Shown one piece after another: positions 1 to 64,000 of a stretch of 64,000 nucleotides of DNA. This DNA is from a bacterium. GTDB lineage: Bacteria; Actinomycetota; Acidimicrobiia; Acidimicrobiales; CATQHL01. The DNA is taken from contig JAPOVS010000056.1 of NCBI GenBank assembly GCA_026708055.1, positions 1 through 64,000 of the forward strand, written 5' to 3'. The notes below the pieces were generated by a model, which made no database searches, was not told where the DNA came from, and saw only the letters and a program-made list of their open reading frames with translations. Position 1 is the stretch's first letter. The number at the start of each line of letters is the position of its first letter. The translations under genes and the position numbers were made by a program.

Positions 1-479
1 GAGGTGGAGGTGGATCCGGAGACCGGCGGCGTGTCGATGCGGCGCTTCGTCGTGGTGGAGGACGCCGGACGGCTCGTCAACCCGATGATCGCCGACGGGC
101 AGATCCGCGGCGGCGTGGCGCAGGGGATCGCCAACGCCCTGCTGGAGGAGGTCGTCTACGACGACGACGGCAACATTCTCACGACCTCCCTCATGGACTA
201 CCTGCCTCCTACCGTCGCCGAGATCCCCGACATCGAGATCCTCCACCTCGAGACCCCCAGCGACGCCACCATCACCGGCGCCAAAGGGCTCGGCGAGGGC
301 GGCACCATCGGGGCTCCCGCCGCCGTCCTGAACGCGGTGAACGACGCCCTCGCCCATCTGGGGGTGGAGTTGAACGAGATGCCGGCCACGCCCGAACGGG
401 TCCGGGCGGCGGTGCGGGCCGCAGCCGGGGGGAGTCCGGTGGCCGAAACGAATCGACTGACGCAGGAGGCCCCAGTCCG

Positions 480-483
<4 letters not shown>
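1..483 (+). CDS. Molybdopterin-binding large subunit of xanthine dehydrogenase/aldehyde oxidase family (C-terminal part, 5' truncated by window)
   Basis: Only the C-terminal 160 or so residues lie in the window. They hold the family signature around the cofactor: a VDPETG strand, the [14 protein letters not shown](I)RGG-type loop, and [14 protein letters not shown], whose glutamate is the usual catalytic base in this family. Such subunits carry the molybdenum cofactor and hydroxylate aldehydes, CO or N-heterocycles together with a 2Fe-2S subunit and normally an FAD subunit. The stop TGA overlaps the ATG of the 2Fe-2S gene (ATGA), so the two are translationally coupled. A second large-subunit gene follows, giving a large-small-large order. 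The substrate cannot be told. Confidence 0.85.
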
Positions 484-977
<494 letters not shown>

Positions 978-980
978 GTC

Positions 981-3107
981 TTGGGTGAGCCTGACGGCCC
1001 GCGGGGCCGCTCGCTGATCGGCGAGTCGGTCCTGCGTCTCGAGGACCGGCCGCTGCTGGTCGGCGAGGGGCGATTCCTGGCCGACGTCAGCTTCGAGGGC
1101 GAGTTGCATCTCCGCGTGGTGCGATCGGACGTGGCCCACGGCGCGCTGCGGGGCGTGGACCTCGGCGACGTGCTGGCAGCCGAGGGCGTCGTGGCAGCCT
1201 GGAGCGCCGAAGAGGTGGCGCACGTTCCGGCCATCGACTTCCGCATGACCGGCTTCGACGAACTGCGCCCCTACTGCCAGCGGATCCTCGCCGACGAGTA
1301 TGTGCGCTACGTGGGCGACCCGGTCGCCGTGGTGATCGCCGAGGATCCCTATCTGGCCGAGGACGCCGCCGAGTTGGCCTTCGTGGACATCGAACCGCTC
1401 GAGCCGGTGCTGCAGGCCGCCTCCCCCGGGGCCATCGCCCCCCTGACCCTGGAGCACGAGCACGGCGACATCGAGGCCGCCTTCGCGGGCGCACACCGGG
1501 TCGTGGAGTCGGAGGCCTCGGTCGGTCGCCACAGCGGGATCCCCCTCGAGACCCGCGGGCTGCTGGCGCGCCCGCTGGCGGGAGGTTTCGTGGAGCTGCA
1601 CGGCATCGCCAAGGTGCCGCACTACAACTGCGCCACCATCGCCGCCATGCTCGACATCGAGCCCGGGCAGGTCGTCGGCCGGGAGGGTCACGTGGGTGGC
1701 GGCTTCGGAGTCCGCGGCGAGCTGTATCCCGAGGACGTCCTCGTGACTTACGCGGCGCTGCGTCTGCAGCGTCCCGTCAAGTGGGTCGAGGATCGCCGGG
1801 AGCACCTGGTGGCTGCCAACCACTCCCGTGAGCAGGCCTACCGCGTGCGCGCAGCCGTCGATGAACACGGTGTGGTGCAGGCCATCGACGCCGAGTTCTT
1901 CCACGACCAGGGGGGGTACGTGCGCACGCACGGGGCCACCGTGCCGAACCTGTCGGTGGCGCTCCTGCCAGGCCCGTACCTGGTGCCCGCCTACCGGGTC
2001 CGTGGGCGGATCCGGCTCACGAACAAGACGCCCGCGGGCACGTACCGGGCACCCGGCCGCTTCGAGAGCACCTTCGTGCGGGAGCGCCTCCTGGACCGTG
2101 TGGCCACCGAGTTGGAGCTTGACCCCGTCGAGGTGCGCCGGCGCAACCTGATTCCCGCAGAGGCGATGCCGTTCGACCGCGGTGTCAGCACGCTCGGCAC
2201 CCCCCTGGTCTACGACTCCGGTGACTACCACCGGTTGCTGGAGCGGCTGTTGACCCACATCGGTTACGAGTCACTGCGGGACTCGCTGCTGCAGCGGCGC
2301 CGTACCGGCGAGATGGTCGGGCTCGGCATCGGGATGTTCGTGGAGAAATCCGGTCTGGGGCCCTTCGATGATGTGCGCGTGCGGCGTCTCGAGGACGGCG
2401 GTGTGGAGGTGGTGACCGGCGCCGCTTCGGTGGGTCAGGGCATGGAGACCGTCATCGCCCAGATCTGCGCCGAGGTGCTGGACGTGGACTACGGCAAGGT
2501 GACGGTGCGCCACGGCCAGACCGATTTGATCGGCCGTGGCCTGGGCGCCTTCGCCAGCCGGGTGACGGTCATGACGGGTGTGGCCGCCCACTTGGCGGCC
2601 ACCGAGTTGGCGGCGACCGGGGACGTGGCCGAGGTCACGTTCAACGCCGACCACATGACCTACCCCTACGGCGCCCACGCCGCGGTGGTGCGCGTGGACG
2701 GCGAGACGGGCGGTGTGACCGTCGAGCGCTACGTGGTGGCCTACGACGTGGGACGGGCGGTGAACCCGATGCTGTGCGAGGGCCAGATCGTCGGCGGTGT
2801 CGCCCAGGGCATCGGCGGGGCGCTGCTGGAGTTGTTCGCCTACGACTCAGACGGCCAACCGCTCGCCACGTCGTTCATGGACTACCTGCTGCCCACGGTT
2901 GCCGAGCAGCCGCCCGTGGAGGTGCTGCTGAGCGAGGACGCTCCCAGCCCGCTCAACCCGCTCGGGCTCAAGGGCGCCGGCGAGGGCGGCACGACCGCCT
3001 GCGGCGCGGCCATCGCCGCGGCCATCGACGACGCCATCGGTCGCCCGGGAGCGGTCACCTCACTGCCCGCAACGCCGGAGTCGGTCCGCGCTCTGCTCAG
3101 GGCCTGA
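981..3107 (+). CDS. Second molybdopterin-binding large subunit, internally shortened
   Basis: 708 residues from a TTG start 4 nt after the 2Fe-2S gene. The N-terminal aldehyde oxidase/xanthine dehydrogenase domain (LLVGEGRFLADV, YVGDPVAVV) is followed by molybdopterin loops GGGFGVRGE, PAGTYRAPGR and GAGEGGTTACG with the expected catalytic Glu. The family is usually about 770-800 residues. Here the segment after the helix ending in GVAAHLAA joins almost directly to the TFNADHMTYPYG strand (around nt 2600-2660), so roughly 60 or more residues usual at this place are missing without a frameshift. The AYxCSFR loop of true form I CO dehydrogenase is absent, so CO is not the likely substrate. Confidence 0.88.
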   Translation: MGEPDGPRGRSLIGESVLRLEDRPLLVGEGRFLADVSFEGELHLRVVRSDVAHGALRGVDLGDVLAAEGVVAAWSAEEVAHVPAIDFRMTGFDELRPYCQRILADEYVRYVGDPVAVVIAEDPYLAEDAAELAFVDIEPLEPVLQAASPGAIAPLTLEHEHGDIEAAFAGAHRVVESEASVGRHSGIPLETRGLLARPLAGGFVELHGIAKVPHYNCATIAAMLDIEPGQVVGREGHVGGGFGVRGELYPEDVLVTYAALRLQRPVKWVEDRREHLVAANHSREQAYRVRAAVDEHGVVQAIDAEFFHDQGGYVRTHGATVPNLSVALLPGPYLVPAYRVRGRIRLTNKTPAGTYRAPGRFESTFVRERLLDRVATELELDPVEVRRRNLIPAEAMPFDRGVSTLGTPLVYDSGDYHRLLERLLTHIGYESLRDSLLQRRRTGEMVGLGIGMFVEKSGLGPFDDVRVRRLEDGGVEVVTGAASVGQGMETVIAQICAEVLDVDYGKVTVRHGQTDLIGRGLGAFASRVTVMTGVAAHLAATELAATGDVAEVTFNADHMTYPYGAHAAVVRVDGETGGVTVERYVVAYDVGRAVNPMLCEGQIVGGVAQGIGGALLELFAYDSDGQPLATSFMDYLLPTVAEQPPVEVLLSEDAPSPLNPLGLKGAGEGGTTACGAAIAAAIDDAIGRPGAVTSLPATPESVRALLRA

Positions 3108-3149
3108 CTGCACGCGGCCCGGCGGGGCGCGACCGCCGGAGGGGCTCTC

Positions 3150-4175
3150 TCAGGAGGTGACGGCGGCGAGGGTCCAATCCAGAATGTCGGCAGGGTCGCC
3201 TTCCCGGTGGGCGGTCGCCCGGACCCGCACGGCGCGCAGCCGTCCCTGACCGGCGCGGATCTCGCCGAGCAGCGTGTGCGAGAACGACAGCAGATCGCCC
3301 TCGAAGACCGGACCGGTGTGGTTGCAGTAGCCCCAGGCCACCACCGTCGCCATGCCGTGAACCACCCGGCTGAGCGAAGCCTGGGCCATGCCCACCACTT
3401 GGAGGCCGTTCACCAGGCGGCGCCCGTACGGGGAGACCTCGGCATCCCGGTGCACGAACGCCAGGTTGTGGGTGAGGTGCAGCAGTGCCGGCGTGTTGTC
3501 GATGTAGTCCCGCAGCGGGTCGGTCACGGTGGTGCCGACCTCCCAGGCATCCGGTTGCCCCAGCAGGTAGAGCCGCCAGCCACCCGGTACCAACTCGGCG
3601 CACGCCTCGAGGTCGATCCCGCCGGTCGGGTCGTCCGTGTCGGCGCCGCTGCCTATGTCATCGGAGAACCCGGGGAGGTCCGCCCCCCTGGTCGGAAGCA
3701 TGGGACAGCGCTGGTAGGTGGCCACCGGAACGCCGTCGGCCGTGCTCTCGCAGGACACGAGGACCATGCCGCGGGGTGGCCGATCGGGGCGGGGTCGCCC
3801 GTCGCGCATGGCGATCACCCGCACGGTCGTGTCCAACGTCTGCCCCTGGTACACGGGCCGCGGGAAGCGCACGTCGCGGTAGAAGAGGTTCGCAATGACG
3901 CGCCGGCTGACGGTCGTGGTATGCCCGACCGACAGGGCCATGAGGAGTCCCGGGCTGACGAGGGGCTGATCGGAGCCCGTCACCTCGGCGCACAGCCGCC
4001 GGTTCTGCGCCAGCGGCAGCCTCTCGCCGACGAGTGCCTGGTAGACGGCGCAGATGCCGCTGTCGAGGGTGACGCCCGGCTGGCGGGGGAGTTCGCTCCC
4101 CGGGCGCAGCAGGTCGTAGTACGGCCCGTCGAGGGGGATCGGCCCGCCGACCGGTGACAGCTCGTCGGGGCTCAC
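3150..4175 (-). CDS. MaoC-like double hot-dog dehydratase/hydratase family protein
   Basis: 341 residues from a GTG start that overlaps the stop of the P-type ATPase upstream (GTGA). Two hot-dog halves are suggested: the N-terminal half has a YRDVRFPRPVYQGQTL strand pair typical of FAS1/MaoC-like dehydratases, and the C-terminal half has THNLAFVHRD followed by a LVNGLQVVG turn, placing an N/H...H/D pair where MaoC hydratases hold their active site. The size fits the two-domain acyl-CoA hydratases such as mesaconyl-CoA hydratase relatives. The acyl-CoA substrate is unknown. Being downstream of a metal pump is odd and may only reflect gene packing. Confidence 0.7.
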   Translation of the reverse strand: MSPDELSPVGGPIPLDGPYYDLLRPGSELPRQPGVTLDSGICAVYQALVGERLPLAQNRRLCAEVTGSDQPLVSPGLLMALSVGHTTTVSRRVIANLFYRDVRFPRPVYQGQTLDTTVRVIAMRDGRPRPDRPPRGMVLVSCESTADGVPVATYQRCPMLPTRGADLPGFSDDIGSGADTDDPTGGIDLEACAELVPGGWRLYLLGQPDAWEVGTTVTDPLRDYIDNTPALLHLTHNLAFVHRDAEVSPYGRRLVNGLQVVGMAQASLSRVVHGMATVVAWGYCNHTGPVFEGDLLSFSHTLLGEIRAGQGRLRAVRVRATAHREGDPADILDWTLAAVTS

Positions 4176-6460
4176 GGGCGCAGAGGGGCGAAGCGGTTGA
4201 GGCGCAGCGAGTTCCCGAGCACGAAGAGCGAGGATAGCCCCATGGCCACGGCGGCTATCTCGGGACGCAGCAGCCCGACCGCCGCCAGCGGGATCGCGGC
4301 GGTGTTGTAGACGAAGGCCCAGAACAGGTTCCCCCGGATGGTGCCGAGCGTGCGCCGGGCGAGGGTCAGAGCGTCCACCGCCCGCCGGAGATCGTCTCCG
4401 ACGAGGGTCAGATCCGAGGCCTCGGCGGCCACGTCGGCGCCGGTGCCGATGGCCACGCCCACTTCGGCGGCCGCCAGGGCGGGCGCGTCGTTCACGCCGT
4501 CGCCCACCATCGCCACGCGCCGCCCGGCGGCTTGCAGGCGCTCGATCTCGGCCGCCTTGCCGGCGGGTGTCAATTCGGCGAGGGTGCGATCGGTTCCCAC
4601 CTGCCGGCCCACCTGCTCCGCGGCCGCCCTGTTGTCGCCGCTCAGGAGCACGACCTCGATACCGGCTCGCTTCCAGTCGGCCACCGCCGCGGCGCTCGAC
4701 GGCTTGACGCGATCCGCCAGTGCCACGAATCCCCACGCCGATCCGTCGCCGCCCACGAACACGAGCGTGCGCCCCGCGGCGGCGTGCTCGGCGGCGGCCC
4801 GCTCCAGTGCCGCGGGTACCTGCTCGAAGAGTTGGGCGCGCCCGACCATGACGCTGTCCTCGGCCGGGTCGCCGGTTCGGGGTTCCCGCTCGGGCGGCGT
4901 CGGACCGGGGCGCGCACCGGCCCGCACCAGCCGCCCCTGAACACCGAAACCCGGCAGGTTCCGGAAGTCCGCCACGGCGAACCCGTCCTCGGGGGGCTGC
5001 CCGCCACCGGCCCGGGGATCTCCGGGAGACCAACCGGCGCCGGCTCGCACGATGGCTGCTGCCACAGGGTGCTCCGATCGGGCTTCCAGCGCCGCCGCCG
5101 TCGCCAGCAACTCGGCTGAGTCGATCCCATCGGCGGTCTCGACGGCCACGACCTCGAGGTGCCCCTCGGTCACGGTGCCGGTCTTGTCGAGCGCCACCAC
5201 GTCGAGGTGTCGCGCCGCCTCGAGGGCGTCGGGGCCCCGAATGATCACACCCATGCGGGCGCCTCGGCCGCTCCCGGCCATGAAGGCCGCCGGTGTGGCG
5301 AGGCCCAGGGCGCACGGGCAGGCCACGATGAGCACAGCCACGGCAGGGCTGATCGCGGCGCCCGCGGACTCCAGGACCAGCCAGGCCGCCAGCGTGGCGA
5401 CGGCCACCACGACCACGACGGGCACGAAGACCGCGGCGATCCGGTCGGCGAGACGCTGGATCGGCGCCTTGCGCGAGAGGGCCTCGGTGACCAGCCGGAC
5501 GACTTGAGCGAGCGTGCCGTCGGCGCCGACCCGCCGTGCCTCCACCGTGAGGGATCCGTGGGTATTGAGAGTCCCGCCCGTGACGTCGTCGCCCGGGCCC
5601 ACCTCGACGGGCACCACTTCGCCGGTCACGATCGAGGTGTCCACTGCGGAGTGTCCGTCGGTGACGGTGCCGTCGGCGGCGATCCGCTCGCCGGGTCGAG
5701 CGAGGAATCGCATGCCGACGGTCAGCTGGGAGGGCGGGATGTCGCTCCCGTCGGGAAGTCGCACGGCACCGGCGCTCAACCCCACCAGCGAACCGATGGC
5801 ATCACCGGCGCGCTGGCGCGCCCGCGCCTCGAGGCGGCGCCCGAGGAGTACGGCAGCCACGATGATCGCCGCGGTGTCGAAGTAGACGTGCCCGTCGAGG
5901 TTGCCGATGGTGATCACCGCCGACCACCCCCAGGCGACCAGCGATCCCAGGGACACGAGCGTGTCCATCGTGGCGTGACCCCGCCGCACCGCCCGCCACC
6001 CGGGCCTGTGGAACGCCAGGCCGCTGATCAGGACGACCGGCACGGTCAGCCCGCCGACGAGCCACTGCCAGCCGGCGAAATGCAGGGAGCCGACCGATGA
6101 GATCACCATCGAGGCGGCCGCCAGTGCGATGGTCACCAGGAGAGCGCCCCCGCTCGTCCGCCAGGGCTCCTCGCCTTCGAGGCGCAGGTGCCCCGGGGAC
6201 GCGCGGTAGCCGAGGTGCTCAATGCGATCCAGCACGTCGCGCTCGCTCAGCATCCGGGGGTCGTACGACACGCTGGCGCGGCGGGCGGCGAAGTTGACGT
6301 GTGCCGCGGACACGCCGAGGGTCTCGTGCAGGGCACTCTCGATGCTGGTCGCGCAGGCACCGCAGGTCATGCCGTCGACTGTCAGATCGACGCGGGCCTG
6401 TCGCTGGGGAGACTCGGGGAACCCCTGCCCGTCCGGGAGTTCGGTACGTACCAGGATCAC
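4172..6460 (-). CDS. copA: Copper-type heavy-metal translocating P-type ATPase
   Basis: About 760 residues with an N-terminal heavy-metal-binding domain (MTCGAC), then the P1B-ATPase core: TGE actuator loop (IVTGEVVPVE), the membrane CPC metal site (VACPCALGLATP), phosphorylation site DKTGT, the nucleotide-domain HP motif (RSEHPVAA), GDGVNDAPALA, and a C-terminal helix with an MSS motif (GLSSLFVLGNSLRLNRF region). CPC with an MSS helix is the Cu(I)-exporter class. The GTG near 6460 has a GGGAGG directly in front, so the exact start is unsure; an open frame continues to 6562. A perfect inverted repeat lies just upstream, between this gene and the divergent acyltransferase gene. Confidence 0.93.
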   Translation of the reverse strand: MILVRTELPDGQGFPESPQRQARVDLTVDGMTCGACATSIESALHETLGVSAAHVNFAARRASVSYDPRMLSERDVLDRIEHLGYRASPGHLRLEGEEPWRTSGGALLVTIALAAASMVISSVGSLHFAGWQWLVGGLTVPVVLISGLAFHRPGWRAVRRGHATMDTLVSLGSLVAWGWSAVITIGNLDGHVYFDTAAIIVAAVLLGRRLEARARQRAGDAIGSLVGLSAGAVRLPDGSDIPPSQLTVGMRFLARPGERIAADGTVTDGHSAVDTSIVTGEVVPVEVGPGDDVTGGTLNTHGSLTVEARRVGADGTLAQVVRLVTEALSRKAPIQRLADRIAAVFVPVVVVVAVATLAAWLVLESAGAAISPAVAVLIVACPCALGLATPAAFMAGSGRGARMGVIIRGPDALEAARHLDVVALDKTGTVTEGHLEVVAVETADGIDSAELLATAAALEARSEHPVAAAIVRAGAGWSPGDPRAGGGQPPEDGFAVADFRNLPGFGVQGRLVRAGARPGPTPPEREPRTGDPAEDSVMVGRAQLFEQVPAALERAAAEHAAAGRTLVFVGGDGSAWGFVALADRVKPSSAAAVADWKRAGIEVVLLSGDNRAAAEQVGRQVGTDRTLAELTPAGKAAEIERLQAAGRRVAMVGDGVNDAPALAAAEVGVAIGTGADVAAEASDLTLVGDDLRRAVDALTLARRTLGTIRGNLFWAFVYNTAAIPLAAVGLLRPEIAAVAMGLSSLFVLGNSLRLNRFAPLRP

Positions 6461-6477
6461 ACCTCCCGTTCGACCTC

Positions 6478-6520
6478 CAGCGTATTGGGCTGGGGACGCG
6501 GCGCGCAGCCCAATACGCTG
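6478..6520. promoter_or_regulatory. Perfect 15-bp inverted repeat between divergent copA and acyltransferase genes
   Basis: CAGCGTATTGGGCTG (6478-6492) is matched without error by its reverse complement CAGCCCAATACGCTG (6506-6520), with a 13-nt spacer. It fills almost all of the gap between the two divergent starts and ends 6 nt before the acyltransferase ATG. It could be a dimeric regulator's operator serving both genes, or a hairpin in the leader of either transcript. Which regulator would bind is unknown. Confidence 0.6.
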
Positions 6521-6526
6521 CCGCCG

Positions 6527-7213
6527 ATGCGGCCCGCGAGCGGTCACCGGACCCGCCACCATCGCAGGTTCGGATTCCTGGGGACGGTCGTCCGGCTACC
6601 GGCGGCGGTGATGGCGCGCTGGGACATACCGCAGGTACCGCCCGTGGGTGCCCCCGCTGTCTTCGCGGGGAACCATCGCAGCCTGTTCGACATCGTGGTG
6701 GGGTTCCGTCTGTTCTGGAACTTCCGGGCGTCGGTCCGCATCGTCGTCGCCAGGCGCTACTTCGACCATTGGCTCATGGGGCGACTGTTGCGAGCCGGGG
6801 GCTGCATCCCCATGGGGACCGGCAGGCAGGCCCTCACGGGAATCAAGGCCTGCCTCGAAGCCCTCGATCGAGGCGAGACCGTGGTGATCATGCCGGAGGG
6901 GCGTGTGATCGCCCCTGAGGAGCGGGCCGGCGGCGTCGGCACTCCGGAGGCGGGCATCGGTGTGCTGGCGGCTCGCAGCACCGCGCCGCTGGCGCTCTGT
7001 GCGATCACCGGCACCGACGAGGTGTGGCCCCTCGGCCGCCGCTTCCCGCGTCTGCGCCTCGGCAAGGCCCGCCCGGTGGTCCGCGTCCTCGTCGAGGCAC
7101 TCGTGCCACTGGACCCGGACGACCGCACCGACCGCGAGCGCGTGGCGGCAGCGGTGATGGCGGCGCTGGCGGAACGAGTGCACGAGTCCGAGGGCCCGAA
7201 GACTCCGGACTGA
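6527..7213 (+). CDS. 1-acyl-sn-glycerol-3-phosphate acyltransferase-like protein (PlsC family)
   Basis: 228 residues. The acyltransferase block I (NHRSLFD, the HX4D catalytic pair) sits near residue 47, followed by a GGCIPMGTGRQ region and block III MPEGRV near the middle, in place of the commoner PEGT/S. Such enzymes transfer an acyl chain from acyl-CoA or acyl-ACP to a lysophospholipid at the membrane. The ATG at 6527 is chosen because the family homology begins shortly after it; no Shine-Dalgarno precedes it and the inverted repeat ends 6 nt upstream, so the message may be leaderless. The frame is open further upstream but would overlap the divergent copA gene. Confidence 0.82.
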   Translation: MRPASGHRTRHHRRFGFLGTVVRLPAAVMARWDIPQVPPVGAPAVFAGNHRSLFDIVVGFRLFWNFRASVRIVVARRYFDHWLMGRLLRAGGCIPMGTGRQALTGIKACLEALDRGETVVIMPEGRVIAPEERAGGVGTPEAGIGVLAARSTAPLALCAITGTDEVWPLGRRFPRLRLGKARPVVRVLVEALVPLDPDDRTDRERVAAAVMAALAERVHESEGPKTPD

Positions 7214-7390
7214 GCGACCCGCGCCATTCCGGCGGAGGCTCCGGCGGGGAGTGATCGGCCCGCGTCATTCCGGCACAGCTAGGATCTAGGGCTCGGCGGC
7301 GGAGTGATCGACCCGCGCCATTCCGGCGGAGGCCGGCGGCGGATAGACCGAAACGCGTCATTCCGGCGGAGGCCGGAATCCAGTGCCCGG
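7212..7390. repeat. Cluster of four REP-like CATTCCGGCGGAGG repeats
   Basis: Four diverged copies of a GACC(C/G)GCGYCATTCCGGC element start near 7214, 7254, 7306 and 7346. The last is the most complete: ATTCCGGC (7360-7367), loop GGAG, GCCGGAAT (7372-7379), a perfect 8-bp hairpin followed by CCAG. This is the look of dispersed REP/MITE-type palindromes common in intergenic DNA. The cluster lies between two convergent genes, where such elements often act as transcription ends. Confidence 0.7.
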
Positions 7391-7421
7391 CGACGGTCGC
7401 TGCTGCGCGCTCGGCAGGCGC

Positions 7422-8303
7422 CTACTGCGACAGCCGTTGGGCGAGGCGGCGCATGCCGGCCAGCCAGCGATCCGGGTCGTCGGCCCGGCGCCTGGTGTAT
7501 GTCGCAACCTCCGGATGCGGCAGGACCAGGAACCGGCCCTGCTGCAGCGCCTCGGCTGTGGCGTCGGCGACCGCATCGGGCTCCAGCACCCCGTCGGTCG
7601 CCGCGGCCGACCGGTGCACCACGCCGCCACCAGGCGGTGCCGCCGGCGTGGTTCGGCCGGCGGTGCCCTCCAGCAGCGGCGTGCGCACCGCCTGCGGGCA
7701 CAGCGCCGCCACCTGGACCCCGCGGTCGCTGTAGCTGATGGCAAGCCACTCGGCGACGGCAACCGCCGCATGCTTGGTGGCGGCGTAGGACACCGAGTCG
7801 AGCTGGGTCAGAAGCCCCGCCGCCGAGGCGGTCACCACGAAGGTGCCGCCGCCGCGCTCGGTCCAACGGGGCAGCAACACGCCCGCCGCGTGGACGTGCG
7901 CCATCACGTGGACCTCCCAACTCCGCTGCCAGCCGGCGGCCGCCGTGTCGATACCTCCGGGTACCAGCAGACCGGCGTTCGAGCAGTAGATCTCCACGGG
8001 GCCGAGCGACCGCTCCACCTCGTCGATCAGCTCGCGGGTCGCAGCCGAGTCGGCAACGTCCAGGAGCCGGGCCTGCCCGTCGATTCCCGCTGCAACCTCC
8101 TCGGCGCCGGTGATGTCGATGTCGCTGACCACCACCCGGGCGCCGTCGGCCGCAAGGCGCCGCGCCAGCGCCGCGCCGATGCCACTCGCCGCACCTGTCA
8201 CCACGGCAACGGCGCCGGGTCGCGGTGGGTAGCGGCTGTGCGGTTGCGGGTCCGATCCGGCCTGAGGCGATCGGTCCGGCGGATTCCCAGCTGTTCGGGG
8301 CAC
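7422..8303 (-). CDS. Short-chain dehydrogenase/reductase (SDR)
   Basis: About 290 residues from a GTG at 8303. The Rossmann cofactor motif TGAASGIG, the acidic D after strand 2 (SDID, suggesting NAD(H) preference), SNAG, and the catalytic Ser (TASAAG) and YAATK are all present in the right order. The tail differs from classical SDRs: after YAATK the chain has a Pro/Gly-rich stretch and ends with a basic helical region. The start is uncertain: the GTG leaves some 30 residues before the first strand and has no clear ribosome site. The oxidised substrate is unknown. Confidence 0.85.
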   Translation of the reverse strand: MPRTAGNPPDRSPQAGSDPQPHSRYPPRPGAVAVVTGAASGIGAALARRLAADGARVVVSDIDITGAEEVAAGIDGQARLLDVADSAATRELIDEVERSLGPVEIYCSNAGLLVPGGIDTAAAGWQRSWEVHVMAHVHAAGVLLPRWTERGGGTFVVTASAAGLLTQLDSVSYAATKHAAVAVAEWLAISYSDRGVQVAALCPQAVRTPLLEGTAGRTTPAAPPGGGVVHRSAAATDGVLEPDAVADATAEALQQGRFLVLPHPEVATYTRRRADDPDRWLAGMRRLAQRLSQ

Positions 8304-8536
8304 GACCCGGAGGTTAGAGCCAGTCCCGGGAGCGGTGGGGCGTGCCGGGCCGTGCCGAGAGCCGGCTCCGACGTCACGGGAGCCGGCGGACCCGCCGACC
8401 GCGGATTCGGGAGCAAGTCCGCGTAGTGTCCGGGTAGGGCGACCGGCCTGCGGCAGGAGCCGAACCGTCGGCGCCCGGTCGGGGCGAAGCCGGGACCGCA
8501 GCGCGCGGGCCGCGTGCAGGGACGAGGAAAGGGACA

Positions 8537-9409
8537 GTGACGCCGATGAGGATGCTCGGAAGCAGCACTGCGGTGAGGGCATTGTCGCTTCTCGCGGCGG
8601 TTCTGCTGCTGGTTGCCGCCTGCGGGAGGGACGGCGCGGCCACAGCGACCCCACCGCCTGCGGTGAGCGACTCCGGGGTCACCGGCGACGGCTCGCCACA
8701 GCCGCCTGCCGGCGAGGGGGCTGCCGCCGCGGCGACGACACAGCCCGCACCCGCAGCCGGCCCACCTCCCGCCGAGCAGGCCCCTTCGCCTCCCCCGAGT
8801 CCCGAGCCGCCGGCGGCCGCGGGAGGGCGCGTCGGCGCCGACCTGGCCGACACCTTGCCGACCAACTCGACGATGGCCCAGTCCGCCGCGCCGCTGCCGG
8901 CGCCGGCGGATCGAGGGACCGCCGACGGGGCGCCCGAGGGTGTCGAGGGAGTCGTGGTCGTGCCGATCACGAGCAACGAACACGTGCGTTACGACGTCGA
9001 CTACCCGACGGCGCCGCCCGCCGGCGGCCCTCACCTGGGCATCTGGCTCAACTGCGGCTTCTACACGGTGCCCGTTCTGGACGAGTTGGCCGTCCACTCC
9101 CTGGAGCACGGCGCCGTGTGGGTGACCTATCGCTCCGACGTGGGGGCGGCGACGCTCGGCGAATTGCAGGTGCTGGCGGTGCAGTCGTCGCACATCCTGG
9201 TCTCGCCGTATGAGGGTCAAGCGTCGCCGCTGGTGCTCAGCGCCTGGGCGCGCCAACTCCACCTGGACTCGATCGAGGATCCCCGCTTCGATCAGTTCCT
9301 GGACGTGTACCTCTTCGATGGCCCGACGGCGCCCGAGCCCGGAGCGGCCTGCTCGGGGGCCGTGGGGGTGCCGCCGGAACATCCCGAGGCCGTTCCGCAG
9401 CAGGGATGA
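8537..9409 (+). CDS. DUF3105 lipoprotein
   Basis: 290 residues with a signal peptide ending in the lipobox LVAAC near residue 28, a long Pro/Ala-rich linker of about 90 residues, then a DUF3105 domain with PPAGGPH, an NCGFY strand and HSLEHGAVWVTY. The histidines in the last motif look like a possible metal site, but DUF3105 has no assigned function. It is anchored on the outside of the membrane. The GTG at 8537 follows AAAGGGA; an ATG 9 nt further on is an alternative. Its stop overlaps the next gene's ATG (ATGA), so the two proteins probably work together. Confidence 0.8.
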   Translation: MTPMRMLGSSTAVRALSLLAAVLLLVAACGRDGAATATPPPAVSDSGVTGDGSPQPPAGEGAAAAATTQPAPAAGPPPAEQAPSPPPSPEPPAAAGGRVGADLADTLPTNSTMAQSAAPLPAPADRGTADGAPEGVEGVVVVPITSNEHVRYDVDYPTAPPAGGPHLGIWLNCGFYTVPVLDELAVHSLEHGAVWVTYRSDVGAATLGELQVLAVQSSHILVSPYEGQASPLVLSAWARQLHLDSIEDPRFDQFLDVYLFDGPTAPEPGAACSGAVGVPPEHPEAVPQQG

Positions 9410-10116
9410 GCACCGGACCGCAGAAGAGGCGGGTCGGCGGGTCGGGGTCTTCCCGCTCTCGAGCCAGAGCCGGTGGCGCCGAGGCGCAGCCCAGCGCGGG
9501 CGCGCAGCGGCGGCGCCGGCGTCGCAAGCCGGACCGATCGCGTCTCTGGCGCATCGTGCTGTGGGCCGCCGTCGCCGTCGCTCTGGCCTGGGTCGCCGTT
9601 TCGATGGTTCTGTTCCTCGGCGACGACGAGGAACTGCCGCCGCCCCGCCCGGAGGAGCTGATCGCGAATGCGGCGGGATGCGACCCGCTGGACTTCAGCG
9701 TGGAACCCGGCGAGAGAGTCGTCTTCCGTGTGACCAACACCACCGACACCGACTTCGAGGTGATCGTCACCGACGAGGCGGGTGTGGCTCTGCGTACCTC
9801 GCCCGGCTACGACCCGGAAAGCCGGCCCGCGTGGGAGGCCTCGGCGTTGGACGCCGGTTCCGCAGTGTCCCCGCCGCGCTTGCTTGTCGCGGGCCTGCTC
9901 GCCCACGAGGGCCACGAGGACGAGGCGGGCCCCAACGCCACCGCGGACTTCCGCTATCGCATGATCGTGGCGGAGAACGGGGTACGGATCATGCTGGTGA
10001 CATTCCCGGAGATCGGGGAGTTCGCCCCCCTGACACGCTTCGTCTGCGCCGCCGTCGCTCCCGACGGCACCCTGGATGCAACAATGCCGGCGGGCCGGAT
10101 CACCGCTGGCGGCTGA
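9406..10116 (+). CDS. Membrane-anchored protein with an extracytoplasmic beta domain, function unknown
   Basis: 236 residues. A basic cytoplasmic tail of about 45 residues leads into one membrane segment (IVLWAAVAVALAWVAVSMVL). The rest is outside: a CDPLDFSVEPGERVVFRVTN stretch has the strand pattern of cupredoxin-like domains, and a HEGHEDE cluster follows. The copper-ligand set of a real cupredoxin is not evident. It is translationally coupled to the DUF3105 lipoprotein (ATGA), which suggests a joint envelope role. I do not recognise a named family. Confidence 0.6.
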   Translation: MSTGPQKRRVGGSGSSRSRARAGGAEAQPSAGAQRRRRRRKPDRSRLWRIVLWAAVAVALAWVAVSMVLFLGDDEELPPPRPEELIANAAGCDPLDFSVEPGERVVFRVTNTTDTDFEVIVTDEAGVALRTSPGYDPESRPAWEASALDAGSAVSPPRLLVAGLLAHEGHEDEAGPNATADFRYRMIVAENGVRIMLVTFPEIGEFAPLTRFVCAAVAPDGTLDATMPAGRITAGG

Positions 10117-10152
10117 GCGCGCCCTCCCTGCCGGGGGTAGACTCGGGCCTGC

Positions 10153-10186
10153 TTCCCCAAGGCAACCGATTCCCCAAGGCAACCGA
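10153..10186 (+). repeat. Tandem 17-bp direct repeat upstream of a small membrane protein gene
   Basis: TTCCCCAAGGCAACCGA occurs twice head to tail (10153-10169 and 10170-10186), ending 18 nt before the ATG of the next gene. It lies in the leader region and could be a regulator site or a simple slippage duplication. Confidence 0.6.
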
Positions 10187-10204
10187 CATCCCGAGGAGGG
10201 GAGC

Positions 10205-10384
10205 ATGGATTGGGGACAGTTCGCTGGTTTGGCCGGTCTGATGGTGATGTTGTTCAGTTGGCTGAAGCTCGACATCCGCGACCTCAGGACCACCGTCCAC
10301 CGCGTGATTGACCGATTGGGCGGTCTGGAGGGGCGTGTGGCGCGCATCGAAGGTCATCTCGGCATCAACGAACCGACTGCCTAG
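10205..10384 (+). CDS. Small membrane protein with coiled coil
   Basis: 59 residues from ATG 10205, preceded by a strong ribosome site (GAGGAGGGGAGC). One hydrophobic N-terminal helix (FAGLAGLMVMLFSWL) is followed by a heptad-patterned helix (IRDLRTTVHRVIDRLGGLEGRVARIEGHL). Such short TM-plus-coil proteins are common and mostly uncharacterised. The gene is convergent with the acyl-CoA dehydrogenase gene, and one CTAG supplies the stop codon for both strands. Confidence 0.6.
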   Translation: MDWGQFAGLAGLMVMLFSWLKLDIRDLRTTVHRVIDRLGGLEGRVARIEGHLGINEPTA

Positions 10385-12192
10385 CGTCGACGTGCCCTGC
10401 TCGCGCCGCGCAACTGTTCGGCGCTGAGGGTGGCGAGGATCGCGTTCCCACCGGTGACTGCCGGTGCCAGGCCCACGGCCTGCGGCAGCAGTTGTCGGCA
10501 GAAGAACTCGGCGGTGACCTGCTTGGCGGCCAGGAACTCGGCCTCTGCTCCGGCGGCCCCGGCGGCTGTCTCGGCGCGGGCGGTCTCGGCCGAGCGGGCC
10601 AGCAGCCACGCCCCCACCGCGCTCGCCAGCAGGCGCAGGTACGGGGTGGCACCGGCCAGCGCGCCGTCGCCGGGATGCGCCAGCAGCCAGTCGGTGCAGG
10701 AACGGGCGACGGTGACGGCGGTGGCAAGCGGCTCTCTCAGAACCGCTAGGTCGGGGTGGAGCCCCTCGGCGGTCTGACTGACACGGTCGAGCAGTTCGTG
10801 CACCACGGCCCCGTTGCGCACCGGCAGCTTGCGGCCGACGAGGTCGATGGCCTGGATGCCGTTGGTGCCCTCGTAGATGGCGGCGATGCGCACGTCCCGG
10901 CAGTACTGCGCTGCGCCGGTCTCCTCCACGTAGCCCATCCCCCCGTGCACCTGCAGCGCCAGCGAGGTCGTCTCGTTGGCGACATCGGTGCACCAGGCCT
11001 TCGACAGCGGCGTCAGCAGGTCGCACAATTCCTGCGCGGCTCGCCGCTCGTCTCCCTCGGGTAAGTGCTGGGCCAGGTCCAGGGCAGTGGCGTTGTAGTA
11101 GCAGAGGCAGCGCATGGCCTCGATGTAGGCCTTCTGGGTCAGCAACATGCGCCGCACGTCGGGATGCTCGATGATGGCGGCACGCTCCCCGGGCGCCGTC
11201 TCGGGCCGCCGGCCCTGCCGACGCTCTGTCGCGTGGTCGAGTGACTGCTGGTAGGCCCGGTCGGCCACCCCCACGCCTTCCAGTCCGACGCCGAGACGGG
11301 CGTTGTTCATCATGGTGAACATGTAGACCATGCCCATGTTCTCCTCGCCGATGAGGTAGCCGACGGCGCCGCCGTCCTCGCCGAGTGACATGACGCAGGT
11401 GGGGCTGGCGTGGATGCCCAGCTTGTGCTCGATGGAGACGCAGGTGATGTCGTTGCGTTCGCCGGGCCGCCCGGAGGCGTCCGGCAGGTACTTGGGCACG
11501 ATGAAGCACGAGATGCCCCGGGAGCCGGCGGGGGCGTCGGGGGTGCGGGCCAGTACCAGGTGGATGGTGTTGGCGGCCATGTCGTGCTCGCCCCAGGTGA
11601 TGAAGATCTTCTGGCCCCGCAGGCGGTAGCCGCCGTCGGCGCTGCGCTCGGCGCGCGTCGTGAGGGCGCCCAGGTCCGAGCCGGCGTGGGGCTCGGTCAG
11701 CAGCATGGTGGCGGTCCATTCGCCCGAGACCAGCTTCGGCAGGTATTCGGCGCGCTGGGCGGGGCTGCCGTGCAGGTCGAGCAGGTGCAGGCCGCCCTGC
11801 GTCAGCAGCGGGCAGAGCGAGAGCGCCAGGTTGGACGCCGTCATCATCTCCTGCAGGGCCAGCCCGACCGCCCACGGGAGGCCGCCCCCGCCGAGTTCGG
11901 GCCCGAACGCGGCCGCACCCCAGCCGGCCTCCACGTAGGCCTCGTAGGCATCGCGGAACCCCGGCGGCGTGGTCACGCTGCCGTCGTCGTTGCGGACGCT
12001 GGGGGTGGTGTCGCCCGTGCGGTTCAGGGGCGCGAAGACCTCGGAGAAGAAGCGGCCGGCCTCGCTCAGGATGTCGGTGAGGCTGTCGGGATCGAAGGTC
12101 TGGAACGCCTCCAACTTGGCCAGCGACCGCACGTCGCAGATGTTCTCGAGGACGAACCGCATGTCATGCAGTGGCGGGCGGTACGTGCTCAT
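10381..12192 (-). CDS. Acyl-CoA dehydrogenase, long (about 600-residue) class
   Basis: 603 residues, the length of the long FAD-dependent class with an extra C-terminal helical domain. The FAD/substrate strand motif MLLTEPHAGSDLG, KIFITWGEHD, the R-containing NNARLGVGLEG helix and IYEGTNGIQAIDLVGRK, whose Glu is the expected catalytic base, are all present. It should oxidise an acyl-CoA to the enoyl-CoA and pass electrons to ETF. The N-terminal extension (YRPPLHDMRFVLENI) is typical of the class. It stands alone on the minus strand; a thiol peroxidase and a CoA transferase lie on the other side of its promoter. Confidence 0.93.
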   Translation of the reverse strand: MSTYRPPLHDMRFVLENICDVRSLAKLEAFQTFDPDSLTDILSEAGRFFSEVFAPLNRTGDTTPSVRNDDGSVTTPPGFRDAYEAYVEAGWGAAAFGPELGGGGLPWAVGLALQEMMTASNLALSLCPLLTQGGLHLLDLHGSPAQRAEYLPKLVSGEWTATMLLTEPHAGSDLGALTTRAERSADGGYRLRGQKIFITWGEHDMAANTIHLVLARTPDAPAGSRGISCFIVPKYLPDASGRPGERNDITCVSIEHKLGIHASPTCVMSLGEDGGAVGYLIGEENMGMVYMFTMMNNARLGVGLEGVGVADRAYQQSLDHATERRQGRRPETAPGERAAIIEHPDVRRMLLTQKAYIEAMRCLCYYNATALDLAQHLPEGDERRAAQELCDLLTPLSKAWCTDVANETTSLALQVHGGMGYVEETGAAQYCRDVRIAAIYEGTNGIQAIDLVGRKLPVRNGAVVHELLDRVSQTAEGLHPDLAVLREPLATAVTVARSCTDWLLAHPGDGALAGATPYLRLLASAVGAWLLARSAETARAETAAGAAGAEAEFLAAKQVTAEFFCRQLLPQAVGLAPAVTGGNAILATLSAEQLRGASRARRR

Positions 12193-12410
12193 GGTGCCTC
12201 AGGTTCGTTCGATCCGCCGCTGGAGACGGGTGGCGCCGACCCCGGTCGGCGAAGTGCGCGGTTCACGGTATCGGCTCGGTGCCGTTCCGATGCCGCAGCG
12301 CCACCGACTGGACTCCTGCAGATCGCGAGCTGCATCGAGGGTGCGAGCATGGCGGCGCCCGGCACCGCCCGTCCTCCCGCGTGTAGTGATTGCGGATGCC
12401 GGCCCGTCGC

Positions 12411-12437
12411 TATTCGACGGTCGATCGGCTAGACAAC
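12411..12437 (+). promoter_or_regulatory. Upstream element shared with the second tpx gene
   Basis: The stretch TCGACGGTCGATCGGCTAGA here closely matches CTCGACGGATCGGCTAGA before the second tpx at 37906-37923, with a 3-nt insertion. In both cases it lies 40-50 nt before the start codon, where a promoter would be; TAGACA/TAGAAA could be the -10 hexamer. Conserved non-coding DNA at two separate copies argues for a shared promoter or operator. Confidence 0.45.
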
Positions 12438-12471
12438 AGTCGCTGACTACCCACAGCAGGGAGGAACCGCA

Positions 12472-12969
12472 ATGGCCGAGATCGAATTCCGCGGGAACGT
12501 CATGCAAACCGGCGGCGAATTGCCGAGCGTGGGTGCACCCGCGCCGGACTTCAATCTCACCGGGGACGGACTCGCCCCTGTGAGCCTCGGCGACTTCGCC
12601 GGCCGGCGCGTGGTCCTGAACATCTTCCCGAGCATCGACACGCCGACGTGTGCGACGTCGGTCCGCGCCTTCAACGAGCGCGCCGCGAGCCTCGACAACA
12701 CGTCGGTACTGTGCGTATCCGTCGACCTGCCGTTCGCCGCCGCCCGATTCTGCGGCGACGAGGGCATCGAGAACGTCGCCTGCGCCTCCACGTTCCGCTC
12801 CCCGGATTTCTACGACGCCTACGGCGTGCAGATCGCCGACGGCCCGCTCGCCGGGCTGTGCGCCCGGGCCGTCGTCGTCATCGACGAGGCGGGCAATGTG
12901 GTCCACACCGAACTCGTGAATCCGATCAGCGACGAGCCCGACTACGACGCCGCTCTGAGTGCTCTCTAG
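12472..12969 (+). CDS. tpx: Thiol peroxidase (Tpx-type peroxiredoxin), copy 1
   Basis: 165 residues, the normal Tpx length. The peroxidatic cysteine is C60 in [13 protein letters not shown] and the resolving cysteine is C94 ([13 protein letters not shown]), the atypical 2-Cys arrangement of E. coli Tpx. It reduces H2O2 and alkyl peroxides in the cytosol with thioredoxin. A ribosome site GGAGG precedes the ATG. A close paralogue is at 37971-38468. Confidence 0.95.
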
Positions 12970-13026
12970 CGTCCCTCCACTGCACCCGGCCGCGTGGCCG
13001 GTCTGCCGCGGCCGATTGAGTGATCG

Positions 13027-14220
13027 ATGACACCAGCGCTTGACGGCCTGCGTGTACTGGAGACGGGTGTGCTGCTGGCAGGACCGTTCTGCGGGCAGTT
13101 GCTGGCCGACTTCGGCGCCGAGGTCATCAAGATCGAGCAACCGGGGGTCGGCGATCCGATGCGCCAGTGGGGTCGGGAACGCGCCGGCGGGCACTCGCTG
13201 TGGTGGCCCGTCGTGGCCCGCAACAAGAAGTCGGTGACGCTCAACCTGCGCGAGTCGCGCGGCCAGGACATCGTGCGACGGCTCGCCGCCTCCTCGGACA
13301 TCATGGTGGAGAACTTCCGGCCCGGCACGCTGGAGCGTTGGGGCCTCGGATACGAGGAGCTCTCGGCCATCAACCCGCGCCTCATCCTGGTGCGGGTCAC
13401 GGGCTTCGGCCAGACCGGCCCGTACTCGGGGCGGCCGGGCTACGGATCCGTCGGAGAGGCCATGGGCGGGCTGCGCTACGTGGTCGGCAATCCGGACGCG
13501 CCGCCGAGCAGGGTCGGGATCAGCATCGGTGACACTCTGGCGGCCACGTTCGCCTGCGTCGGGGCGCTGTGCGCCCTGCACGCCCGCGAGCGCACCGGCC
13601 GCGGCCAGGTGGTGGACTCCGCGATCTACGAGGCCGTGCTGGGCGTGATGGAGTCGCTCATCCCCGAATACGCCGTCGCCGGCTACGTACGCGAGCGCAC
13701 CGGCGCCATCCTCCCGAACGTGGCGCCGTCGAACGTGTACCCCACAGCGGACGGGCGGATGGTCATCATCGCCGCCAACCAGGACACGGTGTTCGCTCGG
13801 CTGGCCGAGGCGATGGGACACCCCGAGCTGGCGACCGACGAGCGCTACGGCACGCACGTGGCCCGCGGTGCCCGGCAAGCTGAACTGGACGAGTTGATCT
13901 CTGCGTGGAGTGCGGGTCTGGAGGCCGAGGAGCTGAACGACGTCCTGGAACGGCACGGTGTGCCCACGGGCCACATCTACCGCGCGCCGGAGATGCTGGC
14001 CGATCCCCATTTCGCAGCCCGGGAGGCCATCGTCCGGCTCACCCACCCCGATATCGGCGAACTCCCGATGCAGAACGTGGTGCCGAAGCTGTCCGAGACG
14101 CCGGGGCGGCTCGACTGGCCGGGCCCCGACCTCGGAGCGCACAACGAGGAGATACTCAGCGGTCTGCTGGGCCTCAGCGGCGACGAGTTGGCCGAACTGG
14201 TGGCGGACGGGATCGTCTGA
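13027..14220 (+). CDS. Class III CoA transferase (CaiB/BaiF family)
   Basis: 397 residues, full length for the family. The N-terminal GLRVLETG..LAGPFCGQLLADFGAEVIKIE start, ARNKKSVTLNL, the catalytic-Asp region (GISIGDTLAA, Asp near residue 169) and the C-terminal GVPTGHIYRAPEMLADPHF motif are typical of formyl-CoA:oxalate and carnitine CoA transferases. It moves CoA between organic acids. Substrates cannot be predicted; acyl-CoA dehydrogenase and MaoC genes nearby suggest acyl-CoA catabolism. Confidence 0.92.
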   Translation: MTPALDGLRVLETGVLLAGPFCGQLLADFGAEVIKIEQPGVGDPMRQWGRERAGGHSLWWPVVARNKKSVTLNLRESRGQDIVRRLAASSDIMVENFRPGTLERWGLGYEELSAINPRLILVRVTGFGQTGPYSGRPGYGSVGEAMGGLRYVVGNPDAPPSRVGISIGDTLAATFACVGALCALHARERTGRGQVVDSAIYEAVLGVMESLIPEYAVAGYVRERTGAILPNVAPSNVYPTADGRMVIIAANQDTVFARLAEAMGHPELATDERYGTHVARGARQAELDELISAWSAGLEAEELNDVLERHGVPTGHIYRAPEMLADPHFAAREAIVRLTHPDIGELPMQNVVPKLSETPGRLDWPGPDLGAHNEEILSGLLGLSGDELAELVADGIV

Positions 14221-14286
14221 CGGTCCCGCCGTGGGCTGGGCTGCGCGGCGGTCGGACGAGGCGCCGGACCGGGTCAGCCGCCTGGG

Positions 14287-14709
14287 TCAGTCGCTTGTGA
14301 GCTGGCGGGTGACCGTGTTCAGGTCGAAATAGCCACGGCCGCCGACGACGCGACCGTCCACGACTCGTAGCACGTCGCAGGACTGCAACTCCACCTTGGC
14401 GTTCGACGGCGGCATCTCTCCGTCGGGGCCCATCATCGGCCCGGTGTTGGTGCCCCGGACCGTGAACTCCACGACGACCCACTCCCCACTCTCGATCAGG
14501 TTCGTGATCTCGGCTGAGCCGTCGGGGAAGGCGCGGGCCCACTCGCGGTACTCCCGCAGCATTCCCTCAGGGCCCTGGTAGCGGCGCCCGCTGGCCACCT
14601 CGGTCCAATCCAGGTCCTCGTGCACGCACTCGATCGCCGCCTCGAAGTCGCGGTTGTTGAAGGCGTCGTAGGTCTTGCGCACCAGGTCGGCGTTGCTCAT
14701 CTCCGGCAT
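14287..14709 (-). CDS. SnoaL-like (NTF2-fold) protein
   Basis: 140 residues. The helix MSNADLVRKTYDAFNNRDFEAAIECVHEDLDW and the strand-rich rest (GSAEITNLIESGEWVVVEFTVRGTNTG) match SnoaL-like polyketide-cyclase/ketosteroid-isomerase-fold proteins. Members include isomerases and many uncharacterised binding proteins; no catalytic assignment is possible. GGAGG lies 9 nt before the ATG at 14709; a second ATG lies 9 nt in. It is the last gene of the long minus-strand catabolic operon. Confidence 0.75.
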   Translation of the reverse strand: MPEMSNADLVRKTYDAFNNRDFEAAIECVHEDLDWTEVASGRRYQGPEGMLREYREWARAFPDGSAEITNLIESGEWVVVEFTVRGTNTGPMMGPDGEMPPSNAKVELQSCDVLRVVDGRVVGGRGYFDLNTVTRQLTSD

Positions 14710-14744
14710 GCCTGTTGCCTCCTTGGCTGTTCCAGCGGTTCGTC

Positions 14745-15653
14745 CTAGGCGCCGTCCGGCACGGCGTACATCGGCGTCGTGCTCGGATAGATCGGCTGTT
14801 CGGGGCGTTGGTCCCAGTCGACGTGGACCGGGGACTTCAACCAGGACTCGCCGTCGTGGAACGCCCGGACCAGTTCCGTGCCCACCTCTTCGCCCTCGTC
14901 GTTGGCCAACTCCGAGAACTGAGCCCCCATGGGAGCCTCGCAGTGCAGCATGAGGAGGCTGCCCTTGGCGGTCAGCAGCGGTCCGTGTTTCAGACCCGCG
15001 GGATTCGCGAGGAACGATCCTGCGGCGTGCATGCCCCGCTCGGCCATGAGCAGATCACCGGCCAGCCAGACCATCTCCTCCCAGGTGTCATAGTGGACCT
15101 CCTGGCGGGGCTCGCCGAAACCGGGCGCCATCTGGATGAAGCGCAGCATCCCGCCGGGACCGCCGTGGAACAGGCCCTCCGCCGGGTCGGGCCACCGCAA
15201 CGACTTGTGCATGATGCCGTGGCGAAGACCGGGCATCTCGGTGAGGATCCAGTCGATCTCCCAGACCTTGGCCACGTAGGGCTGGTTGTCGTAGTAGTAG
15301 CCCTCGGCCCAGACCGGGTTCCAGAAGGCGTATGCCTGGAAGCCCCCCTGTGTGGAGAGTTCGAGCGGGCCACAGCCCTTCGGGACGGCGGCATAGCCCC
15401 CGGCGCCCACGGTCCGGCCGTTGGCGGTGAGGTCGCCTTCCACGACGAATATCTCGAGGGCCCCCTCGTCGGCCTGCTCGACGTGCGACCAGCCTGCGGG
15501 CATCTTCACCATGTAGGTCCCGGCTCCGGTCTCGGGGCGGTCGGACATGATCCGGGTCTCGACCCCGTGGAGGAAACTCGGCCCGGGAACCGTCTCCCAG
15601 GGCAACGCCCATACATGGAAGAACTGCGGATCGTCACGGTTGCGATGGTTCAT
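14745..15653 (-). CDS. Cupin-like protein (DUF4437-like), copy 1
   Basis: 302 residues with two cupin-like halves: an N-terminal MPAGWSHVEQ..LEIFVVEGDLTANG strand set and a C-terminal EVHYDTWEEMVWLAGDLLMAERG set with KHGPLLT, giving His/Glu residues that could bind a metal. I see it as a bicupin possibly of the DUF4437 type, with low certainty on the family name. A diverged paralogue of the same length is at 22630-23535 in the same operon, so two related proteins serve the pathway, perhaps as isomerases or oxygenases. Confidence 0.65.
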   Translation of the reverse strand: MNHRNRDDPQFFHVWALPWETVPGPSFLHGVETRIMSDRPETGAGTYMVKMPAGWSHVEQADEGALEIFVVEGDLTANGRTVGAGGYAAVPKGCGPLELSTQGGFQAYAFWNPVWAEGYYYDNQPYVAKVWEIDWILTEMPGLRHGIMHKSLRWPDPAEGLFHGGPGGMLRFIQMAPGFGEPRQEVHYDTWEEMVWLAGDLLMAERGMHAAGSFLANPAGLKHGPLLTAKGSLLMLHCEAPMGAQFSELANDEGEEVGTELVRAFHDGESWLKSPVHVDWDQRPEQPIYPSTTPMYAVPDGA

Positions 15654-15773
15654 GCTGGTCCCCTTCCCTGCCGACCCCGATTGTCTAATCCAATCCCGGA
15701 TGCAGTGCAGCCGCCCCTGCAGTTGAGTGCGGTCGGATGGCGCTCGTGCCGATGGCGGCCCGCCGCGCCGGAA

Positions 15774-17705
15774 TCACTCGGCACAGTCGTCGCCGTCGTG
15801 GCATGCCGGCTGCGGCAGGGGAACATCCAGCGACGGGTTCCGGTCGAAGAACCCCACGGGAAGCAGCTGGAAACCGACCCGCTCCACCGGCATGATCGGC
15901 CAGTCCTCGGGACGCACGATGTGCGATACGCCGAACGTGTGCCACACCACCACGTCGGTGTCGACGATGTCCCGGTCCTGCTCGGTCCAAACGCTGAGGC
16001 CGGCCTCGCCGGTGCTCTGGTTGGGGTAGTCCCCGGCCGCGTGCATCTCGTCGGGGCGATACGGCGTGACCCAGAGGTGCTTCTGCGCAAAGCCCGCTCG
16101 CTTGGCGACGCGCGAATCCGGCGACGCCAGCATCAGCGAACTGGCCTCGGGCAGGAGCTTGAAGGCCACGGGCCGCCCGAAGCGGTTGAGCCTCGAGGGG
16201 TTGATGACCTTCCAGTAGCGGGCCTTGAGCGGGTCGATGATGCGCTGCGCCTGCTGCTCGGTCCCCAGGAGCGTCTCCCGGCCGCCGAAGGCGTTGAGAT
16301 GAGGGTTGGCCTCGCCGGGCGGGAGCGGGACGGTGTCCACCTCGACGACGGAGTTCGGCGCCCCGTCCACGTCGAAGTCGAGGCGCATGTTGAAGATGTG
16401 CTGGTGGTGCACACCGCTGAGATCCGTCGAGATGATCGTGCCGTAGTCGTCGAGGGTGCCGGGAGGGAGCGCCCGAGTCTGGATGACACCGGTCAGCTTG
16501 ATCTCGAACTCCATGTGGCCGTCCTGGTAGAAGTACCAGTAGAAGCCGTACTCGTAGTTGCCGAGCGTGCCGATGCACGAGATGACGAGGCGTCGCGAGC
16601 GCCTCACCTCGCTGGAACCCGTGCTCAGGTCCAAATGCTTCCAGAGGATCGAGTAGTCCTCCTCGTGGATGCAGACCACGTTCCGGCACAGCGTGGGGCG
16701 GCCGTCGTCATCGGCTGTGACGGTGTCCAGGTAGCGGATCTCGCCGAGACAGTCGCACCCCAGGGTCAGGGAGCCCATGTTCCGGCCCATGCCGTACTCG
16801 CCCGCATCGAACGCGTTGCGCCAGTGGAAGGCGTCGGTGCCGTCGCCATAGGGCACGACCATCTCCGACAGGGCGGCGCGGTAGAGGATGGAGCGACGCT
16901 CCCCGCCGTCGTCGTAGGCCACCTGATGGAGCACGAGCCCGTCGGTCGGGTGCATGGAGATCCGGACACTCCAGCGCTGCCAACTCAGCAGGTTCCCTTC
17001 GATGGAGAAGCTCGGCCCCTCCGGCTGGACGATGTCCAGGGGTTTCAAGTCGGTACGAAGCTTGCCCACCGAGGCCGCGTCGTAGTTGCCCGACTCGGGG
17101 GGAAGCGGGACGACGTCGCCGTCGAGGATCTTCAGCACCCGGTTCTCGTTGAGGTCCACGATGGCGACGACGTTCTCGATGGGCTTGGCGTACCCGTTGT
17201 CGGTCGGGGCATGCCGCAGGTACGACGCCGCTCGCACCAGGCGCCGATTCGGGTCGATCCCCTCGATCGGGAAATCGCCCACCGACCAGAGGTCCACCTG
17301 CACCATGTCGAAGTCGGTCACGCCCCGCCGGCGCAGTGCCGCGCGCCAGCGCTCGTCGTTCTTCACGAGTTCGTCGACCGCGGCGAACTCCTCCATGAGG
17401 ATCGGAGGCTGCGCCCCCTCGAGCGAGCGCCACGAGGCGATCCGCCCCTCGTTGAGTGACACCACAGCCTCATAGGCAGTGCCGTCGGCCCGGTTCAGCA
17501 GTGTGGCGCGCGCCCGGCGGCTGATCGGATCCCCTTGCTCGAAGCGGTACACCTCCTCCTTGGCAGGTTCCTCGAGCATGAGGAGGGGAAAGCGGAGCCG
17601 CTCCATGCCGGCGCACTCGCGCCGGACGATGGCGGCGGCCTCTTCGATCTCGGTTGCCGTCAGCGGGTCGAGCGGGTGTGTGACGGCCCCGGCTAACCCT
17701 GCCAT
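15774..17705 (-). CDS. Copper amine oxidase (topaquinone enzyme)
   Basis: 643 residues, full length. The catalytic-base Asp (D300) is in FDAGEYGMG; the cofactor precursor Tyr is Y384 in TLGNYEYGF; copper ligands are the HxH pair H434/H436 (GVHHQHIF) and a third His in VSHIVRPEDWPIMP. The enzyme oxidises primary amines to aldehydes, releasing ammonia and H2O2. No signal peptide is visible, so it is probably cytoplasmic. Its start overlaps the nitrilase-family gene end by 13 nt, so they are coupled. Nitrogen release from an amine fits the rest of the operon. Confidence 0.95.
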   Translation of the reverse strand: MAGLAGAVTHPLDPLTATEIEEAAAIVRRECAGMERLRFPLLMLEEPAKEEVYRFEQGDPISRRARATLLNRADGTAYEAVVSLNEGRIASWRSLEGAQPPILMEEFAAVDELVKNDERWRAALRRRGVTDFDMVQVDLWSVGDFPIEGIDPNRRLVRAASYLRHAPTDNGYAKPIENVVAIVDLNENRVLKILDGDVVPLPPESGNYDAASVGKLRTDLKPLDIVQPEGPSFSIEGNLLSWQRWSVRISMHPTDGLVLHQVAYDDGGERRSILYRAALSEMVVPYGDGTDAFHWRNAFDAGEYGMGRNMGSLTLGCDCLGEIRYLDTVTADDDGRPTLCRNVVCIHEEDYSILWKHLDLSTGSSEVRRSRRLVISCIGTLGNYEYGFYWYFYQDGHMEFEIKLTGVIQTRALPPGTLDDYGTIISTDLSGVHHQHIFNMRLDFDVDGAPNSVVEVDTVPLPPGEANPHLNAFGGRETLLGTEQQAQRIIDPLKARYWKVINPSRLNRFGRPVAFKLLPEASSLMLASPDSRVAKRAGFAQKHLWVTPYRPDEMHAAGDYPNQSTGEAGLSVWTEQDRDIVDTDVVVWHTFGVSHIVRPEDWPIMPVERVGFQLLPVGFFDRNPSLDVPLPQPACHDGDDCAE

Positions 17706-18598
17706 TCGATCGCCCCGACGTTGGGATTCGGCAGGAGGATCTCGTCGTAGAGATCCGGACGGCGGCGGTCGATCAGCCGGAAGGGCATGTCCCCCCGGTC
17801 GATGTCCGGATCGATGTCGGCGATGACCAGTTCCTCGCAATCGACTCCCTCGCCTCCCTCGGCCAGGATGCGCCCCTCGGGGTTGATGATCCGGCTCTTC
17901 CCGAAGAAGCCCAGGTCCCCGCTGCGCCCGACCATGTTCGCCAGCACGAGGTAGACGGAATTGTCGATGGCGCGCGTCGGCGACGTATGCGAGTGCTTGA
18001 ACAGGTGGAGGACGACCTGCTCGGCATCGGGTCCGTCCACGTAGAACCCGGCCAGGGATCCGCAGATCACCCTGGCGCCCTTGATGGCCAGGATCCGCGT
18101 GGTCTCCGGGAGGGAGAAGTCGGCGCAGATCATGTTCCCGATACATCCCGCAGCGGTGTCGGCGACGGCGAGCGAGCTGCCGGGGGTGAAGTCGGGGACC
18201 TCGATGGTGGGGGTGAGGTGGATCTTGCGATGGACGTTGGCGATGTCGCCGTTCTCGTCGATCAGCACCGAGACGTTGGTGGGCCGTTCACCTTCTTCGG
18301 CGCGTGCCAGCATGCCGAAGGCGACGACCATCTCGTAGCGGCGGGCGATGTCGCCCACGCGGGCGGTGGCGACGCCGGGCACCGTGTCGAATGCGGCGAA
18401 CACCTCCGCCAGGCGCTGCGGATCGCCCGACTCCTTGGCCTCCCGGATCGTCGCGAAGCCCGGGAGGTAGCCCTCGGGAAGGACCGCCAGTCGCACTCCA
18501 CCCTCACCGGCGTCGATGAGCCACTGCTCCGCCTTGGCGAGGGTGGCTTCGGCGTCCCCGTCGACCGGGCAGATCTGGACGGCGGCGGCTCGCAGCAT
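17693..18598 (-). CDS. Nitrilase-superfamily C-N hydrolase
   Basis: 301 residues. The Glu-Lys-Cys triad is visible: E42 (LPEGYLPGF), K125 (HRKIHLTP) and C158 (MICADFSLPE). The residues after the cysteine (A-D rather than W-E) point away from true nitrilases and towards amidases or N-carbamoyl hydrolases. The ATG shares its A with the stop of hydantoinase B (TGATG). Next to HyuA/HyuB a role on an N-carbamoyl amino acid released from a hydantoin is plausible, but this is inference. Confidence 0.88.
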   Translation of the reverse strand: MLRAAAVQICPVDGDAEATLAKAEQWLIDAGEGGVRLAVLPEGYLPGFATIREAKESGDPQRLAEVFAAFDTVPGVATARVGDIARRYEMVVAFGMLARAEEGERPTNVSVLIDENGDIANVHRKIHLTPTIEVPDFTPGSSLAVADTAAGCIGNMICADFSLPETTRILAIKGARVICGSLAGFYVDGPDAEQVVLHLFKHSHTSPTRAIDNSVYLVLANMVGRSGDLGFFGKSRIINPEGRILAEGGEGVDCEELVIADIDPDIDRGDMPFRLIDRRRPDLYDEILLPNPNVGAIEWQG

Positions 18599-20469
18599 CA
18601 GCCGGCCGGGGCCAGCGCCTCGTCGCTGCTGGTGAGGGTGATCTTTCCCTCCTCGACGAGTCTGTAGAAGTTCTCGCCGCGGTCGAACAGTTTGAGCGGC
18701 GGCCGTTCGGCTCGGATGGACGCTCGCTGGGCCTCCGTCGCCTCGGCGTCGAGTTCGAGTTCGTAGTCGTCGTCGGTCGGCAGGAACAGCACGCCGTAGT
18801 CGTCTCGGGCGCTCCCGTGGGAGACAAGGCCGCGTCGTACGTCCAGCAGCACAGCGGCCGGGTCGCGGTCGAGCGGGTCGCCCCAGCCGCCACCGCCGGG
18901 GCTGAGCACGCGCAGGATGTCGCCCTTGCGAACGTCGATGGAGTCCGACTTGCCGGGCAGCACCCTCTCGTCGGGTGTGTCGGGGTTCAGGAGCCAGACC
19001 GAGCCCTGGCCGGCGCTGCCGCCCTTGACTCCCCACGGTTGCAGCGTGGCACGATCGGAGTGAATCAGCATCTCGCCGTCGATGAGGATCTCGATGTCCT
19101 TGAAGTAGCCGAGGCCGCCCCGGAACGTGCCGGCCCCGCCGGAATCCTGGCGGAGGCCCAGTCTGGTGATGCGGACCGGGAAGTTCGTCTCGGCGAACTC
19201 GGCCGGCATGTTCCTGGACTCCGGGGCCACGTCCACGGTGTCGGCGCCGTCGGCGAAGGGACGGGCGCCGGACCCCGCACCGGTGATCTCCCGCAGCAGG
19301 AAGTAGTCGCCGTCGGCGTTGTGGCCGAACAGCCCGTAGGAGGAGATGGACTCCGACGGTGCGGGCACGAACCCGCCCGAGGCCTTCGCCAGTATTCCCA
19401 GCCCCAGGTCGAGGATGCGCAGCAGCGGGAACGTCCGCCAGCCGCAGGCGGCCGGCCACTCCGGGCTGAGCACGGTGCGCTCGGGCAGCGTGCACGTGAT
19501 GACCTCGTTCACGCCGTCGTTGATGATCATGTCCGGGGCGAAGGCCAGGAAGAGCGTGCCGAGCGACTTGGCGTAGTAGCGGCCGTTGGCGGGCCAGTTC
19601 AAGGAGCCCTTGATCTGCGGATCGGTGCCGGAGAAATCGAAGTTGATGCCGTCGGGCGTCTTCGTCATGGTGGCCCGAAGCTTCACGTAGTGGCGCGGCT
19701 CGCGAGGCTGCACGTCCACGTACTCGCAGAAGTCCTCGAACGTGTACGAGCCGTCGGGGATCATCGGCAAGACCGTCTCGCGCAGACTCCGGGAGCAACG
19801 GTCCAACAGTCCTTGGAACGTCTGTGCCAGCGCCTCGGCTCCGTAGCGTTCACACAACTCCTCGACGCGGACGACCCCGATCCCGCAGGCGTTCACGAAG
19901 GCGTCGATGTCGGCCCGCAGATCATCCGGGAACCGCGAGTTGTTCAGGATGGTCTCGAAGAGCGCCACGTTGAGTTGCCCCCGGTCGTAGAGCTTCACCG
20001 GCGGGACGACGAAGCCCTCCTGGAAGATCTCGAAGGCCGTGAGCGGGACGCTGCCCGGCGTCAGGCCCCCGATGTCGTTGACGTGCCCGAAGACCTGCAC
20101 GTACGCCACGATCTCATCACCGGAGAAGACCGGCCGGGTGATGCACATGTCGCCGAGGTGGGTGATGCCCCCGTCGGACTTGTACGGGTCGTTGTAGAGG
20201 AAGACGTCGTCGCGGTGGATGTTGCCGGCGAACTTGGTCATGACCGGCGTCGGCACCGAGGCGAACGACAGCGCCGTCACGCTGTTGCCGTGGGAGTCGA
20301 AGATGCCCGACCGGTGGTCGTGCTGCTCGCGCACGATCGTGGAGCGCGCCGTGCGTTCCACCTGGATCTCCATCTCGCGGCGCGCCGACTCGATGGCACC
20401 CTCGATGATCTCGAAGAGGATCGGCTCGAACTCGGTGGTCACTTCAGAACCGTTGCCGGTGGGTGACAT
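18598..20469 (-). CDS. hyuB: Hydantoinase B / N-methylhydantoinase beta subunit
   Basis: 623 residues, typical of HyuB. It has the family blocks VREQHDHRSGIFD, the DVFLYNDPYKSDGGITHLGDM metal-site region, a GHVNDIGG motif, DFSGTDPQIKGSLNWP, DSGGAGTFRGGLGY and the C-terminal SPGGGGWGDP. With HyuA it forms an ATP-dependent 5-oxoprolinase/hydantoinase that opens cyclic imide-like rings such as N-methylhydantoin. The hyuA gene lies 61 nt upstream on the same strand and a C-N hydrolase follows with a 1-nt overlap. Cytoplasmic. Confidence 0.93.
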   Translation of the reverse strand: MSPTGNGSEVTTEFEPILFEIIEGAIESARREMEIQVERTARSTIVREQHDHRSGIFDSHGNSVTALSFASVPTPVMTKFAGNIHRDDVFLYNDPYKSDGGITHLGDMCITRPVFSGDEIVAYVQVFGHVNDIGGLTPGSVPLTAFEIFQEGFVVPPVKLYDRGQLNVALFETILNNSRFPDDLRADIDAFVNACGIGVVRVEELCERYGAEALAQTFQGLLDRCSRSLRETVLPMIPDGSYTFEDFCEYVDVQPREPRHYVKLRATMTKTPDGINFDFSGTDPQIKGSLNWPANGRYYAKSLGTLFLAFAPDMIINDGVNEVITCTLPERTVLSPEWPAACGWRTFPLLRILDLGLGILAKASGGFVPAPSESISSYGLFGHNADGDYFLLREITGAGSGARPFADGADTVDVAPESRNMPAEFAETNFPVRITRLGLRQDSGGAGTFRGGLGYFKDIEILIDGEMLIHSDRATLQPWGVKGGSAGQGSVWLLNPDTPDERVLPGKSDSIDVRKGDILRVLSPGGGGWGDPLDRDPAAVLLDVRRGLVSHGSARDDYGVLFLPTDDDYELELDAEATEAQRASIRAERPPLKLFDRGENFYRLVEEGKITLTSSDEALAPAG

Positions 20470-20530
20470 TGGTCGGCTCCTTTGGGTCGTCGTCGGGATA
20501 TTCGTGGGCCGTGGTCAGGTAGATGACACC

Positions 20531-22582
20531 TCAGGCGAGGTGGATGATCAGATTGCCGAGGGCGTCCACCCGGGTGTTCGCCCCCGGCGGCACCAGCACG
20601 GTGGAGTCGTACTCGACGATGATCGCCGGGCCCGCAACCTCGTGACCGACGGCCAGCAGGTCCCGGTCGTAGAGGCGGGTCCGCTGCTGCCCGTGGCGGG
20701 GGCCGTAGTACACCTCGCGGTCGCCGAGGACGGCGTCGTCCACCGACCCCTCCCGGGGTGTCGTCTCGGCCAACTCGATCCGGGGCAGCGGGCCGGTGCC
20801 CCGGACGCGCAGGTTGACGAATTCCACGGCCTGTTCACCGGCGTAGTGGTACCCGTAGGTGCGCTGGTGCTCGACGTGAAACGCGTCCACTGCGGCGTCG
20901 AGACCGGCGGCAGACACCGGCCCGTCCGGAACGGGGACGGTCAACTCGGTGGCCATGCCCACGTAACAGAGGTCGGCGAATCGTTCCGTCGTGGGAGTGG
21001 CGATGCCTTGGCCCCGGATGTCGGCGACCACCTTCGCCTCAAGGTCGGCGAACGTGTCGCCGATCCTGTCGGGGGAGATGCTCTCAACACGCGTGTTGAC
21101 GGTCTGCACCGCGCTTGCCTGGATGTCCGCCGCCAGCAGGCCAAGGCAGGAGCCGAGACCGGGACGCGGGGGAATCACGATCCTGCGGATGCCCAGCTGG
21201 TCGGCCAACTCGGCGGCGTGCAGCGGGCCGGCCCCGCCGAAGGCGAAGAGCGCGTACTCGCGCGGGTCGCGGCCGCGGGCGATCGAAACTTGGCGAACCG
21301 CGGCGGACATGCGGGCAGCTGCCAGCTGCAGGATTCCGTAGGCGAACTCCTCGGGCTCGAGGCCGAGCTTCCCGCCCATGGTGCCGACCACGTCACGTGC
21401 CGCTTCTGCGTTCAGCGGCATGTCGCCGCCGAGCAGGTAGTCGGGGATGCGCCCGAGGACGAGGTTGGCGTCGGTCACCGTGGGGTTCGTCCCGCCCTTT
21501 CCGTAGCACACCGGCCCGGGGTCGGCGCCGGCGCTCTCGGGGCCGACCCGGAGGCGGTCGCCGGTGCCCAGCGAGGCGATCGACCCGCCGCCGGCGCCGA
21601 TGGAGACGATGTCGATCGACGGCATGCCCATGGGGTAGATGTCCAGCAGCCCTTCGGTGGTCAGCAGGGGCCGGCCGTCCTCGACGAGGGCAACATCGGT
21701 GGACGTTCCACCCATGTCGTAGGTCAGCACCTTGTCCTCGCCGATCTGATCAGCCAGCCAGGCCATGCCCAGTACTCCGGCACTGGGTCCGGAGTAGGCG
21801 ATGGTCGCCGGCTGCTCCACCACGCGGTCGCTCTGGGAGAGCCCCCCCGAGGAACGCATCAGCAGTAGCGGGGCCGCGTAGCCCGCCGTCTTGAGGCGGC
21901 TGTCGAGGCTGGCGAGATAGTCGCTCACGAGCGGCATCAGCGCTGCATTCAGACACGTCGTCATGGCCCGCTCGTACTCGCGGAACTCCGGCAGGACATC
22001 CGAGGAGATGGTCAGGAAGCAGTCAGGGTGAAGCTCCCGGAACACGTCTCGTGCACGCTGCTCGTGCGAGGGATCCAGGTAGCTGTGCATAAAGCACAAG
22101 GCAACGGCGTTGATGCCCTTCTCCTTGAAGAATTCGGCGGCGGATCGCACGTCGTCCTCACTCATCTCCTCGAGGACTTCGCCCTTATGGGTGATGCGAC
22201 CTCGTACCTGCCGCACGTTCTCGAGCGGGACCACTCGAGGTGGTTTCACCCAGGTGTAGATGGCTCCCCAGTCGCCGGGCACCGTCTGCCGGGCGATCTC
22301 GATCATCTCCCGGTACCCGTCGGTGACGATGAGCCCGAGCGACGGCCAGCGCTTCTGGAGCACCGCGTTGAGAGCGACCGTCGTGCCGTAGTGGAGGCCG
22401 ACGACGTCTCCGGGTTCGAACGCCGCGGAGGCCTGCAGGGCGGAGAGCCCCGTCAGGAATGCCTTGGTGTCATCCTCGGGCGTCGACGGCGTCTTGGCTG
22501 CGAACAACTGGCCGTCGGCGTTGAAGGCCAAGAGGTCGGTGAACGTTCCACCGGTGTCGACTCCCACCCATACGTCTGCCAT
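20531..22582 (-). CDS. hyuA: Hydantoinase A / N-methylhydantoinase alpha subunit (ATP-dependent)
   Basis: 683 residues. The actin-like ATPase phosphate motifs are VGVDTGGTFTDLLAF at the N-terminus and TYDMGGTSTDVALV in the middle, with GAGGGSIA and ESAGADPGPVCYGKGG between; the C-terminal domain carries FGGAGPLHAAELA and GLGSCLGLLAAD. It couples ATP hydrolysis to ring opening together with HyuB. The ATG at 22582 was chosen because homology begins there and GAGGGGCAGG lies upstream. The reading frame stays open further upstream only by chance. Confidence 0.94.
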   Translation of the reverse strand: MADVWVGVDTGGTFTDLLAFNADGQLFAAKTPSTPEDDTKAFLTGLSALQASAAFEPGDVVGLHYGTTVALNAVLQKRWPSLGLIVTDGYREMIEIARQTVPGDWGAIYTWVKPPRVVPLENVRQVRGRITHKGEVLEEMSEDDVRSAAEFFKEKGINAVALCFMHSYLDPSHEQRARDVFRELHPDCFLTISSDVLPEFREYERAMTTCLNAALMPLVSDYLASLDSRLKTAGYAAPLLLMRSSGGLSQSDRVVEQPATIAYSGPSAGVLGMAWLADQIGEDKVLTYDMGGTSTDVALVEDGRPLLTTEGLLDIYPMGMPSIDIVSIGAGGGSIASLGTGDRLRVGPESAGADPGPVCYGKGGTNPTVTDANLVLGRIPDYLLGGDMPLNAEAARDVVGTMGGKLGLEPEEFAYGILQLAAARMSAAVRQVSIARGRDPREYALFAFGGAGPLHAAELADQLGIRRIVIPPRPGLGSCLGLLAADIQASAVQTVNTRVESISPDRIGDTFADLEAKVVADIRGQGIATPTTERFADLCYVGMATELTVPVPDGPVSAAGLDAAVDAFHVEHQRTYGYHYAGEQAVEFVNLRVRGTGPLPRIELAETTPREGSVDDAVLGDREVYYGPRHGQQRTRLYDRDLLAVGHEVAGPAIIVEYDSTVLVPPGANTRVDALGNLIIHLA

Positions 22583-22629
22583 GGCCACCTGCCCCTCGGA
22601 CCTGTTCGACTGGCGATTCGCCGGGGAAT

Positions 22630-23535
22630 CTAGTCCGCGGATGCCAGGAGGGACATTCCGCTGAGGGGAACGGCCAGCGATCCCTCCGGCGACCGCACAT
22701 GCCCCGGATCCTCCAGCCACGAGACGCCGTCCATGTACGAGCCGATCAGCTCGGCGGTCATGGGCGGCTCGTGGAAGCAGAAGTCCGCCGGGGCGTCGGT
22801 GTGCACCAGCAGGATGCAGCCTCGCTGGGTCAGCAGCGGGCCGTGGCGGTGGAACGACGGGTTCCCCACGTAGCTTCCGGCCGCCTGCCTGCCGGTCCCC
22901 GGCATGAAGAAGTCGCCTGCCAGCCAGATGATCTCCTCCCAGCACCCCGGATGGGACTCCTGGCGGTGATCACCCACGAAACCCGACACGAGGACCACGA
23001 TGCGCAGCAGGCCCTTCGGTCCGCCGTGGACATCGCCGCGAACCGGGTCGGGAAGGCGCAGCGACTTCGACCACACGCCGTGGAGGCGACCCGGCGTCTG
23101 CAACTCGGCCGGGAACACGGTGGGCTCCCAGGGAAGGTCGACCGTGCGCACGACGCGTGGCACCGAGTCGTAGTAGTCGCCGGGGGCGAAGTGGGGGCTC
23201 CAGACCACCACGCCCCGGGCCGCTCGGCGGGCGGTCACGAGGAGCTGGTCGCAACCCGTGGGAAGGGCCACGAAACCCCCGGCACCCAGTCGCTTGCCGT
23301 CGACGGTCAGCGAGCCCTCGAGGATCAGGAGTTCCAGCGTTCCCGCATCGCCGCCGAGCGATGCCGACCAACCGGCGGGGATGTCCACCACGAGGGTCCG
23401 CTGCCCCGTCCGGGGGTTGTGGGACAGCAGGCTCTCCGAGCACCCCGCCAGCGGCTCCGGCTCGGAGACCGGTGCCGATGGGACGTCGCTGATCCGGAAG
23501 AACTGCGCGACGTCGCGGTCGGGACTGGGGGGCAC
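22630..23535 (-). CDS. Cupin-like protein (DUF4437-like), copy 2
   Basis: 301 residues from a GTG start. It aligns end to end with the 14745-15653 protein: IPAGWSASLGGDAGTLELLILEGSLTVDG, the KSLRLPDP..GDVHGGPKGLLRI centre, and HPGCWEEIIWLAGDFFMPGTG with HGPLLTQRG near the C-terminus. Two cupin folds with His/Glu ligands are likely. The two copies bracket the hydantoinase, nitrilase and amine oxidase genes, so they may act on successive intermediates. Function not known. Confidence 0.62.
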   Translation of the reverse strand: MPPSPDRDVAQFFRISDVPSAPVSEPEPLAGCSESLLSHNPRTGQRTLVVDIPAGWSASLGGDAGTLELLILEGSLTVDGKRLGAGGFVALPTGCDQLLVTARRAARGVVVWSPHFAPGDYYDSVPRVVRTVDLPWEPTVFPAELQTPGRLHGVWSKSLRLPDPVRGDVHGGPKGLLRIVVLVSGFVGDHRQESHPGCWEEIIWLAGDFFMPGTGRQAAGSYVGNPSFHRHGPLLTQRGCILLVHTDAPADFCFHEPPMTAELIGSYMDGVSWLEDPGHVRSPEGSLAVPLSGMSLLASAD

Positions 23536-23556
23536 CTGCTCGCTGACCGTCGGCTC

Positions 23557-23853
23557 CTACCCGTCGGCGCTGATGGCGCGCAGGAATCGCGCCAGGAAGG
23601 CGTCGCGATCGGCGACCATCGCCGGTGCCCTCTCCGGGTTGAGCGCCAACTCCTCGATGAGCGCGGACACCTCGATCCCCTGGCGGGCCAGGGCGCTCTC
23701 CAGCAGGCCGAGCCGCTCGCGGAGATTCCACACCTCCGCTCCCAGAGCCAGGACGATCCCGAGCAGCCGATCGTGGACGGGGTCCTCGAAGGCGTGGTAG
23801 CCGGGCGCCGGCCCGGCGGCGGCTTCGGAGGCGTGATCCGGCGGCGAGGACAA
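23557..23853 (-). CDS. Small coiled-coil hypothetical protein
   Basis: 98 residues from a TTG 8 nt after the methyltransferase stop. The chain is helical: a heptad-like stretch LLGIVLALGAEVWNLRERLGLLESALARQGIEVSALIEELAL, followed by an acidic-basic tail. No signal, membrane segment or known motif. Its tight fit between the methyltransferase and the cupin-like gene supports it being real; it could be a small accessory subunit of one of them. Confidence 0.55.
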   Translation of the reverse strand: MSSPPDHASEAAAGPAPGYHAFEDPVHDRLLGIVLALGAEVWNLRERLGLLESALARQGIEVSALIEELALNPERAPAMVADRDAFLARFLRAISADG

Positions 23854-23860
23854 GGAACTC

Positions 23861-24988
23861 TCAGGCGGCGGGCTTGTCGGCCGCGTTCACCCAGCGGTTC
23901 TCGAGGCGGAACTCCCCGGTGCGCAGCAGCGCGGCGGTGCCCCAATAGTCCGGTTCGTCGTAGTCCAGGGGACCGTCGCTGACGTTCACGAAGCCACGGT
24001 CCCCCAGGACGGCCTTGAAGTCCCGGGAGAGGAATTCGTCCCAGAACGCCTCGCCGTTCCCCTCGCAGTCGAAGGACTGCAGGAAGGCGCGCTCCGGTGG
24101 CAGGGCCGCGTAGGGGGGCATGTCCAGGAACCGCATGTGGCCGCCCGGTCGCAGGAGCCGGTACGCCTCGGCCATGACGGCGTCGAGAACCTCCGCGCTC
24201 AACTCGTGGAGGAGCAGGAATCCGGCGATGAGGTCGAAGCTCCCGTCGGGATACCCGGTCGCGGTGGCGTCCCGCTGTTCGAACGCGATGGCCAGGCCGC
24301 GCTCCTCCGCCGTCAGGTGCGCCCAGCGCAGGGCGGCGGCGGAGATGTCGATCCCCGCGACCTCCTCCGCGTCCGGGTAGGCCTCCCGCAGGGCCATCGT
24401 GAGCCCGCCGAACGAACATCCCAGGTCGAGGATCCGCCGGTAGTCGCCCGCCGGCGCGCCCTTGGCGAACGCCACGAGCGCACCGGGCGGGCTGCCCGTG
24501 TAGCCCGTGCGCCACGCCATGCGGTAGAGGGCGCCGCCCCGCTCGTAGACCGGGCCGACGAGCGGGTCGCCCCAGTAGCCGCCGGGCACGAGGTGGATGT
24601 CGTCGAGTCCCTCGCTGTCGCGCTCCGTGTAGTACTCGGGCAACTCCAGGGCGGGATCCAGCACGAGCTGCCCGCGGGGTTCGGGAGGCATGCGGTCCAG
24701 AACCTCCGCGAGCCGGCTCGTGTGATCCTCGAGCGAGCGCCTTGCCGCAGCCCAACCCATCTTCTGCGCCTGGTGCTGTGTGGCGGCGGCGAACCGGTAG
24801 AGGTGGCCGGGGGCGATGATCGCGCCGGCCTCGTCCATCGTGGCGGGCACGGAGCCGCCCGCGGCCGTTGCGCGCTCGTAGGCATCCAGGATGCCCTTCA
24901 CGTGCACGGTGTAGTTGTAGCCCCGCAGGCCCTCGAGGTAGTCGAAGTGAGCTGCCTGCTCCTGGGTCGGAGCAGGCAGCTCAGGCAT
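23861..24988 (-). CDS. Class I SAM-dependent methyltransferase
   Basis: 375 residues. The SAM-binding motif I is ILDLGCSFGG near residue 190, with an acidic end of strand 2 (GIDIS), motif II DGSFDLIAGFLLLHEL and motif III LLRPGGHMRFLDM. A 170-residue N-terminal domain precedes it, helical and rich in aromatic residues, without a recognised family. The role in the amine/ureide operon is open; methylation or demethylation of an N-methyl compound would fit, but this is speculation. Confidence 0.8.
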   Translation of the reverse strand: MPELPAPTQEQAAHFDYLEGLRGYNYTVHVKGILDAYERATAAGGSVPATMDEAGAIIAPGHLYRFAAATQHQAQKMGWAAARRSLEDHTSRLAEVLDRMPPEPRGQLVLDPALELPEYYTERDSEGLDDIHLVPGGYWGDPLVGPVYERGGALYRMAWRTGYTGSPPGALVAFAKGAPAGDYRRILDLGCSFGGLTMALREAYPDAEEVAGIDISAAALRWAHLTAEERGLAIAFEQRDATATGYPDGSFDLIAGFLLLHELSAEVLDAVMAEAYRLLRPGGHMRFLDMPPYAALPPERAFLQSFDCEGNGEAFWDEFLSRDFKAVLGDRGFVNVSDGPLDYDEPDYWGTAALLRTGEFRLENRWVNAADKPAA

Positions 24989-25033
24989 CTCGTCTCCTTG
25001 GTTCTCGGGCCCGCGGCGGCTAGGACCTCGCTC

Positions 25034-27076
25034 CTAGCCGTCCGCCGCCTCGAAGTCCTGAATCCGCACGAGACCGTTGCCGGTGAGCGCCCTTGGCAGT
25101 GTCAGGAAGTCGGCGTGGGCGTAGTCGAGGCCGGTCCAGGCGATGGGATGGATCGGGTAGTCCTCGGCGTAGATCCGCTGGATCGTCAGGGCGGCCTCTT
25201 CCATCGTGGCGGGATGGATCACGGCCTCCAGGGCGGCGTTCAGCTCGTCGTTGGCGTACCCGAACCAGTTCAGGAACCCGCCGACGCCGCCGTAGATGAA
25301 GCCGTAGTAGTTGGCGTCGTAGTAGGCCGGCGTGTCGAGCACGTCCACGAAGAACTGCAGTTCGCCCGTCCTGCCGTACTTGCGGCCGTCGAAGGTGGCC
25401 CGTGGCTGCTTCTCGATGGCGAGGTCGAAGCCTGCCTCGCGGAACGAGTTCTGCACCAGGATGGCGATCTCCTCGTCCAGCGGGAGGCCGTCGGCATACG
25501 CCAGGGTGAGCGGCGCGTCGATCCCCGAGAGGACCGCCCCGGCCGCCTCGACGTCATAGCCCCGGTAGAACTCGTTGGTGTAGCCGGGCACCGGTGGGAT
25601 CAGGATCGAATCCCACAGGACGGCATCGCCCTGGAAGACCACGTCGATGATGTCCTGGTAGGGGATCGCCTGAGCGATCGCCGCCCGCACCGCCGGGTCG
25701 TCGAACGGTGGATCGTAGGTGAGGGCCAGGAAGGCGCCGGTGGTCGTGAAGATGCGGGTGACCGCCACGCCGTCGGTGGCCTTCGCCTGCTCGACGCCCA
25801 GCGTCGTCAACTCGGCTGCGAACGCCACGTCGCCGGCGAGCAGCAGCTGCAGCCGCGAGTTGGCGTCGGGCACGCTGCGCTGGATGACACGCGTCAACGC
25901 CGGCTGGGGGCCCCAGTAGTTCTCGCGGGCCTCGAGGACCATCTCGTCGCCGCCGGGCCCGAATTCCAGCACGCGGTACGGCCCGAAGCCTGCCGTGTTC
26001 TGGTTGAGCCACTCGTTGGCGTAGGGGTCCTCGTCGGTGGCGTGGTTCTCCTGCAGGTACACGGAGTCGTAGATCGCCAGCCAGCCTGTCCCCAGCGAGG
26101 GCAGGAGCTTGTCGCCGACCAGGCCGCTGATCCGGATCGTGTAGTCGTCGATGGTCTCGACCTGGTCGATGCTCGTAAGTCCGGCCACCAGCAGCCAGAA
26201 GGCACCGGTGGTCCCCGCCGCCATGGCCTTCTCGAGGGACCAGTACACGTCGGCGGCGGTCATCTCGTTGCCCGCGTCGCTCATCACGCCCTGGCGCAGG
26301 TGGAACGTGTAGACGCTGCCGTCATCGGAGATCTCCCAACTCTCGGCGAGCTCGGGCTGGGCCTGGCCGGAGTTTCCGCCTTCGAGGCTGGCGTACAGGG
26401 CGTCGCGGTCGGCGGGGATCTCCCAGTTCGTGAGGCTGTCGTAGGTGGCGAAGAAGATACCGACCGACGGGAGGTTGTTCTGCCCCGGCCCGTCGGGGTT
26501 GATGGCCAGCACCGGCCCGGCCAGCGCCAGCACGACCTCCTCGGGCACCGCCGGTGCGGCAGCGGGTGGCGGCGGGGGCGGCTCGGGCGCGGGAGCGGGC
26601 GGCTCCGGCGCCGGCGCGGGTGCTGCGGCTTCGCGTTCGGCGGCCGCTTGGGCTTCGGCCTGGGCTTCCTCCGCGGCGGCCCGCGCCGAGTCGGCCTCGC
26701 TCTGGGCGGCGGCCGCCTGCGAGCGTGCCTCGTCGGCGGCTGCCTGGGCGTCGGCGAGCGCCGCCTCGGCCTCGGCGACGGCCTCCTGGTTGCCCTCGGC
26801 GGTGGCCTGCGCCAGGTTGGCTGCGGCCTGGGCCTCTTCGGCGGCGGCGAGCGCCGCGTCCGCCTGGGCGGAGGCCGCTTGCGCGTCGGCGAGCGCCACG
26901 TTGGCTTCGGACTGGGCTGCCTGCGCTTCGCCCAGAGCCGAATCGGCCGTGTCCTGGGCGCCATCGTCGGCCGCGCAGGCTGCTGCGAGCAGCGCCAACG
27001 TTCCCACGACGGCAATCCAGCCTGCCCGTCCCGACACCCGCCCGCGGCGGATCTTGCTCGACGATCCGGAGTTCAT
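25034..27076 (-). CDS. ABC transporter substrate-binding lipoprotein (family 5) with coiled-coil stalk
   Basis: 680 residues. Signal peptide with lipobox LLAAACA (Cys near residue 35). Then comes about 110 residues of Ala/Glu/Gln-rich heptads (ADAQAAADEARSQ type), with almost no Pro or Gly, then a Pro/Ala-rich linker of about 35 residues, then the solute-binding domain of the oligopeptide/nickel/opine class (ADVYWSLEKAMAAG, FGPYRVLEFGPGGDEMVLEARENYWG, the C-terminal IHPIAWTGLDYAHADF). Ordinary family 5 proteins lack the stalk, so this one is about 150 residues longer. The start has a GGGAGGGAAAC ribosome site. It serves the permease/ATPase genes immediately upstream. Confidence 0.9.
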   Translation of the reverse strand: MNSGSSSKIRRGRVSGRAGWIAVVGTLALLAAACAADDGAQDTADSALGEAQAAQSEANVALADAQAASAQADAALAAAEEAQAAANLAQATAEGNQEAVAEAEAALADAQAAADEARSQAAAAQSEADSARAAAEEAQAEAQAAAEREAAAPAPAPEPPAPAPEPPPPPPAAAPAVPEEVVLALAGPVLAINPDGPGQNNLPSVGIFFATYDSLTNWEIPADRDALYASLEGGNSGQAQPELAESWEISDDGSVYTFHLRQGVMSDAGNEMTAADVYWSLEKAMAAGTTGAFWLLVAGLTSIDQVETIDDYTIRISGLVGDKLLPSLGTGWLAIYDSVYLQENHATDEDPYANEWLNQNTAGFGPYRVLEFGPGGDEMVLEARENYWGPQPALTRVIQRSVPDANSRLQLLLAGDVAFAAELTTLGVEQAKATDGVAVTRIFTTTGAFLALTYDPPFDDPAVRAAIAQAIPYQDIIDVVFQGDAVLWDSILIPPVPGYTNEFYRGYDVEAAGAVLSGIDAPLTLAYADGLPLDEEIAILVQNSFREAGFDLAIEKQPRATFDGRKYGRTGELQFFVDVLDTPAYYDANYYGFIYGGVGGFLNWFGYANDELNAALEAVIHPATMEEAALTIQRIYAEDYPIHPIAWTGLDYAHADFLTLPRALTGNGLVRIQDFEAADG

Positions 27077-27316
27077 GTTTCCCTCCCCGTGGTTCTGTCC
27101 CGAAACGCCGGCGTTCAGACCCGTCAAGGATCGTGTACCCGGAGGTTCGGAGATGACGCCGGAAGGGTAGTCGTGCCGCAAGGGTCGGGCAAAGGGCTGG
27201 GCAAGGGGCTGTGAGCGCGAGATCGTTGTATGTGACGGATCCTCGGTCGCGGCGATCGTGTTGCGGGCCGGCGTCACGTAGTCGGGCGGCGCCGGGCGTG
27301 GCCTGGGGTTCCGCGC

Positions 27317-28336
27317 TCAGCCGGCGCCCGAGGACTGCGACGCGACGCTCTCGGGCTCGACGAGGATGCAGGCTGCGGTGTGACCGGGCGTCGCTTCGAC
27401 CAGGGCGGGTTGCGCGTCGTGGCAGGCGCTCGTGACCAAGGGACAGCGCGCCGTGAAGACGCAACCCCCGGGCCGTTCGGTGCTGCTCACCTCGCCCCGC
27501 ACGACGCTCGCGGCGGGGGCCACGTCGGGGTCCACCGACAGCTCGGCGCCGATGAGGAACTCGGTGTAGGGGTGCTTGGGGTTCGACAGGACCTCGTCGG
27601 TGGGACCGATCTCCACGACTCGCCCCAGGTACATGACCGCCACGCGCTCGCAGACGGCCCGGATCGCCTTCAGGTCGTGGGAGATGAGGACGTAGGTGAG
27701 GTTCAGTTCCCGCTGCAGGCTCAGCAGCAACCGCAGCACGCCCTCCTGCACCGACACGTCGAGCGAGGCCGTCGGTTCGTCGAGGATGAGCACCCGCGGC
27801 GACGTCGCCAGCGCTCTGGCGATGTTGACCCGCTGCTGCTGTCCCCCGGAGAGTTCGTGCGGGTAGCGGCCCGCCAGATCCGGCGAGAGCGCCACCTGCT
27901 CCAGCAGTTCGTGGACCCGTCTCGCCAGGTCCGCGCCCCGCAGGTCGGTGTGCAGGAGCAGGGGCTCGGCGACCGCCTCCCAGACGTGATAGCGGGGATC
28001 CAGCGACTCGTAGGGCTCCTGGAAGACGATCTGCATCTCGCTGCGCCACGAGCGGAGCGCGCGAACCGGCGCATCGGTGATGGAGCGGCCGAGCACCTCG
28101 ATCCTGCCGGAATCAACCGGGGTGAGCCCCAGGATGCAGCGGGCGACGGTCGACTTCCCCGAGCCGCTCTCGCCGACGATGCCGAGCGTCCGCCCGTAGG
28201 GGACCGTGAAACCGACGTCCTCAGCGGCCACCACGTCGGGCACGCCGCGCCGGGTACCGAAGGTCTTGTTGAGGCCTTCGACGGCGATGGCGCCGGCGCC
28301 ACCGCTCACCGTCGAGCCGTGGGATCCGTCGCTCAT
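27317..28336 (-). CDS. Oligopeptide-type ABC transporter ATP-binding protein (OppF/DppF-like)
   Basis: 339 residues. Walker A GESGSGKST, signature LSGGQQQR, Walker B VLILDEPTASLDVS and the switch His (ISHDL) are complete. The C-terminal extension with TARCPLVTSACHDAQPAL is the oligopeptide/dipeptide-specific region, with its Cys residues. It powers import with the OppD-like partner; its ATG overlaps the partner's stop (ATGA). 240 nt separate it from the binding-protein gene. Confidence 0.94.
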   Translation of the reverse strand: MSDGSHGSTVSGGAGAIAVEGLNKTFGTRRGVPDVVAAEDVGFTVPYGRTLGIVGESGSGKSTVARCILGLTPVDSGRIEVLGRSITDAPVRALRSWRSEMQIVFQEPYESLDPRYHVWEAVAEPLLLHTDLRGADLARRVHELLEQVALSPDLAGRYPHELSGGQQQRVNIARALATSPRVLILDEPTASLDVSVQEGVLRLLLSLQRELNLTYVLISHDLKAIRAVCERVAVMYLGRVVEIGPTDEVLSNPKHPYTEFLIGAELSVDPDVAPAASVVRGEVSSTERPGGCVFTARCPLVTSACHDAQPALVEATPGHTAACILVEPESVASQSSGAG

Positions 28337-29157
28337 CGGCCGGCGTCCTGCACTCGCTGCGCGTGCAACCCGCGCAGGTCCGATGCGGCGATGAGGCGTT
28401 TGGTGTAGTCGTGCTGCGGCGAGAGCAGGACCCCGCGCATGTCCCCGTCCTCCACGACCCGCCCGTCGTGCATGACCGAGACCGTGTCGCAGTACTGGGC
28501 GATGATGCCCAGGTCGTGGGTGATGATGAGAACCGACAGCGACAATTCCGACTGCAGGAAGGCGATCAACTCCAGGATCTGGCGCTGGATCGTGGCGTCG
28601 AGGCCGGTGGTGGGCTCATCGGCGATCAGCACCTCCGGATCGCAGAGCAGCGCCGTGGCGATCACGGCCCGCTGCGCCAGACCGCCGCTCAACTCGTGGG
28701 GGTACGACCGGGCGATCCGGTCCACGTCGTCGATCCCGACCAGGCGGAGCCGCTCGCGGATCCGGGCGGCGCGCCCCCGCCGGTCCAGGTCCAGATGCGC
28801 CTTCAACACGTTGGCCATCTGGGTCTCGATGGTCATCATCGGGTACAGCGCCGTCCGGGGGTTCTGGAACACCATGCCGATCGATGCGCCGCGCAGCTCC
28901 CGCAGTTCATCGGCGTCGAGCCCGAGCAGCTCCCTGCCTCCGAGTTGCACCGAGCCTGCGGTGATCCGCCCACCGGGAGGCAGGAGTCCGATGACCGAGC
29001 GCGCCGTCATCGACTTCCCCGAGCCGGTCTCGCCCACGAGGCCGTGCATCCGGCCCCTCCGGAGCTCCAGGCCGACGCCGTCCAGCACGGGGGTGACGCC
29101 GTCGCGCCCGGTGATCTCGACGCTGAGGTCCCTCGCCACGAGGGCCGGTCCGCTCAT
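28333..29157 (-). CDS. Oligopeptide-type ABC transporter ATP-binding protein (OppD/DppD-like)
   Basis: 274 residues. Walker A GETGSGKSM, signature LSGGLAQR, Walker B VLIADEPTTGLDAT, switch ITHDLGI. It is about 50 residues shorter than typical OppD, which usually carries a longer C-terminal extension. The ATG at 29157 overlaps the upstream permease stop by four bases, and its own stop overlaps the next ATPase start. It works as a heterodimer with the OppF-like subunit. Confidence 0.93.
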   Translation of the reverse strand: MSGPALVARDLSVEITGRDGVTPVLDGVGLELRRGRMHGLVGETGSGKSMTARSVIGLLPPGGRITAGSVQLGGRELLGLDADELRELRGASIGMVFQNPRTALYPMMTIETQMANVLKAHLDLDRRGRAARIRERLRLVGIDDVDRIARSYPHELSGGLAQRAVIATALLCDPEVLIADEPTTGLDATIQRQILELIAFLQSELSLSVLIITHDLGIIAQYCDTVSVMHDGRVVEDGDMRGVLLSPQHDYTKRLIAASDLRGLHAQRVQDAGR

Positions 29158-30050
29158 CGCAGGTGCACCTCCCGGGCCTGCTCGATCCCCTCGCTGAGCA
29201 GGTTGAAGGCGAACACGGCGAACGCCAGGAAGATGCCGGGGAAGATCGAGATCCACCACTGGCCGGTGGTGATGTAGCCGGCGCCTCCGAGGATCATCGA
29301 ACCCCATTCGGGCGTCGGCACCTGCACCCCGACGCCCAGGTAGGCCAGGCCCGCCAGCGTGAGGATCCCGTAGCCCATCGAGACGCCGAACTGCACGACG
29401 GCGGGTCCGAGCGAGTTGGGCAGCACGTGGCGGAACACGAGGCGCGTGGTGGAGTTGCCCAGCGCCACCGCGGCCTGGATGTAGCGCTGCTCGCGGACGG
29501 TCAGCACGCGGCTGCGGACCAGCCGCAGGAACACCGGAGCGTTCACGAAGGCCAGGACGAACACCACGTTGGTCAGGCTGTTGCCGCCCAGTGACACCAG
29601 GGCGATCGCCAGGATCAGCAGCGGGAAGGCCTGCACGATGTCGGCGAGCCGCATCGAGAACTCGCCCATGAGGCGCCGGGAGAAGCCCGCGGCCACGCCC
29701 AACACGATGCCGATCAGCGCGCCGAGGCCCACCCCGAGCACCACGATGGTCAGATCGATCCGCGGGGCGTGGAACACCCGCACGAAGATGTCGAACCCGG
29801 AGCGGTCGGTCCCGAAGGGGTGCCGGACGCTGGGCGGCCGCAGCGCCTCGCGCGGGTTGGCGATCTCGGCGCCGAATTGCCAGACCGCCGGGACCACGTA
29901 GGCGCCCAGCGCCAGCACGAAGATGATGAACGCACCCCACAGCAGCGGGGGGTTCAGGCTCCGTCGCAGCCGTTTGGCGAAGCCTTCGGCGTGTCTCGGC
30001 AGCACGAACTCGAGAGCGGCCTCGTTGCGGGCGTCCGGGGGCGGGTTCAC
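29154..30050 (-). CDS. Dipeptide/opine-type ABC transporter permease (OppC/DppC-like)
   Basis: 298 residues from a GTG overlapping the OppB-like stop (GTGA). An N-terminal soluble segment of about 35 residues leads into a first helix (PPLLWGAFIIFVLALGAYVV). The HPFGTDRSGFDIFVRV motif marks the OppC family, and the permease loop AAVALGNSTTRLVFRHVLPNSLGP couples to the ATPases. Five to six helices follow. It sits in the inner membrane. Confidence 0.93.
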   Translation of the reverse strand: MNPPPDARNEAALEFVLPRHAEGFAKRLRRSLNPPLLWGAFIIFVLALGAYVVPAVWQFGAEIANPREALRPPSVRHPFGTDRSGFDIFVRVFHAPRIDLTIVVLGVGLGALIGIVLGVAAGFSRRLMGEFSMRLADIVQAFPLLILAIALVSLGGNSLTNVVFVLAFVNAPVFLRLVRSRVLTVREQRYIQAAVALGNSTTRLVFRHVLPNSLGPAVVQFGVSMGYGILTLAGLAYLGVGVQVPTPEWGSMILGGAGYITTGQWWISIFPGIFLAFAVFAFNLLSEGIEQAREVHLR

Positions 30051-31066
30051 AACCGCACCCGGGGGTCGATGACCCGGTAGAGCAGATCAACGACGAAGAA
30101 GATGGCCACCGACAGCGCCCCCGCGACGAGCACGAACCCCTGCACGGCCGGGAAGTCGCTCTGGCGGATGGCGTTGACGGCGTACTGGGCCGCTCCGCCC
30201 CAGGAGAACACCGTCTCAACCAGCACGGCGCTTCCCAGAAGCACGCTGAAGAGGATTCCCACGAAGGTCACCACCGGGGGAAGGGCGCCCCGCGTGGCGT
30301 ACACCCAGAGCTTGCGGTTCGACAGGCCGCAGGCCCGCCCGAAGAGGATGGAGTCCGATGTCAGCGATTCGATGGCGGCCGAGCGGGCCAGGCGGGCGAT
30401 GGGCGCGGTGAAGATGAGCACCATCGTCATGAGCGGCAGCCAGATGTGGTGCAGGGATGCCCTGAAGGCCTCACCGTTCAGCGTGATCATCGCGTCGAAG
30501 AGCGCCGCGCCGGTCACGTCGCGCGGTGCGGGTCCGCCCGGAGACAGCTGTCCCGTGGGGCCGGGGGCGATGTCGAGCTTGAAGAAGAAGACGAACAGCA
30601 GGACGAGTCCCAGCCAGAAGTCGGGCACCGAGAGAGCGGAAAAACTGCCGAAGCGGACCGCCCTGTCGCCGCCCCTGCCCCGCCGATGGGCCGCATAGCT
30701 GCCCAGCGCCAGACCGAAGACGAGGGCGAAGGCCAGTGCCAGCACGACCAACTCCAGCGTGGCGGGCAGCCGGTCGGCCAGATCGGTCGTGACCGGACGG
30801 TCAGTGAAGAGCGACGTGCCGAGATCGCCGCGGACAGTGTCGCCGAGGAAGTCGGCGTATTGAGCACCCAGCGGCTGATCCGTGCCGAGTTGGGCCCGGA
30901 CGTTGGCGATCACCTCCTCTGTGGCGAAGGAGCCGGCGACCAGATACGCCGGGTCGCCGCCGGCCAGCCGGGTGAGGAAGAAAGTCGCCGTCGCCACGCC
31001 GAATAGGATCGGAATCATGAAGAGGATGCGCTTGACGATGAGCCACGCCCATTGCCGCGCCCTCAC
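30047..31066 (-). CDS. Dipeptide/opine-type ABC transporter permease (OppB/DppB-like)
   Basis: About 339 residues from a GTG at 31066, chosen because the family starts a few residues before the first membrane helix (WLIVKRILFMIPILFGVATATFFL). A TTG at 31159 would add 31 residues of unusual sequence. The GGDPAY and QLGTDQPLGAQY motifs and the EAA-like loop RACGLSNRKLWVYATRGALPPVVTF are family features. It is the first gene of the minus-strand operon and divergent from the isocitrate-lyase-family gene. Confidence 0.92.
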   Translation of the reverse strand: MRARQWAWLIVKRILFMIPILFGVATATFFLTRLAGGDPAYLVAGSFATEEVIANVRAQLGTDQPLGAQYADFLGDTVRGDLGTSLFTDRPVTTDLADRLPATLELVVLALAFALVFGLALGSYAAHRRGRGGDRAVRFGSFSALSVPDFWLGLVLLFVFFFKLDIAPGPTGQLSPGGPAPRDVTGAALFDAMITLNGEAFRASLHHIWLPLMTMVLIFTAPIARLARSAAIESLTSDSILFGRACGLSNRKLWVYATRGALPPVVTFVGILFSVLLGSAVLVETVFSWGGAAQYAVNAIRQSDFPAVQGFVLVAGALSVAIFFVVDLLYRVIDPRVRL

Positions 31067-31180
31067 GACAGTGCCACCCGCACGAGTTGCAACCGTACTC
31101 CCGGAGCCCGATGCGCGGGGAAACCGCGCCGGCGCGGCCGCGTCGGTAACCGGCGGCAACCCGCAGGTCCGGCGGCGCTG

Positions 31181-32131
31181 ATGGTCTCCCCGGAGACCGC
31201 CGGTTCGGAGACCTCCGGTATCCCCCAGGGGGTCGGGGGGCCGCCGGCCCCATCACGGTGTGCCGCCCTGCGGGCTCTGCTCGACCGACCGCAGGCCACG
31301 GTCGTGGTCGGCGCGGTGAACGCCCTCGCGGCCCGCCTGGTGGAGCGGGCGGGATTCGACTGCTGTTTCGTGACCGGGGCTGGGCTCGCCAACTCGCAGT
31401 TCGGGCTGCCGGACATCGGTCTCGTCTCGATGACCGAAGTGGTGGACGAGGCCGCCAGGATCTGCGATGCCGTCGATATCCCGGTCATCGTGGACGCCGA
31501 CACCGGCTTCGGTGGACCGCTGTCGGTGATGCGCACGGTCCACCTGCTCGAGAAGGCGGGCGCCGCCGCCGTCCAGATCGAGGATCAGGCGATGCCGAAG
31601 CGGTGCGGGCACTTCGCCGGGCAGCGGCTCGTGGAGCCCGCGGAGATGCTCTCCCGGATCGACGCCGCGCTCAGTGCCCGTGCGGACCCCGACCTGGTGG
31701 TGATCGCCCGGACCGACGCTCGCTCGGTGCTGGGCTTCGACGAGGCGATGCGCCGGGCGCGCCTCTACGCGGAGGCCGGAGCCGACGTCATCTTCGTGGA
31801 GGCGCCGCGGACGGTGGAGGAGATACGCGGGATTCCCGCCGAGTTGGGGGGCACGCCCGTGCTCCTCAACGTCGTGGAGGGAGGCAAGACCCCACAGTTG
31901 CCCCGCGAGGAGTTGCAGGAGATGGGCTACCGGTTGATCCTGCACGCCAATCTGCTGCTGCGGGTCATGCTCAAGGCCGGCGAGGACGCTCTGGCGCATC
32001 TCTACGAGCACGGCGACTCTGTGGATTTGGGCGATCGGGTGCTCGGATGGGCGCAGCGTCAGGCCCTCGTGGATCTGGAGCGGTTCGACGACCTCGAGAA
32101 TCGACTGAGCAATGAATCGATTGAGCAATGA
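31181..32131 (+). CDS. Isocitrate lyase/PEP mutase family enzyme
   Basis: 316 residues. The N-terminal ALLDRPQATVVVGAVNALAARLVERAGF, the VIVDADTGFGG metal/substrate loop, AAAVQIEDQAMPKRCGH (the K(K/R)CGH catalytic-cysteine loop) and VIARTDAR are all typical of 2-methylisocitrate lyase and relatives such as oxaloacetate decarboxylase or dimethylmalate lyase. It would cleave or decarboxylate a small 2-oxo or hydroxy acid. It opens the plus-strand side of the catabolic island. Its last ten codons are part of a degenerate tandem repeat. Confidence 0.88.
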   Translation: MVSPETAGSETSGIPQGVGGPPAPSRCAALRALLDRPQATVVVGAVNALAARLVERAGFDCCFVTGAGLANSQFGLPDIGLVSMTEVVDEAARICDAVDIPVIVDADTGFGGPLSVMRTVHLLEKAGAAAVQIEDQAMPKRCGHFAGQRLVEPAEMLSRIDAALSARADPDLVVIARTDARSVLGFDEAMRRARLYAEAGADVIFVEAPRTVEEIRGIPAELGGTPVLLNVVEGGKTPQLPREELQEMGYRLILHANLLLRVMLKAGEDALAHLYEHGDSVDLGDRVLGWAQRQALVDLERFDDLENRLSNESIEQ

Positions 32132-32173
32132 ATCGGCCGAGAAATGAGTCAACCGAAATGAGTCGACCGAAAG
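32099..32173 (+). repeat. Degenerate tandem repeat at a gene end and leader
   Basis: Five units of about 14-16 bp follow each other: AATCGACTGAGCAATG, AATCGATTGAGCAATG, AATCGGCCGAGAAATG, AGTCAACCGAAATG and AGTCGACCGAAAG. The first two encode the C-terminal NRLSNESIEQ of the lyase-like protein; the rest lie in the leader of the next gene up to 13 nt before its ATG. Repeated GAGCAATGA words place stops and starts close together. Confidence 0.6.
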
Positions 32174-32186
32174 AGACCGAGACCCC

Positions 32187-32900
32187 ATGAGCAGCCAGAC
32201 CGAGGATCGACGGTCGTGGCTGGCCTCGATCCCCGGAGACGACCTCGACGTGTACGAGTTGTCGGGATTCGGCGGGGCCTCGGGTTTCGGCGACCATCCC
32301 GCGCTGCTCGTCATCGACGTGCAGTACCGCACAGCCGGCGACAGGCCGGTGCCGATCCGCGAAGCGATCACCACCATGTACCCGACGGCCTGCGGCGACA
32401 GGGCGTGGGCGGCGATGCCGCACATCGCCCGGCTCCTCGGCGCGGCGCGGGAGGCCGCGATCCCGATCGTCTACCCGTACGTCGCACCCAAGAAGGCCGT
32501 CGACGCGGGGCGCTTCGGCAGCATCAACCCGGCCATCACCTCGATCAGCGAGCGGGGCTACGAGTTCGTGGCCGAGGTGGCGCCGGAGGAGGGAGACGTG
32601 CTGCTTCCCAAGCGCCACGCCAGCGCCTTCTTCGGAACGGCTCTGGTGAGTTACCTCGTGGACTTCGGGGTGGACACGGTGATCCTCGCCGGCTGCACCA
32701 CGAGCGGATGCATCCGGGCCACCGCCGTGGATGCCTTCTCCTACAACTTCCGGACGATCGTCCCCGAGGAGTGCGTGTACGACCGCATCCAGGCGAGCCA
32801 CGACGTGGGGCTGTTCGACCTCGATGCCAAGTACGCCGACGTGCTGCCGGCGGCGGCGGTCATCGATCGGCTCCGCGGACTGACTCCTCTGTCGCACTGA
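32187..32900 (+). CDS. Isochorismatase-fold cysteine hydrolase (N-carbamoylsarcosine amidase-like)
   Basis: 237 residues. The catalytic triad of the family is in place: Asp in LLVIDVQ, Lys in LLPKRHASAFFG, and Cys in GCTTSGCIRATAVDAF. The form of the cysteine loop and the length are closer to N-carbamoylsarcosine amidohydrolase and ureidoacrylate hydrolase than to nicotinamidase. It would release ammonia and CO2 from an N-carbamoyl compound. With hydantoinase on the other strand this matches the later steps of creatinine or hydantoin breakdown. Its 3' end overlaps the convergent MFS gene by 41 nt. Confidence 0.85.
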   Translation: MSSQTEDRRSWLASIPGDDLDVYELSGFGGASGFGDHPALLVIDVQYRTAGDRPVPIREAITTMYPTACGDRAWAAMPHIARLLGAAREAAIPIVYPYVAPKKAVDAGRFGSINPAITSISERGYEFVAEVAPEEGDVLLPKRHASAFFGTALVSYLVDFGVDTVILAGCTTSGCIRATAVDAFSYNFRTIVPEECVYDRIQASHDVGLFDLDAKYADVLPAAAVIDRLRGLTPLSH

Positions 32901-34416
32901 CGGCCGCGGAGGGCTCCCGCTTCGGCCTCAGGACGGCGATAGCCAAGACGGCCGCCGCGGCGATCGCGGCGAGCACGATCAGGGCGGCCTGCCCGACCGC
33001 GGTGGTGAAAGCCTTCTCGCCGGCGATCTCGTAGAGCACGGCGTCCGCTTCCGAGACGCCCGGCGGTGCCGCACTGCGCCCCAACGCCAGGTCGGTGGTG
33101 ATCTCGGCGGGCACGTCCGGGTCGAGCCCGTCATCCCCCAACAGGGAGCGGTAGACGCCGCCGACCCGCGAGGCGACGAGCGAGCCGATGATGGCGATCG
33201 AGAGGAGCTGGCCGAGCTGGATCGCCACGGTGTGCGCGCCCGAGACGATCCCGCCGCGGGATGCGGGCGCGGCGCTGAGCGCCAGATGCAGCGAGACCGC
33301 CGGGAACACCGACATGGCGCCCCCGACCAGCGCCAGGGCGATGCCGACGACGGGGTACGGCGACATGGGGGTCATCCGGGAGACCAGCACGAGGCCGGCC
33401 ACCTCCAGCAGCACGGCCGACCCCAGCATGCGGCCGAAGCCGAACCGCTCGAGAAGGCGCATGGCGAAGGGGGAGATCAGGGCGGCCACGACGCCGAACG
33501 GCATGAACGCGGCGCCCGCCACCAGCGGCGAGAACCCGAGTATGCCCTGTAGGTAGGTGATCACGAAGAACATCGTCCCGACCACCGAGACGATCGCCAG
33601 CAGCATGATGATGAGGCCCGCAGCGAGGCGCCGGCGGTCGATCCCCACCTCCGGGCGCGAGCCGGCCCCGCGGCGCAGGGCCGCCGTCATGAGCGCCAGC
33701 ACCCCCAGGCCTCCGAGCACCCGCCACAACACCGGGCCGGAGCCCCAGCCCTCCTGGCCGGCGCTGATGAGGCCCCAGATCAGCAGGGCCAGGCCGACCG
33801 AGCCCGCAAGACTGGGCAGCACCCGCAGGTCGGTCGCGGTCGGCGGCGCCGGATCCTCCCGCACACCGATCAGCACCGGCACCAGCGCGGCCAGTGCGAA
33901 GCCGCACGACAGCCAGAAGATCGACCACCACGGCCATGCCCGCAGCAGGAGCCCGCCGATGAGGGGGCCGATCGCCGAGCCCCCGAGCGCACCGGTGAAC
34001 CACAGGCCCAGCGCGACGTTGAGCGGCCGCCCGGCGGGCAGGTGCACACGCAGCAGCGCCACGGAGGCCGGGAAGGCCAGCGCCGCGCCGGTGCCCGACA
34101 CCGCCCGCAGGCCGATCAGCAGTCCCATGCTGCCGGCGAAGGCGCTGCCGACCGTGCCGGCGATGAAGAGCGCCAGTCCGCAGCGGAGCATCAACGAGGT
34201 GCCGAAGCGGTCCGTCAGCCCGCCCCCCAGCATGACCAATGCCGCCAAGGGAAGGAGGAATCCCGAGAACATCCACTGGGTTGCCGACAGGTCGGCGCCG
34301 AGCGCCTCGGCGATGGTCGGCGCTCCCAGCAGCACCGTCGCCTGGTCGAGATTCAGGACGAGGCTGGTGAGTGCTCCTGCTGCCATCACCCACCAGTGGG
34401 ATCGTTCAGCTGTCAT
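32860..34416 (-). CDS. MFS transporter, drug:H+ antiporter family (DHA2-like)
   Basis: 518 residues with about 14 membrane helices. Motif D1-like LNLDQATVLLGAPTIAEALGADLSATQW begins the chain, GGLTDRFG is the loop 2-3 motif A, and GTGAALAFPASVALL resembles the antiporter motif C region. It probably exports a small molecule by proton exchange. The C-terminal tail is charged. Substrate unknown; its place in the island could mean export of a by-product. Confidence 0.88.
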   Translation of the reverse strand: MTAERSHWWVMAAGALTSLVLNLDQATVLLGAPTIAEALGADLSATQWMFSGFLLPLAALVMLGGGLTDRFGTSLMLRCGLALFIAGTVGSAFAGSMGLLIGLRAVSGTGAALAFPASVALLRVHLPAGRPLNVALGLWFTGALGGSAIGPLIGGLLLRAWPWWSIFWLSCGFALAALVPVLIGVREDPAPPTATDLRVLPSLAGSVGLALLIWGLISAGQEGWGSGPVLWRVLGGLGVLALMTAALRRGAGSRPEVGIDRRRLAAGLIIMLLAIVSVVGTMFFVITYLQGILGFSPLVAGAAFMPFGVVAALISPFAMRLLERFGFGRMLGSAVLLEVAGLVLVSRMTPMSPYPVVGIALALVGGAMSVFPAVSLHLALSAAPASRGGIVSGAHTVAIQLGQLLSIAIIGSLVASRVGGVYRSLLGDDGLDPDVPAEITTDLALGRSAAPPGVSEADAVLYEIAGEKAFTTAVGQAALIVLAAIAAAAVLAIAVLRPKREPSAAVSATEESVRGADR

Positions 34417-34506
34417 GCGCGGTCAGGGCGCCCGCGGGGCTGATCACCTGGACATCGCCAGCAGTCTGGAGCTCGCTGCCGGGTCGGGATGCACGCGCGG
34501 GGCTGG

Positions 34507-35331
34507 TCACTCTCCCTCGATGCGGTCCACGAACGACATCACGGCCTCGGAGAATTCCCTCGGGAACTCGGGCACGACGGCCACCCAGCCGCGGATGTTG
34601 GGCTCGGGGCCGGGGATCTCGACGTACTCGCTGTGGGGGATCGCGGCGTGCGCCTTCACCGTGTAGGAGTACAGAACCTCCTCCTCCACGTTGAGGACCA
34701 GGACCGGGCACTGCAGTTGGGGGTACGCCGCGTAGTGGTCGTACTGCACGACGGCGACGTAGGTCCACCAGTAGTTCGGGCCCGCCTGCAGCTTGGCGAT
34801 GAGCTCTCGCAGGTATGTCTCACCGTCGTTCTCGGTCGCGAAGTGGGCCACGTAGTCCAGGATGTCGTTCGCCAGGAACTCGCCCTTGCCGTCGGGCACC
34901 CAGCCCGACTTCAAGTCGTCACGAGACAGCCAATCGTCGCGCTCCTCCTGGTCGTCCACGGCGAGGATCGGTGCGATCACGAGTGATTTGACCCGCTCGG
35001 GAGAGTTGGCCGCCACGTCCACCGCGATGCTGGCGCCCGTGTGGAACCCCACGATGTTTGCCTGCTCGTACCCGAAATGGTCCAGCAGGCCGATGACGGC
35101 CTGGGAGTAGTAGGGGATGCCCTCGGTCGGCTGCTCGGCCGGATGGTCGGACATCCCGAACCCCGGCGTATCCATGGCGATCGTGTGGTAGCGCTCGGCG
35201 AAGTAGGGGATCGCCCGCAACCACATGACCGAGCTGCTGGCGGTCTGGTGCAGCAGGATCAGCGGGGGCCCCTCGCCGGCCTCGACGTAGTGAACCTGTC
35301 CCACCGCGGTGTCGGCGTACCCTCGCCTCAT
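34507..35331 (-). CDS. Alpha/beta hydrolase with His at the nucleophile elbow, copy 1
   Basis: 274 residues. The fold is clear: HG-like oxyanion strand (LILLHQTASSS), DTPGFGMSDHP, the elbow ANIVGFHTGASIAVDVA and a C-terminal PVLVLNVEEEVL strand. At the elbow G-x-S-x-G the serine is replaced by His (H97, GFHTG), so a classical serine-hydrolase mechanism is unlikely. The divergent neighbour shows the same change. GAGGGGG precedes the ATG at 35331. Possible roles are a non-hydrolytic lyase, decarboxylase or isomerase. Confidence 0.85.
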   Translation of the reverse strand: MRRGYADTAVGQVHYVEAGEGPPLILLHQTASSSVMWLRAIPYFAERYHTIAMDTPGFGMSDHPAEQPTEGIPYYSQAVIGLLDHFGYEQANIVGFHTGASIAVDVAANSPERVKSLVIAPILAVDDQEERDDWLSRDDLKSGWVPDGKGEFLANDILDYVAHFATENDGETYLRELIAKLQAGPNYWWTYVAVVQYDHYAAYPQLQCPVLVLNVEEEVLYSYTVKAHAAIPHSEYVEIPGPEPNIRGWVAVVPEFPREFSEAVMSFVDRIEGE

Positions 35332-35366
35332 CAGTACCCCCTCGCAACAGTCCGGGTGCAGGACGT

Positions 35367-35381
35367 GGGGTACAGTACCCC
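35367..35381. promoter_or_regulatory. 15-bp palindrome between divergent alpha/beta hydrolase genes
   Basis: GGGGTACAGTACCCC is a perfect 7-bp dyad around a central A. A half copy, AGTACCCC, lies at 35333-35340, across the ribosome site of the minus-strand hydrolase. The arrangement is that of an operator controlling both genes. The regulator is not identified. Confidence 0.5.
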
Positions 35382-35414
35382 GCGCACCGGATGCCGGTGG
35401 CGGAGGGAATCACG

Positions 35415-36251
35415 ATGCTGGAAGCGGAGGGAACGAGCCGCAGGCTCATCAGTACTCGTCACGGCCATGTGCACATGCGCAGCAACGGCGAGGGCGATCC
35501 ACCGCTCGTGCTGCTGCACATGGGCCTCTCGTCGGGCCGCATGTACCGCCACATCACCCCTCGGCTGTCCGCCGGGCGCCGGGTGGTCGTGCCCGACCGT
35601 CTCGGGTTCGGGTGCTCCGATCACCCGCGGCCCGGCCTGTCCCTGGGTGACTATGCCGACTCCACGATCGACGCGCTCGACGCCATGGGGATCGGCCAGT
35701 TCGACGTTGCGGGTGTCCACACCGGTTCGTGCGAGGCCATCGATCTGGCGGTGCGCTACCCGGACCGGATCCGGCGGATCGCGGTCGTGACCGTGCCGGT
35801 GTTCTCGCCGGAGGAGATCCCGCAGTACAAGGACAACTACCTGCACGAACCGAGGCCCGATGCCGACGGCTCGCATCTCGACTGGTACTGGCGCTGGTGG
35901 CGCGACGGCGGCTTCGGCGGCGCGGCCGAGCGCTCGCGCGCCTGGTCGCCCGACCTGCTGCACGAGTTCCTGATGGATCATCTGGGGGCGCAGCCCGATC
36001 CCTGGATGACGTACCACGCCGTCTTCGACCATCCGACCGGCGAGTTCGTCTCGAAGATTCGCCAGCCCTTCTTGGTAGTCGACGTCCACGACGATCTGAC
36101 CACCCAGACCGCTCGGGCGATGCCGTTGCTGCCGGCTCACACCCAAGTCGTCTCGCGACCGGATCTCACCGACGTGCTGGAGCTCTTCACAACCGCCGCC
36201 GATGAGATCGCCGAGCACTTCGAGGGGTTCTTCGAGGAGGTTCTCCCGTGA
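35415..36251 (+). CDS. Alpha/beta hydrolase with His at the nucleophile elbow, copy 2
   Basis: 278 residues from ATG 35415, chosen because CGGAGGG ends 7 nt before it (an ATG 24 nt earlier lacks a site). LVLLHMGLSSGR, DRLGFGCSDHP, and the elbow FDVAGVHTGSCEAIDLA with His (H102) instead of Ser. It is clearly related to its divergent neighbour at 34507-35331 but well diverged. The stop overlaps the GTG of the deacetylase-like gene (GTGA), so both are made together and may act on one compound. Confidence 0.85.
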   Translation: MLEAEGTSRRLISTRHGHVHMRSNGEGDPPLVLLHMGLSSGRMYRHITPRLSAGRRVVVPDRLGFGCSDHPRPGLSLGDYADSTIDALDAMGIGQFDVAGVHTGSCEAIDLAVRYPDRIRRIAVVTVPVFSPEEIPQYKDNYLHEPRPDADGSHLDWYWRWWRDGGFGGAAERSRAWSPDLLHEFLMDHLGAQPDPWMTYHAVFDHPTGEFVSKIRQPFLVVDVHDDLTTQTARAMPLLPAHTQVVSRPDLTDVLELFTTAADEIAEHFEGFFEEVLP

Positions 36252-37156
36252 AGCTCCCGATGAACGACCGCTACGACTACGTGTCGATCAAGGACCGCGT
36301 GCCCTACGACTGGCCCAACGGCACCCGTCTCGCCGTGTGCCTGTCGAACAACGTCGAACACTTCGCCTACAAGGCGGGTATGGGTCTGAACGATTCGGCG
36401 GTGAGCGCGCCCGCCGACTACCGGAGCTATGCCTGGCGGGACTACGGCAACCGGATCGGCATCTGGCGCATGTTCGACGTATTCGACGAGTTGGAGATCC
36501 CGTGGTCGCACAACGTCAATTCGACGGTGATGGAGCTCTACCCCGACATCGTCGCCAAGATCATCGAGCGCGGCGACGAGATCATCGCCCACGGCCGGAC
36601 GAACTCCGAACGCAGCGACGGCCTCTGGGAGCCCGACGAGGCCCGCCTCATCGCCGAGACAACCGAGGCCATCACCGAGTACTGGGGCCGCCGGCCGAGC
36701 GGCTGGATGGGGCCGTACATCGCCGAGTCGGCCGTCACCAGCGACCTGCTCGCGGAGGCCGGCTACAAGTACACGCTGCAGTCCCCCTGCGACGACCAGC
36801 CGATCTGGCTCAGGACCAGGTCGGGCCCGTTGCTGAGCATCCCCTACCCCTTGGAACTGAACGACGTGGGCGTCTACGTCCGGCGGCATCACCCTGCGCC
36901 GGTCTTCGCCGAGATGATGATCGATCAGTTCGACGAGATGCTCCGCCTCGCCGACGAGCAGCCGCTGGTGTACTCGGTCTCGCTGCACACTTTCCTGGTC
37001 GGCCAACCGTTCCGCCTGAAGTACCTGCGCGCCGCCCTCGAGCACATCGCGGCGCGGCGTGACGACGTGTGGCTGGCAAGACCCGAGGACGTCGCCGTCC
37101 ACGTGATGGGCCTGCCGGAGGGCACCGTCCCCGGAAGCAGCCCTCAGGCCGGCTGA
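36248..37156 (+). CDS. Polysaccharide deacetylase-fold protein, PuuE/allantoinase-like
   Basis: 302 residues from GTG 36248 (GAGGAGG 6 nt upstream). The NodB-fold order of strands is recognisable: LAVCLSNNVEHF where chitin deacetylases have TFDD and PuuE-type enzymes have N-x-E, then NVNSTVMELYPD, GDEIIAHGRTNSE in place of the H-x3-H metal motif, GWMGPYIAESAVT and VSLHTFLVGQPFR. The pattern fits the cofactor-poor PuuE subgroup that opens allantoin-like rings rather than sugar deacetylases. That would suit a cyclic-ureide pathway. Confidence 0.75.
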   Translation: MKLPMNDRYDYVSIKDRVPYDWPNGTRLAVCLSNNVEHFAYKAGMGLNDSAVSAPADYRSYAWRDYGNRIGIWRMFDVFDELEIPWSHNVNSTVMELYPDIVAKIIERGDEIIAHGRTNSERSDGLWEPDEARLIAETTEAITEYWGRRPSGWMGPYIAESAVTSDLLAEAGYKYTLQSPCDDQPIWLRTRSGPLLSIPYPLELNDVGVYVRRHHPAPVFAEMMIDQFDEMLRLADEQPLVYSVSLHTFLVGQPFRLKYLRAALEHIAARRDDVWLARPEDVAVHVMGLPEGTVPGSSPQAG

Positions 37157-37260
37157 GTACCGGGCCCCGGCAACCCAGGAGGTGACCTCGACGGGGGTCC
37201 GAACGGCTGCGGTTCGGGCGGCTCGAACCGCCTGGCTGTGGCCGTTAGGAAGAGAGATTG

Positions 37261-37821
37261 CTAGGCGCTGTGCTCGTGGTGGCGGTGGGGGCAGATTTTA
37301 CTCGATGCCCAGGAGTGCCAGCCCGAGAGATCGGGATCGTTGACGAGCAGGGCTGCGGCGCTGATGTTGACGGCCGGATCGAGGTACGTCTCATCGTCGC
37401 GCCCGAACCACTTGACCATGCGCTCGTGGTATTCCGACCCGATCCACCAGTCGGAGTTGATCTGCATCAAGCCGAACGAGCCGCGTCCCGGGTCGTCGGG
37501 ATTGGTGCTGCCGGGGTCGCCGCCCGACTCGTAGGAGATGATGCACAGCGCCGTGGAGGCATCGACCGGGTCGAAGACGGCGCACACCGTCGGTTCCCAC
37601 CGCAGCACCGCCTCGGGTTCGACGATCTCGCTGAGCACGGGGGTTCCCTCGAGGCACGAGGTCTCACCGCCGGCCGGGGAACTCTCCAGGAACTGCAGGT
37701 AGGACCGGAGGCCGGCAACCTCCGACGGCGAGCACCCCAGCACTCCGAGCGATGCGCACAGGCCGAGGACGAGCGCGACCATGCGGCGGGTAGCGAATCG
37801 ACGCCGGACGAGCACCGCCAC
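37261..37821 (-). CDS. Lytic transglycosylase-like (SLT fold) lipoprotein
   Basis: 186 residues. A basic N-terminus and hydrophobic stretch end in the lipobox VLGC (Cys near residue 30). The C-terminal half has the SLT signature: catalytic Glu in ALCIISYESGGDP, RGSFGLMQINSDWW, and a final HSWASSKIC. It should cut peptidoglycan glycan strands outside the membrane. GTG at 37821 is used; an ATG further in would shorten the signal. It stands alone, divergent from the second tpx. Confidence 0.82.
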   Translation of the reverse strand: MAVLVRRRFATRRMVALVLGLCASLGVLGCSPSEVAGLRSYLQFLESSPAGGETSCLEGTPVLSEIVEPEAVLRWEPTVCAVFDPVDASTALCIISYESGGDPGSTNPDDPGRGSFGLMQINSDWWIGSEYHERMVKWFGRDDETYLDPAVNISAAALLVNDPDLSGWHSWASSKICPHRHHEHSA

Positions 37822-37905
37822 AGGCTAAGCACGCGGTCGAGAGGACCGTCACACGAAGTGCTGTGACATATGTCAAACGCACCACCGAGTGGAAATTGTC
37901 AAGCA

Positions 37906-37926
37906 CTCGACGGATCGGCTAGAAAC
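37906..37926 (+). promoter_or_regulatory. Upstream element shared with the first tpx gene; likely promoter
   Basis: CTCGACGGATCGGCTAGAAAC matches the element at 12411-12437. TTGTCA (37896-37901) stands 18 nt before TAGAAA, which together look like -35 and -10 boxes. The copy before the first tpx keeps the -10 side but not the TTGTCA. Confidence 0.45.
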
Positions 37927-37970
37927 TCAGGCTCCGGAGACGGAGACACGCATATGGGGGATTACCTGGC

Positions 37971-38468
37971 ATGGCGACGATCGAGCATGAAGGAGACATC
38001 CTCCACACGAGCGGTGAGTTGCCTGCCGTGGGTGCCGAGGCTCCCGACTTCAGCCTGGTCGGGGCCGATATGGAACCGATGAGCCCCGGGGTCTTCGCCG
38101 GCCGGCGACTGGTGCTCAACATCTTCCCGAGCATCGACACGGAGACCTGCGCAGAGAGCGTGCGAGTGTTCAACGAGCGCGTCATAGGCCTCTACGCCGC
38201 GACGGTGCTGTGCGTGTCGGCCGACCTGCCCTTCGCTGCGAGGCGGTTCTGCCGGAACGAGGGCATCCAGAACGTCTACACCGCGTCCACCTTCCGCTCC
38301 CCGGAGTTCGCCGAGGACTACGGCGTGCGCATCATGAACAGTTCCATGGAGGGTCTGTGCGCCCGTGCGGTCGTCGTGATCGACGAGTATGGCAAGGTCG
38401 TCCACACCGAACTCGTCTCACCACTCAACGCCGACCCCGACTACGACGCCGCTCTGAGCGCCCTGTAA
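37971..38468 (+). CDS. tpx: Thiol peroxidase (Tpx-type peroxiredoxin), copy 2
   Basis: 165 residues, same length as copy 1 and similar throughout, with the same ending YDAALSAL. Peroxidatic C60 (PSIDTETCAESVR) and resolving C94 (ARRFCRNEGIQNV) are kept. GGGGGA lies upstream of the ATG. Two tpx genes 25 kb apart suggest duplication with different control, since the region between -10 and start differs. H2O2 made by the amine oxidase may be one reason for an extra copy. Confidence 0.95.
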   Translation: MATIEHEGDILHTSGELPAVGAEAPDFSLVGADMEPMSPGVFAGRRLVLNIFPSIDTETCAESVRVFNERVIGLYAATVLCVSADLPFAARRFCRNEGIQNVYTASTFRSPEFAEDYGVRIMNSSMEGLCARAVVVIDEYGKVVHTELVSPLNADPDYDAALSAL

Positions 38469-38526
38469 GGGACCCCGTCCGGCGCGAAGCCAGCAGGGGT
38501 CAGGCAGGGGTCAAGTCAGGCAGGGG

Positions 38527-38937
38527 TCAACTCGAAACCGCCAGGCGTTCGACGGGTTGGCCGGTGATGTCGGCGATGAGTTCGAAATCCTCGTCCATGT
38601 GCAGGACGGTCAGCCGGGACAGTTCGGCGATGGCGGCGATGAGCAGGTCCGGGATCGACGGTGCGCGGTGGTGGCCGGCCCTCGCCAGCGCTTGCTGCAC
38701 CGCCATCGCCCGGTCCTCGCCGGCGGGTGTCAGGTACTCGACGGGCATGGCGCTGAGCGGCGGTTCGGCGACGCTCCGCCGGAGGTCATCGGCCGAGCGC
38801 GCCGAGAACCCCGCCTCGAGTCGGGTGAGTGTCGAGATCCGTACCAGCCCGCGGCTCATTCGTGACGCCCACTCCGCCGCGTCGGGGCTCGTGGCGAGCC
38901 GCACGAGCGCCGACTTGTCGATCAGCCAGCCGGTCAT
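38527..38937 (-). CDS. vapC: PIN-domain toxin (VapC-like)
   Basis: 136 residues. PIN-domain acidic residues: the N-terminal D in WLIDKSAL, the E in LTRLEAGFS, and D residues in [12 protein letters not shown] and [11 protein letters not shown]. VapC toxins cut RNA with Mg2+ at this site. The ATG at 38937 overlaps the stop of the repeat ORF just upstream (ATGA). The partner antitoxin gene is 275 nt away rather than adjacent, because a 93-bp minisatellite made from the vapC start lies between them. Confidence 0.9.
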
Positions 38938-39220
38938 GTCCACCCGCGTCCCCGGCGTCCCCGGCGTCTGTGTCGTGGGTGCCGTGGGCACTGCACCGGC
39001 GCCGACTTGTCGATCAGCCGGCCGGTCATGTCCACGCGCGACCCCCGGCGTCCCCGGCGTCTGTGTCGTGGGTGCCGTGGGCACTGCACCGGCGCCGACT
39101 TGTCGATCAGCCGGCCGGTCATGTCCACGCGCGACCCCCGGCGTCCCCGGCGTCTGTGTCGTGGGTGCCGTGGGCACTGCACCGGCGCCGACTTGTCGAT
39201 CAGGCGGCCGGTCATGTCCA
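38909..39220. repeat. 93-bp minisatellite made of the vapC start region (three full units plus a partial)
   Basis: GCCGACTTGTCGATCAG begins at 38909, 39001, 39094 and 39187, so the units are 92, 93 and 93 bp plus about 34 bp of a fourth. The two 93-bp units are almost identical. Each unit carries, on the minus strand, GTGGACATGACCGG and the first ten or so vapC codons, followed by about 60 bp of Arg/Pro/His-rich coding-like DNA. The unit next to vapC has one base less than the others, which changes the frame at vapC. Confidence 0.9.
38934..39215 (-). CDS. Repeat ORF between vapB and vapC (reiterated VapC N-terminus)
   Basis: 93 residues made of three 31-residue units that begin [18 protein letters not shown] and continue [12 protein letters not shown]. 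The first ten residues copy the VapC N-terminus; the rest is a strongly basic arginine-rich tail. Its ATG overlaps the vapB stop (ATGA) and its stop overlaps the vapC ATG (ATGA), so ribosomes could pass from antitoxin to repeat ORF to toxin. It may be only a by-product of repeat expansion, but the couplings are intact. Confidence 0.5.
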
Positions 39221-39433
39221 TGCGGAGTGCATCACGTCGTCGTCGGCGAGGTCACAGAAGGTCTCCCCGAACCAACGCAGCGACTCCACGGTCACGTCGC
39301 CGCTTCCGGTGGTGCGCTCACGCTCCAGCAGCCTTCGCAGGTATTCCACCCGCGAGAGGCCGACCGCTCTGGCGTTCACCTCGATGGCCGCCACGACGTC
39401 ATCGGGAACGTCCCGCACAAGAATGTCGACCAC
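39212..39433 (-). CDS. vapB: Antitoxin, ribbon-helix-helix-like (VapB/FitA-type)
   Basis: 73 residues from GTG 39433 with a strong GGAGGTGACTC site. The N-terminal [38 protein letters not shown] is the ribbon-helix-helix pattern of FitA/VapB-type DNA-binding antitoxins; the acidic C-terminus ([16 protein letters not shown]) is the usual toxin-binding tail. It should neutralise the PIN toxin and repress the operon. The stop overlaps the ATG of the repeat ORF rather than a full vapC. Confidence 0.85.
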
Positions 39434-39466
39434 GAGTCACCTCCAACGGCAATCTCTGCTCGTACG

Positions 39467-39480
39467 ATATCACGCGATAT
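39467..39480. promoter_or_regulatory. Probable vapB operator/promoter palindrome
   Basis: ATATC and GATAT form an inverted repeat with a 4-nt spacer, 34 nt before the vapB GTG. AT-rich dyads at this place are the usual sites for VapB autorepression and overlap the -10 region. Confidence 0.45.
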
Positions 39481-39559
39481 TGCATCCGCCCCGGCACCGG
39501 GCGCCGGGTATCGTGTAGCCGCTCCACACAATTGAGGCGGATACTCCGAGGCCGGTGCC

Positions 39560-39860
39560 TCTAGAGCCGGAGTGGCTGGTTGACGGTGGAGTCCGCGCTG
39601 CCGCGGCGGCTGTGCAGGTGTCGTCGCGGTGGGGGTGGCCGGTGTTCGGGGGGCGGTGGCGGGCGGCGTGGCGGAGGGTGCGTTTGCCGTCGGCGGCTGT
39701 GTCGATGTCGCCGCCGTTGTCGTGGAGTTCGTGGTGGTGGCGGTGGCCGCAGGGGAGGCAGAGGTTGTCGATCTGGCCCGCAACCCGGCCGACCGCGTCG
39801 CCCGCAACGCCATCGGTGGTGTTGCTCAGGAGGGTCGGATCGGTCATCGTGGGCTCCCCG
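39560..39860 (-). pseudogene. Remnant of an HNH endonuclease (DUF222-type) C-terminus
   Basis: On the minus strand, IDNLCLPCGHRHHHELHDNG and the following GDIDTAADGKRTL resemble the end of actinobacterial DUF222/13E12 HNH nucleases, whose last motif has C-x2-(C/H)-HHxxxH-x2-GG. No N-terminal part, metal-site start or sensible gene start accompanies it, and the tail runs into low-complexity Pro/Arg sequence. I take it as a decayed fragment. The following 100 nt up to 40046 hold nothing I can identify. Confidence 0.42.
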
Positions 39861-40046
39861 CAGGAGTTCGCCGGCGTGCACTTCGCGTCGGCCGGGCCGA
39901 CAAGCCGGTCGGGGAGCCACCGACTCCCCCTCTGGGGAGGACCGATGAACCGGTAGTGAGTACTCTAGCACCTCTGAATCAATGACACAACACTTGTTCG
40001 GGGAATTCTCGGAATATATTCGCGATGAAGGTCAGATGAGAGCCGT

Positions 40047-40310
40047 CTAGGCCGGCGCGGCGTTGTCGTACCAGAACGGAAATGCTCGCCCGCCTCCCCA
40101 TCCTCGATAGTGATGCTGCCGGGGGAGCAGGCGGGTGAATGTGACGGCCGGTCCATTGGAGGGATGATCGGCCTCAACGTAGCGCCCAGAGTAGAGCGGG
40201 GGCGCCGGCGCCAACGGACTCGGCCACTCAACCGGCGCCTCCGCTTGTCCCTTTAGCTCTACCACGAACCCCGCGGGGTGGCGGAGCATCGGCGAACTCG
40301 GCGTCGCTCG
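40047..40310 (-). pseudogene. Remnant related to the large restriction-modification gene
   Basis: The minus strand encodes HPSNGPAVTFTRLLP, HHYRG and GGRAFPFWYDN, closely matching HPENGPAVTFTHLLP, HHYHG and GGRAFPLWRDN in the specificity part of the protein at 44719-48189. A GFVVELKG stretch in front recalls the ExK motif of its nuclease part. The rest of the gene is missing and no start is present. It shows that a second related system was once here. Confidence 0.6.
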
Positions 40311-40380
40311 CGTCTTCTCACAGTGCTTGCTCCGGATCCGCGGTGCAGGCGTGTGGCGGGACCGCACCGACGGTGCCTGA

Positions 40381-40412
40381 ACTCCAGTTTGCGACGATCC
40401 GCACTCCAGTTT
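40381..40412 (+). repeat. Pair of direct repeats upstream of a DUF4143 gene
   Basis: ACTCCAGTTT occurs at 40381-40390 and again at 40403-40412, 22 bp apart, each followed by a CG-containing word (GCGACG, TCGGCA). Similar ACTACGTTTTTCGG words occur in the 23-bp repeats at 48528-48596 near another DUF4143 copy. Confidence 0.45.
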
Positions 40413-40425
40413 TCGGCACCTTAGC

Positions 40426-40465
40426 ATGCGATAATATCGCACTTGCAAATGCGATATTATCGCAT
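40426..40465. promoter_or_regulatory. Nested palindromes upstream of DUF4143 ATPase 1
   Basis: ATGCGATAATATCGCA (40426-40441) and its exact reverse complement TGCGATATTATCGCAT (40450-40465) are separated by 8 nt, and each arm is itself a near-perfect dyad (GCGATA-TATCGC). The AT-rich block ends 19 nt before the ATG, at the promoter position. Two adjacent dimer sites for one repressor is the simplest reading. Confidence 0.6.
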
Positions 40466-40484
40466 AGACGCTAGGATATGAGCC

Positions 40485-41762
40485 ATGGACGGGCCGTTGA
40501 CGCCTGAAGGCTACCTGCGGAGGGTGGTGGACCGCGAGGTCGAGGCCGCGCTGGGCAGTTCTCCGGCGGTGGTGATCGAAGGGCCGAGGGCCTGCGGAAA
40601 GACGTGGACGGCTCGCAGGTTCGCCGCGAGCGCCGCCGCTCTGGACGAGTCCGACGACGCCCGCTTGGCGGCCGCCCTGGACCCTGGCGCGCTGCTTGGG
40701 GGCGACGCCCCCCGTCTGCTGGACGAGTGGCAGCTCGCGCCCCGCATCTGGAATCCCATGCGCCACGCCTGCGACCGGAGCGGCCGGCCCGGCCGGTTCA
40801 TCCTCACCGGCTCGGCCAACCCTCCCGACGACGCCACCCGCCACTCGGGAGCGGGAAGGGTGACGCGAGTCCGGATGCGGCCGATGTCGCTGTTCGAGTC
40901 GGGAGAGTCCACCGGCGCGGTATCGCTCGGAGGGCTGCTGAACGGGGAGCGCGCGGCGCCGAGCCGCTCCGACATGACCCTCGCCGAGGTCGTGGACCTC
41001 GTGTGCCGGGGCGGCTGGCCGTGGCTGCTGGACGCCCCTGTCCCGGACGCGCAGAGCCGGTTGCGCGACTACCTGGGCGAGATCGCCCGGACCGAGATCC
41101 CCCGATCGGGGGGGCCGGCGCATGACCCGGTGGGCGTGGGCAGGCTGCTCGTCTCCCTGGCCCGGAACGAAGCCACGAACGTCACCTACAGGACCCTTGC
41201 CGACGACGTCAGCGGAGGCACGGACGCCTCCACCCATCCCCGCACGGTCCGGCGCTATCTGGAGGCTCTCTCCCGGCTGTTCGTCGTCGAAGGCCTTCCT
41301 GCGTGGGCCCCGCACCTGCGTTCGGCCTCGCAGCTCCGGCGCACCGAGAAGCGCTACTTCGTGGACCCCTCGCTGGCGGTGGCAGCCTTGCGAACAAACG
41401 CCGGGCGGCTACGCGCCGATCTGGGCTTCCTGGGCTTGCTGTTCGAGTCTCTGGCCATGCGCGATCTCCGCGTGTACGCGCAGGCCAACGACGCCCGAGT
41501 GTTCTATTTCCGCGACAACGCCACCCTCGAGGTGGACGCCATCGTCGAGCGCGCTGACGGCGAGTGGATGGCCGCGGAGATCAAACTGGGGGGCGAAGCG
41601 CTGATACGCCACGGTGTGAAGAGCCTGCTGCGCCTCCGCGACAGGGTCGATGCGGCCCGGATGGGAACCCCCGCGGCCCTCCTGGTCATCACCGCCACCG
41701 GCTACGGCTTCCAGCATCCCGACGGCGTGGCGATCATGCCGCTCGGCGCGCTCGGCCCGTGA
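40485..41762 (+). CDS. DUF4143 AAA-type ATPase, copy 1
   Basis: 425 residues. Walker A GPRACGKT at 33-40, Walker B-like LLDEWQLAP, sensor ILTGSANP, then a winged-helix middle, then the DUF4143 C-terminal domain with LEVDAIVE and AAEIKLGG (D351, E365, K367), the D...ExK arrangement of PD-(D/E)XK nuclease-like folds. Such proteins are abundant and patchily spread; their function is not settled, with toxin or defence roles proposed. A close paralogue follows at 41962, and a C-terminal piece of a third lies at 48186. Confidence 0.88.
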   Translation: MDGPLTPEGYLRRVVDREVEAALGSSPAVVIEGPRACGKTWTARRFAASAAALDESDDARLAAALDPGALLGGDAPRLLDEWQLAPRIWNPMRHACDRSGRPGRFILTGSANPPDDATRHSGAGRVTRVRMRPMSLFESGESTGAVSLGGLLNGERAAPSRSDMTLAEVVDLVCRGGWPWLLDAPVPDAQSRLRDYLGEIARTEIPRSGGPAHDPVGVGRLLVSLARNEATNVTYRTLADDVSGGTDASTHPRTVRRYLEALSRLFVVEGLPAWAPHLRSASQLRRTEKRYFVDPSLAVAALRTNAGRLRADLGFLGLLFESLAMRDLRVYAQANDARVFYFRDNATLEVDAIVERADGEWMAAEIKLGGEALIRHGVKSLLRLRDRVDAARMGTPAALLVITATGYGFQHPDGVAIMPLGALGP

Positions 41763-41833
41763 GGCTCACTGATCTCGATGAGCCCCGACCGGCGGCCATC
41801 CCGGCCCGGCGACGGGGCCCGTCAGCCCTTGCG

Positions 41834-41961
41834 CCCGATACGGGCGCTCTGAGCGCTTCGCGGAGGCTCACGGTGCCCGGCAGGCAGGTGCTGTCGGCCA
41901 CGGGGGTGTCGGTCGACATTTTGGGTGTTCGCCACCCTAATTATTGGGGTACCATGATTCT
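41834..41961. other. Cassette border: CBS-gene 3' fragment fused to a DUF4143 promoter
   Basis: Read on the minus strand, 41834-41910 encodes PVADSTCLPGTVSLREAL, matching PVVDGTGLIGIVSLRDVL at the end of the CBS protein (48780-49160). It continues at DNA level through the CBS stop region (CGTCAGCCCTTGCG in both). The rest, from GGTCGACATTTTGGGTG on, contains a GGGTG-TTCGC-CACCC hairpin and leads to the DUF4143 start. The same border occurs at 48600-48717. Confidence 0.7.
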
Positions 41962-43272
41962 GTGAGCATTGAGCTTCCGGGCGAGTACTTGCCGCGGCTC
42001 TTGGACGGCAAGCTGCGGGAGGTGCTGCTGTTCTCGCCGGCGGTCGTCGTCGAAGGTCCGAGGGGGTGCGGCAAGACGACCACGGGCAGCCGAGCCGCGT
42101 CGTCGTTCTTGGCCATGGATGAAGTCGAGGTGGCTGGCGGGTCGCCCGGCGCGCTTCGCGGTCTGCTGGATCTGCCGCCGCCGCTGCTGGTGGACGAGTG
42201 GCAGGTGGCGCCGGGGCTGTGGAACGCGGTGCGGCGCGAGTGCGACCGGCGAGGGGGCGCGCCGGGCCAGTTCATCTTGACGGGCTCGTCCACGTTGCCC
42301 GACAACCCCATCCGCCACTCCGGTGCGGGCAGGCTGGCGCCGCTGCGGCTGCGGACGTTCTCGTCCTATGAGAGCGGCCTCTCCAACGGCTCGGTGTCGT
42401 TGGGGGCCATGCTGGGCGGGCTGCCGGTGGACGCGGCCGCGGAACGGGCGCTGTCCCGTCTGGAGTTGGCCGAGGCGATCTGTCGGGGGGGCTGGCCGGC
42501 TTCGCTGAGAATGCCTCTGGAGCAGGCGCTGCGGTACGTCGAGGCGTACGTGGATGCGATGTGCGGCATCGACATCCGGCGCCGCGCCGATGCGCTTCCC
42601 TATCGCAGCGTGGGCACTGCCCGGACGGTTCTGCGTTCCATTGCCCGGAACGTCGGAACGGCCGCGTCGGTGAGCGCCCTGGCTCGTGACACGGCGGCGG
42701 GCGAGATGGAGTCTCCTCTGGACCGCAAGACGCTGCCGGCGTTCCTCGACGCCTTCGAGAGGGTGTTCATTCGGGAGGACTGCCCGCCGTGGGGGTTCCA
42801 GCCCGCGTCGAAGAGGGCCATGCGGGCTCGGCCGAAGCGCTTCCTGTGCGACCCGTCGATAGCCACCGGGGTCCTGCGTGTCGCACCCCGACGCCTGGCG
42901 GGGGAGCCCGAGTTCATGGGCGGCGCGTTCGAGTCGCTGGTGATGCGAGACCTGCGGGCCTACGCCGACGTCAACGATGCCGAGGTGCGCTATTACGCCG
43001 AGAGCGGGTTCGAAGTAGACGCTGTGGTGGAGGATCGCGACGGGTCGTGGGTGGCCGTGGAGGTGAAGCTGAGCCGCAGTGAGCACGCGCTCGAGCGGTC
43101 CAAGCGGGCCTTGAAGCTGCTGGCGAAGAGGGCGCGGGAGGCGGGCAGGCGGCCGCCGTCCAAGCTGATCGCCGTCTTCGGCACCAACGCCCCCGGCGAG
43201 CACACCGGCCTGCGGATAGCCCACGAGACCGACGGCGTGGCCGTCGTGCCGCTCGCCGCGCTCGGCCCGTGA
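41962..43272 (+). CDS. DUF4143 AAA-type ATPase, copy 2
   Basis: 436 residues from GTG 41962; a TTG 18 nt earlier is possible but lies in conserved promoter-like DNA. Walker A GPRGCGKT at 32-39, LLVDEWQVAPGLW, FILTGSSTLPD, then a DUF4143 end with FEVDAVVED and VAVEVKLSR (D...ExK). It ends in VVPLAALGP, the same tail as copy 1 (IMPLGALGP). The two are related along their whole length but clearly diverged, so this is an old duplication or two separate arrivals. Confidence 0.88.
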   Translation: MSIELPGEYLPRLLDGKLREVLLFSPAVVVEGPRGCGKTTTGSRAASSFLAMDEVEVAGGSPGALRGLLDLPPPLLVDEWQVAPGLWNAVRRECDRRGGAPGQFILTGSSTLPDNPIRHSGAGRLAPLRLRTFSSYESGLSNGSVSLGAMLGGLPVDAAAERALSRLELAEAICRGGWPASLRMPLEQALRYVEAYVDAMCGIDIRRRADALPYRSVGTARTVLRSIARNVGTAASVSALARDTAAGEMESPLDRKTLPAFLDAFERVFIREDCPPWGFQPASKRAMRARPKRFLCDPSIATGVLRVAPRRLAGEPEFMGGAFESLVMRDLRAYADVNDAEVRYYAESGFEVDAVVEDRDGSWVAVEVKLSRSEHALERSKRALKLLAKRAREAGRRPPSKLIAVFGTNAPGEHTGLRIAHETDGVAVVPLAALGP

Positions 43273-43410
43273 CCTGCTCCGCTCTCCCAGGTCAAGGAGA
43301 TATTTCTCCACATGGCAAACCCTCCACATCCCAACCCATCGGTGGATTCAGGCTAAGATTCACACTGTGGCTTGCCGAGGTCGTATCCCGACCATGGAGG
43401 TGATTCACGA

Positions 43411-43575
43411 GTGACCGATGTTGAGCCGTGCTGCTCTGCCGCACCCTTCGGGCCGCCGGGGAGCCCGCAAGACGACCGCAGTGGCGGTCGTCTTGCGGGG
43501 CACGGCGCGCGTGACCGCCCTGCCGACCGTGCCGCCAACCTAGTAGGCAAGTTGTACATTGCCACTATCCTCTGA
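43411..43575 (+). CDS. Short ORF with Cys-Cys and a strong hairpin, upstream of the SDH-type proteinase
   Basis: 54 codons from GTG 43411, preceded by an excellent GGAGGTGATTCACGA site. It begins MTDVEPCCSAAPFG; the middle (PQDDRSGGRLAG) is dictated by a perfect 16-bp hairpin. The stop is 4 nt before the ATG of the proteinase gene, which lacks its own ribosome site, so translation may be coupled. It could be a true small protein or a leader peptide whose translation controls the hairpin. I do not recognise a family. Confidence 0.4.
   Translation: MTDVEPCCSAAPFGPPGSPQDDRSGGRLAGHGARDRPADRAANLVGKLYIATIL
43464..43499 (+). terminator. Perfect 16-bp hairpin, terminator or attenuator
   Basis: CCCGCAAGACGACCGC (43464-43479), loop AGTG, and the exact complement (43484-43499). 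No T-run follows, which is usual for actinobacterial terminators. It lies 190 nt after the DUF4143 stop and 80 nt before the proteinase gene, inside a short ORF, so it may end the first transcript, attenuate the second, or both. Confidence 0.65.
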
Positions 43576-43579
43576 TCCT

Positions 43580-44455
43580 ATGAGCACTTCAGCGCCAATT
43601 CCTTTACCTCCGACTACGCAGGATAGTGCTCGAGAATGGGCTGCAACCCGCCTTCAAGCGATCGAAGACATGCTTGATGCGGATGGACTCACAATCATCT
43701 CGCCGATGCAGGAAGGCGTAGAGCACACCGCCAAGGTCACGATTGAGGCTAGGGAAGAGCGTAGAAACACTCTGTTCGTGATTCTCGACACACCCGGTGG
43801 TGTAGTGGAAGTTGTTGAACGCATCGTGCGGGTCTTGAGAGAGCACTACTCGGAGGTCAAATTCATTATTCCGGACAGAGCGATGTCAGCGGGGACTGTA
43901 TTGGCTATGTCCGGCGATGAGATTATGATGGACTACCATTCTTGCCTTGGCCCCATCGACCCGCAGCTTGTACGGGACGATCGTTTAGTGCCCGCATTGT
44001 CGTATCTGGCTCAGTTCGATACTCTCATTGAGAAGAGCAAGAATGGCGCATTATCTACTGCTGAACTGATACTGCTGGAGAAACTTGATCTAGCAGAACT
44101 CCACCAGTTTGAGCTTCAACGCGATCTTTCTATTGAACTGCTGAAGCTCTGGCTTACGAACTATAAGTTCAAGGATTGGACCGAAACTGAAACTAGAAAG
44201 ATCCCGGTCACCATACAGATGAAGGAGGAGCGCGCCAGTGAAATCGCTCGGCAGCTGAGTGATCACACACGTTGGCTAACGCATGGACGGGGAATCGATA
44301 TGACGGCGCTTCGAAATGAACTCAGACTGAAGATCGACGACTTCGGCGAGAATCCTGAATTGAAGAAAGCTGTCTGGGATTACTTCTGGTTTTTGCGGGA
44401 TCACATGCTTAGGAACGGTATCACCTCGTTCGTTCACACACCTACGTTCTTCTAA
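43580..44455 (+). CDS. ClpP-fold serine proteinase of the SDH/SppA-like class
   Basis: 291 residues. The crotonase/ClpP-fold signature is complete: FVILDTPGG (oxyanion loop, 67-74), IIPDRAMSAGTVLAMSGDEI with the nucleophile Ser103, and a DYHSCLGPIDPQ segment (118-128). This matches the serine dehydrogenase proteinase family (SDH_sah). It has no membrane segment, and a long helical C-terminal part (LILLEKLDLAELHQFELQRDLS). GC content is near half by eye, much lower than the surroundings, so it is probably a recent transfer. Placed among restriction, DUF4143 and TA genes, a defence or toxin role is possible but unproven. Confidence 0.82.
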   Translation: MSTSAPIPLPPTTQDSAREWAATRLQAIEDMLDADGLTIISPMQEGVEHTAKVTIEAREERRNTLFVILDTPGGVVEVVERIVRVLREHYSEVKFIIPDRAMSAGTVLAMSGDEIMMDYHSCLGPIDPQLVRDDRLVPALSYLAQFDTLIEKSKNGALSTAELILLEKLDLAELHQFELQRDLSIELLKLWLTNYKFKDWTETETRKIPVTIQMKEERASEIARQLSDHTRWLTHGRGIDMTALRNELRLKIDDFGENPELKKAVWDYFWFLRDHMLRNGITSFVHTPTFF

Positions 44456-44476
44456 GTCGCGAAAGGACGGACAACA

Positions 44477-44713
44477 ATGGAACAGGAACATCTGAATGAG
44501 ATCATCAATCACAACCCCAACATCGATCGAACGGCTCTTGACCGCAGTCGTCAAGCGGCCAAGCAGCTTGAGGATGTGGGAATCAAGCTGGGTGGTTACC
44601 GTCTAATGCCTGCTCTCGGCGGCGTGATCATCAAGCACTCAGAGTGCCTTAGCGGGCAGCGCACTAGCGGTAACCAGCAGGGGTCATATTCTCAGACATC
44701 GACGAAATTCTGA
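44477..44713 (+). CDS. Small partner protein downstream of the ClpP-fold proteinase
   Basis: 78 residues, 21 nt after the proteinase stop with an AAAGGA site. An N-terminal helix (QEHLNEIINHNPNIDRTALDRSRQAAKQLEDVGI) is followed by a short GGYRLMPALGGVII strand and a polar Ser/Gln-rich tail. GC is low like its partner, so the two moved together. No known family; a substrate adaptor or inhibitor of the proteinase is a reasonable guess. Confidence 0.62.
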   Translation: MEQEHLNEIINHNPNIDRTALDRSRQAAKQLEDVGIKLGGYRLMPALGGVIIKHSECLSGQRTSGNQQGSYSQTSTKF

Positions 44714-44718
44714 CCGGC

Positions 44719-47700
44719 TTAGATCAGCGTCGTGTGGCCGGGTTTTGGCTTCCGTGTGGCTGCCGGGGCCTTCTTGGCCTCGGCCGGTACGGGCAGCACT
44801 TCGGTGGCGGTGAGGTCCTCGACGGTGATCTGCGGGCCGTCGATGATCGCTGCTAGCAGTTCCGACTGCTCGGGCTCCAGTGCTACGAGCGCGGTGAGGG
44901 CGTTGAGGATGTCGAGAAGCTCGATGTCCCACTCGGGACGCCAGCCGTCAGGTGCGATCGACTCCAGCGAGTCCGGGTCGCGGGTACCCGTTGCGGCCCT
45001 CCGGTAGTTGAACCAGGACCTGATGACGTTGGTGCCGGAGACTTCGTAGCCGTACACGTCCGGGGCGACGTTCTCGAACGCCCCGTCGCCGATGCGGAGT
45101 TCGCGCCGCTCAGCGTCGTAGGAGAGCGTACGGTTGCGGGTTCCCTCGCCCGTCTCGTGGCGCAAGCGAGGTCCGTTGTCGAGGCGAACCCGTCCAGCAG
45201 GGCGGCCATCGTCAGTGTCGACGTACCGTTCCCCGAACGTGTGCGCCCAGACGACCCGCCGACCGATCCCGACCGCCATCGACCAGTAGTCGTTGTCGGC
45301 TGTCAGGGGCACTCGCAGGCCCGGCGTGTACGGCGAGACCTCGTTGAGCCAGGCCGTGTAGGCAGGGTGGGCGCACACCCCAGCGATGTAGGCGAGCAAG
45401 TCCTCGGGTGCTATCTCCGTGCCGAGCAGCCCCCCAAGATGGTCGAGCAACTTGGGTGCGACGTTCGCGGTCGTGGCGCCGTTGTCGCGCCAGAGCGGGA
45501 ACGCGCGCCCGCCACGTCCGTGGTAGTGGTGCAAGCCGGGCAGCAAATGGGTGAACGTGACCGCCGGCCCGTTCTCGGGGTGGTCGTCCTGGATGCACGT
45601 CAGGTGGATCTGCCGGTCACTGCGCGCCTCCCATAGAGGCGGGCGGGGCACGTCGAGAACCCGTCTGTCGGCGATGATCCACTGACGGTCGAGTGATCGC
45701 CACGCGAAGCGGACCGGCGTCGGACACGGATTCCTCTCTCCGGAGATTGGGGTGGAGGCGTCGTACGGGCAGCCGGGAAGGTTGGCGTTGAACTTCCGGT
45801 GGATCGTCCTATCGCGGGTCTCCTTGAACAGGGCCTTCCTTCTTTCTTCATCCGCCTCTGAGACGAGTTCGCTCCAGCGTCGGTTGAGGGTTTGCGAATC
45901 CTGGGCGGTGGGCCACCCGCGGTTGGCCAGTACTCCCGGAGTAGACCAGGGAAGCAGGTCGTGAATCGACGGGCAGAAGCGCCAGACATCCTCACCAGCG
46001 GGTTTGAATGGCGCTCGCAATCTCCGAGGGCACCGAGCCCAGCCGAGCGCCCCATTGCCGCCGATGGCGATGGTCTCCAGTTCGGCGAACTTGGCGTTGC
46101 GGGTGCCCGGCGCGACCTCTCTGAACCAGACTGTCGCCGGTGTCTCGTCGGCCTCCGGCGAGCGGACTGCGCAGACGACGCTGATTTCGTGCTGGACACC
46201 TTCGAACATCCGGGTCGGCACGTCCGGCTGGTGGCCCTCGGGAGACAGCGAGACCACCCAGATCTCCGAGCACCGCTGCCGCAGCCAGGCGCGCATCTTC
46301 TGGAACCCGTCGCCGCTCAGCCACGCCGCGGTCGTGACGAAGCACACGACGCCGGGCGACTCCCCGCCGTCGTTGCCCGCGTTCTCGAGGACCTTCCAGG
46401 TCGCCCAGCGCCAGAAGTAGACCAGCAGGTTGGACATGTTGTAGATGTGGGCGGAGACGCCCCAGTCGGAAGGCGGCTTCCAATCGTCGAGGATGGGCGG
46501 CAGATCGGTGTTGGGATTCCCGCTCTCCACCCAGCCGCCGAGTCCCTTCGCTCGCTCCCGGTACGGAGGGTTGCCGATGGCGACCATGACGGGCGTCGTC
46601 GCCTTCAGGTGGTTGGCGGCGCGGCGTTCCCGGCTGATCGGCTCGTAGATCGACCCCAGCCGGACCTCCTCGGTGTAGGGGTCGGCCAGTGTGTCCGCCA
46701 ACAGCACCCGCGGCGCACGATCCACGCCGTGGCGGCGGAAACGCGCTCCGGTGCGGAACTGCGCCACGCTGTACGGCCCGGTCTGCAGCTCGAACCCGAC
46801 GAGCCGCTCAGCAGCGCCCCGCAGCGCACCGGCCACGGCCCCGGCGCCGTCGCGCTCCTCGACGGTGGAGGCGATGCGGTCAATGATCTGGAGCAGGAAC
46901 GTGCCGGTCCCCACGGCCGGATCGATGACCGTCACAGACTCTTCAGCGAATCCCGAGGGCTGGCCGAGTCGCGTTCTGAGCACCTCGTCCACCAGGCGCA
47001 CCATGAACTGCACCAGCTCGGCGGGGGTGTAGTACGAGCCCGATTCCTTGCGCAGGTCGGGGTCGTACTGGGCGAGGAAGTCCTCGTAGAAGTACAGCCA
47101 GTCGCCCGCGTCGTTCAGGAGCGCCGGGTCGGTGGCGGCGAGCAGCGCCAGCAGCGACTCGACGGCGGGCTCGATGGGCCCGATGGCGCTCTCGGCGCAC
47201 AGCACCCGCAGCGCCGTGGGGATCAGGCCCGCCTCGGCGTCCAGCGCCTTGGTCGCCCGCGCCACCCGCTCGGCAGCGCCGGCCCCCGCGGCGGCCGGTC
47301 CCGCCCCAGCGGAGAGTCGGGCCGCGGAGGCGCCGTCCGGAGTTGTGAGGCGGTCATCCTTCCCGGCCGCCTCGCCGGGGCACGCGGCGGCTTCAACATC
47401 CCCGGAGAACTCGGCCCCGGCGTCGCGGTCGGCGTCGGCGGTCAGCGCGGCGCCTGCGGCGCGAGCGGCGATCAACCCGAAGGTGATGGTCTGGGCGTAC
47501 GCATCGGCGAATTCGGCGTCGCTCGCCTCGGGGAACAGCAACGATCGCCAATCCTCGGCCACGGCTTCGAGGCCCTTCGATCCGCCGGACGCGAGGGCGC
47601 CGACGATCTGCTTGCGCAGCACCCGGCAGAGTCGGGCCGTGGTGCGGGCGAGTTCCTGGGCCGTCGCCGGGGCGTGCGCGGCGTCGGCGCAGAACGTGTC

Positions 47701-48189
47701 GATCAGATCAACCAGTTCGCCAGCGTCGATCCTGGCGCTCGTGATTCCCTTGCCCGGCGCGGTCCAGGCAGTCGCTCGGGCCACTTGCTGGTCGTCCTGC
47801 CACAGGATCCAGTCGATCCCGTCGCTGTAGAGCAGGTTCGGTAGGTGCCGCAGTTGCTGCCACTGGTCCAGGTTGTGGCCCGTGAACCCGTCAGGATCGA
47901 CTCCCGCACCGGGTGCCTTGAGTTCGATGTGCCCCATGATGAGCCCACCCCGCATCACGGTGTAGTCGGGCCGGGCGCCCGCAACCGCGCCGGAAATCTC
48001 CCCGGCCAGAACCAGCTTCGGGTGCCCCAGATCCTCCGCGACGGACTCCACCAGAGCCTGGACCGGCGCACGCAGGTGATCTTCCAGAGGCACGCCGTCA
48101 TTCGCGGCCGCTGCGGCAGCGACCTTCGTGCGGAGGTACGCATAGTGGCGCCCAGCGGTCTCGACAGCCGACGGCGTCTGGGAGGTCAT
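44719..48189 (-). CDS. Single-chain restriction-modification enzyme (type IIG/ISP-like)
   Basis: 1156 residues. The N-terminal nuclease domain has RPDYTV and GHIELKAPG (D75, E89, K91; PD-(D/E)XK type). An adenine methyltransferase core follows: SGSYYTPAELVQFMV, motif I DPAVGTGTFLLQI, motif IV IGNPPYRE. The C-terminal 450 residues are a target-recognition domain. It lacks the helicase domain of type ISP proteins, so it resembles type IIG enzymes. The ATG overlaps the stop of the DUF4143 fragment gene. It converges with the proteinase pair, with 5 nt between stops. Confidence 0.88.
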   Translation of the reverse strand: MTSQTPSAVETAGRHYAYLRTKVAAAAAANDGVPLEDHLRAPVQALVESVAEDLGHPKLVLAGEISGAVAGARPDYTVMRGGLIMGHIELKAPGAGVDPDGFTGHNLDQWQQLRHLPNLLYSDGIDWILWQDDQQVARATAWTAPGKGITSARIDAGELVDLIDTFCADAAHAPATAQELARTTARLCRVLRKQIVGALASGGSKGLEAVAEDWRSLLFPEASDAEFADAYAQTITFGLIAARAAGAALTADADRDAGAEFSGDVEAAACPGEAAGKDDRLTTPDGASAARLSAGAGPAAAGAGAAERVARATKALDAEAGLIPTALRVLCAESAIGPIEPAVESLLALLAATDPALLNDAGDWLYFYEDFLAQYDPDLRKESGSYYTPAELVQFMVRLVDEVLRTRLGQPSGFAEESVTVIDPAVGTGTFLLQIIDRIASTVEERDGAGAVAGALRGAAERLVGFELQTGPYSVAQFRTGARFRRHGVDRAPRVLLADTLADPYTEEVRLGSIYEPISRERRAANHLKATTPVMVAIGNPPYRERAKGLGGWVESGNPNTDLPPILDDWKPPSDWGVSAHIYNMSNLLVYFWRWATWKVLENAGNDGGESPGVVCFVTTAAWLSGDGFQKMRAWLRQRCSEIWVVSLSPEGHQPDVPTRMFEGVQHEISVVCAVRSPEADETPATVWFREVAPGTRNAKFAELETIAIGGNGALGWARCPRRLRAPFKPAGEDVWRFCPSIHDLLPWSTPGVLANRGWPTAQDSQTLNRRWSELVSEADEERRKALFKETRDRTIHRKFNANLPGCPYDASTPISGERNPCPTPVRFAWRSLDRQWIIADRRVLDVPRPPLWEARSDRQIHLTCIQDDHPENGPAVTFTHLLPGLHHYHGRGGRAFPLWRDNGATTANVAPKLLDHLGGLLGTEIAPEDLLAYIAGVCAHPAYTAWLNEVSPYTPGLRVPLTADNDYWSMAVGIGRRVVWAHTFGERYVDTDDGRPAGRVRLDNGPRLRHETGEGTRNRTLSYDAERRELRIGDGAFENVAPDVYGYEVSGTNVIRSWFNYRRAATGTRDPDSLESIAPDGWRPEWDIELLDILNALTALVALEPEQSELLAAIIDGPQITVEDLTATEVLPVPAEAKKAPAATRKPKPGHTTLI

Positions 48190-48527
48190 GGCTTCAGGGC
48201 GGTCAGGGGGGCCACGGCTATCCCGTCGTCGGTCTGGTAGCCGTGGCCGAACGCGGTCACGGCGATGAGGCGGGCCGGCAGGCCTCTCAGCGCGGCCACT
48301 GCGAGCGCAGGGTCGGCGAAGTACCGCTCAGCGCTCCTGCGAAGGCGGGGGGACGACCTCAAGTGGGCCGACCAGGCCGGCAGCGGCTCGATCGCGAACA
48401 TGCGGGCCAGTTCGTCCAGGTATGCGTGAATCGTGGAGCGAGCCGGCGGACCGTCGCCTCCGTCGGAGATGTCTGCAAGCAGCGTGGCGATTGTTGCGTT
48501 GGTCGCCTCTTGTCGGACATTCTTCAC
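48186..48527 (-). pseudogene. Internally deleted DUF4143 C-terminal fragment
   Basis: 113 residues from GTG 48527. It aligns with copy 1 from RNEATN...TLADDVSG through LPAWAPHLRS..LRR.EKRYFVDPSLAVAALR, here NEATIATLL-type, LPAWSAHLRSSPRLRR and ERYFADPALAVAALR, then jumps to AVTAFGHGYQTDDGIAVAPLTALKP, which is the very C-terminus. The ATPase part and the D...ExK part are missing. It remains open and coupled (ATGA) to the restriction-modification gene, so it may still be translated. Confidence 0.75.
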
Positions 48528-48596
48528 TTCACTTTACGGGAGTTTTAGACTTCATTTTTCGGGATTTCCGAACTACGTTTTTCGGAGAACTGAGAC
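48528..48596 (-). repeat. Three 23-bp direct repeats upstream of the DUF4143 fragment/RM genes
   Basis: Three units start at 48528, 48551 and 48574, exactly 23 bp apart, with cores TTCACTTTACGGGA, TTCATTTTTCGGGA and TACGTTTTTCGGAG. They directly precede the GTG at 48527 on the minus strand, in an AT-rich stretch, which suits a phased set of regulator sites and a promoter. Confidence 0.6.
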
Positions 48597-48599
48597 TCG

Positions 48600-48741
48600 G
48601 CGGATGTCGCGGAGGCTCGCGATGCCCCACAGGCCGGTGCTGTCGGTAACGGGTGGGCGTAGGTCGACTTTTTGGGTGTTCGCCACCCGAATTTTTGGGG
48701 TATCACGATTCTTTGCGCGTTTCGCCGCGCTCGGCCCCTGA
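48600..48741 (+). other. Second cassette border and scar of a deleted DUF4143 gene
   Basis: On the minus strand the first 60 nt encode PVTDSTGLWGIASLRDI, again the CBS protein's end. From GGTCGACTTTTTGGGTG it repeats the DUF4143 promoter of 41910-41961, up to GGGGTATCACGATTCT. Straight after, TTCGCCGCGCTCGGCCCCTGA gives the FAALGP-stop tail of a DUF4143 gene. Start and stop ends are joined with the whole gene missing. DNA after the stop also matches that after copy 1 (CCGACCGGCGG ... CGTCAGCCCTTGCG). Confidence 0.7.
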
Positions 48742-48779
48742 CTCCGACCGGCGGGGGGCGGGCTCGGGTGGCTGAAGCG

Positions 48780-49160
48780 TCAGCCCTTGCGGCCGATGCG
48801 GGCGCTGAGGACGTCCCGCAGGCTCACGATGCCGATCAGCCCCGTTCCGTCCACCACGGGGAGGTGGCGGAACCCTCCAGAGAGCATCATCTCCGCTGCC
48901 TCCTCGGTGTCGATCTCGGGGGAGCAGGTGATCGGCTCGGGGGACATCCAGCGTTCGATCTGGTCGACGGCCATGTCCCGTGCCTTGCCGGCGGCGCGCA
49001 GCACGTCGCGCTCGGTGAGGATGCCGCTGAGCATGGTGCCGTCCACGACGAGGACCGATCCGATGTGCCGACGCACCATGTGCCGGGCGGCCTCGGCCAT
49101 CGGCGTGGTGCCCGGCAGGGTCACCACCTCGGTGCTCATGACCTCCCGCACCGCGACCAT
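48780..49160 (-). CDS. Tandem CBS-domain protein
   Basis: 126 residues from ATG 49160, one base after the stop of the gene before it (TGACATG). Two CBS repeats: VREVMSTEVVTLPGTTPMAEAARHMVRRHIGSVLVVDG..SGILTERDVLR and a second ending HLPVVDGTGLIGIVSLRDVLSARIG. Stand-alone pairs like this bind adenine nucleotides as energy sensors, or act as DNA/RNA-linked regulators. Copies of its last codons are found at two DUF4143 cassette borders, so its 3' end seems to be the place where such cassettes joined the chromosome. Confidence 0.9.
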   Translation of the reverse strand: MVAVREVMSTEVVTLPGTTPMAEAARHMVRRHIGSVLVVDGTMLSGILTERDVLRAAGKARDMAVDQIERWMSPEPITCSPEIDTEEAAEMMLSGGFRHLPVVDGTGLIGIVSLRDVLSARIGRKG

Positions 49161-49161
49161 G

Positions 49162-49404
49162 TCAGCCCGAGCCGCCGGTCTCGTCGTAGCCGCTGCCGTC
49201 ACCCGGCTGCGAGGGCGTGTCGAGATCCTGGTTGAGGCGCCGCCACAGGGCGCCGGCCCATCCCACCGTGTGGGGCCACTCGCGCCAGAAGGACTGCAGC
49301 GTGGCGGCGTCGATCTCGTCGGCGGCCTCCTCGGGGGTCACCTCCCGCGCCAAGGACTCCAGCAGGCTCATTGCGTCAAGCAGCTTCTCGGACGGGTCGG
49401 ACAT
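49162..49404 (-). CDS. Small acidic hypothetical protein, co-transcribed with the CBS gene
   Basis: 80 residues from ATG 49404 with GGAGG 8 nt before it. Helical and acidic: SEKLLDAMSLLESLAREVTPEEAADEIDAATLQSFWREWPHTVGWAGALWRRLNQD, then a Gly/Ser tail. No motif recognised. One base separates it from the CBS gene, so they form an operon. Confidence 0.6.
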   Translation of the reverse strand: MSDPSEKLLDAMSLLESLAREVTPEEAADEIDAATLQSFWREWPHTVGWAGALWRRLNQDLDTPSQPGDGSGYDETGGSG

Positions 49405-49490
49405 CGCTGGCCTCCTGCCGAGAGTCTGCCACATGAGCCCGTCGGCGGAAACAGCGCGGCGCGCGTGGTCCGGTGCTAGAGTTCAAGGCA

Positions 49491-49547
49491 AGCGGGAGCG
49501 GCGCCGGCGCCCTACGGGGCGGCCGTATTGGCATCGCCGCTCCCGCT
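49491..49547 (-). terminator. Long hairpin between gene clusters
   Basis: AGCGGGAGCGGCG (49491-49503) pairs exactly with CGCCGCTCCCGCT (49535-49547). The 31-nt loop holds a further CGCCC-GGGCG stem, and CAAGG/CCTTG lie outside. It lies 79 nt after the carotenoid-oxygenase stop on the minus strand and before the small acidic gene, so a terminator is likely; a small structured RNA is possible. Confidence 0.5.
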
Positions 49548-49625
49548 CTGACCTTGGGCGTTACTCCAAGGCTGCGGCAACGCTAGTTGTTCGACCAGTC
49601 TTCCGGTACGTGGTCCGGCGGGCGC

Positions 49626-50948
49626 TCAGGCGCCGGCCGGCACCCAGGCGCAGTGGAACCCGTAGGGGACCCGGTTGGGGAGGGTCACCGTAGCGAGCGG
49701 TCCCGAACTGACGGCGTCGGCTGCCAGGATGACCACCTCGCTGCCGTGCCGCTCGGCGTCGTAGACGACGGTCAGCACGTAGCCCTCGTCCTCCTCGGCG
49801 CCGGCGTGGCGCGGCACGAACACCGCCTCGCTGGCGTAGCGGGCCGGTCCGAAGTGATGGTGCTCGCTGGTGTGTGCCACCAGGTCCAGGCGCACGACGC
49901 GGTGCCCGTGGGAGACGCTGCCGGTCTCCTCGTCCACCAGCGTGGTCACGTAGGCGTAGCGGTTGGGGCGCCCGAGGAGCCGCTCGTCGATGCGCGGGAA
50001 GTCGCAGCGCACGTCGAAGAGCGTCTCCTCGCGGACCGAGCCGTCGCCGAGCCCCAGGCTCCAGCGGTGCACCATGGCGGGCACGTCGAAGCGGTTCGAG
50101 GAGGTGCCCCAGAGGGAGTCGTAGCGGCAGGCGTCGAGGGTGATGCGCCCGAACATCTCGCAGGCGTTGACGGTGTGGAACACGTAGCAGGGGTCGATGT
50201 CGAACCACTGCACGTCGCCGCCGGCGCGGGCCATGACGCCGAGGCGGGCGCCGTGATCGGGGTCCCAGCGGTAGGGGAGCCCGCCGTTGGCCGCGGGATC
50301 CCACACCACCGGCAGGTCCATGAACACCACATGGTCGGACGTGACCGCGAAGTCGTGCATCATCACCGGCCGGGGCAGGTCGATCGTGGCGGTTCCGGCG
50401 AGCGTGCCGTCGCTGTCGAAGCGGAGATAGGTGAGCTGCGGTTCGACCTCGGAAGTGGCGAACGCCAGCATCTCGCCGGTGCGCGGGCAGATCTTGGGGT
50501 GAGCGGTGAGGTTGCGCACCGCGCCGCCGAAGTCGACGGGCCCGACGGTCTCCAGGTCGGAGGTGACCTCATACGGGCGGTGGCGCTCCTCGAGGGCCAG
50601 GATGCGCCCACCGTGGACCACCACGTTGGTATTGGCGGGCGAGTGGTCGGGGTCGTCGTGGTCGCCGTTGGACTCCGTCAGGCGGGGCGTGCGCACCCAG
50701 CGGCTGCGGTAGCGCACGGCTCGCCCGCCGCGCAGCAGCAGGCCGTGGAGCATTCCCTCACCCAGGAACCAGTGCGGCGAGTCGCCGCGGGGCGGGTTGG
50801 GGCCGGCATGGATCAGCATGCCGTGCAAGTCGGCCGGGATCCGGCCACGCACCGGCAGGTCGAAACCCTCGGTCTCGTCGGGGAGGGGGCCGTGGTTGCC
50901 CCGCAGCCACCAGGGCTTGCCCGCGTCCCCTGCACTCTTGTCGGCCAC
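49626..50948 (-). CDS. Carotenoid cleavage oxygenase family protein
   Basis: 440 residues from a GTG. The four Fe(II)-binding histidines are seen in LTAHPKI, VMMHDFAVT, YVFHTVNA and the C-terminal YGFHCAW. The RGRIPADLHGMLIHAGPNPP start is typical of the beta-propeller. Such enzymes split a double bond in carotenoids, stilbenes or lignin-like compounds with O2. No signal peptide. Alone on its strand; substrate unknown. Confidence 0.93.
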   Translation of the reverse strand: MADKSAGDAGKPWWLRGNHGPLPDETEGFDLPVRGRIPADLHGMLIHAGPNPPRGDSPHWFLGEGMLHGLLLRGGRAVRYRSRWVRTPRLTESNGDHDDPDHSPANTNVVVHGGRILALEERHRPYEVTSDLETVGPVDFGGAVRNLTAHPKICPRTGEMLAFATSEVEPQLTYLRFDSDGTLAGTATIDLPRPVMMHDFAVTSDHVVFMDLPVVWDPAANGGLPYRWDPDHGARLGVMARAGGDVQWFDIDPCYVFHTVNACEMFGRITLDACRYDSLWGTSSNRFDVPAMVHRWSLGLGDGSVREETLFDVRCDFPRIDERLLGRPNRYAYVTTLVDEETGSVSHGHRVVRLDLVAHTSEHHHFGPARYASEAVFVPRHAGAEEDEGYVLTVVYDAERHGSEVVILAADAVSSGPLATVTLPNRVPYGFHCAWVPAGA

Positions 50949-51119
50949 GATGGCGGGATACTAGCGACGTGCGGTGGGGCGCGCACCGCGCCTCGGCACA
51001 CGCTGTCTCACCCGGCGGGACTGTCCGCCGGGCCCTCGCGTCGGAGATTCCCGCTGCCGCCCGGACGGTCTCCCGTAGGCTCCGACGATGCTCCCTGCAG
51101 GCACCGGAGGGCGGCGCTG

Positions 51120-51839
51120 ATGAGCCCGGCGGAGATCGTCGCCGCGGTGGTGGTGATGGCCGTCGGCGCCGCGGTCCAGGGCAGCGTGGGGTTCGGGATG
51201 AACGTCGTGGCGGCGCCGATCCTGATCCAGATCGACCCCGACCTGGTGCCAGGCCCGCTGCTGGCGGCCTCGCTGGCGAACACGCTGCTCATTGCGCGCC
51301 GGGACCGCTCCGGGATCGACCGGTCGGCGCTGTCGTGGGCGCTCCTCGGGCGCGTGCCGGGGGCGGCGCTCGGAGCCTTCCTGCTCGTGGAGGTCTTCTC
51401 GGAGTGGGGGCTGTCGGTGTTCCTGGCGTCGGTGATCCTGGTGGGCGTGGCGCTGTCGGTCACCCCGGTCCGCCTGCCGCGCGGCCGATCGATCGTCGCC
51501 GTCGGCGGTTTCGTGTCGGGTGTCTCTGGAACCTCGACCGGTGTGGGCGGTCCGCCGCTGGCGCTCACCCTGCAGCACGTGGAGCCCCGCCGGCTGCGCG
51601 GCACGCTGTCGGTCTACTTCCTCCTAGCGGCGTCCCTCTCACTGGTGTTCCTGGCCGCGTGGGGGGAGTTCGGCACGACGCACCTGCTGGCAGTCGCGGT
51701 GCTTGTGCCGGGGCAGATCGTCGGGTATCTGCTGTCCGGGCGGCTCGTGGGGGTGCTCGACCGCGGCTACACGCGTCCCGCACTGCTGGCGATCTCAGTC
51801 GCCGCGGCTCTCAGCCTGCTGATCCGCGCCCTCCTCTGA
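51120..51839 (+). CDS. TSUP/TauE-SafE family membrane transporter
   Basis: 239 residues with seven to eight membrane helices. The N-terminal AVGAAVQGSVGFGMNVVAAPIL and the central GFVSGVSGTSTGVGGPPLALTL are the two family repeats. Members export sulfite, sulfoacetate or other sulfur-containing anions. It is the only gene on its strand between the carotenoid oxygenase and the oxidoreductase, so the substrate cannot be inferred. Confidence 0.88.
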   Translation: MSPAEIVAAVVVMAVGAAVQGSVGFGMNVVAAPILIQIDPDLVPGPLLAASLANTLLIARRDRSGIDRSALSWALLGRVPGAALGAFLLVEVFSEWGLSVFLASVILVGVALSVTPVRLPRGRSIVAVGGFVSGVSGTSTGVGGPPLALTLQHVEPRRLRGTLSVYFLLAASLSLVFLAAWGEFGTTHLLAVAVLVPGQIVGYLLSGRLVGVLDRGYTRPALLAISVAAALSLLIRALL

Positions 51840-51861
51840 ACCGCCCCCGCCGGCGGGCGCG

Positions 51862-52974
51862 TCAGGTCCGCTCGTCGATCTCGGTGGGCCGCACCGAGCG
51901 GTTCTCGGCCGCAGAGAGATAGGCCGCGTGCACGAGGCGCAGAGTGTGGAGGTTGTCGCGACCGCTGGTGGGCGGCTCGGTGTCGTCGTTGATCGCACTC
52001 ATCAGCGAGGAGATCGGCCCGACGAATCCCTCGGGGATCCAGCGCCCGGGCAGCTCGGTCTCGAAGCCGCCGCCGGGGTCGTCGTGCGCCGACCAGCGGA
52101 CGGTGTCGGCGCGGCCGTGGGGGTAGTCGTAGGAGAGCCCCATCGTGCCCGAGGTGACGCCGTCGGTGCCCAGGACGCGCACCCGCCCGAACACGTCGTC
52201 GCTGACATCGTTGTGATCGACAGCCACGAAGGCCTGCAAGCCGGAGGCGTAGTCGAGGACGGTGACCGTCTGCGTCTCCGCGCTCGGCGCCTGCGACGGC
52301 TGGCGGGTGTGCCGGCTCGTGACCCACTCCGGCTCGCCGTGGGCGCCCAGCAGGAACCGCATGCCGTCGAGGTAGTGGATGCTGTGGTACATGACCTCCA
52401 GCTGAGGCACCTTCATCAGCCAAGGCCAGAACTCCCACGGATTCACCAGGGATTCGTGCACGAACGCGGCTGTGGGCGTGCCGATCCGGCCCTGCGCCAT
52501 CAGCGTGTGCATCGCCCGGATGACCGGGCTCCAGCGGTACTGCTGGTTCACGGCCAGCTTGACCCCTGCCGCCTCGGCCCGCTCGACGATCTCGACGGCT
52601 TCGGCGAAGTCGTCCGACAGCGGCTTCTGGCACAGCAGGTGCTTGCCGCCGTCAGCCAGCGTGCGAACCAGTTCGAGTTGCCGCCAGGCGGGCACGGCGA
52701 TGTCCGCGATCTCCACCGAGGGGTCGCCCGCGACCTCCGCCAGCGAGCCGAAGACCCGCTCGACGCCCCACTGCTCCGCCGTGCGCCGTGCCGCTGCTGG
52801 ATCGATGTCGTAGCACCCCACCACGTTCAGCCCGTGCGACGTGTAGGCCGGCAGGTGCCCGTCGTTGGTGATCCCACCGCAGCCCACGATGGCGATGCCG
52901 TGGTCGTGGCGCTCGGGAAGCCACGAACGTGTGTCGAGGCCGAGAGCGGCCGGGTCGGGGGCGGTAGTGTCCAT
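51862..52974 (-). CDS. Gfo/Idh/MocA family oxidoreductase
   Basis: 370 residues from ATG 52974. N-terminal Rossmann motif GIAIVGCGGITNDGHLPAY; catalytic EKP-type motif is QKPLSDD (CQKPLSDDFAEA), with Gln in place of the usual Glu; MYHSIHYLDGMRFL holds the expected His. The enzymes oxidise sugars or related polyols with NAD(P). The start was moved 18 nt inside the longest frame because TATAAT lies 6 nt before this ATG. Confidence 0.87.
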   Translation of the reverse strand: MDTTAPDPAALGLDTRSWLPERHDHGIAIVGCGGITNDGHLPAYTSHGLNVVGCYDIDPAAARRTAEQWGVERVFGSLAEVAGDPSVEIADIAVPAWRQLELVRTLADGGKHLLCQKPLSDDFAEAVEIVERAEAAGVKLAVNQQYRWSPVIRAMHTLMAQGRIGTPTAAFVHESLVNPWEFWPWLMKVPQLEVMYHSIHYLDGMRFLLGAHGEPEWVTSRHTRQPSQAPSAETQTVTVLDYASGLQAFVAVDHNDVSDDVFGRVRVLGTDGVTSGTMGLSYDYPHGRADTVRWSAHDDPGGGFETELPGRWIPEGFVGPISSLMSAINDDTEPPTSGRDNLHTLRLVHAAYLSAAENRSVRPTEIDERT

Positions 52975-52980
52975 AGTGTA

Positions 52981-53010
52981 ATTATATGTCAATCAGTACT
53001 ATTTGGTCAA
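52981..53010 (-). promoter_or_regulatory. Sigma-70-type promoter giving a nearly leaderless message
   Basis: Minus strand TTGACC (53010-53005), 18-nt spacer, TATAAT (52986-52981), then six bases to the ATG of the oxidoreductase. Transcription would begin at or within a few bases of the start codon. The hicA gene starts on the other strand 21 nt beyond the -35 box, so binding by HicB-like proteins could affect both. Confidence 0.65.
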
Positions 53011-53031
53011 TGAAGCGCACAGGAGGGGCCT

Positions 53032-53289
53032 GTGACTCAGTTCGAGAGAGCTCAGGCGATGATCGCGCGGTGGCGGAGGAGTCAGACGGGCGTGCGCTTC
53101 TCCGACCTGGCGAAGGTGTGCCGCCTATACTTCGGTGAACCTCGTCGCAGGGGTGGCCATTTGATCTTCCGAACATCTCTGAGGGGCACGCCGATCGTGA
53201 ACATCCAGGACCACGACGGGGAGGCGAAGCCCTACCAGGTGCGCCAAGTCTTGCGGGCGATCGCCCTCAAGGAGAACCCAGATGGATGA
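53032..53289 (+). CDS. hicA: HicA-like mRNA interferase toxin
   Basis: 85 residues from GTG 53032, with AGGAGGGG close upstream. The double-stranded RNA-binding-like fold and catalytic His are seen in RRRGGHLIFRT (H43), preceded by the helix FSDLAKVCRLYFGEP and followed by IVNIQDHDGEAKPYQVRQVLRAI. HicA cuts mRNA and tmRNA during stress. It overlaps the next gene, its antitoxin, by 8 nt. Confidence 0.85.
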   Translation: MTQFERAQAMIARWRRSQTGVRFSDLAKVCRLYFGEPRRRGGHLIFRTSLRGTPIVNIQDHDGEAKPYQVRQVLRAIALKENPDG

Positions 53290-53533
53290 GCCCTGCTACG
53301 AGTATCGCGCCTTCTGGTCCACCGAGGATGACGCCTGGGTTGGACTGTGTGACGGGTTCTCTCTGGTGAGCCACCTGGCACCCACCGAGGCAGAAGCGCT
53401 CGACGGCATCCGCTCTCTCGTGTCCGACATCGTGGACGACCTGCGCTCCGATGGTGAGCCGTTGCCGCGGGCGGTCCGCTGGGAGGAGCGGGAGGCCGCA
53501 CATCTCGCCGGGCCGGCTGTTCGGAGCAACTGA
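53282..53533 (+). CDS. hicB: HicB-like antitoxin, short form
   Basis: 83 residues. The degraded RNase H-like HicB fold is seen: YEYRAFWSTEDDAWVGLCDGFSLVSHLAPTEAEALDGIRSLVSDIVDDL. The C-terminal DNA-binding domain found in many HicB proteins is missing, so operon autoregulation would need another protein or the HicAB complex. Together with hicA this is a complete toxin-antitoxin pair. Confidence 0.82.
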   Translation: MDEPCYEYRAFWSTEDDAWVGLCDGFSLVSHLAPTEAEALDGIRSLVSDIVDDLRSDGEPLPRAVRWEEREAAHLAGPAVRSN

Positions 53534-53583
53534 CCGCCTGTTCCGCGGCGGTCGCCCATCAGAGGAGTCGTTGGGGAGGGGCC

Positions 53584-54366
53584 ATGAGCCAGGGAATGTT
53601 CGAGGGGCGCAACGCCTTCGTGACCGGGGCGGCGAACGGGATCGGCCGCGGCATCGCGCTGCGCTTGGCGTCTGCGGGTGCCGCGCTGGCGCTGAACGAC
53701 ATCGACGCCGCAGCCCTCGACGCCGTTGTCGCCGAGATCCGCGATGGCGGAGGGCACGCCGTGGGTTGTCCCGCTGACGTGTCGTCGCCCGCGGCGGTGC
53801 GGGCCGCCGTCGCCGAGGCGATCGATGCGCTCGGACCGCTCACGCTCGGCGTGACCTCCGCCGGAATCGTCGAGATCGTCCCCGCCCTGGAACTCACCGA
53901 GGAGGCCTGGGACCGGATGCTGGGCATCAACCTGAAGGGCACGTTCTTCACCCTGCAGGCGCTGGCCCGCCACATGATGGCGGGCGACGGCGGCCGTCTC
54001 GTGGCGATCGCCTCGATCGGCGCCAAAATCGGCCGTGCCGACGCCGTCGACTACACGGCGTCCAAGGCCGGCGTGTCGAGCGTGGTGCGGTCCCTCGCCC
54101 TGGCGCTGGCCCCGAAGGTGCAGATCAACGCGGTGTGCCCCGGCGTCGTCGACACCGCCATGACACCCAAGATCCACAAGGCCCGTGCGGAGAAGGCCGG
54201 GATCACCCCCCAGGAGTCGATCGACGCGCTGGTGGCGACGATCCCCATGGGGCGCATCCAGACGCCCGACGACGTGGCCCGGTCGGTGCAGTACTTCCTC
54301 AGCGATGCGGCCGACTACGTGACCGGGCAGGCGCTGAACGTCGACGGCGGGATCATCTTCCACTAG
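53584..54366 (+). CDS. Short-chain dehydrogenase/reductase
   Basis: 260 residues, classical SDR length. TGAANGIG cofactor motif, ALNDID after strand 2 (NAD(H)-type), the NNAG position reads TSAG, catalytic Ser in IASIGAK and YTASK with the proper spacing, and a C-terminal YVTGQALNVDGG. GGGGAGGGGCC lies before the ATG. It probably oxidises a hydroxyacid or sugar derivative with NAD. Confidence 0.92.
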   Translation: MSQGMFEGRNAFVTGAANGIGRGIALRLASAGAALALNDIDAAALDAVVAEIRDGGGHAVGCPADVSSPAAVRAAVAEAIDALGPLTLGVTSAGIVEIVPALELTEEAWDRMLGINLKGTFFTLQALARHMMAGDGGRLVAIASIGAKIGRADAVDYTASKAGVSSVVRSLALALAPKVQINAVCPGVVDTAMTPKIHKARAEKAGITPQESIDALVATIPMGRIQTPDDVARSVQYFLSDAADYVTGQALNVDGGIIFH

Positions 54367-54516
54367 CTGGTTCCTCGTTCAGGAGGGCCGCCTGCGCGGC
54401 CCAAACCTGCGAGTCCGGCGATGCCGTGAAGCGGGCATCTCCCGCTCGCTTGGGGGGCGATGCCGCAACGGCTATACATGTCCCCGTCCGTGCGCCTCGT
54501 CGAAGGGGAATCAGCC

Positions 54517-54969
54517 ATGCTCTGCGGCACCCATCACGTCGGTTTCACCGTGCCCGATCTGGACCGTTCGGTGGCGTTCTACTCGGCCCTGTTCGAGACC
54601 GAGCCGTTCATCAAGGCCGTCTTCGACAAGCCGTACACGGCCGAGCAGATCGGCTACCCCGGCGCCCGGCTCTACATCGCGCTGTTCCACATTCCCGACT
54701 CGACGGTGCTGCTGGAGCTGATCGAGTACCTGGAGCCGACAGGCGAGATGGTGGACGTCGAGTCCAAGAACCCCGGCACGGCGCACCTCTGCCTGTCCTC
54801 GACGGACCTCGCCGCGGACTTCGAGCGCTTCACCTCACTCGGCGCTGTGCCGCGCAGCAGGGGCCCGGTGACGATCACGCACGGGCCCAACAAGGGCAAG
54901 CGCGTCGGCTACTTCCGCGACCCCGACGGCATCACCCTCGAACTCCTGGAGGTCCCGCCGGTCGAGTGA
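54517..54969 (+). CDS. VOC-superfamily (glyoxalase/bleomycin resistance fold) protein
   Basis: 150 residues from ATG 54517, selected because AAGGGGA precedes it and the fold starts at once (THHVGFTVPDLDRSVAFYSALF). Metal ligands by position are the His in HHVGF, Glu in LLELIEYLE, His in GTAHLCLSS and Glu in ITLELLE. Members are isomerases, lyases, epimerases and dioxygenases. It follows the SDR on the same strand by 150 nt. Confidence 0.85.
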   Translation: MLCGTHHVGFTVPDLDRSVAFYSALFETEPFIKAVFDKPYTAEQIGYPGARLYIALFHIPDSTVLLELIEYLEPTGEMVDVESKNPGTAHLCLSSTDLAADFERFTSLGAVPRSRGPVTITHGPNKGKRVGYFRDPDGITLELLEVPPVE

Positions 54970-55078
54970 CCCGGCCCGGCGGCCCCCCGTGGTGCGCCCG
55001 CGCCCGTGTATGACCTGGGCGGACCGGTTGCACGTCCGGCGACGCCCCGCGGGCTCACCCGCGGTACAGTGATACCTG

Positions 55079-55366
55079 ATGGATGACGACTTCGACTACC
55101 CGGCGGACCGCCTCGCGGAGCTGCTCGCCGCGGCGGAGGAGCCATTGCCGCCGGACCGCGAGCTGCGTGAAGCGCCGCCGGAACTTGTGGAGGCAATCCA
55201 ACGGTCGGCAATGTTGTACTTCGCGGAGATGCCGGAGTCCGAGCAGGTGTACATGCTTCGGCGCCTCCCCGCCGCAGAACGCGATGCCATGCTGACCGAC
55301 CTGCCGCCACCGGTGAGAGATCGTCTCGAGCCACAGCTGTCCGCCGGGCTCGCCGTGGAGACTTAG
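55079..55366 (+). CDS. Small acidic helical protein, first of an unrecognised pair
   Basis: 95 residues from an ATG with little room for a leader. Strongly acidic and helical: FDYPADRLAELLAAAEEPLPPDRELREAPPELVEAIQ, then FAEMPESEQVYMLRRLPAAERDAML. The next gene starts 7 nt after its stop. Two small coupled genes, the first acidic and the second basic, look like a toxin-antitoxin pair, but I recognise neither family. Confidence 0.5.
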   Translation: MDDDFDYPADRLAELLAAAEEPLPPDRELREAPPELVEAIQRSAMLYFAEMPESEQVYMLRRLPAAERDAMLTDLPPPVRDRLEPQLSAGLAVET

Positions 55367-55372
55367 CCGCCC

Positions 55373-55636
55373 TTGGAGCTTGACCGGCTTCAAATCCTTG
55401 AGGCGGCTCGCAAACACGGTGAAGAGGATCGCGACATCGTCCCTGCGATTCGGTTTCCGCTGAGATCCATCGTCGGTTGGCCCCATGAGGACGCTATAAC
55501 GCTTGTCGGATTGACGCTTGACGGCCTTCCGATCGAGGTCATGATCGATGTGACCCGGGAGGACAGACCGGTCGTGTTCCACGCCAAGAGGATCAACGAA
55601 CGGCGCGAGCGCGAGTTGTTCGGTTGGCACCGGTAG
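55373..55636 (+). CDS. Small basic protein, second of an unrecognised pair
   Basis: 87 residues from TTG 55373. A strand-helix-strand chain: AIRFPLRSIVGWPHEDAITLVGLTLDGLPIEVMIDVTREDRPVVFHAKRINERRERELFGW. The ending (VVFHAKRINERRE) recalls the short RelE/BrnT- or DUF4258-like RNase toxins. This is a weak likeness. With the acidic protein before it, a toxin role is a testable guess. Confidence 0.5.
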   Translation: MELDRLQILEAARKHGEEDRDIVPAIRFPLRSIVGWPHEDAITLVGLTLDGLPIEVMIDVTREDRPVVFHAKRINERRERELFGWHR

Positions 55637-55640
55637 ACGC

Positions 55641-55964
55641 CTACAGGCTCCAGACGTGGTCGAAGGGCTTGGGCCAGCCGTGCTCGTCGGTCACCTCGAC
55701 GGTGATGAGGTCGGCGAAGTGCTCCTCCCAGCGGGCCCCGGCGGCGCTCTCGTTGTAGCGGGCCGCAGCGGCGGCGTAGTCGTCCACCTCGATGAAGCTG
55801 ACGGCCACGTCGCCCCAGAGGTAGATGTCGTAGCGCCGGAAGCCGCAGCGGCGCAGCAGTTCCTCGATCTCGGGCCACACCACGGCGTGGCGCCGGGCGT
55901 ACTCGGCCGCGTCATTGACCCGGAAACAGTGGCTGAGCCGCACCGGCTCCGGCCCGTCAGCCAC
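55641..55964 (-). CDS. rhaM: L-rhamnose mutarotase-like protein (RhaM family)
   Basis: 107 residues, the usual length, from GTG 55964 (overlapping the permease gene by 8 nt). RLSHCFRVNDAAEYARRHAVVWPEIEELLRRCGFRRYDIYL and the ARWEEHFADLI region match the family, including the His of RRHAVVWPE. Such proteins interconvert sugar anomers so that the right one enters catabolism. Linked to a sugar-type ABC transporter, it points to rhamnose, fucose or a related sugar. Confidence 0.82.
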   Translation of the reverse strand: MADGPEPVRLSHCFRVNDAAEYARRHAVVWPEIEELLRRCGFRRYDIYLWGDVAVSFIEVDDYAAAAARYNESAAGARWEEHFADLITVEVTDEHGWPKPFDHVWSL

Positions 55965-57000
55965 GGGCGAGGCGTCCGCGCCGCCGCTCGTCGTACAGAA
56001 CCGCCAGGAGCAGGGCGCTGCCCTGCGCAACCCGCTGATACTCGGGCTCCGCACCCGACTGGATCAGCCCGGTCAGGAGGCAGGACAGGAACAGTACGCC
56101 GAGGAAGGTGCCCAGCAGACGGCCCCGACCGCCCAGCAGGTAGGTTCCTCCCAGGATGACGGCGGTGATGGTCTGCAGCTCCAGTCCGATGGACGACGAC
56201 GGGATGCCGGTCCCCAGCCGGGTGGCGTTGACCAGCCCGGCGAGGCCGGCGAGCATGCCGGAGACTCCGTAGAACACCAGCTTCCAGCGGTTGACGCGCA
56301 CGCCGGCGAGTGCGGCGGCGCGCTCGTTGGACCCGATGGCGTACATGTAGCGCCCGAAGCGGTAGCGCGGGATGATCAGGCCGAAGACAACGAAGGTCCC
56401 CAGCAGGATCCACACGATGTAGGGGAGGCCCGCCGCGCTGTGCTTCCCCAGGTTCTGGAATCCCTCGTGGTTGACGGTGATCTGCTTGTTGTCGGTGAGG
56501 ACGTAGGCCAGGCCGCGCACGACGGCGAGAGTTCCCAGCGTGGTGATCAGGGGGTTGATGCGCCCGTAACCGGTGATGGCGCCGTTCACGACGCCGATCA
56601 GCGCGCCGATCGCCAGTGCCGCCAGCACGCCGACGACAAGGGGGCCGCCGTTGTCCACCACCCACGCCGACCCCACGCTGGCCATCGCGGCGACCGACCC
56701 GACCGAGAGGTCGAAACCGCCGGCGATGATGACGATCGTCTCGCCGACGGCCGCGATCCCGATGATCGTCATCCGCTTGCCGATCTCGATGAAGTTGCTC
56801 TGGGTGAGGAAGTGTGGGTGCGCCGTCCGCCAGAAGACCAGAATCTCGACGCTGAGGATCATGAAGAGCCCGGGGCCGACGTCGCTGACGGTGTCGCGGA
56901 CCCAGGCGACTCCCCTGGTTGCGATCCCGCGGGTCCCGCGGGCCGCCGCCGGCGACGGTCCGCCGTCGGGGCTGTGCCGGCCGCCGGCCCGATCGGTCAC
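55957..57000 (-). CDS. Sugar ABC transporter permease (RbsC/RhaP-like)
   Basis: 347 residues, about 10 helices. GGFDLSVGSVAAMASV, GAITGYGRINPLITTLGTLAVVRGLAYVLTD and AIGSNERAAALAGVRVNRWK are the branched-chain/ribose-type permease motifs (BPD_transp_2). An unusual Gly/Ala/Arg-rich N-terminal tail of 35 residues precedes the first helix. The start overlaps the ATPase stop and the stop overlaps the mutarotase start, so the operon is tightly packed. Confidence 0.92.
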   Translation of the reverse strand: MTDRAGGRHSPDGGPSPAAARGTRGIATRGVAWVRDTVSDVGPGLFMILSVEILVFWRTAHPHFLTQSNFIEIGKRMTIIGIAAVGETIVIIAGGFDLSVGSVAAMASVGSAWVVDNGGPLVVGVLAALAIGALIGVVNGAITGYGRINPLITTLGTLAVVRGLAYVLTDNKQITVNHEGFQNLGKHSAAGLPYIVWILLGTFVVFGLIIPRYRFGRYMYAIGSNERAAALAGVRVNRWKLVFYGVSGMLAGLAGLVNATRLGTGIPSSSIGLELQTITAVILGGTYLLGGRGRLLGTFLGVLFLSCLLTGLIQSGAEPEYQRVAQGSALLLAVLYDERRRGRLARG

Positions 57001-57764
57001 TGAGTCACCCCCACGGCCGCCTCGCTCATGAGGCGCACGATGCGGGTGGTCATGTCGTCCATGGAGTGGCTGGCAGCGTCGAACTCGTCCACGATCCTGC
57101 CGTGGACCAGCACCCCGATGGTGTCGGCCACCTGGATGAGGTCGGTGAAACGGTGGCTCACGAGAATCATCGACACGCCGCGGTCCTTGAGGGCAGCGAT
57201 GAGCCGGTTGACCACGTTCACCTTCTCCACCGACAGCGCCGCCGTCGGCTCGTCCATCAGCAGGATCCGGGGGCTGAACTCCAGCGCCCGCGCCACGGCC
57301 ACGAGTTGGCGCTCACCGCCGGACAGCGACTTCACCTTGCGGTTCGTGGGCATGGGGCTGCCCACCGACTCCAAGACCGCGGCCGCCTCGGCGTGCATGC
57401 GCTTGTGGTCGAGGCGTCTCAGTCCGGGGCCGCGGCCCTTGTGGCGCTCTCGCCCCAGGAAGATGTTGGAGGCGGCGTCGAGGTCCTCCGCCAGGGCCAA
57501 GTCCTGGTAGATCATCTCGATGCCGGCGAGACGGGCGTCGAGGGCCGTGTGGAAGTCCGCCGGCTCGCCCTCGAGGAGGATCTGGCCGGCGTCACGGGGA
57601 TGCACGCCGCTGAGGATCTTCAGCAGCGTGGACTTGCCGGCGCCGTTGTCGCCCACCAGCCCGTAGCAGCGGGAGGTGGGGACCGACAGTGACACGCCCT
57701 TGAGCACCTCGACGGGACCGAAGGACTTCTCGATGCCGTTCAGTTCGATGGCGTTCGTCGTCAT
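56997..57764 (-). CDS. Sugar ABC transporter ATP-binding protein (single domain)
   Basis: 255 residues. Walker A GDNGAGKST, signature LSGGERQL, Walker B ILLMDEPTAALSV and VSHRF switch. Sugar importers of this class often have two fused ATPase halves (RbsA); this one has only one, so it should homodimerise, as in FrcA-type systems. It follows the binding-protein gene by 84 nt and is coupled to the permease. Confidence 0.92.
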   Translation of the reverse strand: MTTNAIELNGIEKSFGPVEVLKGVSLSVPTSRCYGLVGDNGAGKSTLLKILSGVHPRDAGQILLEGEPADFHTALDARLAGIEMIYQDLALAEDLDAASNIFLGRERHKGRGPGLRRLDHKRMHAEAAAVLESVGSPMPTNRKVKSLSGGERQLVAVARALEFSPRILLMDEPTAALSVEKVNVVNRLIAALKDRGVSMILVSHRFTDLIQVADTIGVLVHGRIVDEFDAASHSMDDMTTRIVRLMSEAAVGVTQ

Positions 57765-57848
57765 GGGGGCTCCCCTGATGGCAACCGGGGCTGCGCCGCG
57801 GGATCGCTCCCGCGGCGCAGTTGATTCGTCACCGCTACCCGCCGGAGG

Positions 57849-60248
57849 TTACGGCCCCAGGTCGTGGATGGGGAAGCCGGTGTTGTCGTAGTACTGGTCG
57901 ACGTTGTCGCGGTTGACCCAGACGTGGTCGATGTGGATCTCCTGTGGCACGGCGCGCCCGTCGAGGATGTCGATGAGCGCGGCCACGGCGTAGACGCCGT
58001 AGAGCTCGGGGAAGTACGCCACCGAGCCGAGGTAGCGGGTCTCCGAGGCGGGACCCTCGTGGAGGCGTTCGATGCCGTTGGGCTCGGCGCCGTGGCCGGC
58101 GGCCACGCCGCTGCGCCCGGCCTGCTCCATCGCCCTTGACATGGGCACCGCCACAACATCGTCGAGGCTGGTCGCCAGGACGTGCTCGGCGCCGGGGTTG
58201 CCGGTCAGCCAGTCGGTGGTGGACTGCAAGCCGTTCTCGGGGCTGCCGTCCACGTCGATGCGGCTGACGGGCACGTCGCCGCCGCAGACGGCCTGCACGC
58301 CGTCGGCGAAGCCGCTGGTGCGCAGATCCGGCGCCTCACCGGCGGTCAGGTTCTGCGCCAACAGCACGTGCACGCCATCGCAGTTCCACGTTTCCAACGC
58401 GTACAGGCCCGTGTTGATGCCCGCCAGGGCGCCGGACACGTAGTTGTTGGCGCCGAAGAAGATGGCGTTCGGGTGCCACACGTCGATGGTGACCACCGGG
58501 ATGCCCGCGGCGTCGAAGACCGCCATCGAACTGTCGGCGGCCTCGCTGCGCCAGTTCCCGAACACGACCGCGTCCGGGTCGGTCTCGGCGACCGTCTCCG
58601 CGCACGCCAGCGCCTTCTCGGGGTCGAACTCGCTGTCGCAGATGGCGCCCACGTGCACGCCCGAGGCCGCGGCGGTGCTGCGGATGGAGTCCTCGATGTA
58701 CTGGGAGAACTCCAACGCCGCCCAGCCCGACACCCAGGCGATCTCATAGTCCTGGCTCGCCGAGCGGATCGACGGGTCGAACGGCGCCGCCGGTGAACCG
58801 CCGGCCTCGAAGGCAGCCGTGTCGAAGTTGTAGGTCCACGGGAACACCTCATCAGGCGGCAACGCGCCCAGGATCCCCCCCGCGGGACCCGGCATCGCAT
58901 AACCCGTGCCGCCCACGTTCAGGGTGAACGGACCACCCGGCGCATCCGACGGACCACCCGCCGGCGCGCTGGGGCCGAGGGCGTGGATGGGGAAGCCGGT
59001 GTTGTCGTAGTACTGGTCGACGTTGTCGCGGTTGACCCAGACGTGGTCGATGTGGATCTCCTGTGGCACGGCGCGCCCGTCGAGGATGTCGATGAGCGCG
59101 GCCACGGCGTAGACGCCGTAGAGCTCGGGGAAGTACGCCACCGAGCCGAGGTAGCGGGTCTCCGAGGCGGGACCCTCGTGGAGGCGTTCGATGCCGTTGG
59201 GCTCGGCGCCGTGGCCGGCGGCCACGCCGCTGCGCCCGGCCTGCTCCATCGCCCTTGACATGGGCACCGCCACAACATCGTCGAGGCTGGTCGCCAGGAC
59301 GTGCTCGGCGCCGGGGTTGCCGGTCAGCCAGTCGGTGGTGGACTGCAAGCCGTTCTCGGGGCTGCCGTCCACGTCGATGCGGCTGACGGGCACGTCGCCG
59401 CCGCAGACGGCCTGCACGCCGTCGGCGAAGCCGCTGGTGCGCAGATCCGGCGCCTCACCGGCGGTCAGGTTCTGCGCCAACAGCACGTGCACGCCATCGC
59501 AGTTCCACGTTTCCAACGCGTACAGGCCCGTGTTGATGCCCGCCAGGGCGCCGGACACGTAGTTGTTGGCGCCGAAGAAGATGGCGTTCGGGTGCCACAC
59601 GTCGATGGTGACCACCGGGATGCCCGCGGCGTCGAAGACCGCCATCGAACTGTCGGCGGCCTCGCTGCGCCAGTTCCCGAACACGACCGCGTCCGGGTCG
59701 GTCTCGGCGACCGTCTCCGCGCACGCCAGCGCCTTCTCGGGGTCGAACTCGCTGTCGCAGATGGCGCCCACGTGCACGCCCGAGGCCGCGGCGGTGCTGC
59801 GGATGGAGTCCTCGATGTACTGGGAGAACTCCAACGCCGCCCAGCCCGACACCCAGGCGATCTCATAGTCCTGGCTCGCCGAGCGGATCGACGGGTCGAA
59901 CGGCGCCGCCGGTGAACCGCCGGCCTCGAAGGCAGCCGTGTCGAAGTTGTAGGTCCACGGGAACACCTCATCAGGCGGCAACGCGCCCAGGATCCCCCCC
60001 GCGGGACCCGGCATCGCATAACCCGTGCCGCCCACGTTCAGGGTGAACGGACCACCCGGCGCATCCGACGGACCACCCGCCTCAGCCGGCGGCGCAGGCG
60101 GGGGCGCCTCGGGCGGGGCGGCCGGCTCCTCGGCCGGCGGCGGCGGCGTCGGAATGGGTGCCGCCTCCTCGTCATCACCGCACGCGGCGGCGATGAGCGC
60201 CACTGCCAGGGCAATGGCCAAAGGTCGTAAGAGCTTGCGGAGCGTCAT
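57849..60248 (-). CDS. Sugar-binding lipoprotein with two identical tandem halves
   Basis: 799 residues. Signal peptide and lipobox (LIAAACGDD), a Pro/Ala-rich linker, then a Peripla_BP_4-type sugar-binding domain (YEIAWVSGWAALEFSQYIED, DAVVFGNWRS, PVVTIDVWHPNAIFFGANNYVSG, FADGVQAVCGGDVPVSR) that occurs twice with no residue change that I can see. A typical protein has one domain of about 370 residues. The halves are joined by HALGPSAPAGGPSDAPGG. It either binds two ligands or is a very recent (or artefactual) duplication. It serves the permease/ATPase genes downstream. Confidence 0.88.
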   Translation of the reverse strand: MTLRKLLRPLAIALAVALIAAACGDDEEAAPIPTPPPPAEEPAAPPEAPPPAPPAEAGGPSDAPGGPFTLNVGGTGYAMPGPAGGILGALPPDEVFPWTYNFDTAAFEAGGSPAAPFDPSIRSASQDYEIAWVSGWAALEFSQYIEDSIRSTAAASGVHVGAICDSEFDPEKALACAETVAETDPDAVVFGNWRSEAADSSMAVFDAAGIPVVTIDVWHPNAIFFGANNYVSGALAGINTGLYALETWNCDGVHVLLAQNLTAGEAPDLRTSGFADGVQAVCGGDVPVSRIDVDGSPENGLQSTTDWLTGNPGAEHVLATSLDDVVAVPMSRAMEQAGRSGVAAGHGAEPNGIERLHEGPASETRYLGSVAYFPELYGVYAVAALIDILDGRAVPQEIHIDHVWVNRDNVDQYYDNTGFPIHALGPSAPAGGPSDAPGGPFTLNVGGTGYAMPGPAGGILGALPPDEVFPWTYNFDTAAFEAGGSPAAPFDPSIRSASQDYEIAWVSGWAALEFSQYIEDSIRSTAAASGVHVGAICDSEFDPEKALACAETVAETDPDAVVFGNWRSEAADSSMAVFDAAGIPVVTIDVWHPNAIFFGANNYVSGALAGINTGLYALETWNCDGVHVLLAQNLTAGEAPDLRTSGFADGVQAVCGGDVPVSRIDVDGSPENGLQSTTDWLTGNPGAEHVLATSLDDVVAVPMSRAMEQAGRSGVAAGHGAEPNGIERLHEGPASETRYLGSVAYFPELYGVYAVAALIDILDGRAVPQEIHIDHVWVNRDNVDQYYDNTGFPIHDLGP
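57864..60081. repeat. Direct tandem duplication of 1.1 kb inside the binding-protein gene
   Basis: Positions 57864-58962 match 58983-60081 with a period of 1119 bp (373 codons) and no difference seen in the lines I compared. The period is a multiple of three, so the frame is kept. All the chance reading frames inside one copy recur in the other, which also argues for sequence identity. Confidence 0.9.
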
Positions 60249-60510
60249 GGGTTCTCTCCTATGTCCTCGGTGCGGTCGGGGAGGCGGCGACATGCCGCAT
60301 AGGTCGCGGCACCGCTCGGTGTGGACCCGAACCTCCCCTCTGACGGAACGGCCGCGGTGAGACCGGCACCGTTCCGCCGGAGCACTGTAGTGCGCTCATC
60401 GCTCGCCGGTCTACTGCTTCGGACGCCCGTCGCCCTCGGACTGCTCGCCGCCTTCGCCGTCGGAGCGGTTCGATTGGGGGCACGGGGCGCGGCGCGCGTA
60501 GGGTTCGCCC

Positions 60511-61635
60511 ATGCGCATCAAGGCCGTCGAGGCATTCCCGCTGCACTATCCCGAGCCCCACGACAGCGACAAGAGCCGCTACGTCACCATCGCCAGGGTC
60601 ACGAGCGCCGACGGTGCGGTGGGTTGGGGGGAGTGCATCGCCCAGTTCCCCGAGGCCGCCCTGGCCACGAGGGTCGTCGTCGAGGAGGGTTTCGCCCCGC
60701 TGCTGATCGGCGAGGACGCCCGTGACGTCGAGCGCCTCTGGCAGGCCATGCGGGACCGCAGCTGGTGGTACGGCAACGGCGGCATCGCCAGCTTCGCCAT
60801 CAGCGCCGTGGACATGGCCCTCTGGGACCTGAAGGGGCGGCTCCTGGACGTGCCGGTGTATGAGCTGCTCGGCGGCAAGCGCATGGACCGGATGCGGGCC
60901 TGCGCCAGCGTCATCTTCGACACCGAGGACCTCGACGCCACGGCTCAGGAGTTCGCCGACTACGCCTCCCGCGGCTACACCGCCGTCAAGGGAGGCTGGG
61001 GCAAGAGTCCCGAGACGTGCTTCGGGCGCGACCCGAAGCGGGATCTGGCAGTCGTGTCGACCATCCGCGAGGCCGTCGGCCCCGACATCGACGTGATCGT
61101 GGACGTGGGCACGCATGTGCGCTGGACGCCGTCGCACGCCATCGCCATGGCGCGGGCCTTCGAGCCGTACAACCTCTACTGGATCGAGGAGCCGCTGCCG
61201 CAGGACGACATACAGGGCTACGTCCGCCTCCGGCAGGCCATCCGCACGCCGGTCGCCACCGGGGAGAAGGAATGGACGCTGCGGGCTTTCAAGGAGCTCA
61301 TCGAACTGGGCGCGGCCGACATCGTCATGCCCGATCCCGGCAAGGCCGAGGGCGTCACCGGGTTCCGCAAGATCGTCGAGTTCGCCGACGCCCACAGCGT
61401 GCGCTTCACGCCGCACTCCTGGTCGAGCGCCATCAACACCGCCGCGGCGGCGAACCTCTACGCCAGTTTCGACAACGGTGTGGTCTTCGAGCTCAAGCCC
61501 AACCCGTCACCCATGCAGTACGAGCTGGTGGCCGAGCCCATCGAGCAGGAGGGCGGCTGGGTTCCCGTCCCCACCGGGCCGGGGTGGGGTCTCACCGTCA
61601 ACCAAGAGGTGATCGACCGCTACCTCATGCGTTAG
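60511..61635 (+). CDS. Enolase-superfamily sugar-acid dehydratase (mandelate racemase/muconate lactonizing type)
   Basis: 374 residues. Capping domain up to about residue 120, then the barrel: Lys of AVKGGWGKS, metal ligands DVGTH (Asp), WIEEPL (Glu) and TGEKE (Glu), and a C-terminal catalytic His in FTPHSWSS. The KxG..D..E..E..H pattern fits the rhamnonate/fuconate/galactonate dehydratase groups, which remove water from an aldonate to give a 2-keto-3-deoxy acid. With a rhamnose-type mutarotase and sugar importer nearby, rhamnonate or fuconate is the likely substrate. Confidence 0.88.
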   Translation: MRIKAVEAFPLHYPEPHDSDKSRYVTIARVTSADGAVGWGECIAQFPEAALATRVVVEEGFAPLLIGEDARDVERLWQAMRDRSWWYGNGGIASFAISAVDMALWDLKGRLLDVPVYELLGGKRMDRMRACASVIFDTEDLDATAQEFADYASRGYTAVKGGWGKSPETCFGRDPKRDLAVVSTIREAVGPDIDVIVDVGTHVRWTPSHAIAMARAFEPYNLYWIEEPLPQDDIQGYVRLRQAIRTPVATGEKEWTLRAFKELIELGAADIVMPDPGKAEGVTGFRKIVEFADAHSVRFTPHSWSSAINTAAAANLYASFDNGVVFELKPNPSPMQYELVAEPIEQEGGWVPVPTGPGWGLTVNQEVIDRYLMR

Positions 61636-61944
61636 CCCTTGAGGGCGTCGCTCAGTCTCGACGGTGAAGGCGGCCCAGATGGCCCAGTTGGCGGCCGCCG
61701 GCCAGGACGAATCACTGTCGGGGAGAATCCACTCCTCGAGGATCAGCAGCGGAATCACCCCCAGCGCGGCGATTAGCACCGGCAGCGCCATCCGCTGCTT
61801 CAGGACCCTGCCCCGATCGGTCAGCACGTCGCTGAGGTCGCTCGCAGCGATCTGCACCACCAAGCGCGGCCCGTCGGCGCCCCGGCGGTCGGCGGACTTC
61901 GGGCCGCTCCCGGCCGATGTCGGGCCTTGAGCGTCCAAGTCCAC
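61507..61944 (-). CDS. Truncated ion-channel-like membrane protein (probable pseudogene)
   Basis: 145 residues from GTG 61944. The middle (RMALPVLIAALGVIPLLILEEWIL..WPAAANWAIWAAFTVE) looks like the first helices of a voltage-gated potassium channel-type protein. Directly after that, the frame runs into the antisense of the dehydratase 3' end and the remaining 40 residues have no channel character. The pore and filter are missing. Either a broken gene or a small two-helix protein. No other gene is seen between 61636 and 62045. Confidence 0.42.
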   Translation of the reverse strand: MDLDAQGPTSAGSGPKSADRRGADGPRLVVQIAASDLSDVLTDRGRVLKQRMALPVLIAALGVIPLLILEEWILPDSDSSWPAAANWAIWAAFTVETERRPQGLTHEVAVDHLLVDGETPPRPGGDGNPAALLLDGLGHQLVLHG

Positions 61945-62045
61945 GATGCGGATGCTAGTAACGGCCGGTCCTGCGACAGGGTCTTTGGGGCCAGGGCCCG
62001 TCAGAGGCCCCCTCGTCGAGCCGGCCGATCACCTAGGCTCCGGTC

Positions 62046-63041
62046 ATGACGGTGGTGGCGCCGACGGGAACGCCGACACGGGATGACGCTGTCGTCGCGG
62101 GCGCCGCGTTGATCGCCGCCGGCGCCGAGGAGGTGCTGCTGGTCGGGTCGGTGGCCCGCGACGAGGCCCGCCCCTACAGCGACATCGACCTGGTGGCGAT
62201 CTTCGCCGATCTGGACTACGCGCAGCGCCATGCTCGCCGGCTCGAGTTGGAGGCCGCCGCCGGCGAGGTCGTGCCCTGGTCGGTGCAAGTGCACGTCACG
62301 GACCGACCCGAGTGGCGCGCCCGCGTCAAGCGGGTACCGGCGTCGTTCGAGAGCCGCGTCGCCGGCGGCGCCGTCGTCATCGCCACCGCAAGCGAACGCG
62401 GCCTCGTCGACTGGGACAAGGAGATGGTGCTGCCCATGAGCGACGCGCAAGAGGCCCTCCGCCAGTTCGACCACTGGGTCCTCCCGAGGTTGGAGGACCT
62501 CGCCCTGTCGACCCTCCGAGCGCCCAAAGAGGCGGATCCACGCCGGGATGTCGCAACGCGCGAACGCCACCGCCTGGAGCGGATGGTGCGGATCTGCACA
62601 CACGCCGCGCTCACCGTCGAGACCAGCCTGAAGACCCTGGCCGTTCTCCTGAAGACCCCCACCCCGACCGAGAAGGAACTCCGCGACGCCAGGCACAACA
62701 TCAGGAAGTGCCTCAAGCTCGTCCCCGCCCCGGCCGTCGCCGAGGTGAGCGCCGTCTTCGACGGCCTGAGCGTCGACCTGACGACGCTGTCGCAGTGGCG
62801 GGCCCGGGGCACCTACCCCACAGACATCACCGTCGAAGGCGAGATCGCCGACCGGCTCGCGCCGACCTACGCCGCCATGGCGCCCATAGTTGCCGAAGTT
62901 CTGGCCACTCGCCTGCAACAGGAACTCCCCTCCGGCCCCGTCCTTGACGACGCTGTGGCCCGCTGCCGCGAGCTCGGCGAGGAGATCACCGCCCGCGATG
63001 TCCGCCTCGGCGTCGCCGCGGACACCGGACTCAACCTCTAG
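62046..63041 (+). CDS. Nucleotidyltransferase-domain protein with HEPN-like helical C-terminus
   Basis: 331 residues. The minimal nucleotidyltransferase motif is complete: VGSVARDEARPYSDIDLVAIF (G34-S35, D46, D48), with a likely third acid further on. The second half is all helical (RLERMVRICTHAALTVETSLKTLAVLL, DARHNIRKCLKLV), the pattern of HEPN domains, which are often separate partner toxins. Here both parts seem fused. Related pairs AMPylate or polyadenylate the HEPN toxin to silence it. No Shine-Dalgarno is seen before the ATG. Confidence 0.72.
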   Translation: MTVVAPTGTPTRDDAVVAGAALIAAGAEEVLLVGSVARDEARPYSDIDLVAIFADLDYAQRHARRLELEAAAGEVVPWSVQVHVTDRPEWRARVKRVPASFESRVAGGAVVIATASERGLVDWDKEMVLPMSDAQEALRQFDHWVLPRLEDLALSTLRAPKEADPRRDVATRERHRLERMVRICTHAALTVETSLKTLAVLLKTPTPTEKELRDARHNIRKCLKLVPAPAVAEVSAVFDGLSVDLTTLSQWRARGTYPTDITVEGEIADRLAPTYAAMAPIVAEVLATRLQQELPSGPVLDDAVARCRELGEEITARDVRLGVAADTGLNL

Positions 63042-63275
63042 CCGGCCGTCGTGGAGGCCGCAGGGGCCACCGCGCCCCGGGGCACGATGCGGAGGTCAGG
63101 ACGGCCGAGCATCTCGGCCATACGCGTGACGTTCTGGAGGGCCGCGAGGCACCGAACTCGCGCAACGGTTCGGCGCCCGAGCGGGTCAAGACCGGAGTCG
63201 ACGAGGTTGACCTGCGGGTGCCGCGTGATCGGGCGGGGACCTGCGACAGCACCGGCACCTGTCGGTTCGCGGCGG

Positions 63276-64000
63276 TCACCTGTCCGCGGCCTGCGGTGGG
63301 TCGGTGGGTGCGACCGGTCGGGGTCTGCCTTCGGCGGCTGAGGCGTAGGCGGCTTCGAGCATGGCCACGACGCGGGCGCCGAGGCGGCCGGGGGAGCGGT
63401 TGGTGCCACCGCCGATGACCTCGACCAGGTTGTCGAGCGGGCCCTCCTCGGGGTAGCTCGTGGAGTAGTCACGGCCGGCGGGCGCGGGCGGGCACGGGGG
63501 GCTCTCGGTGATCGAGCCGTCCGCCCGGTACATCACGAGTTGCTCGTTCATCACGTCGAAGAGGATGTGGCCGCCGGTGCCGTAGAGGCGGTACTCCAGC
63601 ACCTCCTCCTGGGTGCGCACCGTCGAGCCGGTGGAGCCGACGGCGCCCAGGCAGCCCCCCTCGAAGCGCACGCTGAGGGCGCAGACGAGGTCCACCCGCA
63701 GGTCGTGGTTGTGCATCAGCGCGAACACCTCGGCGGGCTCGAGCCCGGTCATGTGCAGCAGCAGCGCGCCGGAGTGGGTGATCTGGGTGACCCCTTGCCC
63801 GCCGCCGGACAGCGCCGGATCGCTGTACGTGTCCCGCCCGGTGGGGTTGACCGTGTAGCCCATCTCGCCGGCGACCAGCTCCACGTCGCCCCGGTACAGC
63901 TCCCAGACGATGGAGGCGAACAGCGAGTGCACATAGAGGAGGTCCCCGATGGCGCCGGAGGCGATCCAGTCGCGCGCCCGGTCGGCCTGCTCGTTGTAGT
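63276..64000 (-). CDS. Gfo/Idh/MocA-type oxidoreductase, C-terminal part (5' end beyond window)
   Basis: The open frame runs off the window end at 64000. The visible 240 residues begin YNEQADRARDWIASGAIGDLLYVHSLF, the segment after the EKP motif in these enzymes, followed by GVTQITHSGALLLHMTGLEPAEVFA, whose TQITH..LLLH histidines fit the active site, and the strand-rich C-terminal domain. NAD(P)-dependent sugar or inositol oxidation is usual. The 234 nt between this gene and the nucleotidyltransferase gene show no clear feature. Confidence 0.82.
   Translation of the reverse strand, partial: YNEQADRARDWIASGAIGDLLYVHSLFASIVWELYRGDVELVAGEMGYTVNPTGRDTYSDPALSGGGQGVTQITHSGALLLHMTGLEPAEVFALMHNHDLRVDLVCALSVRFEGGCLGAVGSTGSTVRTQEEVLEYRLYGTGGHILFDVMNEQLVMYRADGSITESPPCPPAPAGRDYSTSYPEEGPLDNLVEVIGGGTNRSPGRLGARVVAMLEAAYASAAEGRPRPVAPTDPPQAADR

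What the first reader, a model, noticed from the sequence alone, without database searches (positions are those of the whole stretch)
48600..48741. Apparent precise scar of an excised DUF4143 gene
Promoter DNA matching that before copy 2 runs up to the place where the start codon should be, then 20 bases later the DUF4143 tail (GCCGCGCTCGGCCCCTGA) and its downstream spacer follow. Start-proximal and stop-proximal ends are joined almost exactly, which is unusual for random decay and suggests loss through short repeats or an excision process.
Basis: seen in the sequence. Interest (0 to 1): 0.55.

Follow-up and report, generated by a model that had tools for sequence, protein, structure and literature searches.

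The report
Deletion remnant keeping a 23-bp repeat array
The spot is the leftover of a gene for a DNA-related ATPase that was lost by an ordinary deletion, and the control DNA left behind belongs to a so far seemingly undescribed kind of repeat array, spaced every 23 bases with a different motif for each gene, that precedes this gene family in many bacteria.

Summary
At 48607-48779 lie a fragment of the neighbouring CBS gene's 3' end, the upstream region of dufB (window copy 2), nine start-proximal bases and the last 20 bases of dufB, followed by the spacer and the intact CBS gene. About 1282 of 1311 bp are missing. A relative (G003) has the start of dufB on the homologous left flank, and G005 has a half-filled version at the same site. 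So the gene was there and was lost. I found no sign of precise excision: dufB deletions in congeners have different ends, the window junction shows no microhomology, and other DUF4143 genes in the genus also carry internal deletions. An ordinary internal deletion is the best reading.

The surprise is what the scar keeps. Genes of the AAA_14-DUF4143 family (PADLOC candidate PDC-S01) are often preceded by a direct-repeat array with a fixed 23-bp pitch and a motif private to each gene. Of 63 unrelated significant upstream regions, 35 have period 23 and 9 have 46; downstream controls gave 2 at 23 among 123. In a later set, 13 of 13 dufB-class genes showed it. The scar retains two units. Function is inferred, not shown.

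The parts
48607..48653 (.). Fragment of the 3' end of the CBS gene (second, partial copy), left of the lost gene
   Evidence: the repeat finder family D1, 85% to 41858-41904 and also matching the intact CBS 3' end at 48814-48860
48655..48712 (+). Retained upstream (operator/promoter) region of the lost dufB copy
   Evidence: D2, 85% to 41904-41970; 50/57 against null maximum 29
48665..48699 (+). Two units of a 23-bp-period direct repeat: CGACTTTTTGGG at 48665-48676 and CGAATTTTTGGG at 48688-48699
   Evidence: offset 23 ranks first of 24 offsets in the scar; 12 of 500 shuffles reach the score
48713..48721 (+). Start-proximal stub of the lost gene (TTG in place of GTG, 9 nt)
   Evidence: chimera alignment to dufB, left breakpoint +9
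48722..48741 (+). Stop-proximal tail of the lost gene, TCGCCGCGCTCGGCCCCTGA
   Evidence: 19/20 to dufB tail, 0 of 8702 control windows reach it
48742..48779 (.). Spacer between the lost gene and the CBS stop codon
   Evidence: sequence; alignment A4
48780..49202 (-). Intact CBS-domain gene used as synteny anchor
   Evidence: Pfam CBS 8.6e-33; orthologs 80-88% identical in 5 of 7 congeners
41962..43272 (+). dufB (copy 2), intact AAA_14-DUF4143 gene, the full-length counterpart of the scar
   Evidence: Pfam DUF4143 4.8e-26 and AAA_14 1.6e-9; PADLOC PDC-S01 1e-57
41820..41955 (+). CBS 3' fragment plus upstream region of dufB, same layout as left of the scar
   Evidence: D1, D2, D6
40485..41762 (+). 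dufA (copy 1), intact AAA_14-DUF4143 gene with its own 23-bp repeat upstream
   Evidence: Pfam; period 23, 0 of 200 shuffles
48186..48527 (-). dufC, a decayed third DUF4143 gene with a 5' and an internal deletion
   Evidence: 84% and 91% to two separated parts of the full-length gene in G004
48526..48599 (-). 23-bp-period array upstream of dufC
   Evidence: period 23, 0 of 500 shuffles

Best explanation
The site is a decayed DUF4143 gene (a second dufB) that lost about 1282 bp by an ordinary internal deletion. Its upstream control region, nine bases of start and twenty bases of tail were left between a duplicated CBS 3' fragment and the intact CBS gene. Likely order (inferred): a dufB copy stood next to the CBS gene early in the genus; with an intact paralog about 5 kb away it was no longer needed and was lost by illegitimate recombination, in a region where DUF4143 genes come and go. 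What stays behind is the gene's upstream array of 23-bp-spaced direct repeats. Arrays of this pitch, with a motif private to each gene, precede many members of the family (shown) and most probably are binding sites for each gene's own AAA+ protein (inferred, not tested).
For: Observation statistics. Filled left half in G003:C162 on the homologous flank (94.5% to dufB over 236 bp, contig then ends) and half-filled site in G005 (start fused to the last 52 codons, then spacer and CBS). A different dufB deletion in G004 at the left position; upstream region only in G006; tail only in G007; no DUF4143 gene but a leftover array in G002. Other remnants with both ends kept: window dufC, G005:C187, G005:C237, G003:C186 (weak 5' match), G007:C109. 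Arrays: 129 genes, 73 significant, 43 at 23 and 9 at 46; downstream control 123 regions, 11 significant, 2 at 23. Collapsed to unrelated upstream sequences: 63 significant clusters, 35 at 23 and 9 at 46. Later set: 13 of 13 dufB-class genes at 23 or 46.
Against: Three known left ends of dufB deletions lie within about 15 nt of the start codon (window +9, G005 +6, G006 near the start) and three right ends within about 25 nt of the stop (window -20, G004, G007), tighter than uniform breakpoints would give; shared ancestry and small numbers may explain it. The window junction has no visible microhomology. Ku was not found in the genome (0 of 1), so classical end joining is not the likely route. 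dufB's own upstream array in the window is not significant by the repeat test (15 of 200 shuffles, best period 58), though offset 23 ranks first in 5 of 6 dufB upstream regions.
Confidence: 0.85

Rival explanations
1. Precise excision of a gene cassette by a recombinase acting on the gene ends.
For: Start and stop ends joined within 29 nt; several breakpoints in relatives lie near the gene ends.
Against: Ends differ between G004, G005 and the window; no common terminal repeat at the junction; internal partial deletions also occur in other DUF4143 genes.
Confidence: 0.05
2. MITE-like deletion derivative of a mobile DUF4143 cassette whose termini are the upstream array and the tail.
For: Both termini kept while the middle varies; dufB-type upstream regions lie at two positions relative to the restriction-modification gene in different species.
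Against: In its own genome the scar sequence matches well only itself and copy 2; all other hits are 45 nt or shorter. No target duplication or terminal inverted repeat was seen; the CBS fragment accompanies the copies as a local duplication.
Confidence: 0.07
3. A selected end state: the array is kept on purpose, for instance as a binding-site decoy for the paralog's protein.
For: Gene-less arrays also stand at the CBS site of G002 and G006; the repeat in the scar scores at least as well as in copy 2.
Against: The scar upstream region has diverged about 15% from copy 2, no more conserved than flanks between species (81-93%); retention follows trivially when a deletion starts inside the gene.
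Confidence: 0.1

Closest known systems
Bacterial pseudogene remnants made by internal deletion (illegitimate recombination, replication slippage)
   Same: Loss of most of a redundant gene, ends kept, breakpoints vary between strains, short or no microhomology
   Different: Unusually complete: 29 of 1311 nt remain
PADLOC PDC-S01 / Pfam AAA_14 + DUF4143 (COG1373, label recalled) ATPases
   Same: dufA and dufB match PDC-S01 (1.6e-65, 1e-57) and both Pfam domains; 47 DUF4143 matches in this genome
   Different: No description of upstream repeat arrays was found for this family in the papers searched
Iteron and multi-site operator arrays (Rep iterons, DnaA boxes, Orc1/Cdc6 sites; recalled)
   Same: Directly repeated sites at fixed pitch near a gene for a AAA+ or Rep-type DNA-binding protein
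   Different: Here the pitch (23 bp) is constant over much of the family while the motif is private to each gene; binding is untested

Membership tests
AAA_14-DUF4143 (PDC-S01) gene, for the lost gene | Tail and upstream DNA homologous to an intact AAA_14-DUF4143 gene | tested here: met
   19/20 tail, 50/57 upstream; intact counterpart has both domains; G005 half-filled site
AAA_14-DUF4143 (PDC-S01) gene, for the intact counterpart | PD-(D/E)XK-type C-terminal part with conserved E-x-D and E-x-K | tested here: met
   invariant E351, D353, E367, K369 in A5, 15 sequences; model of dufB (mean pLDDT 73.5) resembles restriction-like folds over the C-terminal part, e.g. 2vld_B Z 7.0, rmsd 3.4, 100 aligned; Z under 8 is weak by itself
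Precise site-specific excision scar | Same breakpoints in independent cases | tested here: not met
   +9/-20 and +6/-155; G004 +194 and last codons (for the left end, by inspection for the right end)
Precise site-specific excision scar | Matching short repeats at the two gene ends | tested here: not met
   no shared bases at the window junction between the two parental contexts, with copy 2 as stand-in for the parent
MITE or mobile cassette | Dispersed copies sharing both termini | tested here: not met
   own-genome DNA search: scar and copy 2 only, rest short
MITE or mobile cassette | Terminal inverted repeats and target-site duplication | tested here: inconclusive
   none reported at length 25 or more around the scar in 40000-56000; shorter ones not searched
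Iteron-like or multi-site operator array | Directly repeated units at constant pitch next to the gene | tested here: met
Iteron-like or multi-site operator array | Bound by the product of the adjacent gene | not testable with these tools
   needs a binding assay

The most novel reading that the evidence does not exclude
Across several bacterial phyla each AAA_14-DUF4143 (PDC-S01) gene carries its own self-recognition array: direct repeats at a pitch fixed by the protein family (23 bp for most, perhaps 32 bp for another branch) with a sequence unique to each gene, so that protein and array co-diverge while the geometry stays constant, as if an AAA+ oligomer assembles along DNA in 23-bp steps on its own promoter. 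When the gene decays the array is left behind as an orphan, as at this scar.
Probability: 0.55. Interest if true: 0.78.

Novelty: new variant of a known kind. Interest (0 to 1): 0.55.

Why it matters
As a scar the site is ordinary and only shows how fast DUF4143 genes turn over in this lineage. The array it preserves matters more. PDC-S01 is reported as the fourth most common defence across prokaryotes, with experimental validation pending for most such candidates (passages read in PMC12988326). A private array at a fixed pitch gives a concrete, testable handle on what these proteins bind, and it lets decayed members be recognised from their control DNA alone.

Tried and rejected
Chance match of the tail: rejected. 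Search of the own genome for further scars: only copy 2. Tail-like short hits on other contigs (C22, C59, C18, C2): fetched (L183-L187), no DUF4143 homology found around them. Ku for end joining: not found. Hairpin in the dufB upstream region as deletion trigger: folding z-scores -1.1 (copy 2) and -0.8 (scar) are unremarkable, G005 -3.0; not pursued. Clustering of left breakpoints near start codons over all remnants: dropped as an argument, because remnants were found mostly through the C-terminal domain model and had to lack the ATPase domain, which forces the left end to lie early. Structure comparison gave no full-length relative: Foldseek best E 3.1e-4 with TM 0.21, VIA best Z 8.3, McrBC chain 6hz4_M, 129 aligned, rmsd 3.4; sequence search of the Protein Data Bank found none for dufB and only weak P-loop hits for the profile. 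A winged-helix domain could not be established from the model.

Counting notes. One search used too strict a gene filter outside the genus (7 phylum and 3 plasmid genes) and was replaced; 8 loci gave no gene. In one search a few genes are counted more than once because truncated copies in other loci differ at the end (dufB as window, L047 and L170; L052 repeats L081 and is listed under phylum); collapses by upstream similarity and is the safer count. Of 129 genes 56 had no significant array, dufB of the window among them; of 19 loci, L339 repeats L336, L344 is close to L306 and L345 to L307 (same species, similar motifs); without these, 10 of 10 in the dufB class; of the 6 others only L350 (23) and L351 (22) are at or below 4 of 200. 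In one search the G005 slice is shifted and shows 19 as best period. One search placed the short right part of the G004 remnant at -168; I read its tail instead. Part of the output was cut; L177 and L181 could not be classified with certainty.

Papers: 10 searches. DUF4143 occurs in 1 paper and PF13173 in 1 (listings only); the searches joining these themes with direct repeats gave 0. Only passages of PMC12988326 were read.

Full report
What is there. The window belongs to contig C56 of a 3.9 Mb draft genome; the named contigs of its congeners are metagenome bins, two of them labelled Acidimicrobiia. Two intact AAA_14-DUF4143 genes lie at 40485-41762 (dufA) and 41962-43272 (dufB). Both match PADLOC candidate defence PDC-S01, and a type IIG/ISP restriction-modification gene lies at 44719-48189. 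A CBS gene lies at 48780-49202 on the minus strand. Left of it, 48607-48741 repeats the layout found before dufB: a CBS 3' fragment, then the dufB upstream region, then, in place of the gene, 9 nt of start and 20 nt of tail. The match statistics exclude chance.

Filled and empty versions. I searched 7 congeners (8 genomes with the own one). CBS orthologs were found in 5 of 7. G005 has, at the same place, the dufB upstream region with GTGAGC fused to the last 52 codons of dufB, then spacer and CBS. G003 has no CBS hit, but its contig C162 ends with CBS fragment, upstream region and about 46 codons of dufB, 94.5% identical to copy 2 over 236 bp; its left flank (a piece of the restriction gene and of the dufC array) is that of the scar position, not that of copy 2. 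G007 keeps only a tail at the CBS gene. G004 and G006 carry the dufB upstream region at the left position; in G004 codon 65 is fused to the last codons of a tail, in G006 the gene is gone from about its start. G002, the nearest relative in the flank tree, has no DUF4143 gene there. The gene was thus present in the genus and has been lost in several different ways.

Mode of loss. Breakpoints relative to dufB are +9/-20 in the window and +6/-155 in G005; in G004 the left end is +194 and the right end lies in the last codons. Microhomology is about 3 nt in G005, about 6 nt in G004 and none in the window (inspection). Ku is not found. Other DUF4143 remnants of the genus also keep both ends: window dufC with two deletions, G005:C187 (start plus about 14 codons fused to about codon 200), G005:C237 (array fused to about codon 355), G003:C186 (weak 29-nt upstream match fused to about codon 276), G007:C109 (about codon 100 fused to about codon 324). 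Others keep only the 3' part as far as I could see (L172, L173, L174, L176, L255, L258). These were found mostly through the C-terminal domain, so ratios of end types mean little.

What the scar keeps. Looking at the upstream DNA of intact relatives I saw short direct repeats before many genes. The best period was 23 bp in most of 38 genes, each with its own motif; shared upstream sequence was seen in 8 of 11 pairs with proteins at least 70% identical, in 1 of 191 pairs at 50-70%, and in none of 467 below 50%. A broader test over periods 8-80 with dinucleotide shuffles used 129 genes (78 labelled genus, 45 phylum, 6 plasmid): 73 were significant at 4 or fewer of 200 shuffles, 43 with period 23 and 9 with 46. 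The same test on downstream regions gave 11 of 123, two at 23. In an earlier control, upstream regions of 80 other open reading frames gave 7 significant, none at 23 or 46. Collapsing related upstream regions leaves 63 significant clusters, 35 at 23 and 9 at 46; of 103 clusters in all, 45 have a significant 23 or 46. In the class with a dufB-like P-loop, 33 of 52 genes are significant, 30 of them at 23 or 46. A small other class (ARQVGKTWL) has 4 of 6 significant, 3 at period 32.

Later test. Loci fetched after the 23-bp hypothesis was formed (viral contigs, phage records, further plasmids; 19 loci) gave period 23 or 46 in 13 of 13 genes of the dufB class, each at most 1 of 200 shuffles; 10 of 10 after removing near-duplicates. 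The six of another class gave 23, 23, 22, 44, 23, 22, two of them at or below 4 of 200. Records with a period near 23 include Collinsella, Bacteroides ovatus, Prosthecochloris, Actinomyces, Lentilactobacillus and Spartinivicinus.

Back to the scar. The scar upstream region holds CGACTTTTTGGG and CGAATTTTTGGG 23 bp apart (12 of 500 shuffles). Offset 23 ranks first of 24 in five of six dufB upstream regions and third in window copy 2, where the array alone is not significant. The dufC array left of the scar has period 23 (0 of 500), and gene-less arrays of that type stand at the CBS site of G002 (period 67, that is 23+21+23 by inspection) and G006 (46). Arrays can outlive their genes here.

Mechanism. 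Shown: presence, pitch and private motifs of the arrays, their position close upstream of the gene, and the domain make-up of the proteins (AAA_14 plus a C-terminal part with E-x-D and E-x-K, restriction-like in the predicted model). Inferred: that each protein binds its own array as an AAA+ assembly and controls its own gene. The anti-phage role of the family is a database candidate status, not shown here.

Verdict. The scar is real, the loss is real, and an ordinary deletion explains it best. The lasting interest lies in the fixed-pitch arrays, for which I found no description in the searches listed; that is a limited search of open papers.

Noticed in passing
L284-L331 and plasmid/viral loci L306-L351, upstream of DUF4143 genes: 23-bp-period direct-repeat arrays with gene-private motifs precede many AAA_14-DUF4143 genes in several phyla; a separate branch (ARQVGKTWL P-loop) shows 32 bp in L304, L305 and L317 (L316 also best at 32 but not significant).
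   Followed up: partly
L082 and L084 at the CBS 3' side: Orphan 23-bp-type arrays (ACTCCACTTTGCGGAGATTTC-like units) without a DUF4143 gene.
   Followed up: partly
window 41820-41904 and 48607-48653: Partial duplicates of the CBS gene 3' end stand directly before dufB-type upstream regions, as if a block of CBS end plus DUF4143 gene had been duplicated in tandem.
   Followed up: partly
window 40053-40314: Short remnants resembling parts of the type IIG/ISP restriction gene upstream of dufA, suggesting an older duplicated and deleted block.
   Followed up: no
G000 whole genome: 47 DUF4143 matches in 3.9 Mb against 5 each in the congeners G002 and G004 (completeness 91-94%): strong difference in family size within one genus.
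   Followed up: no
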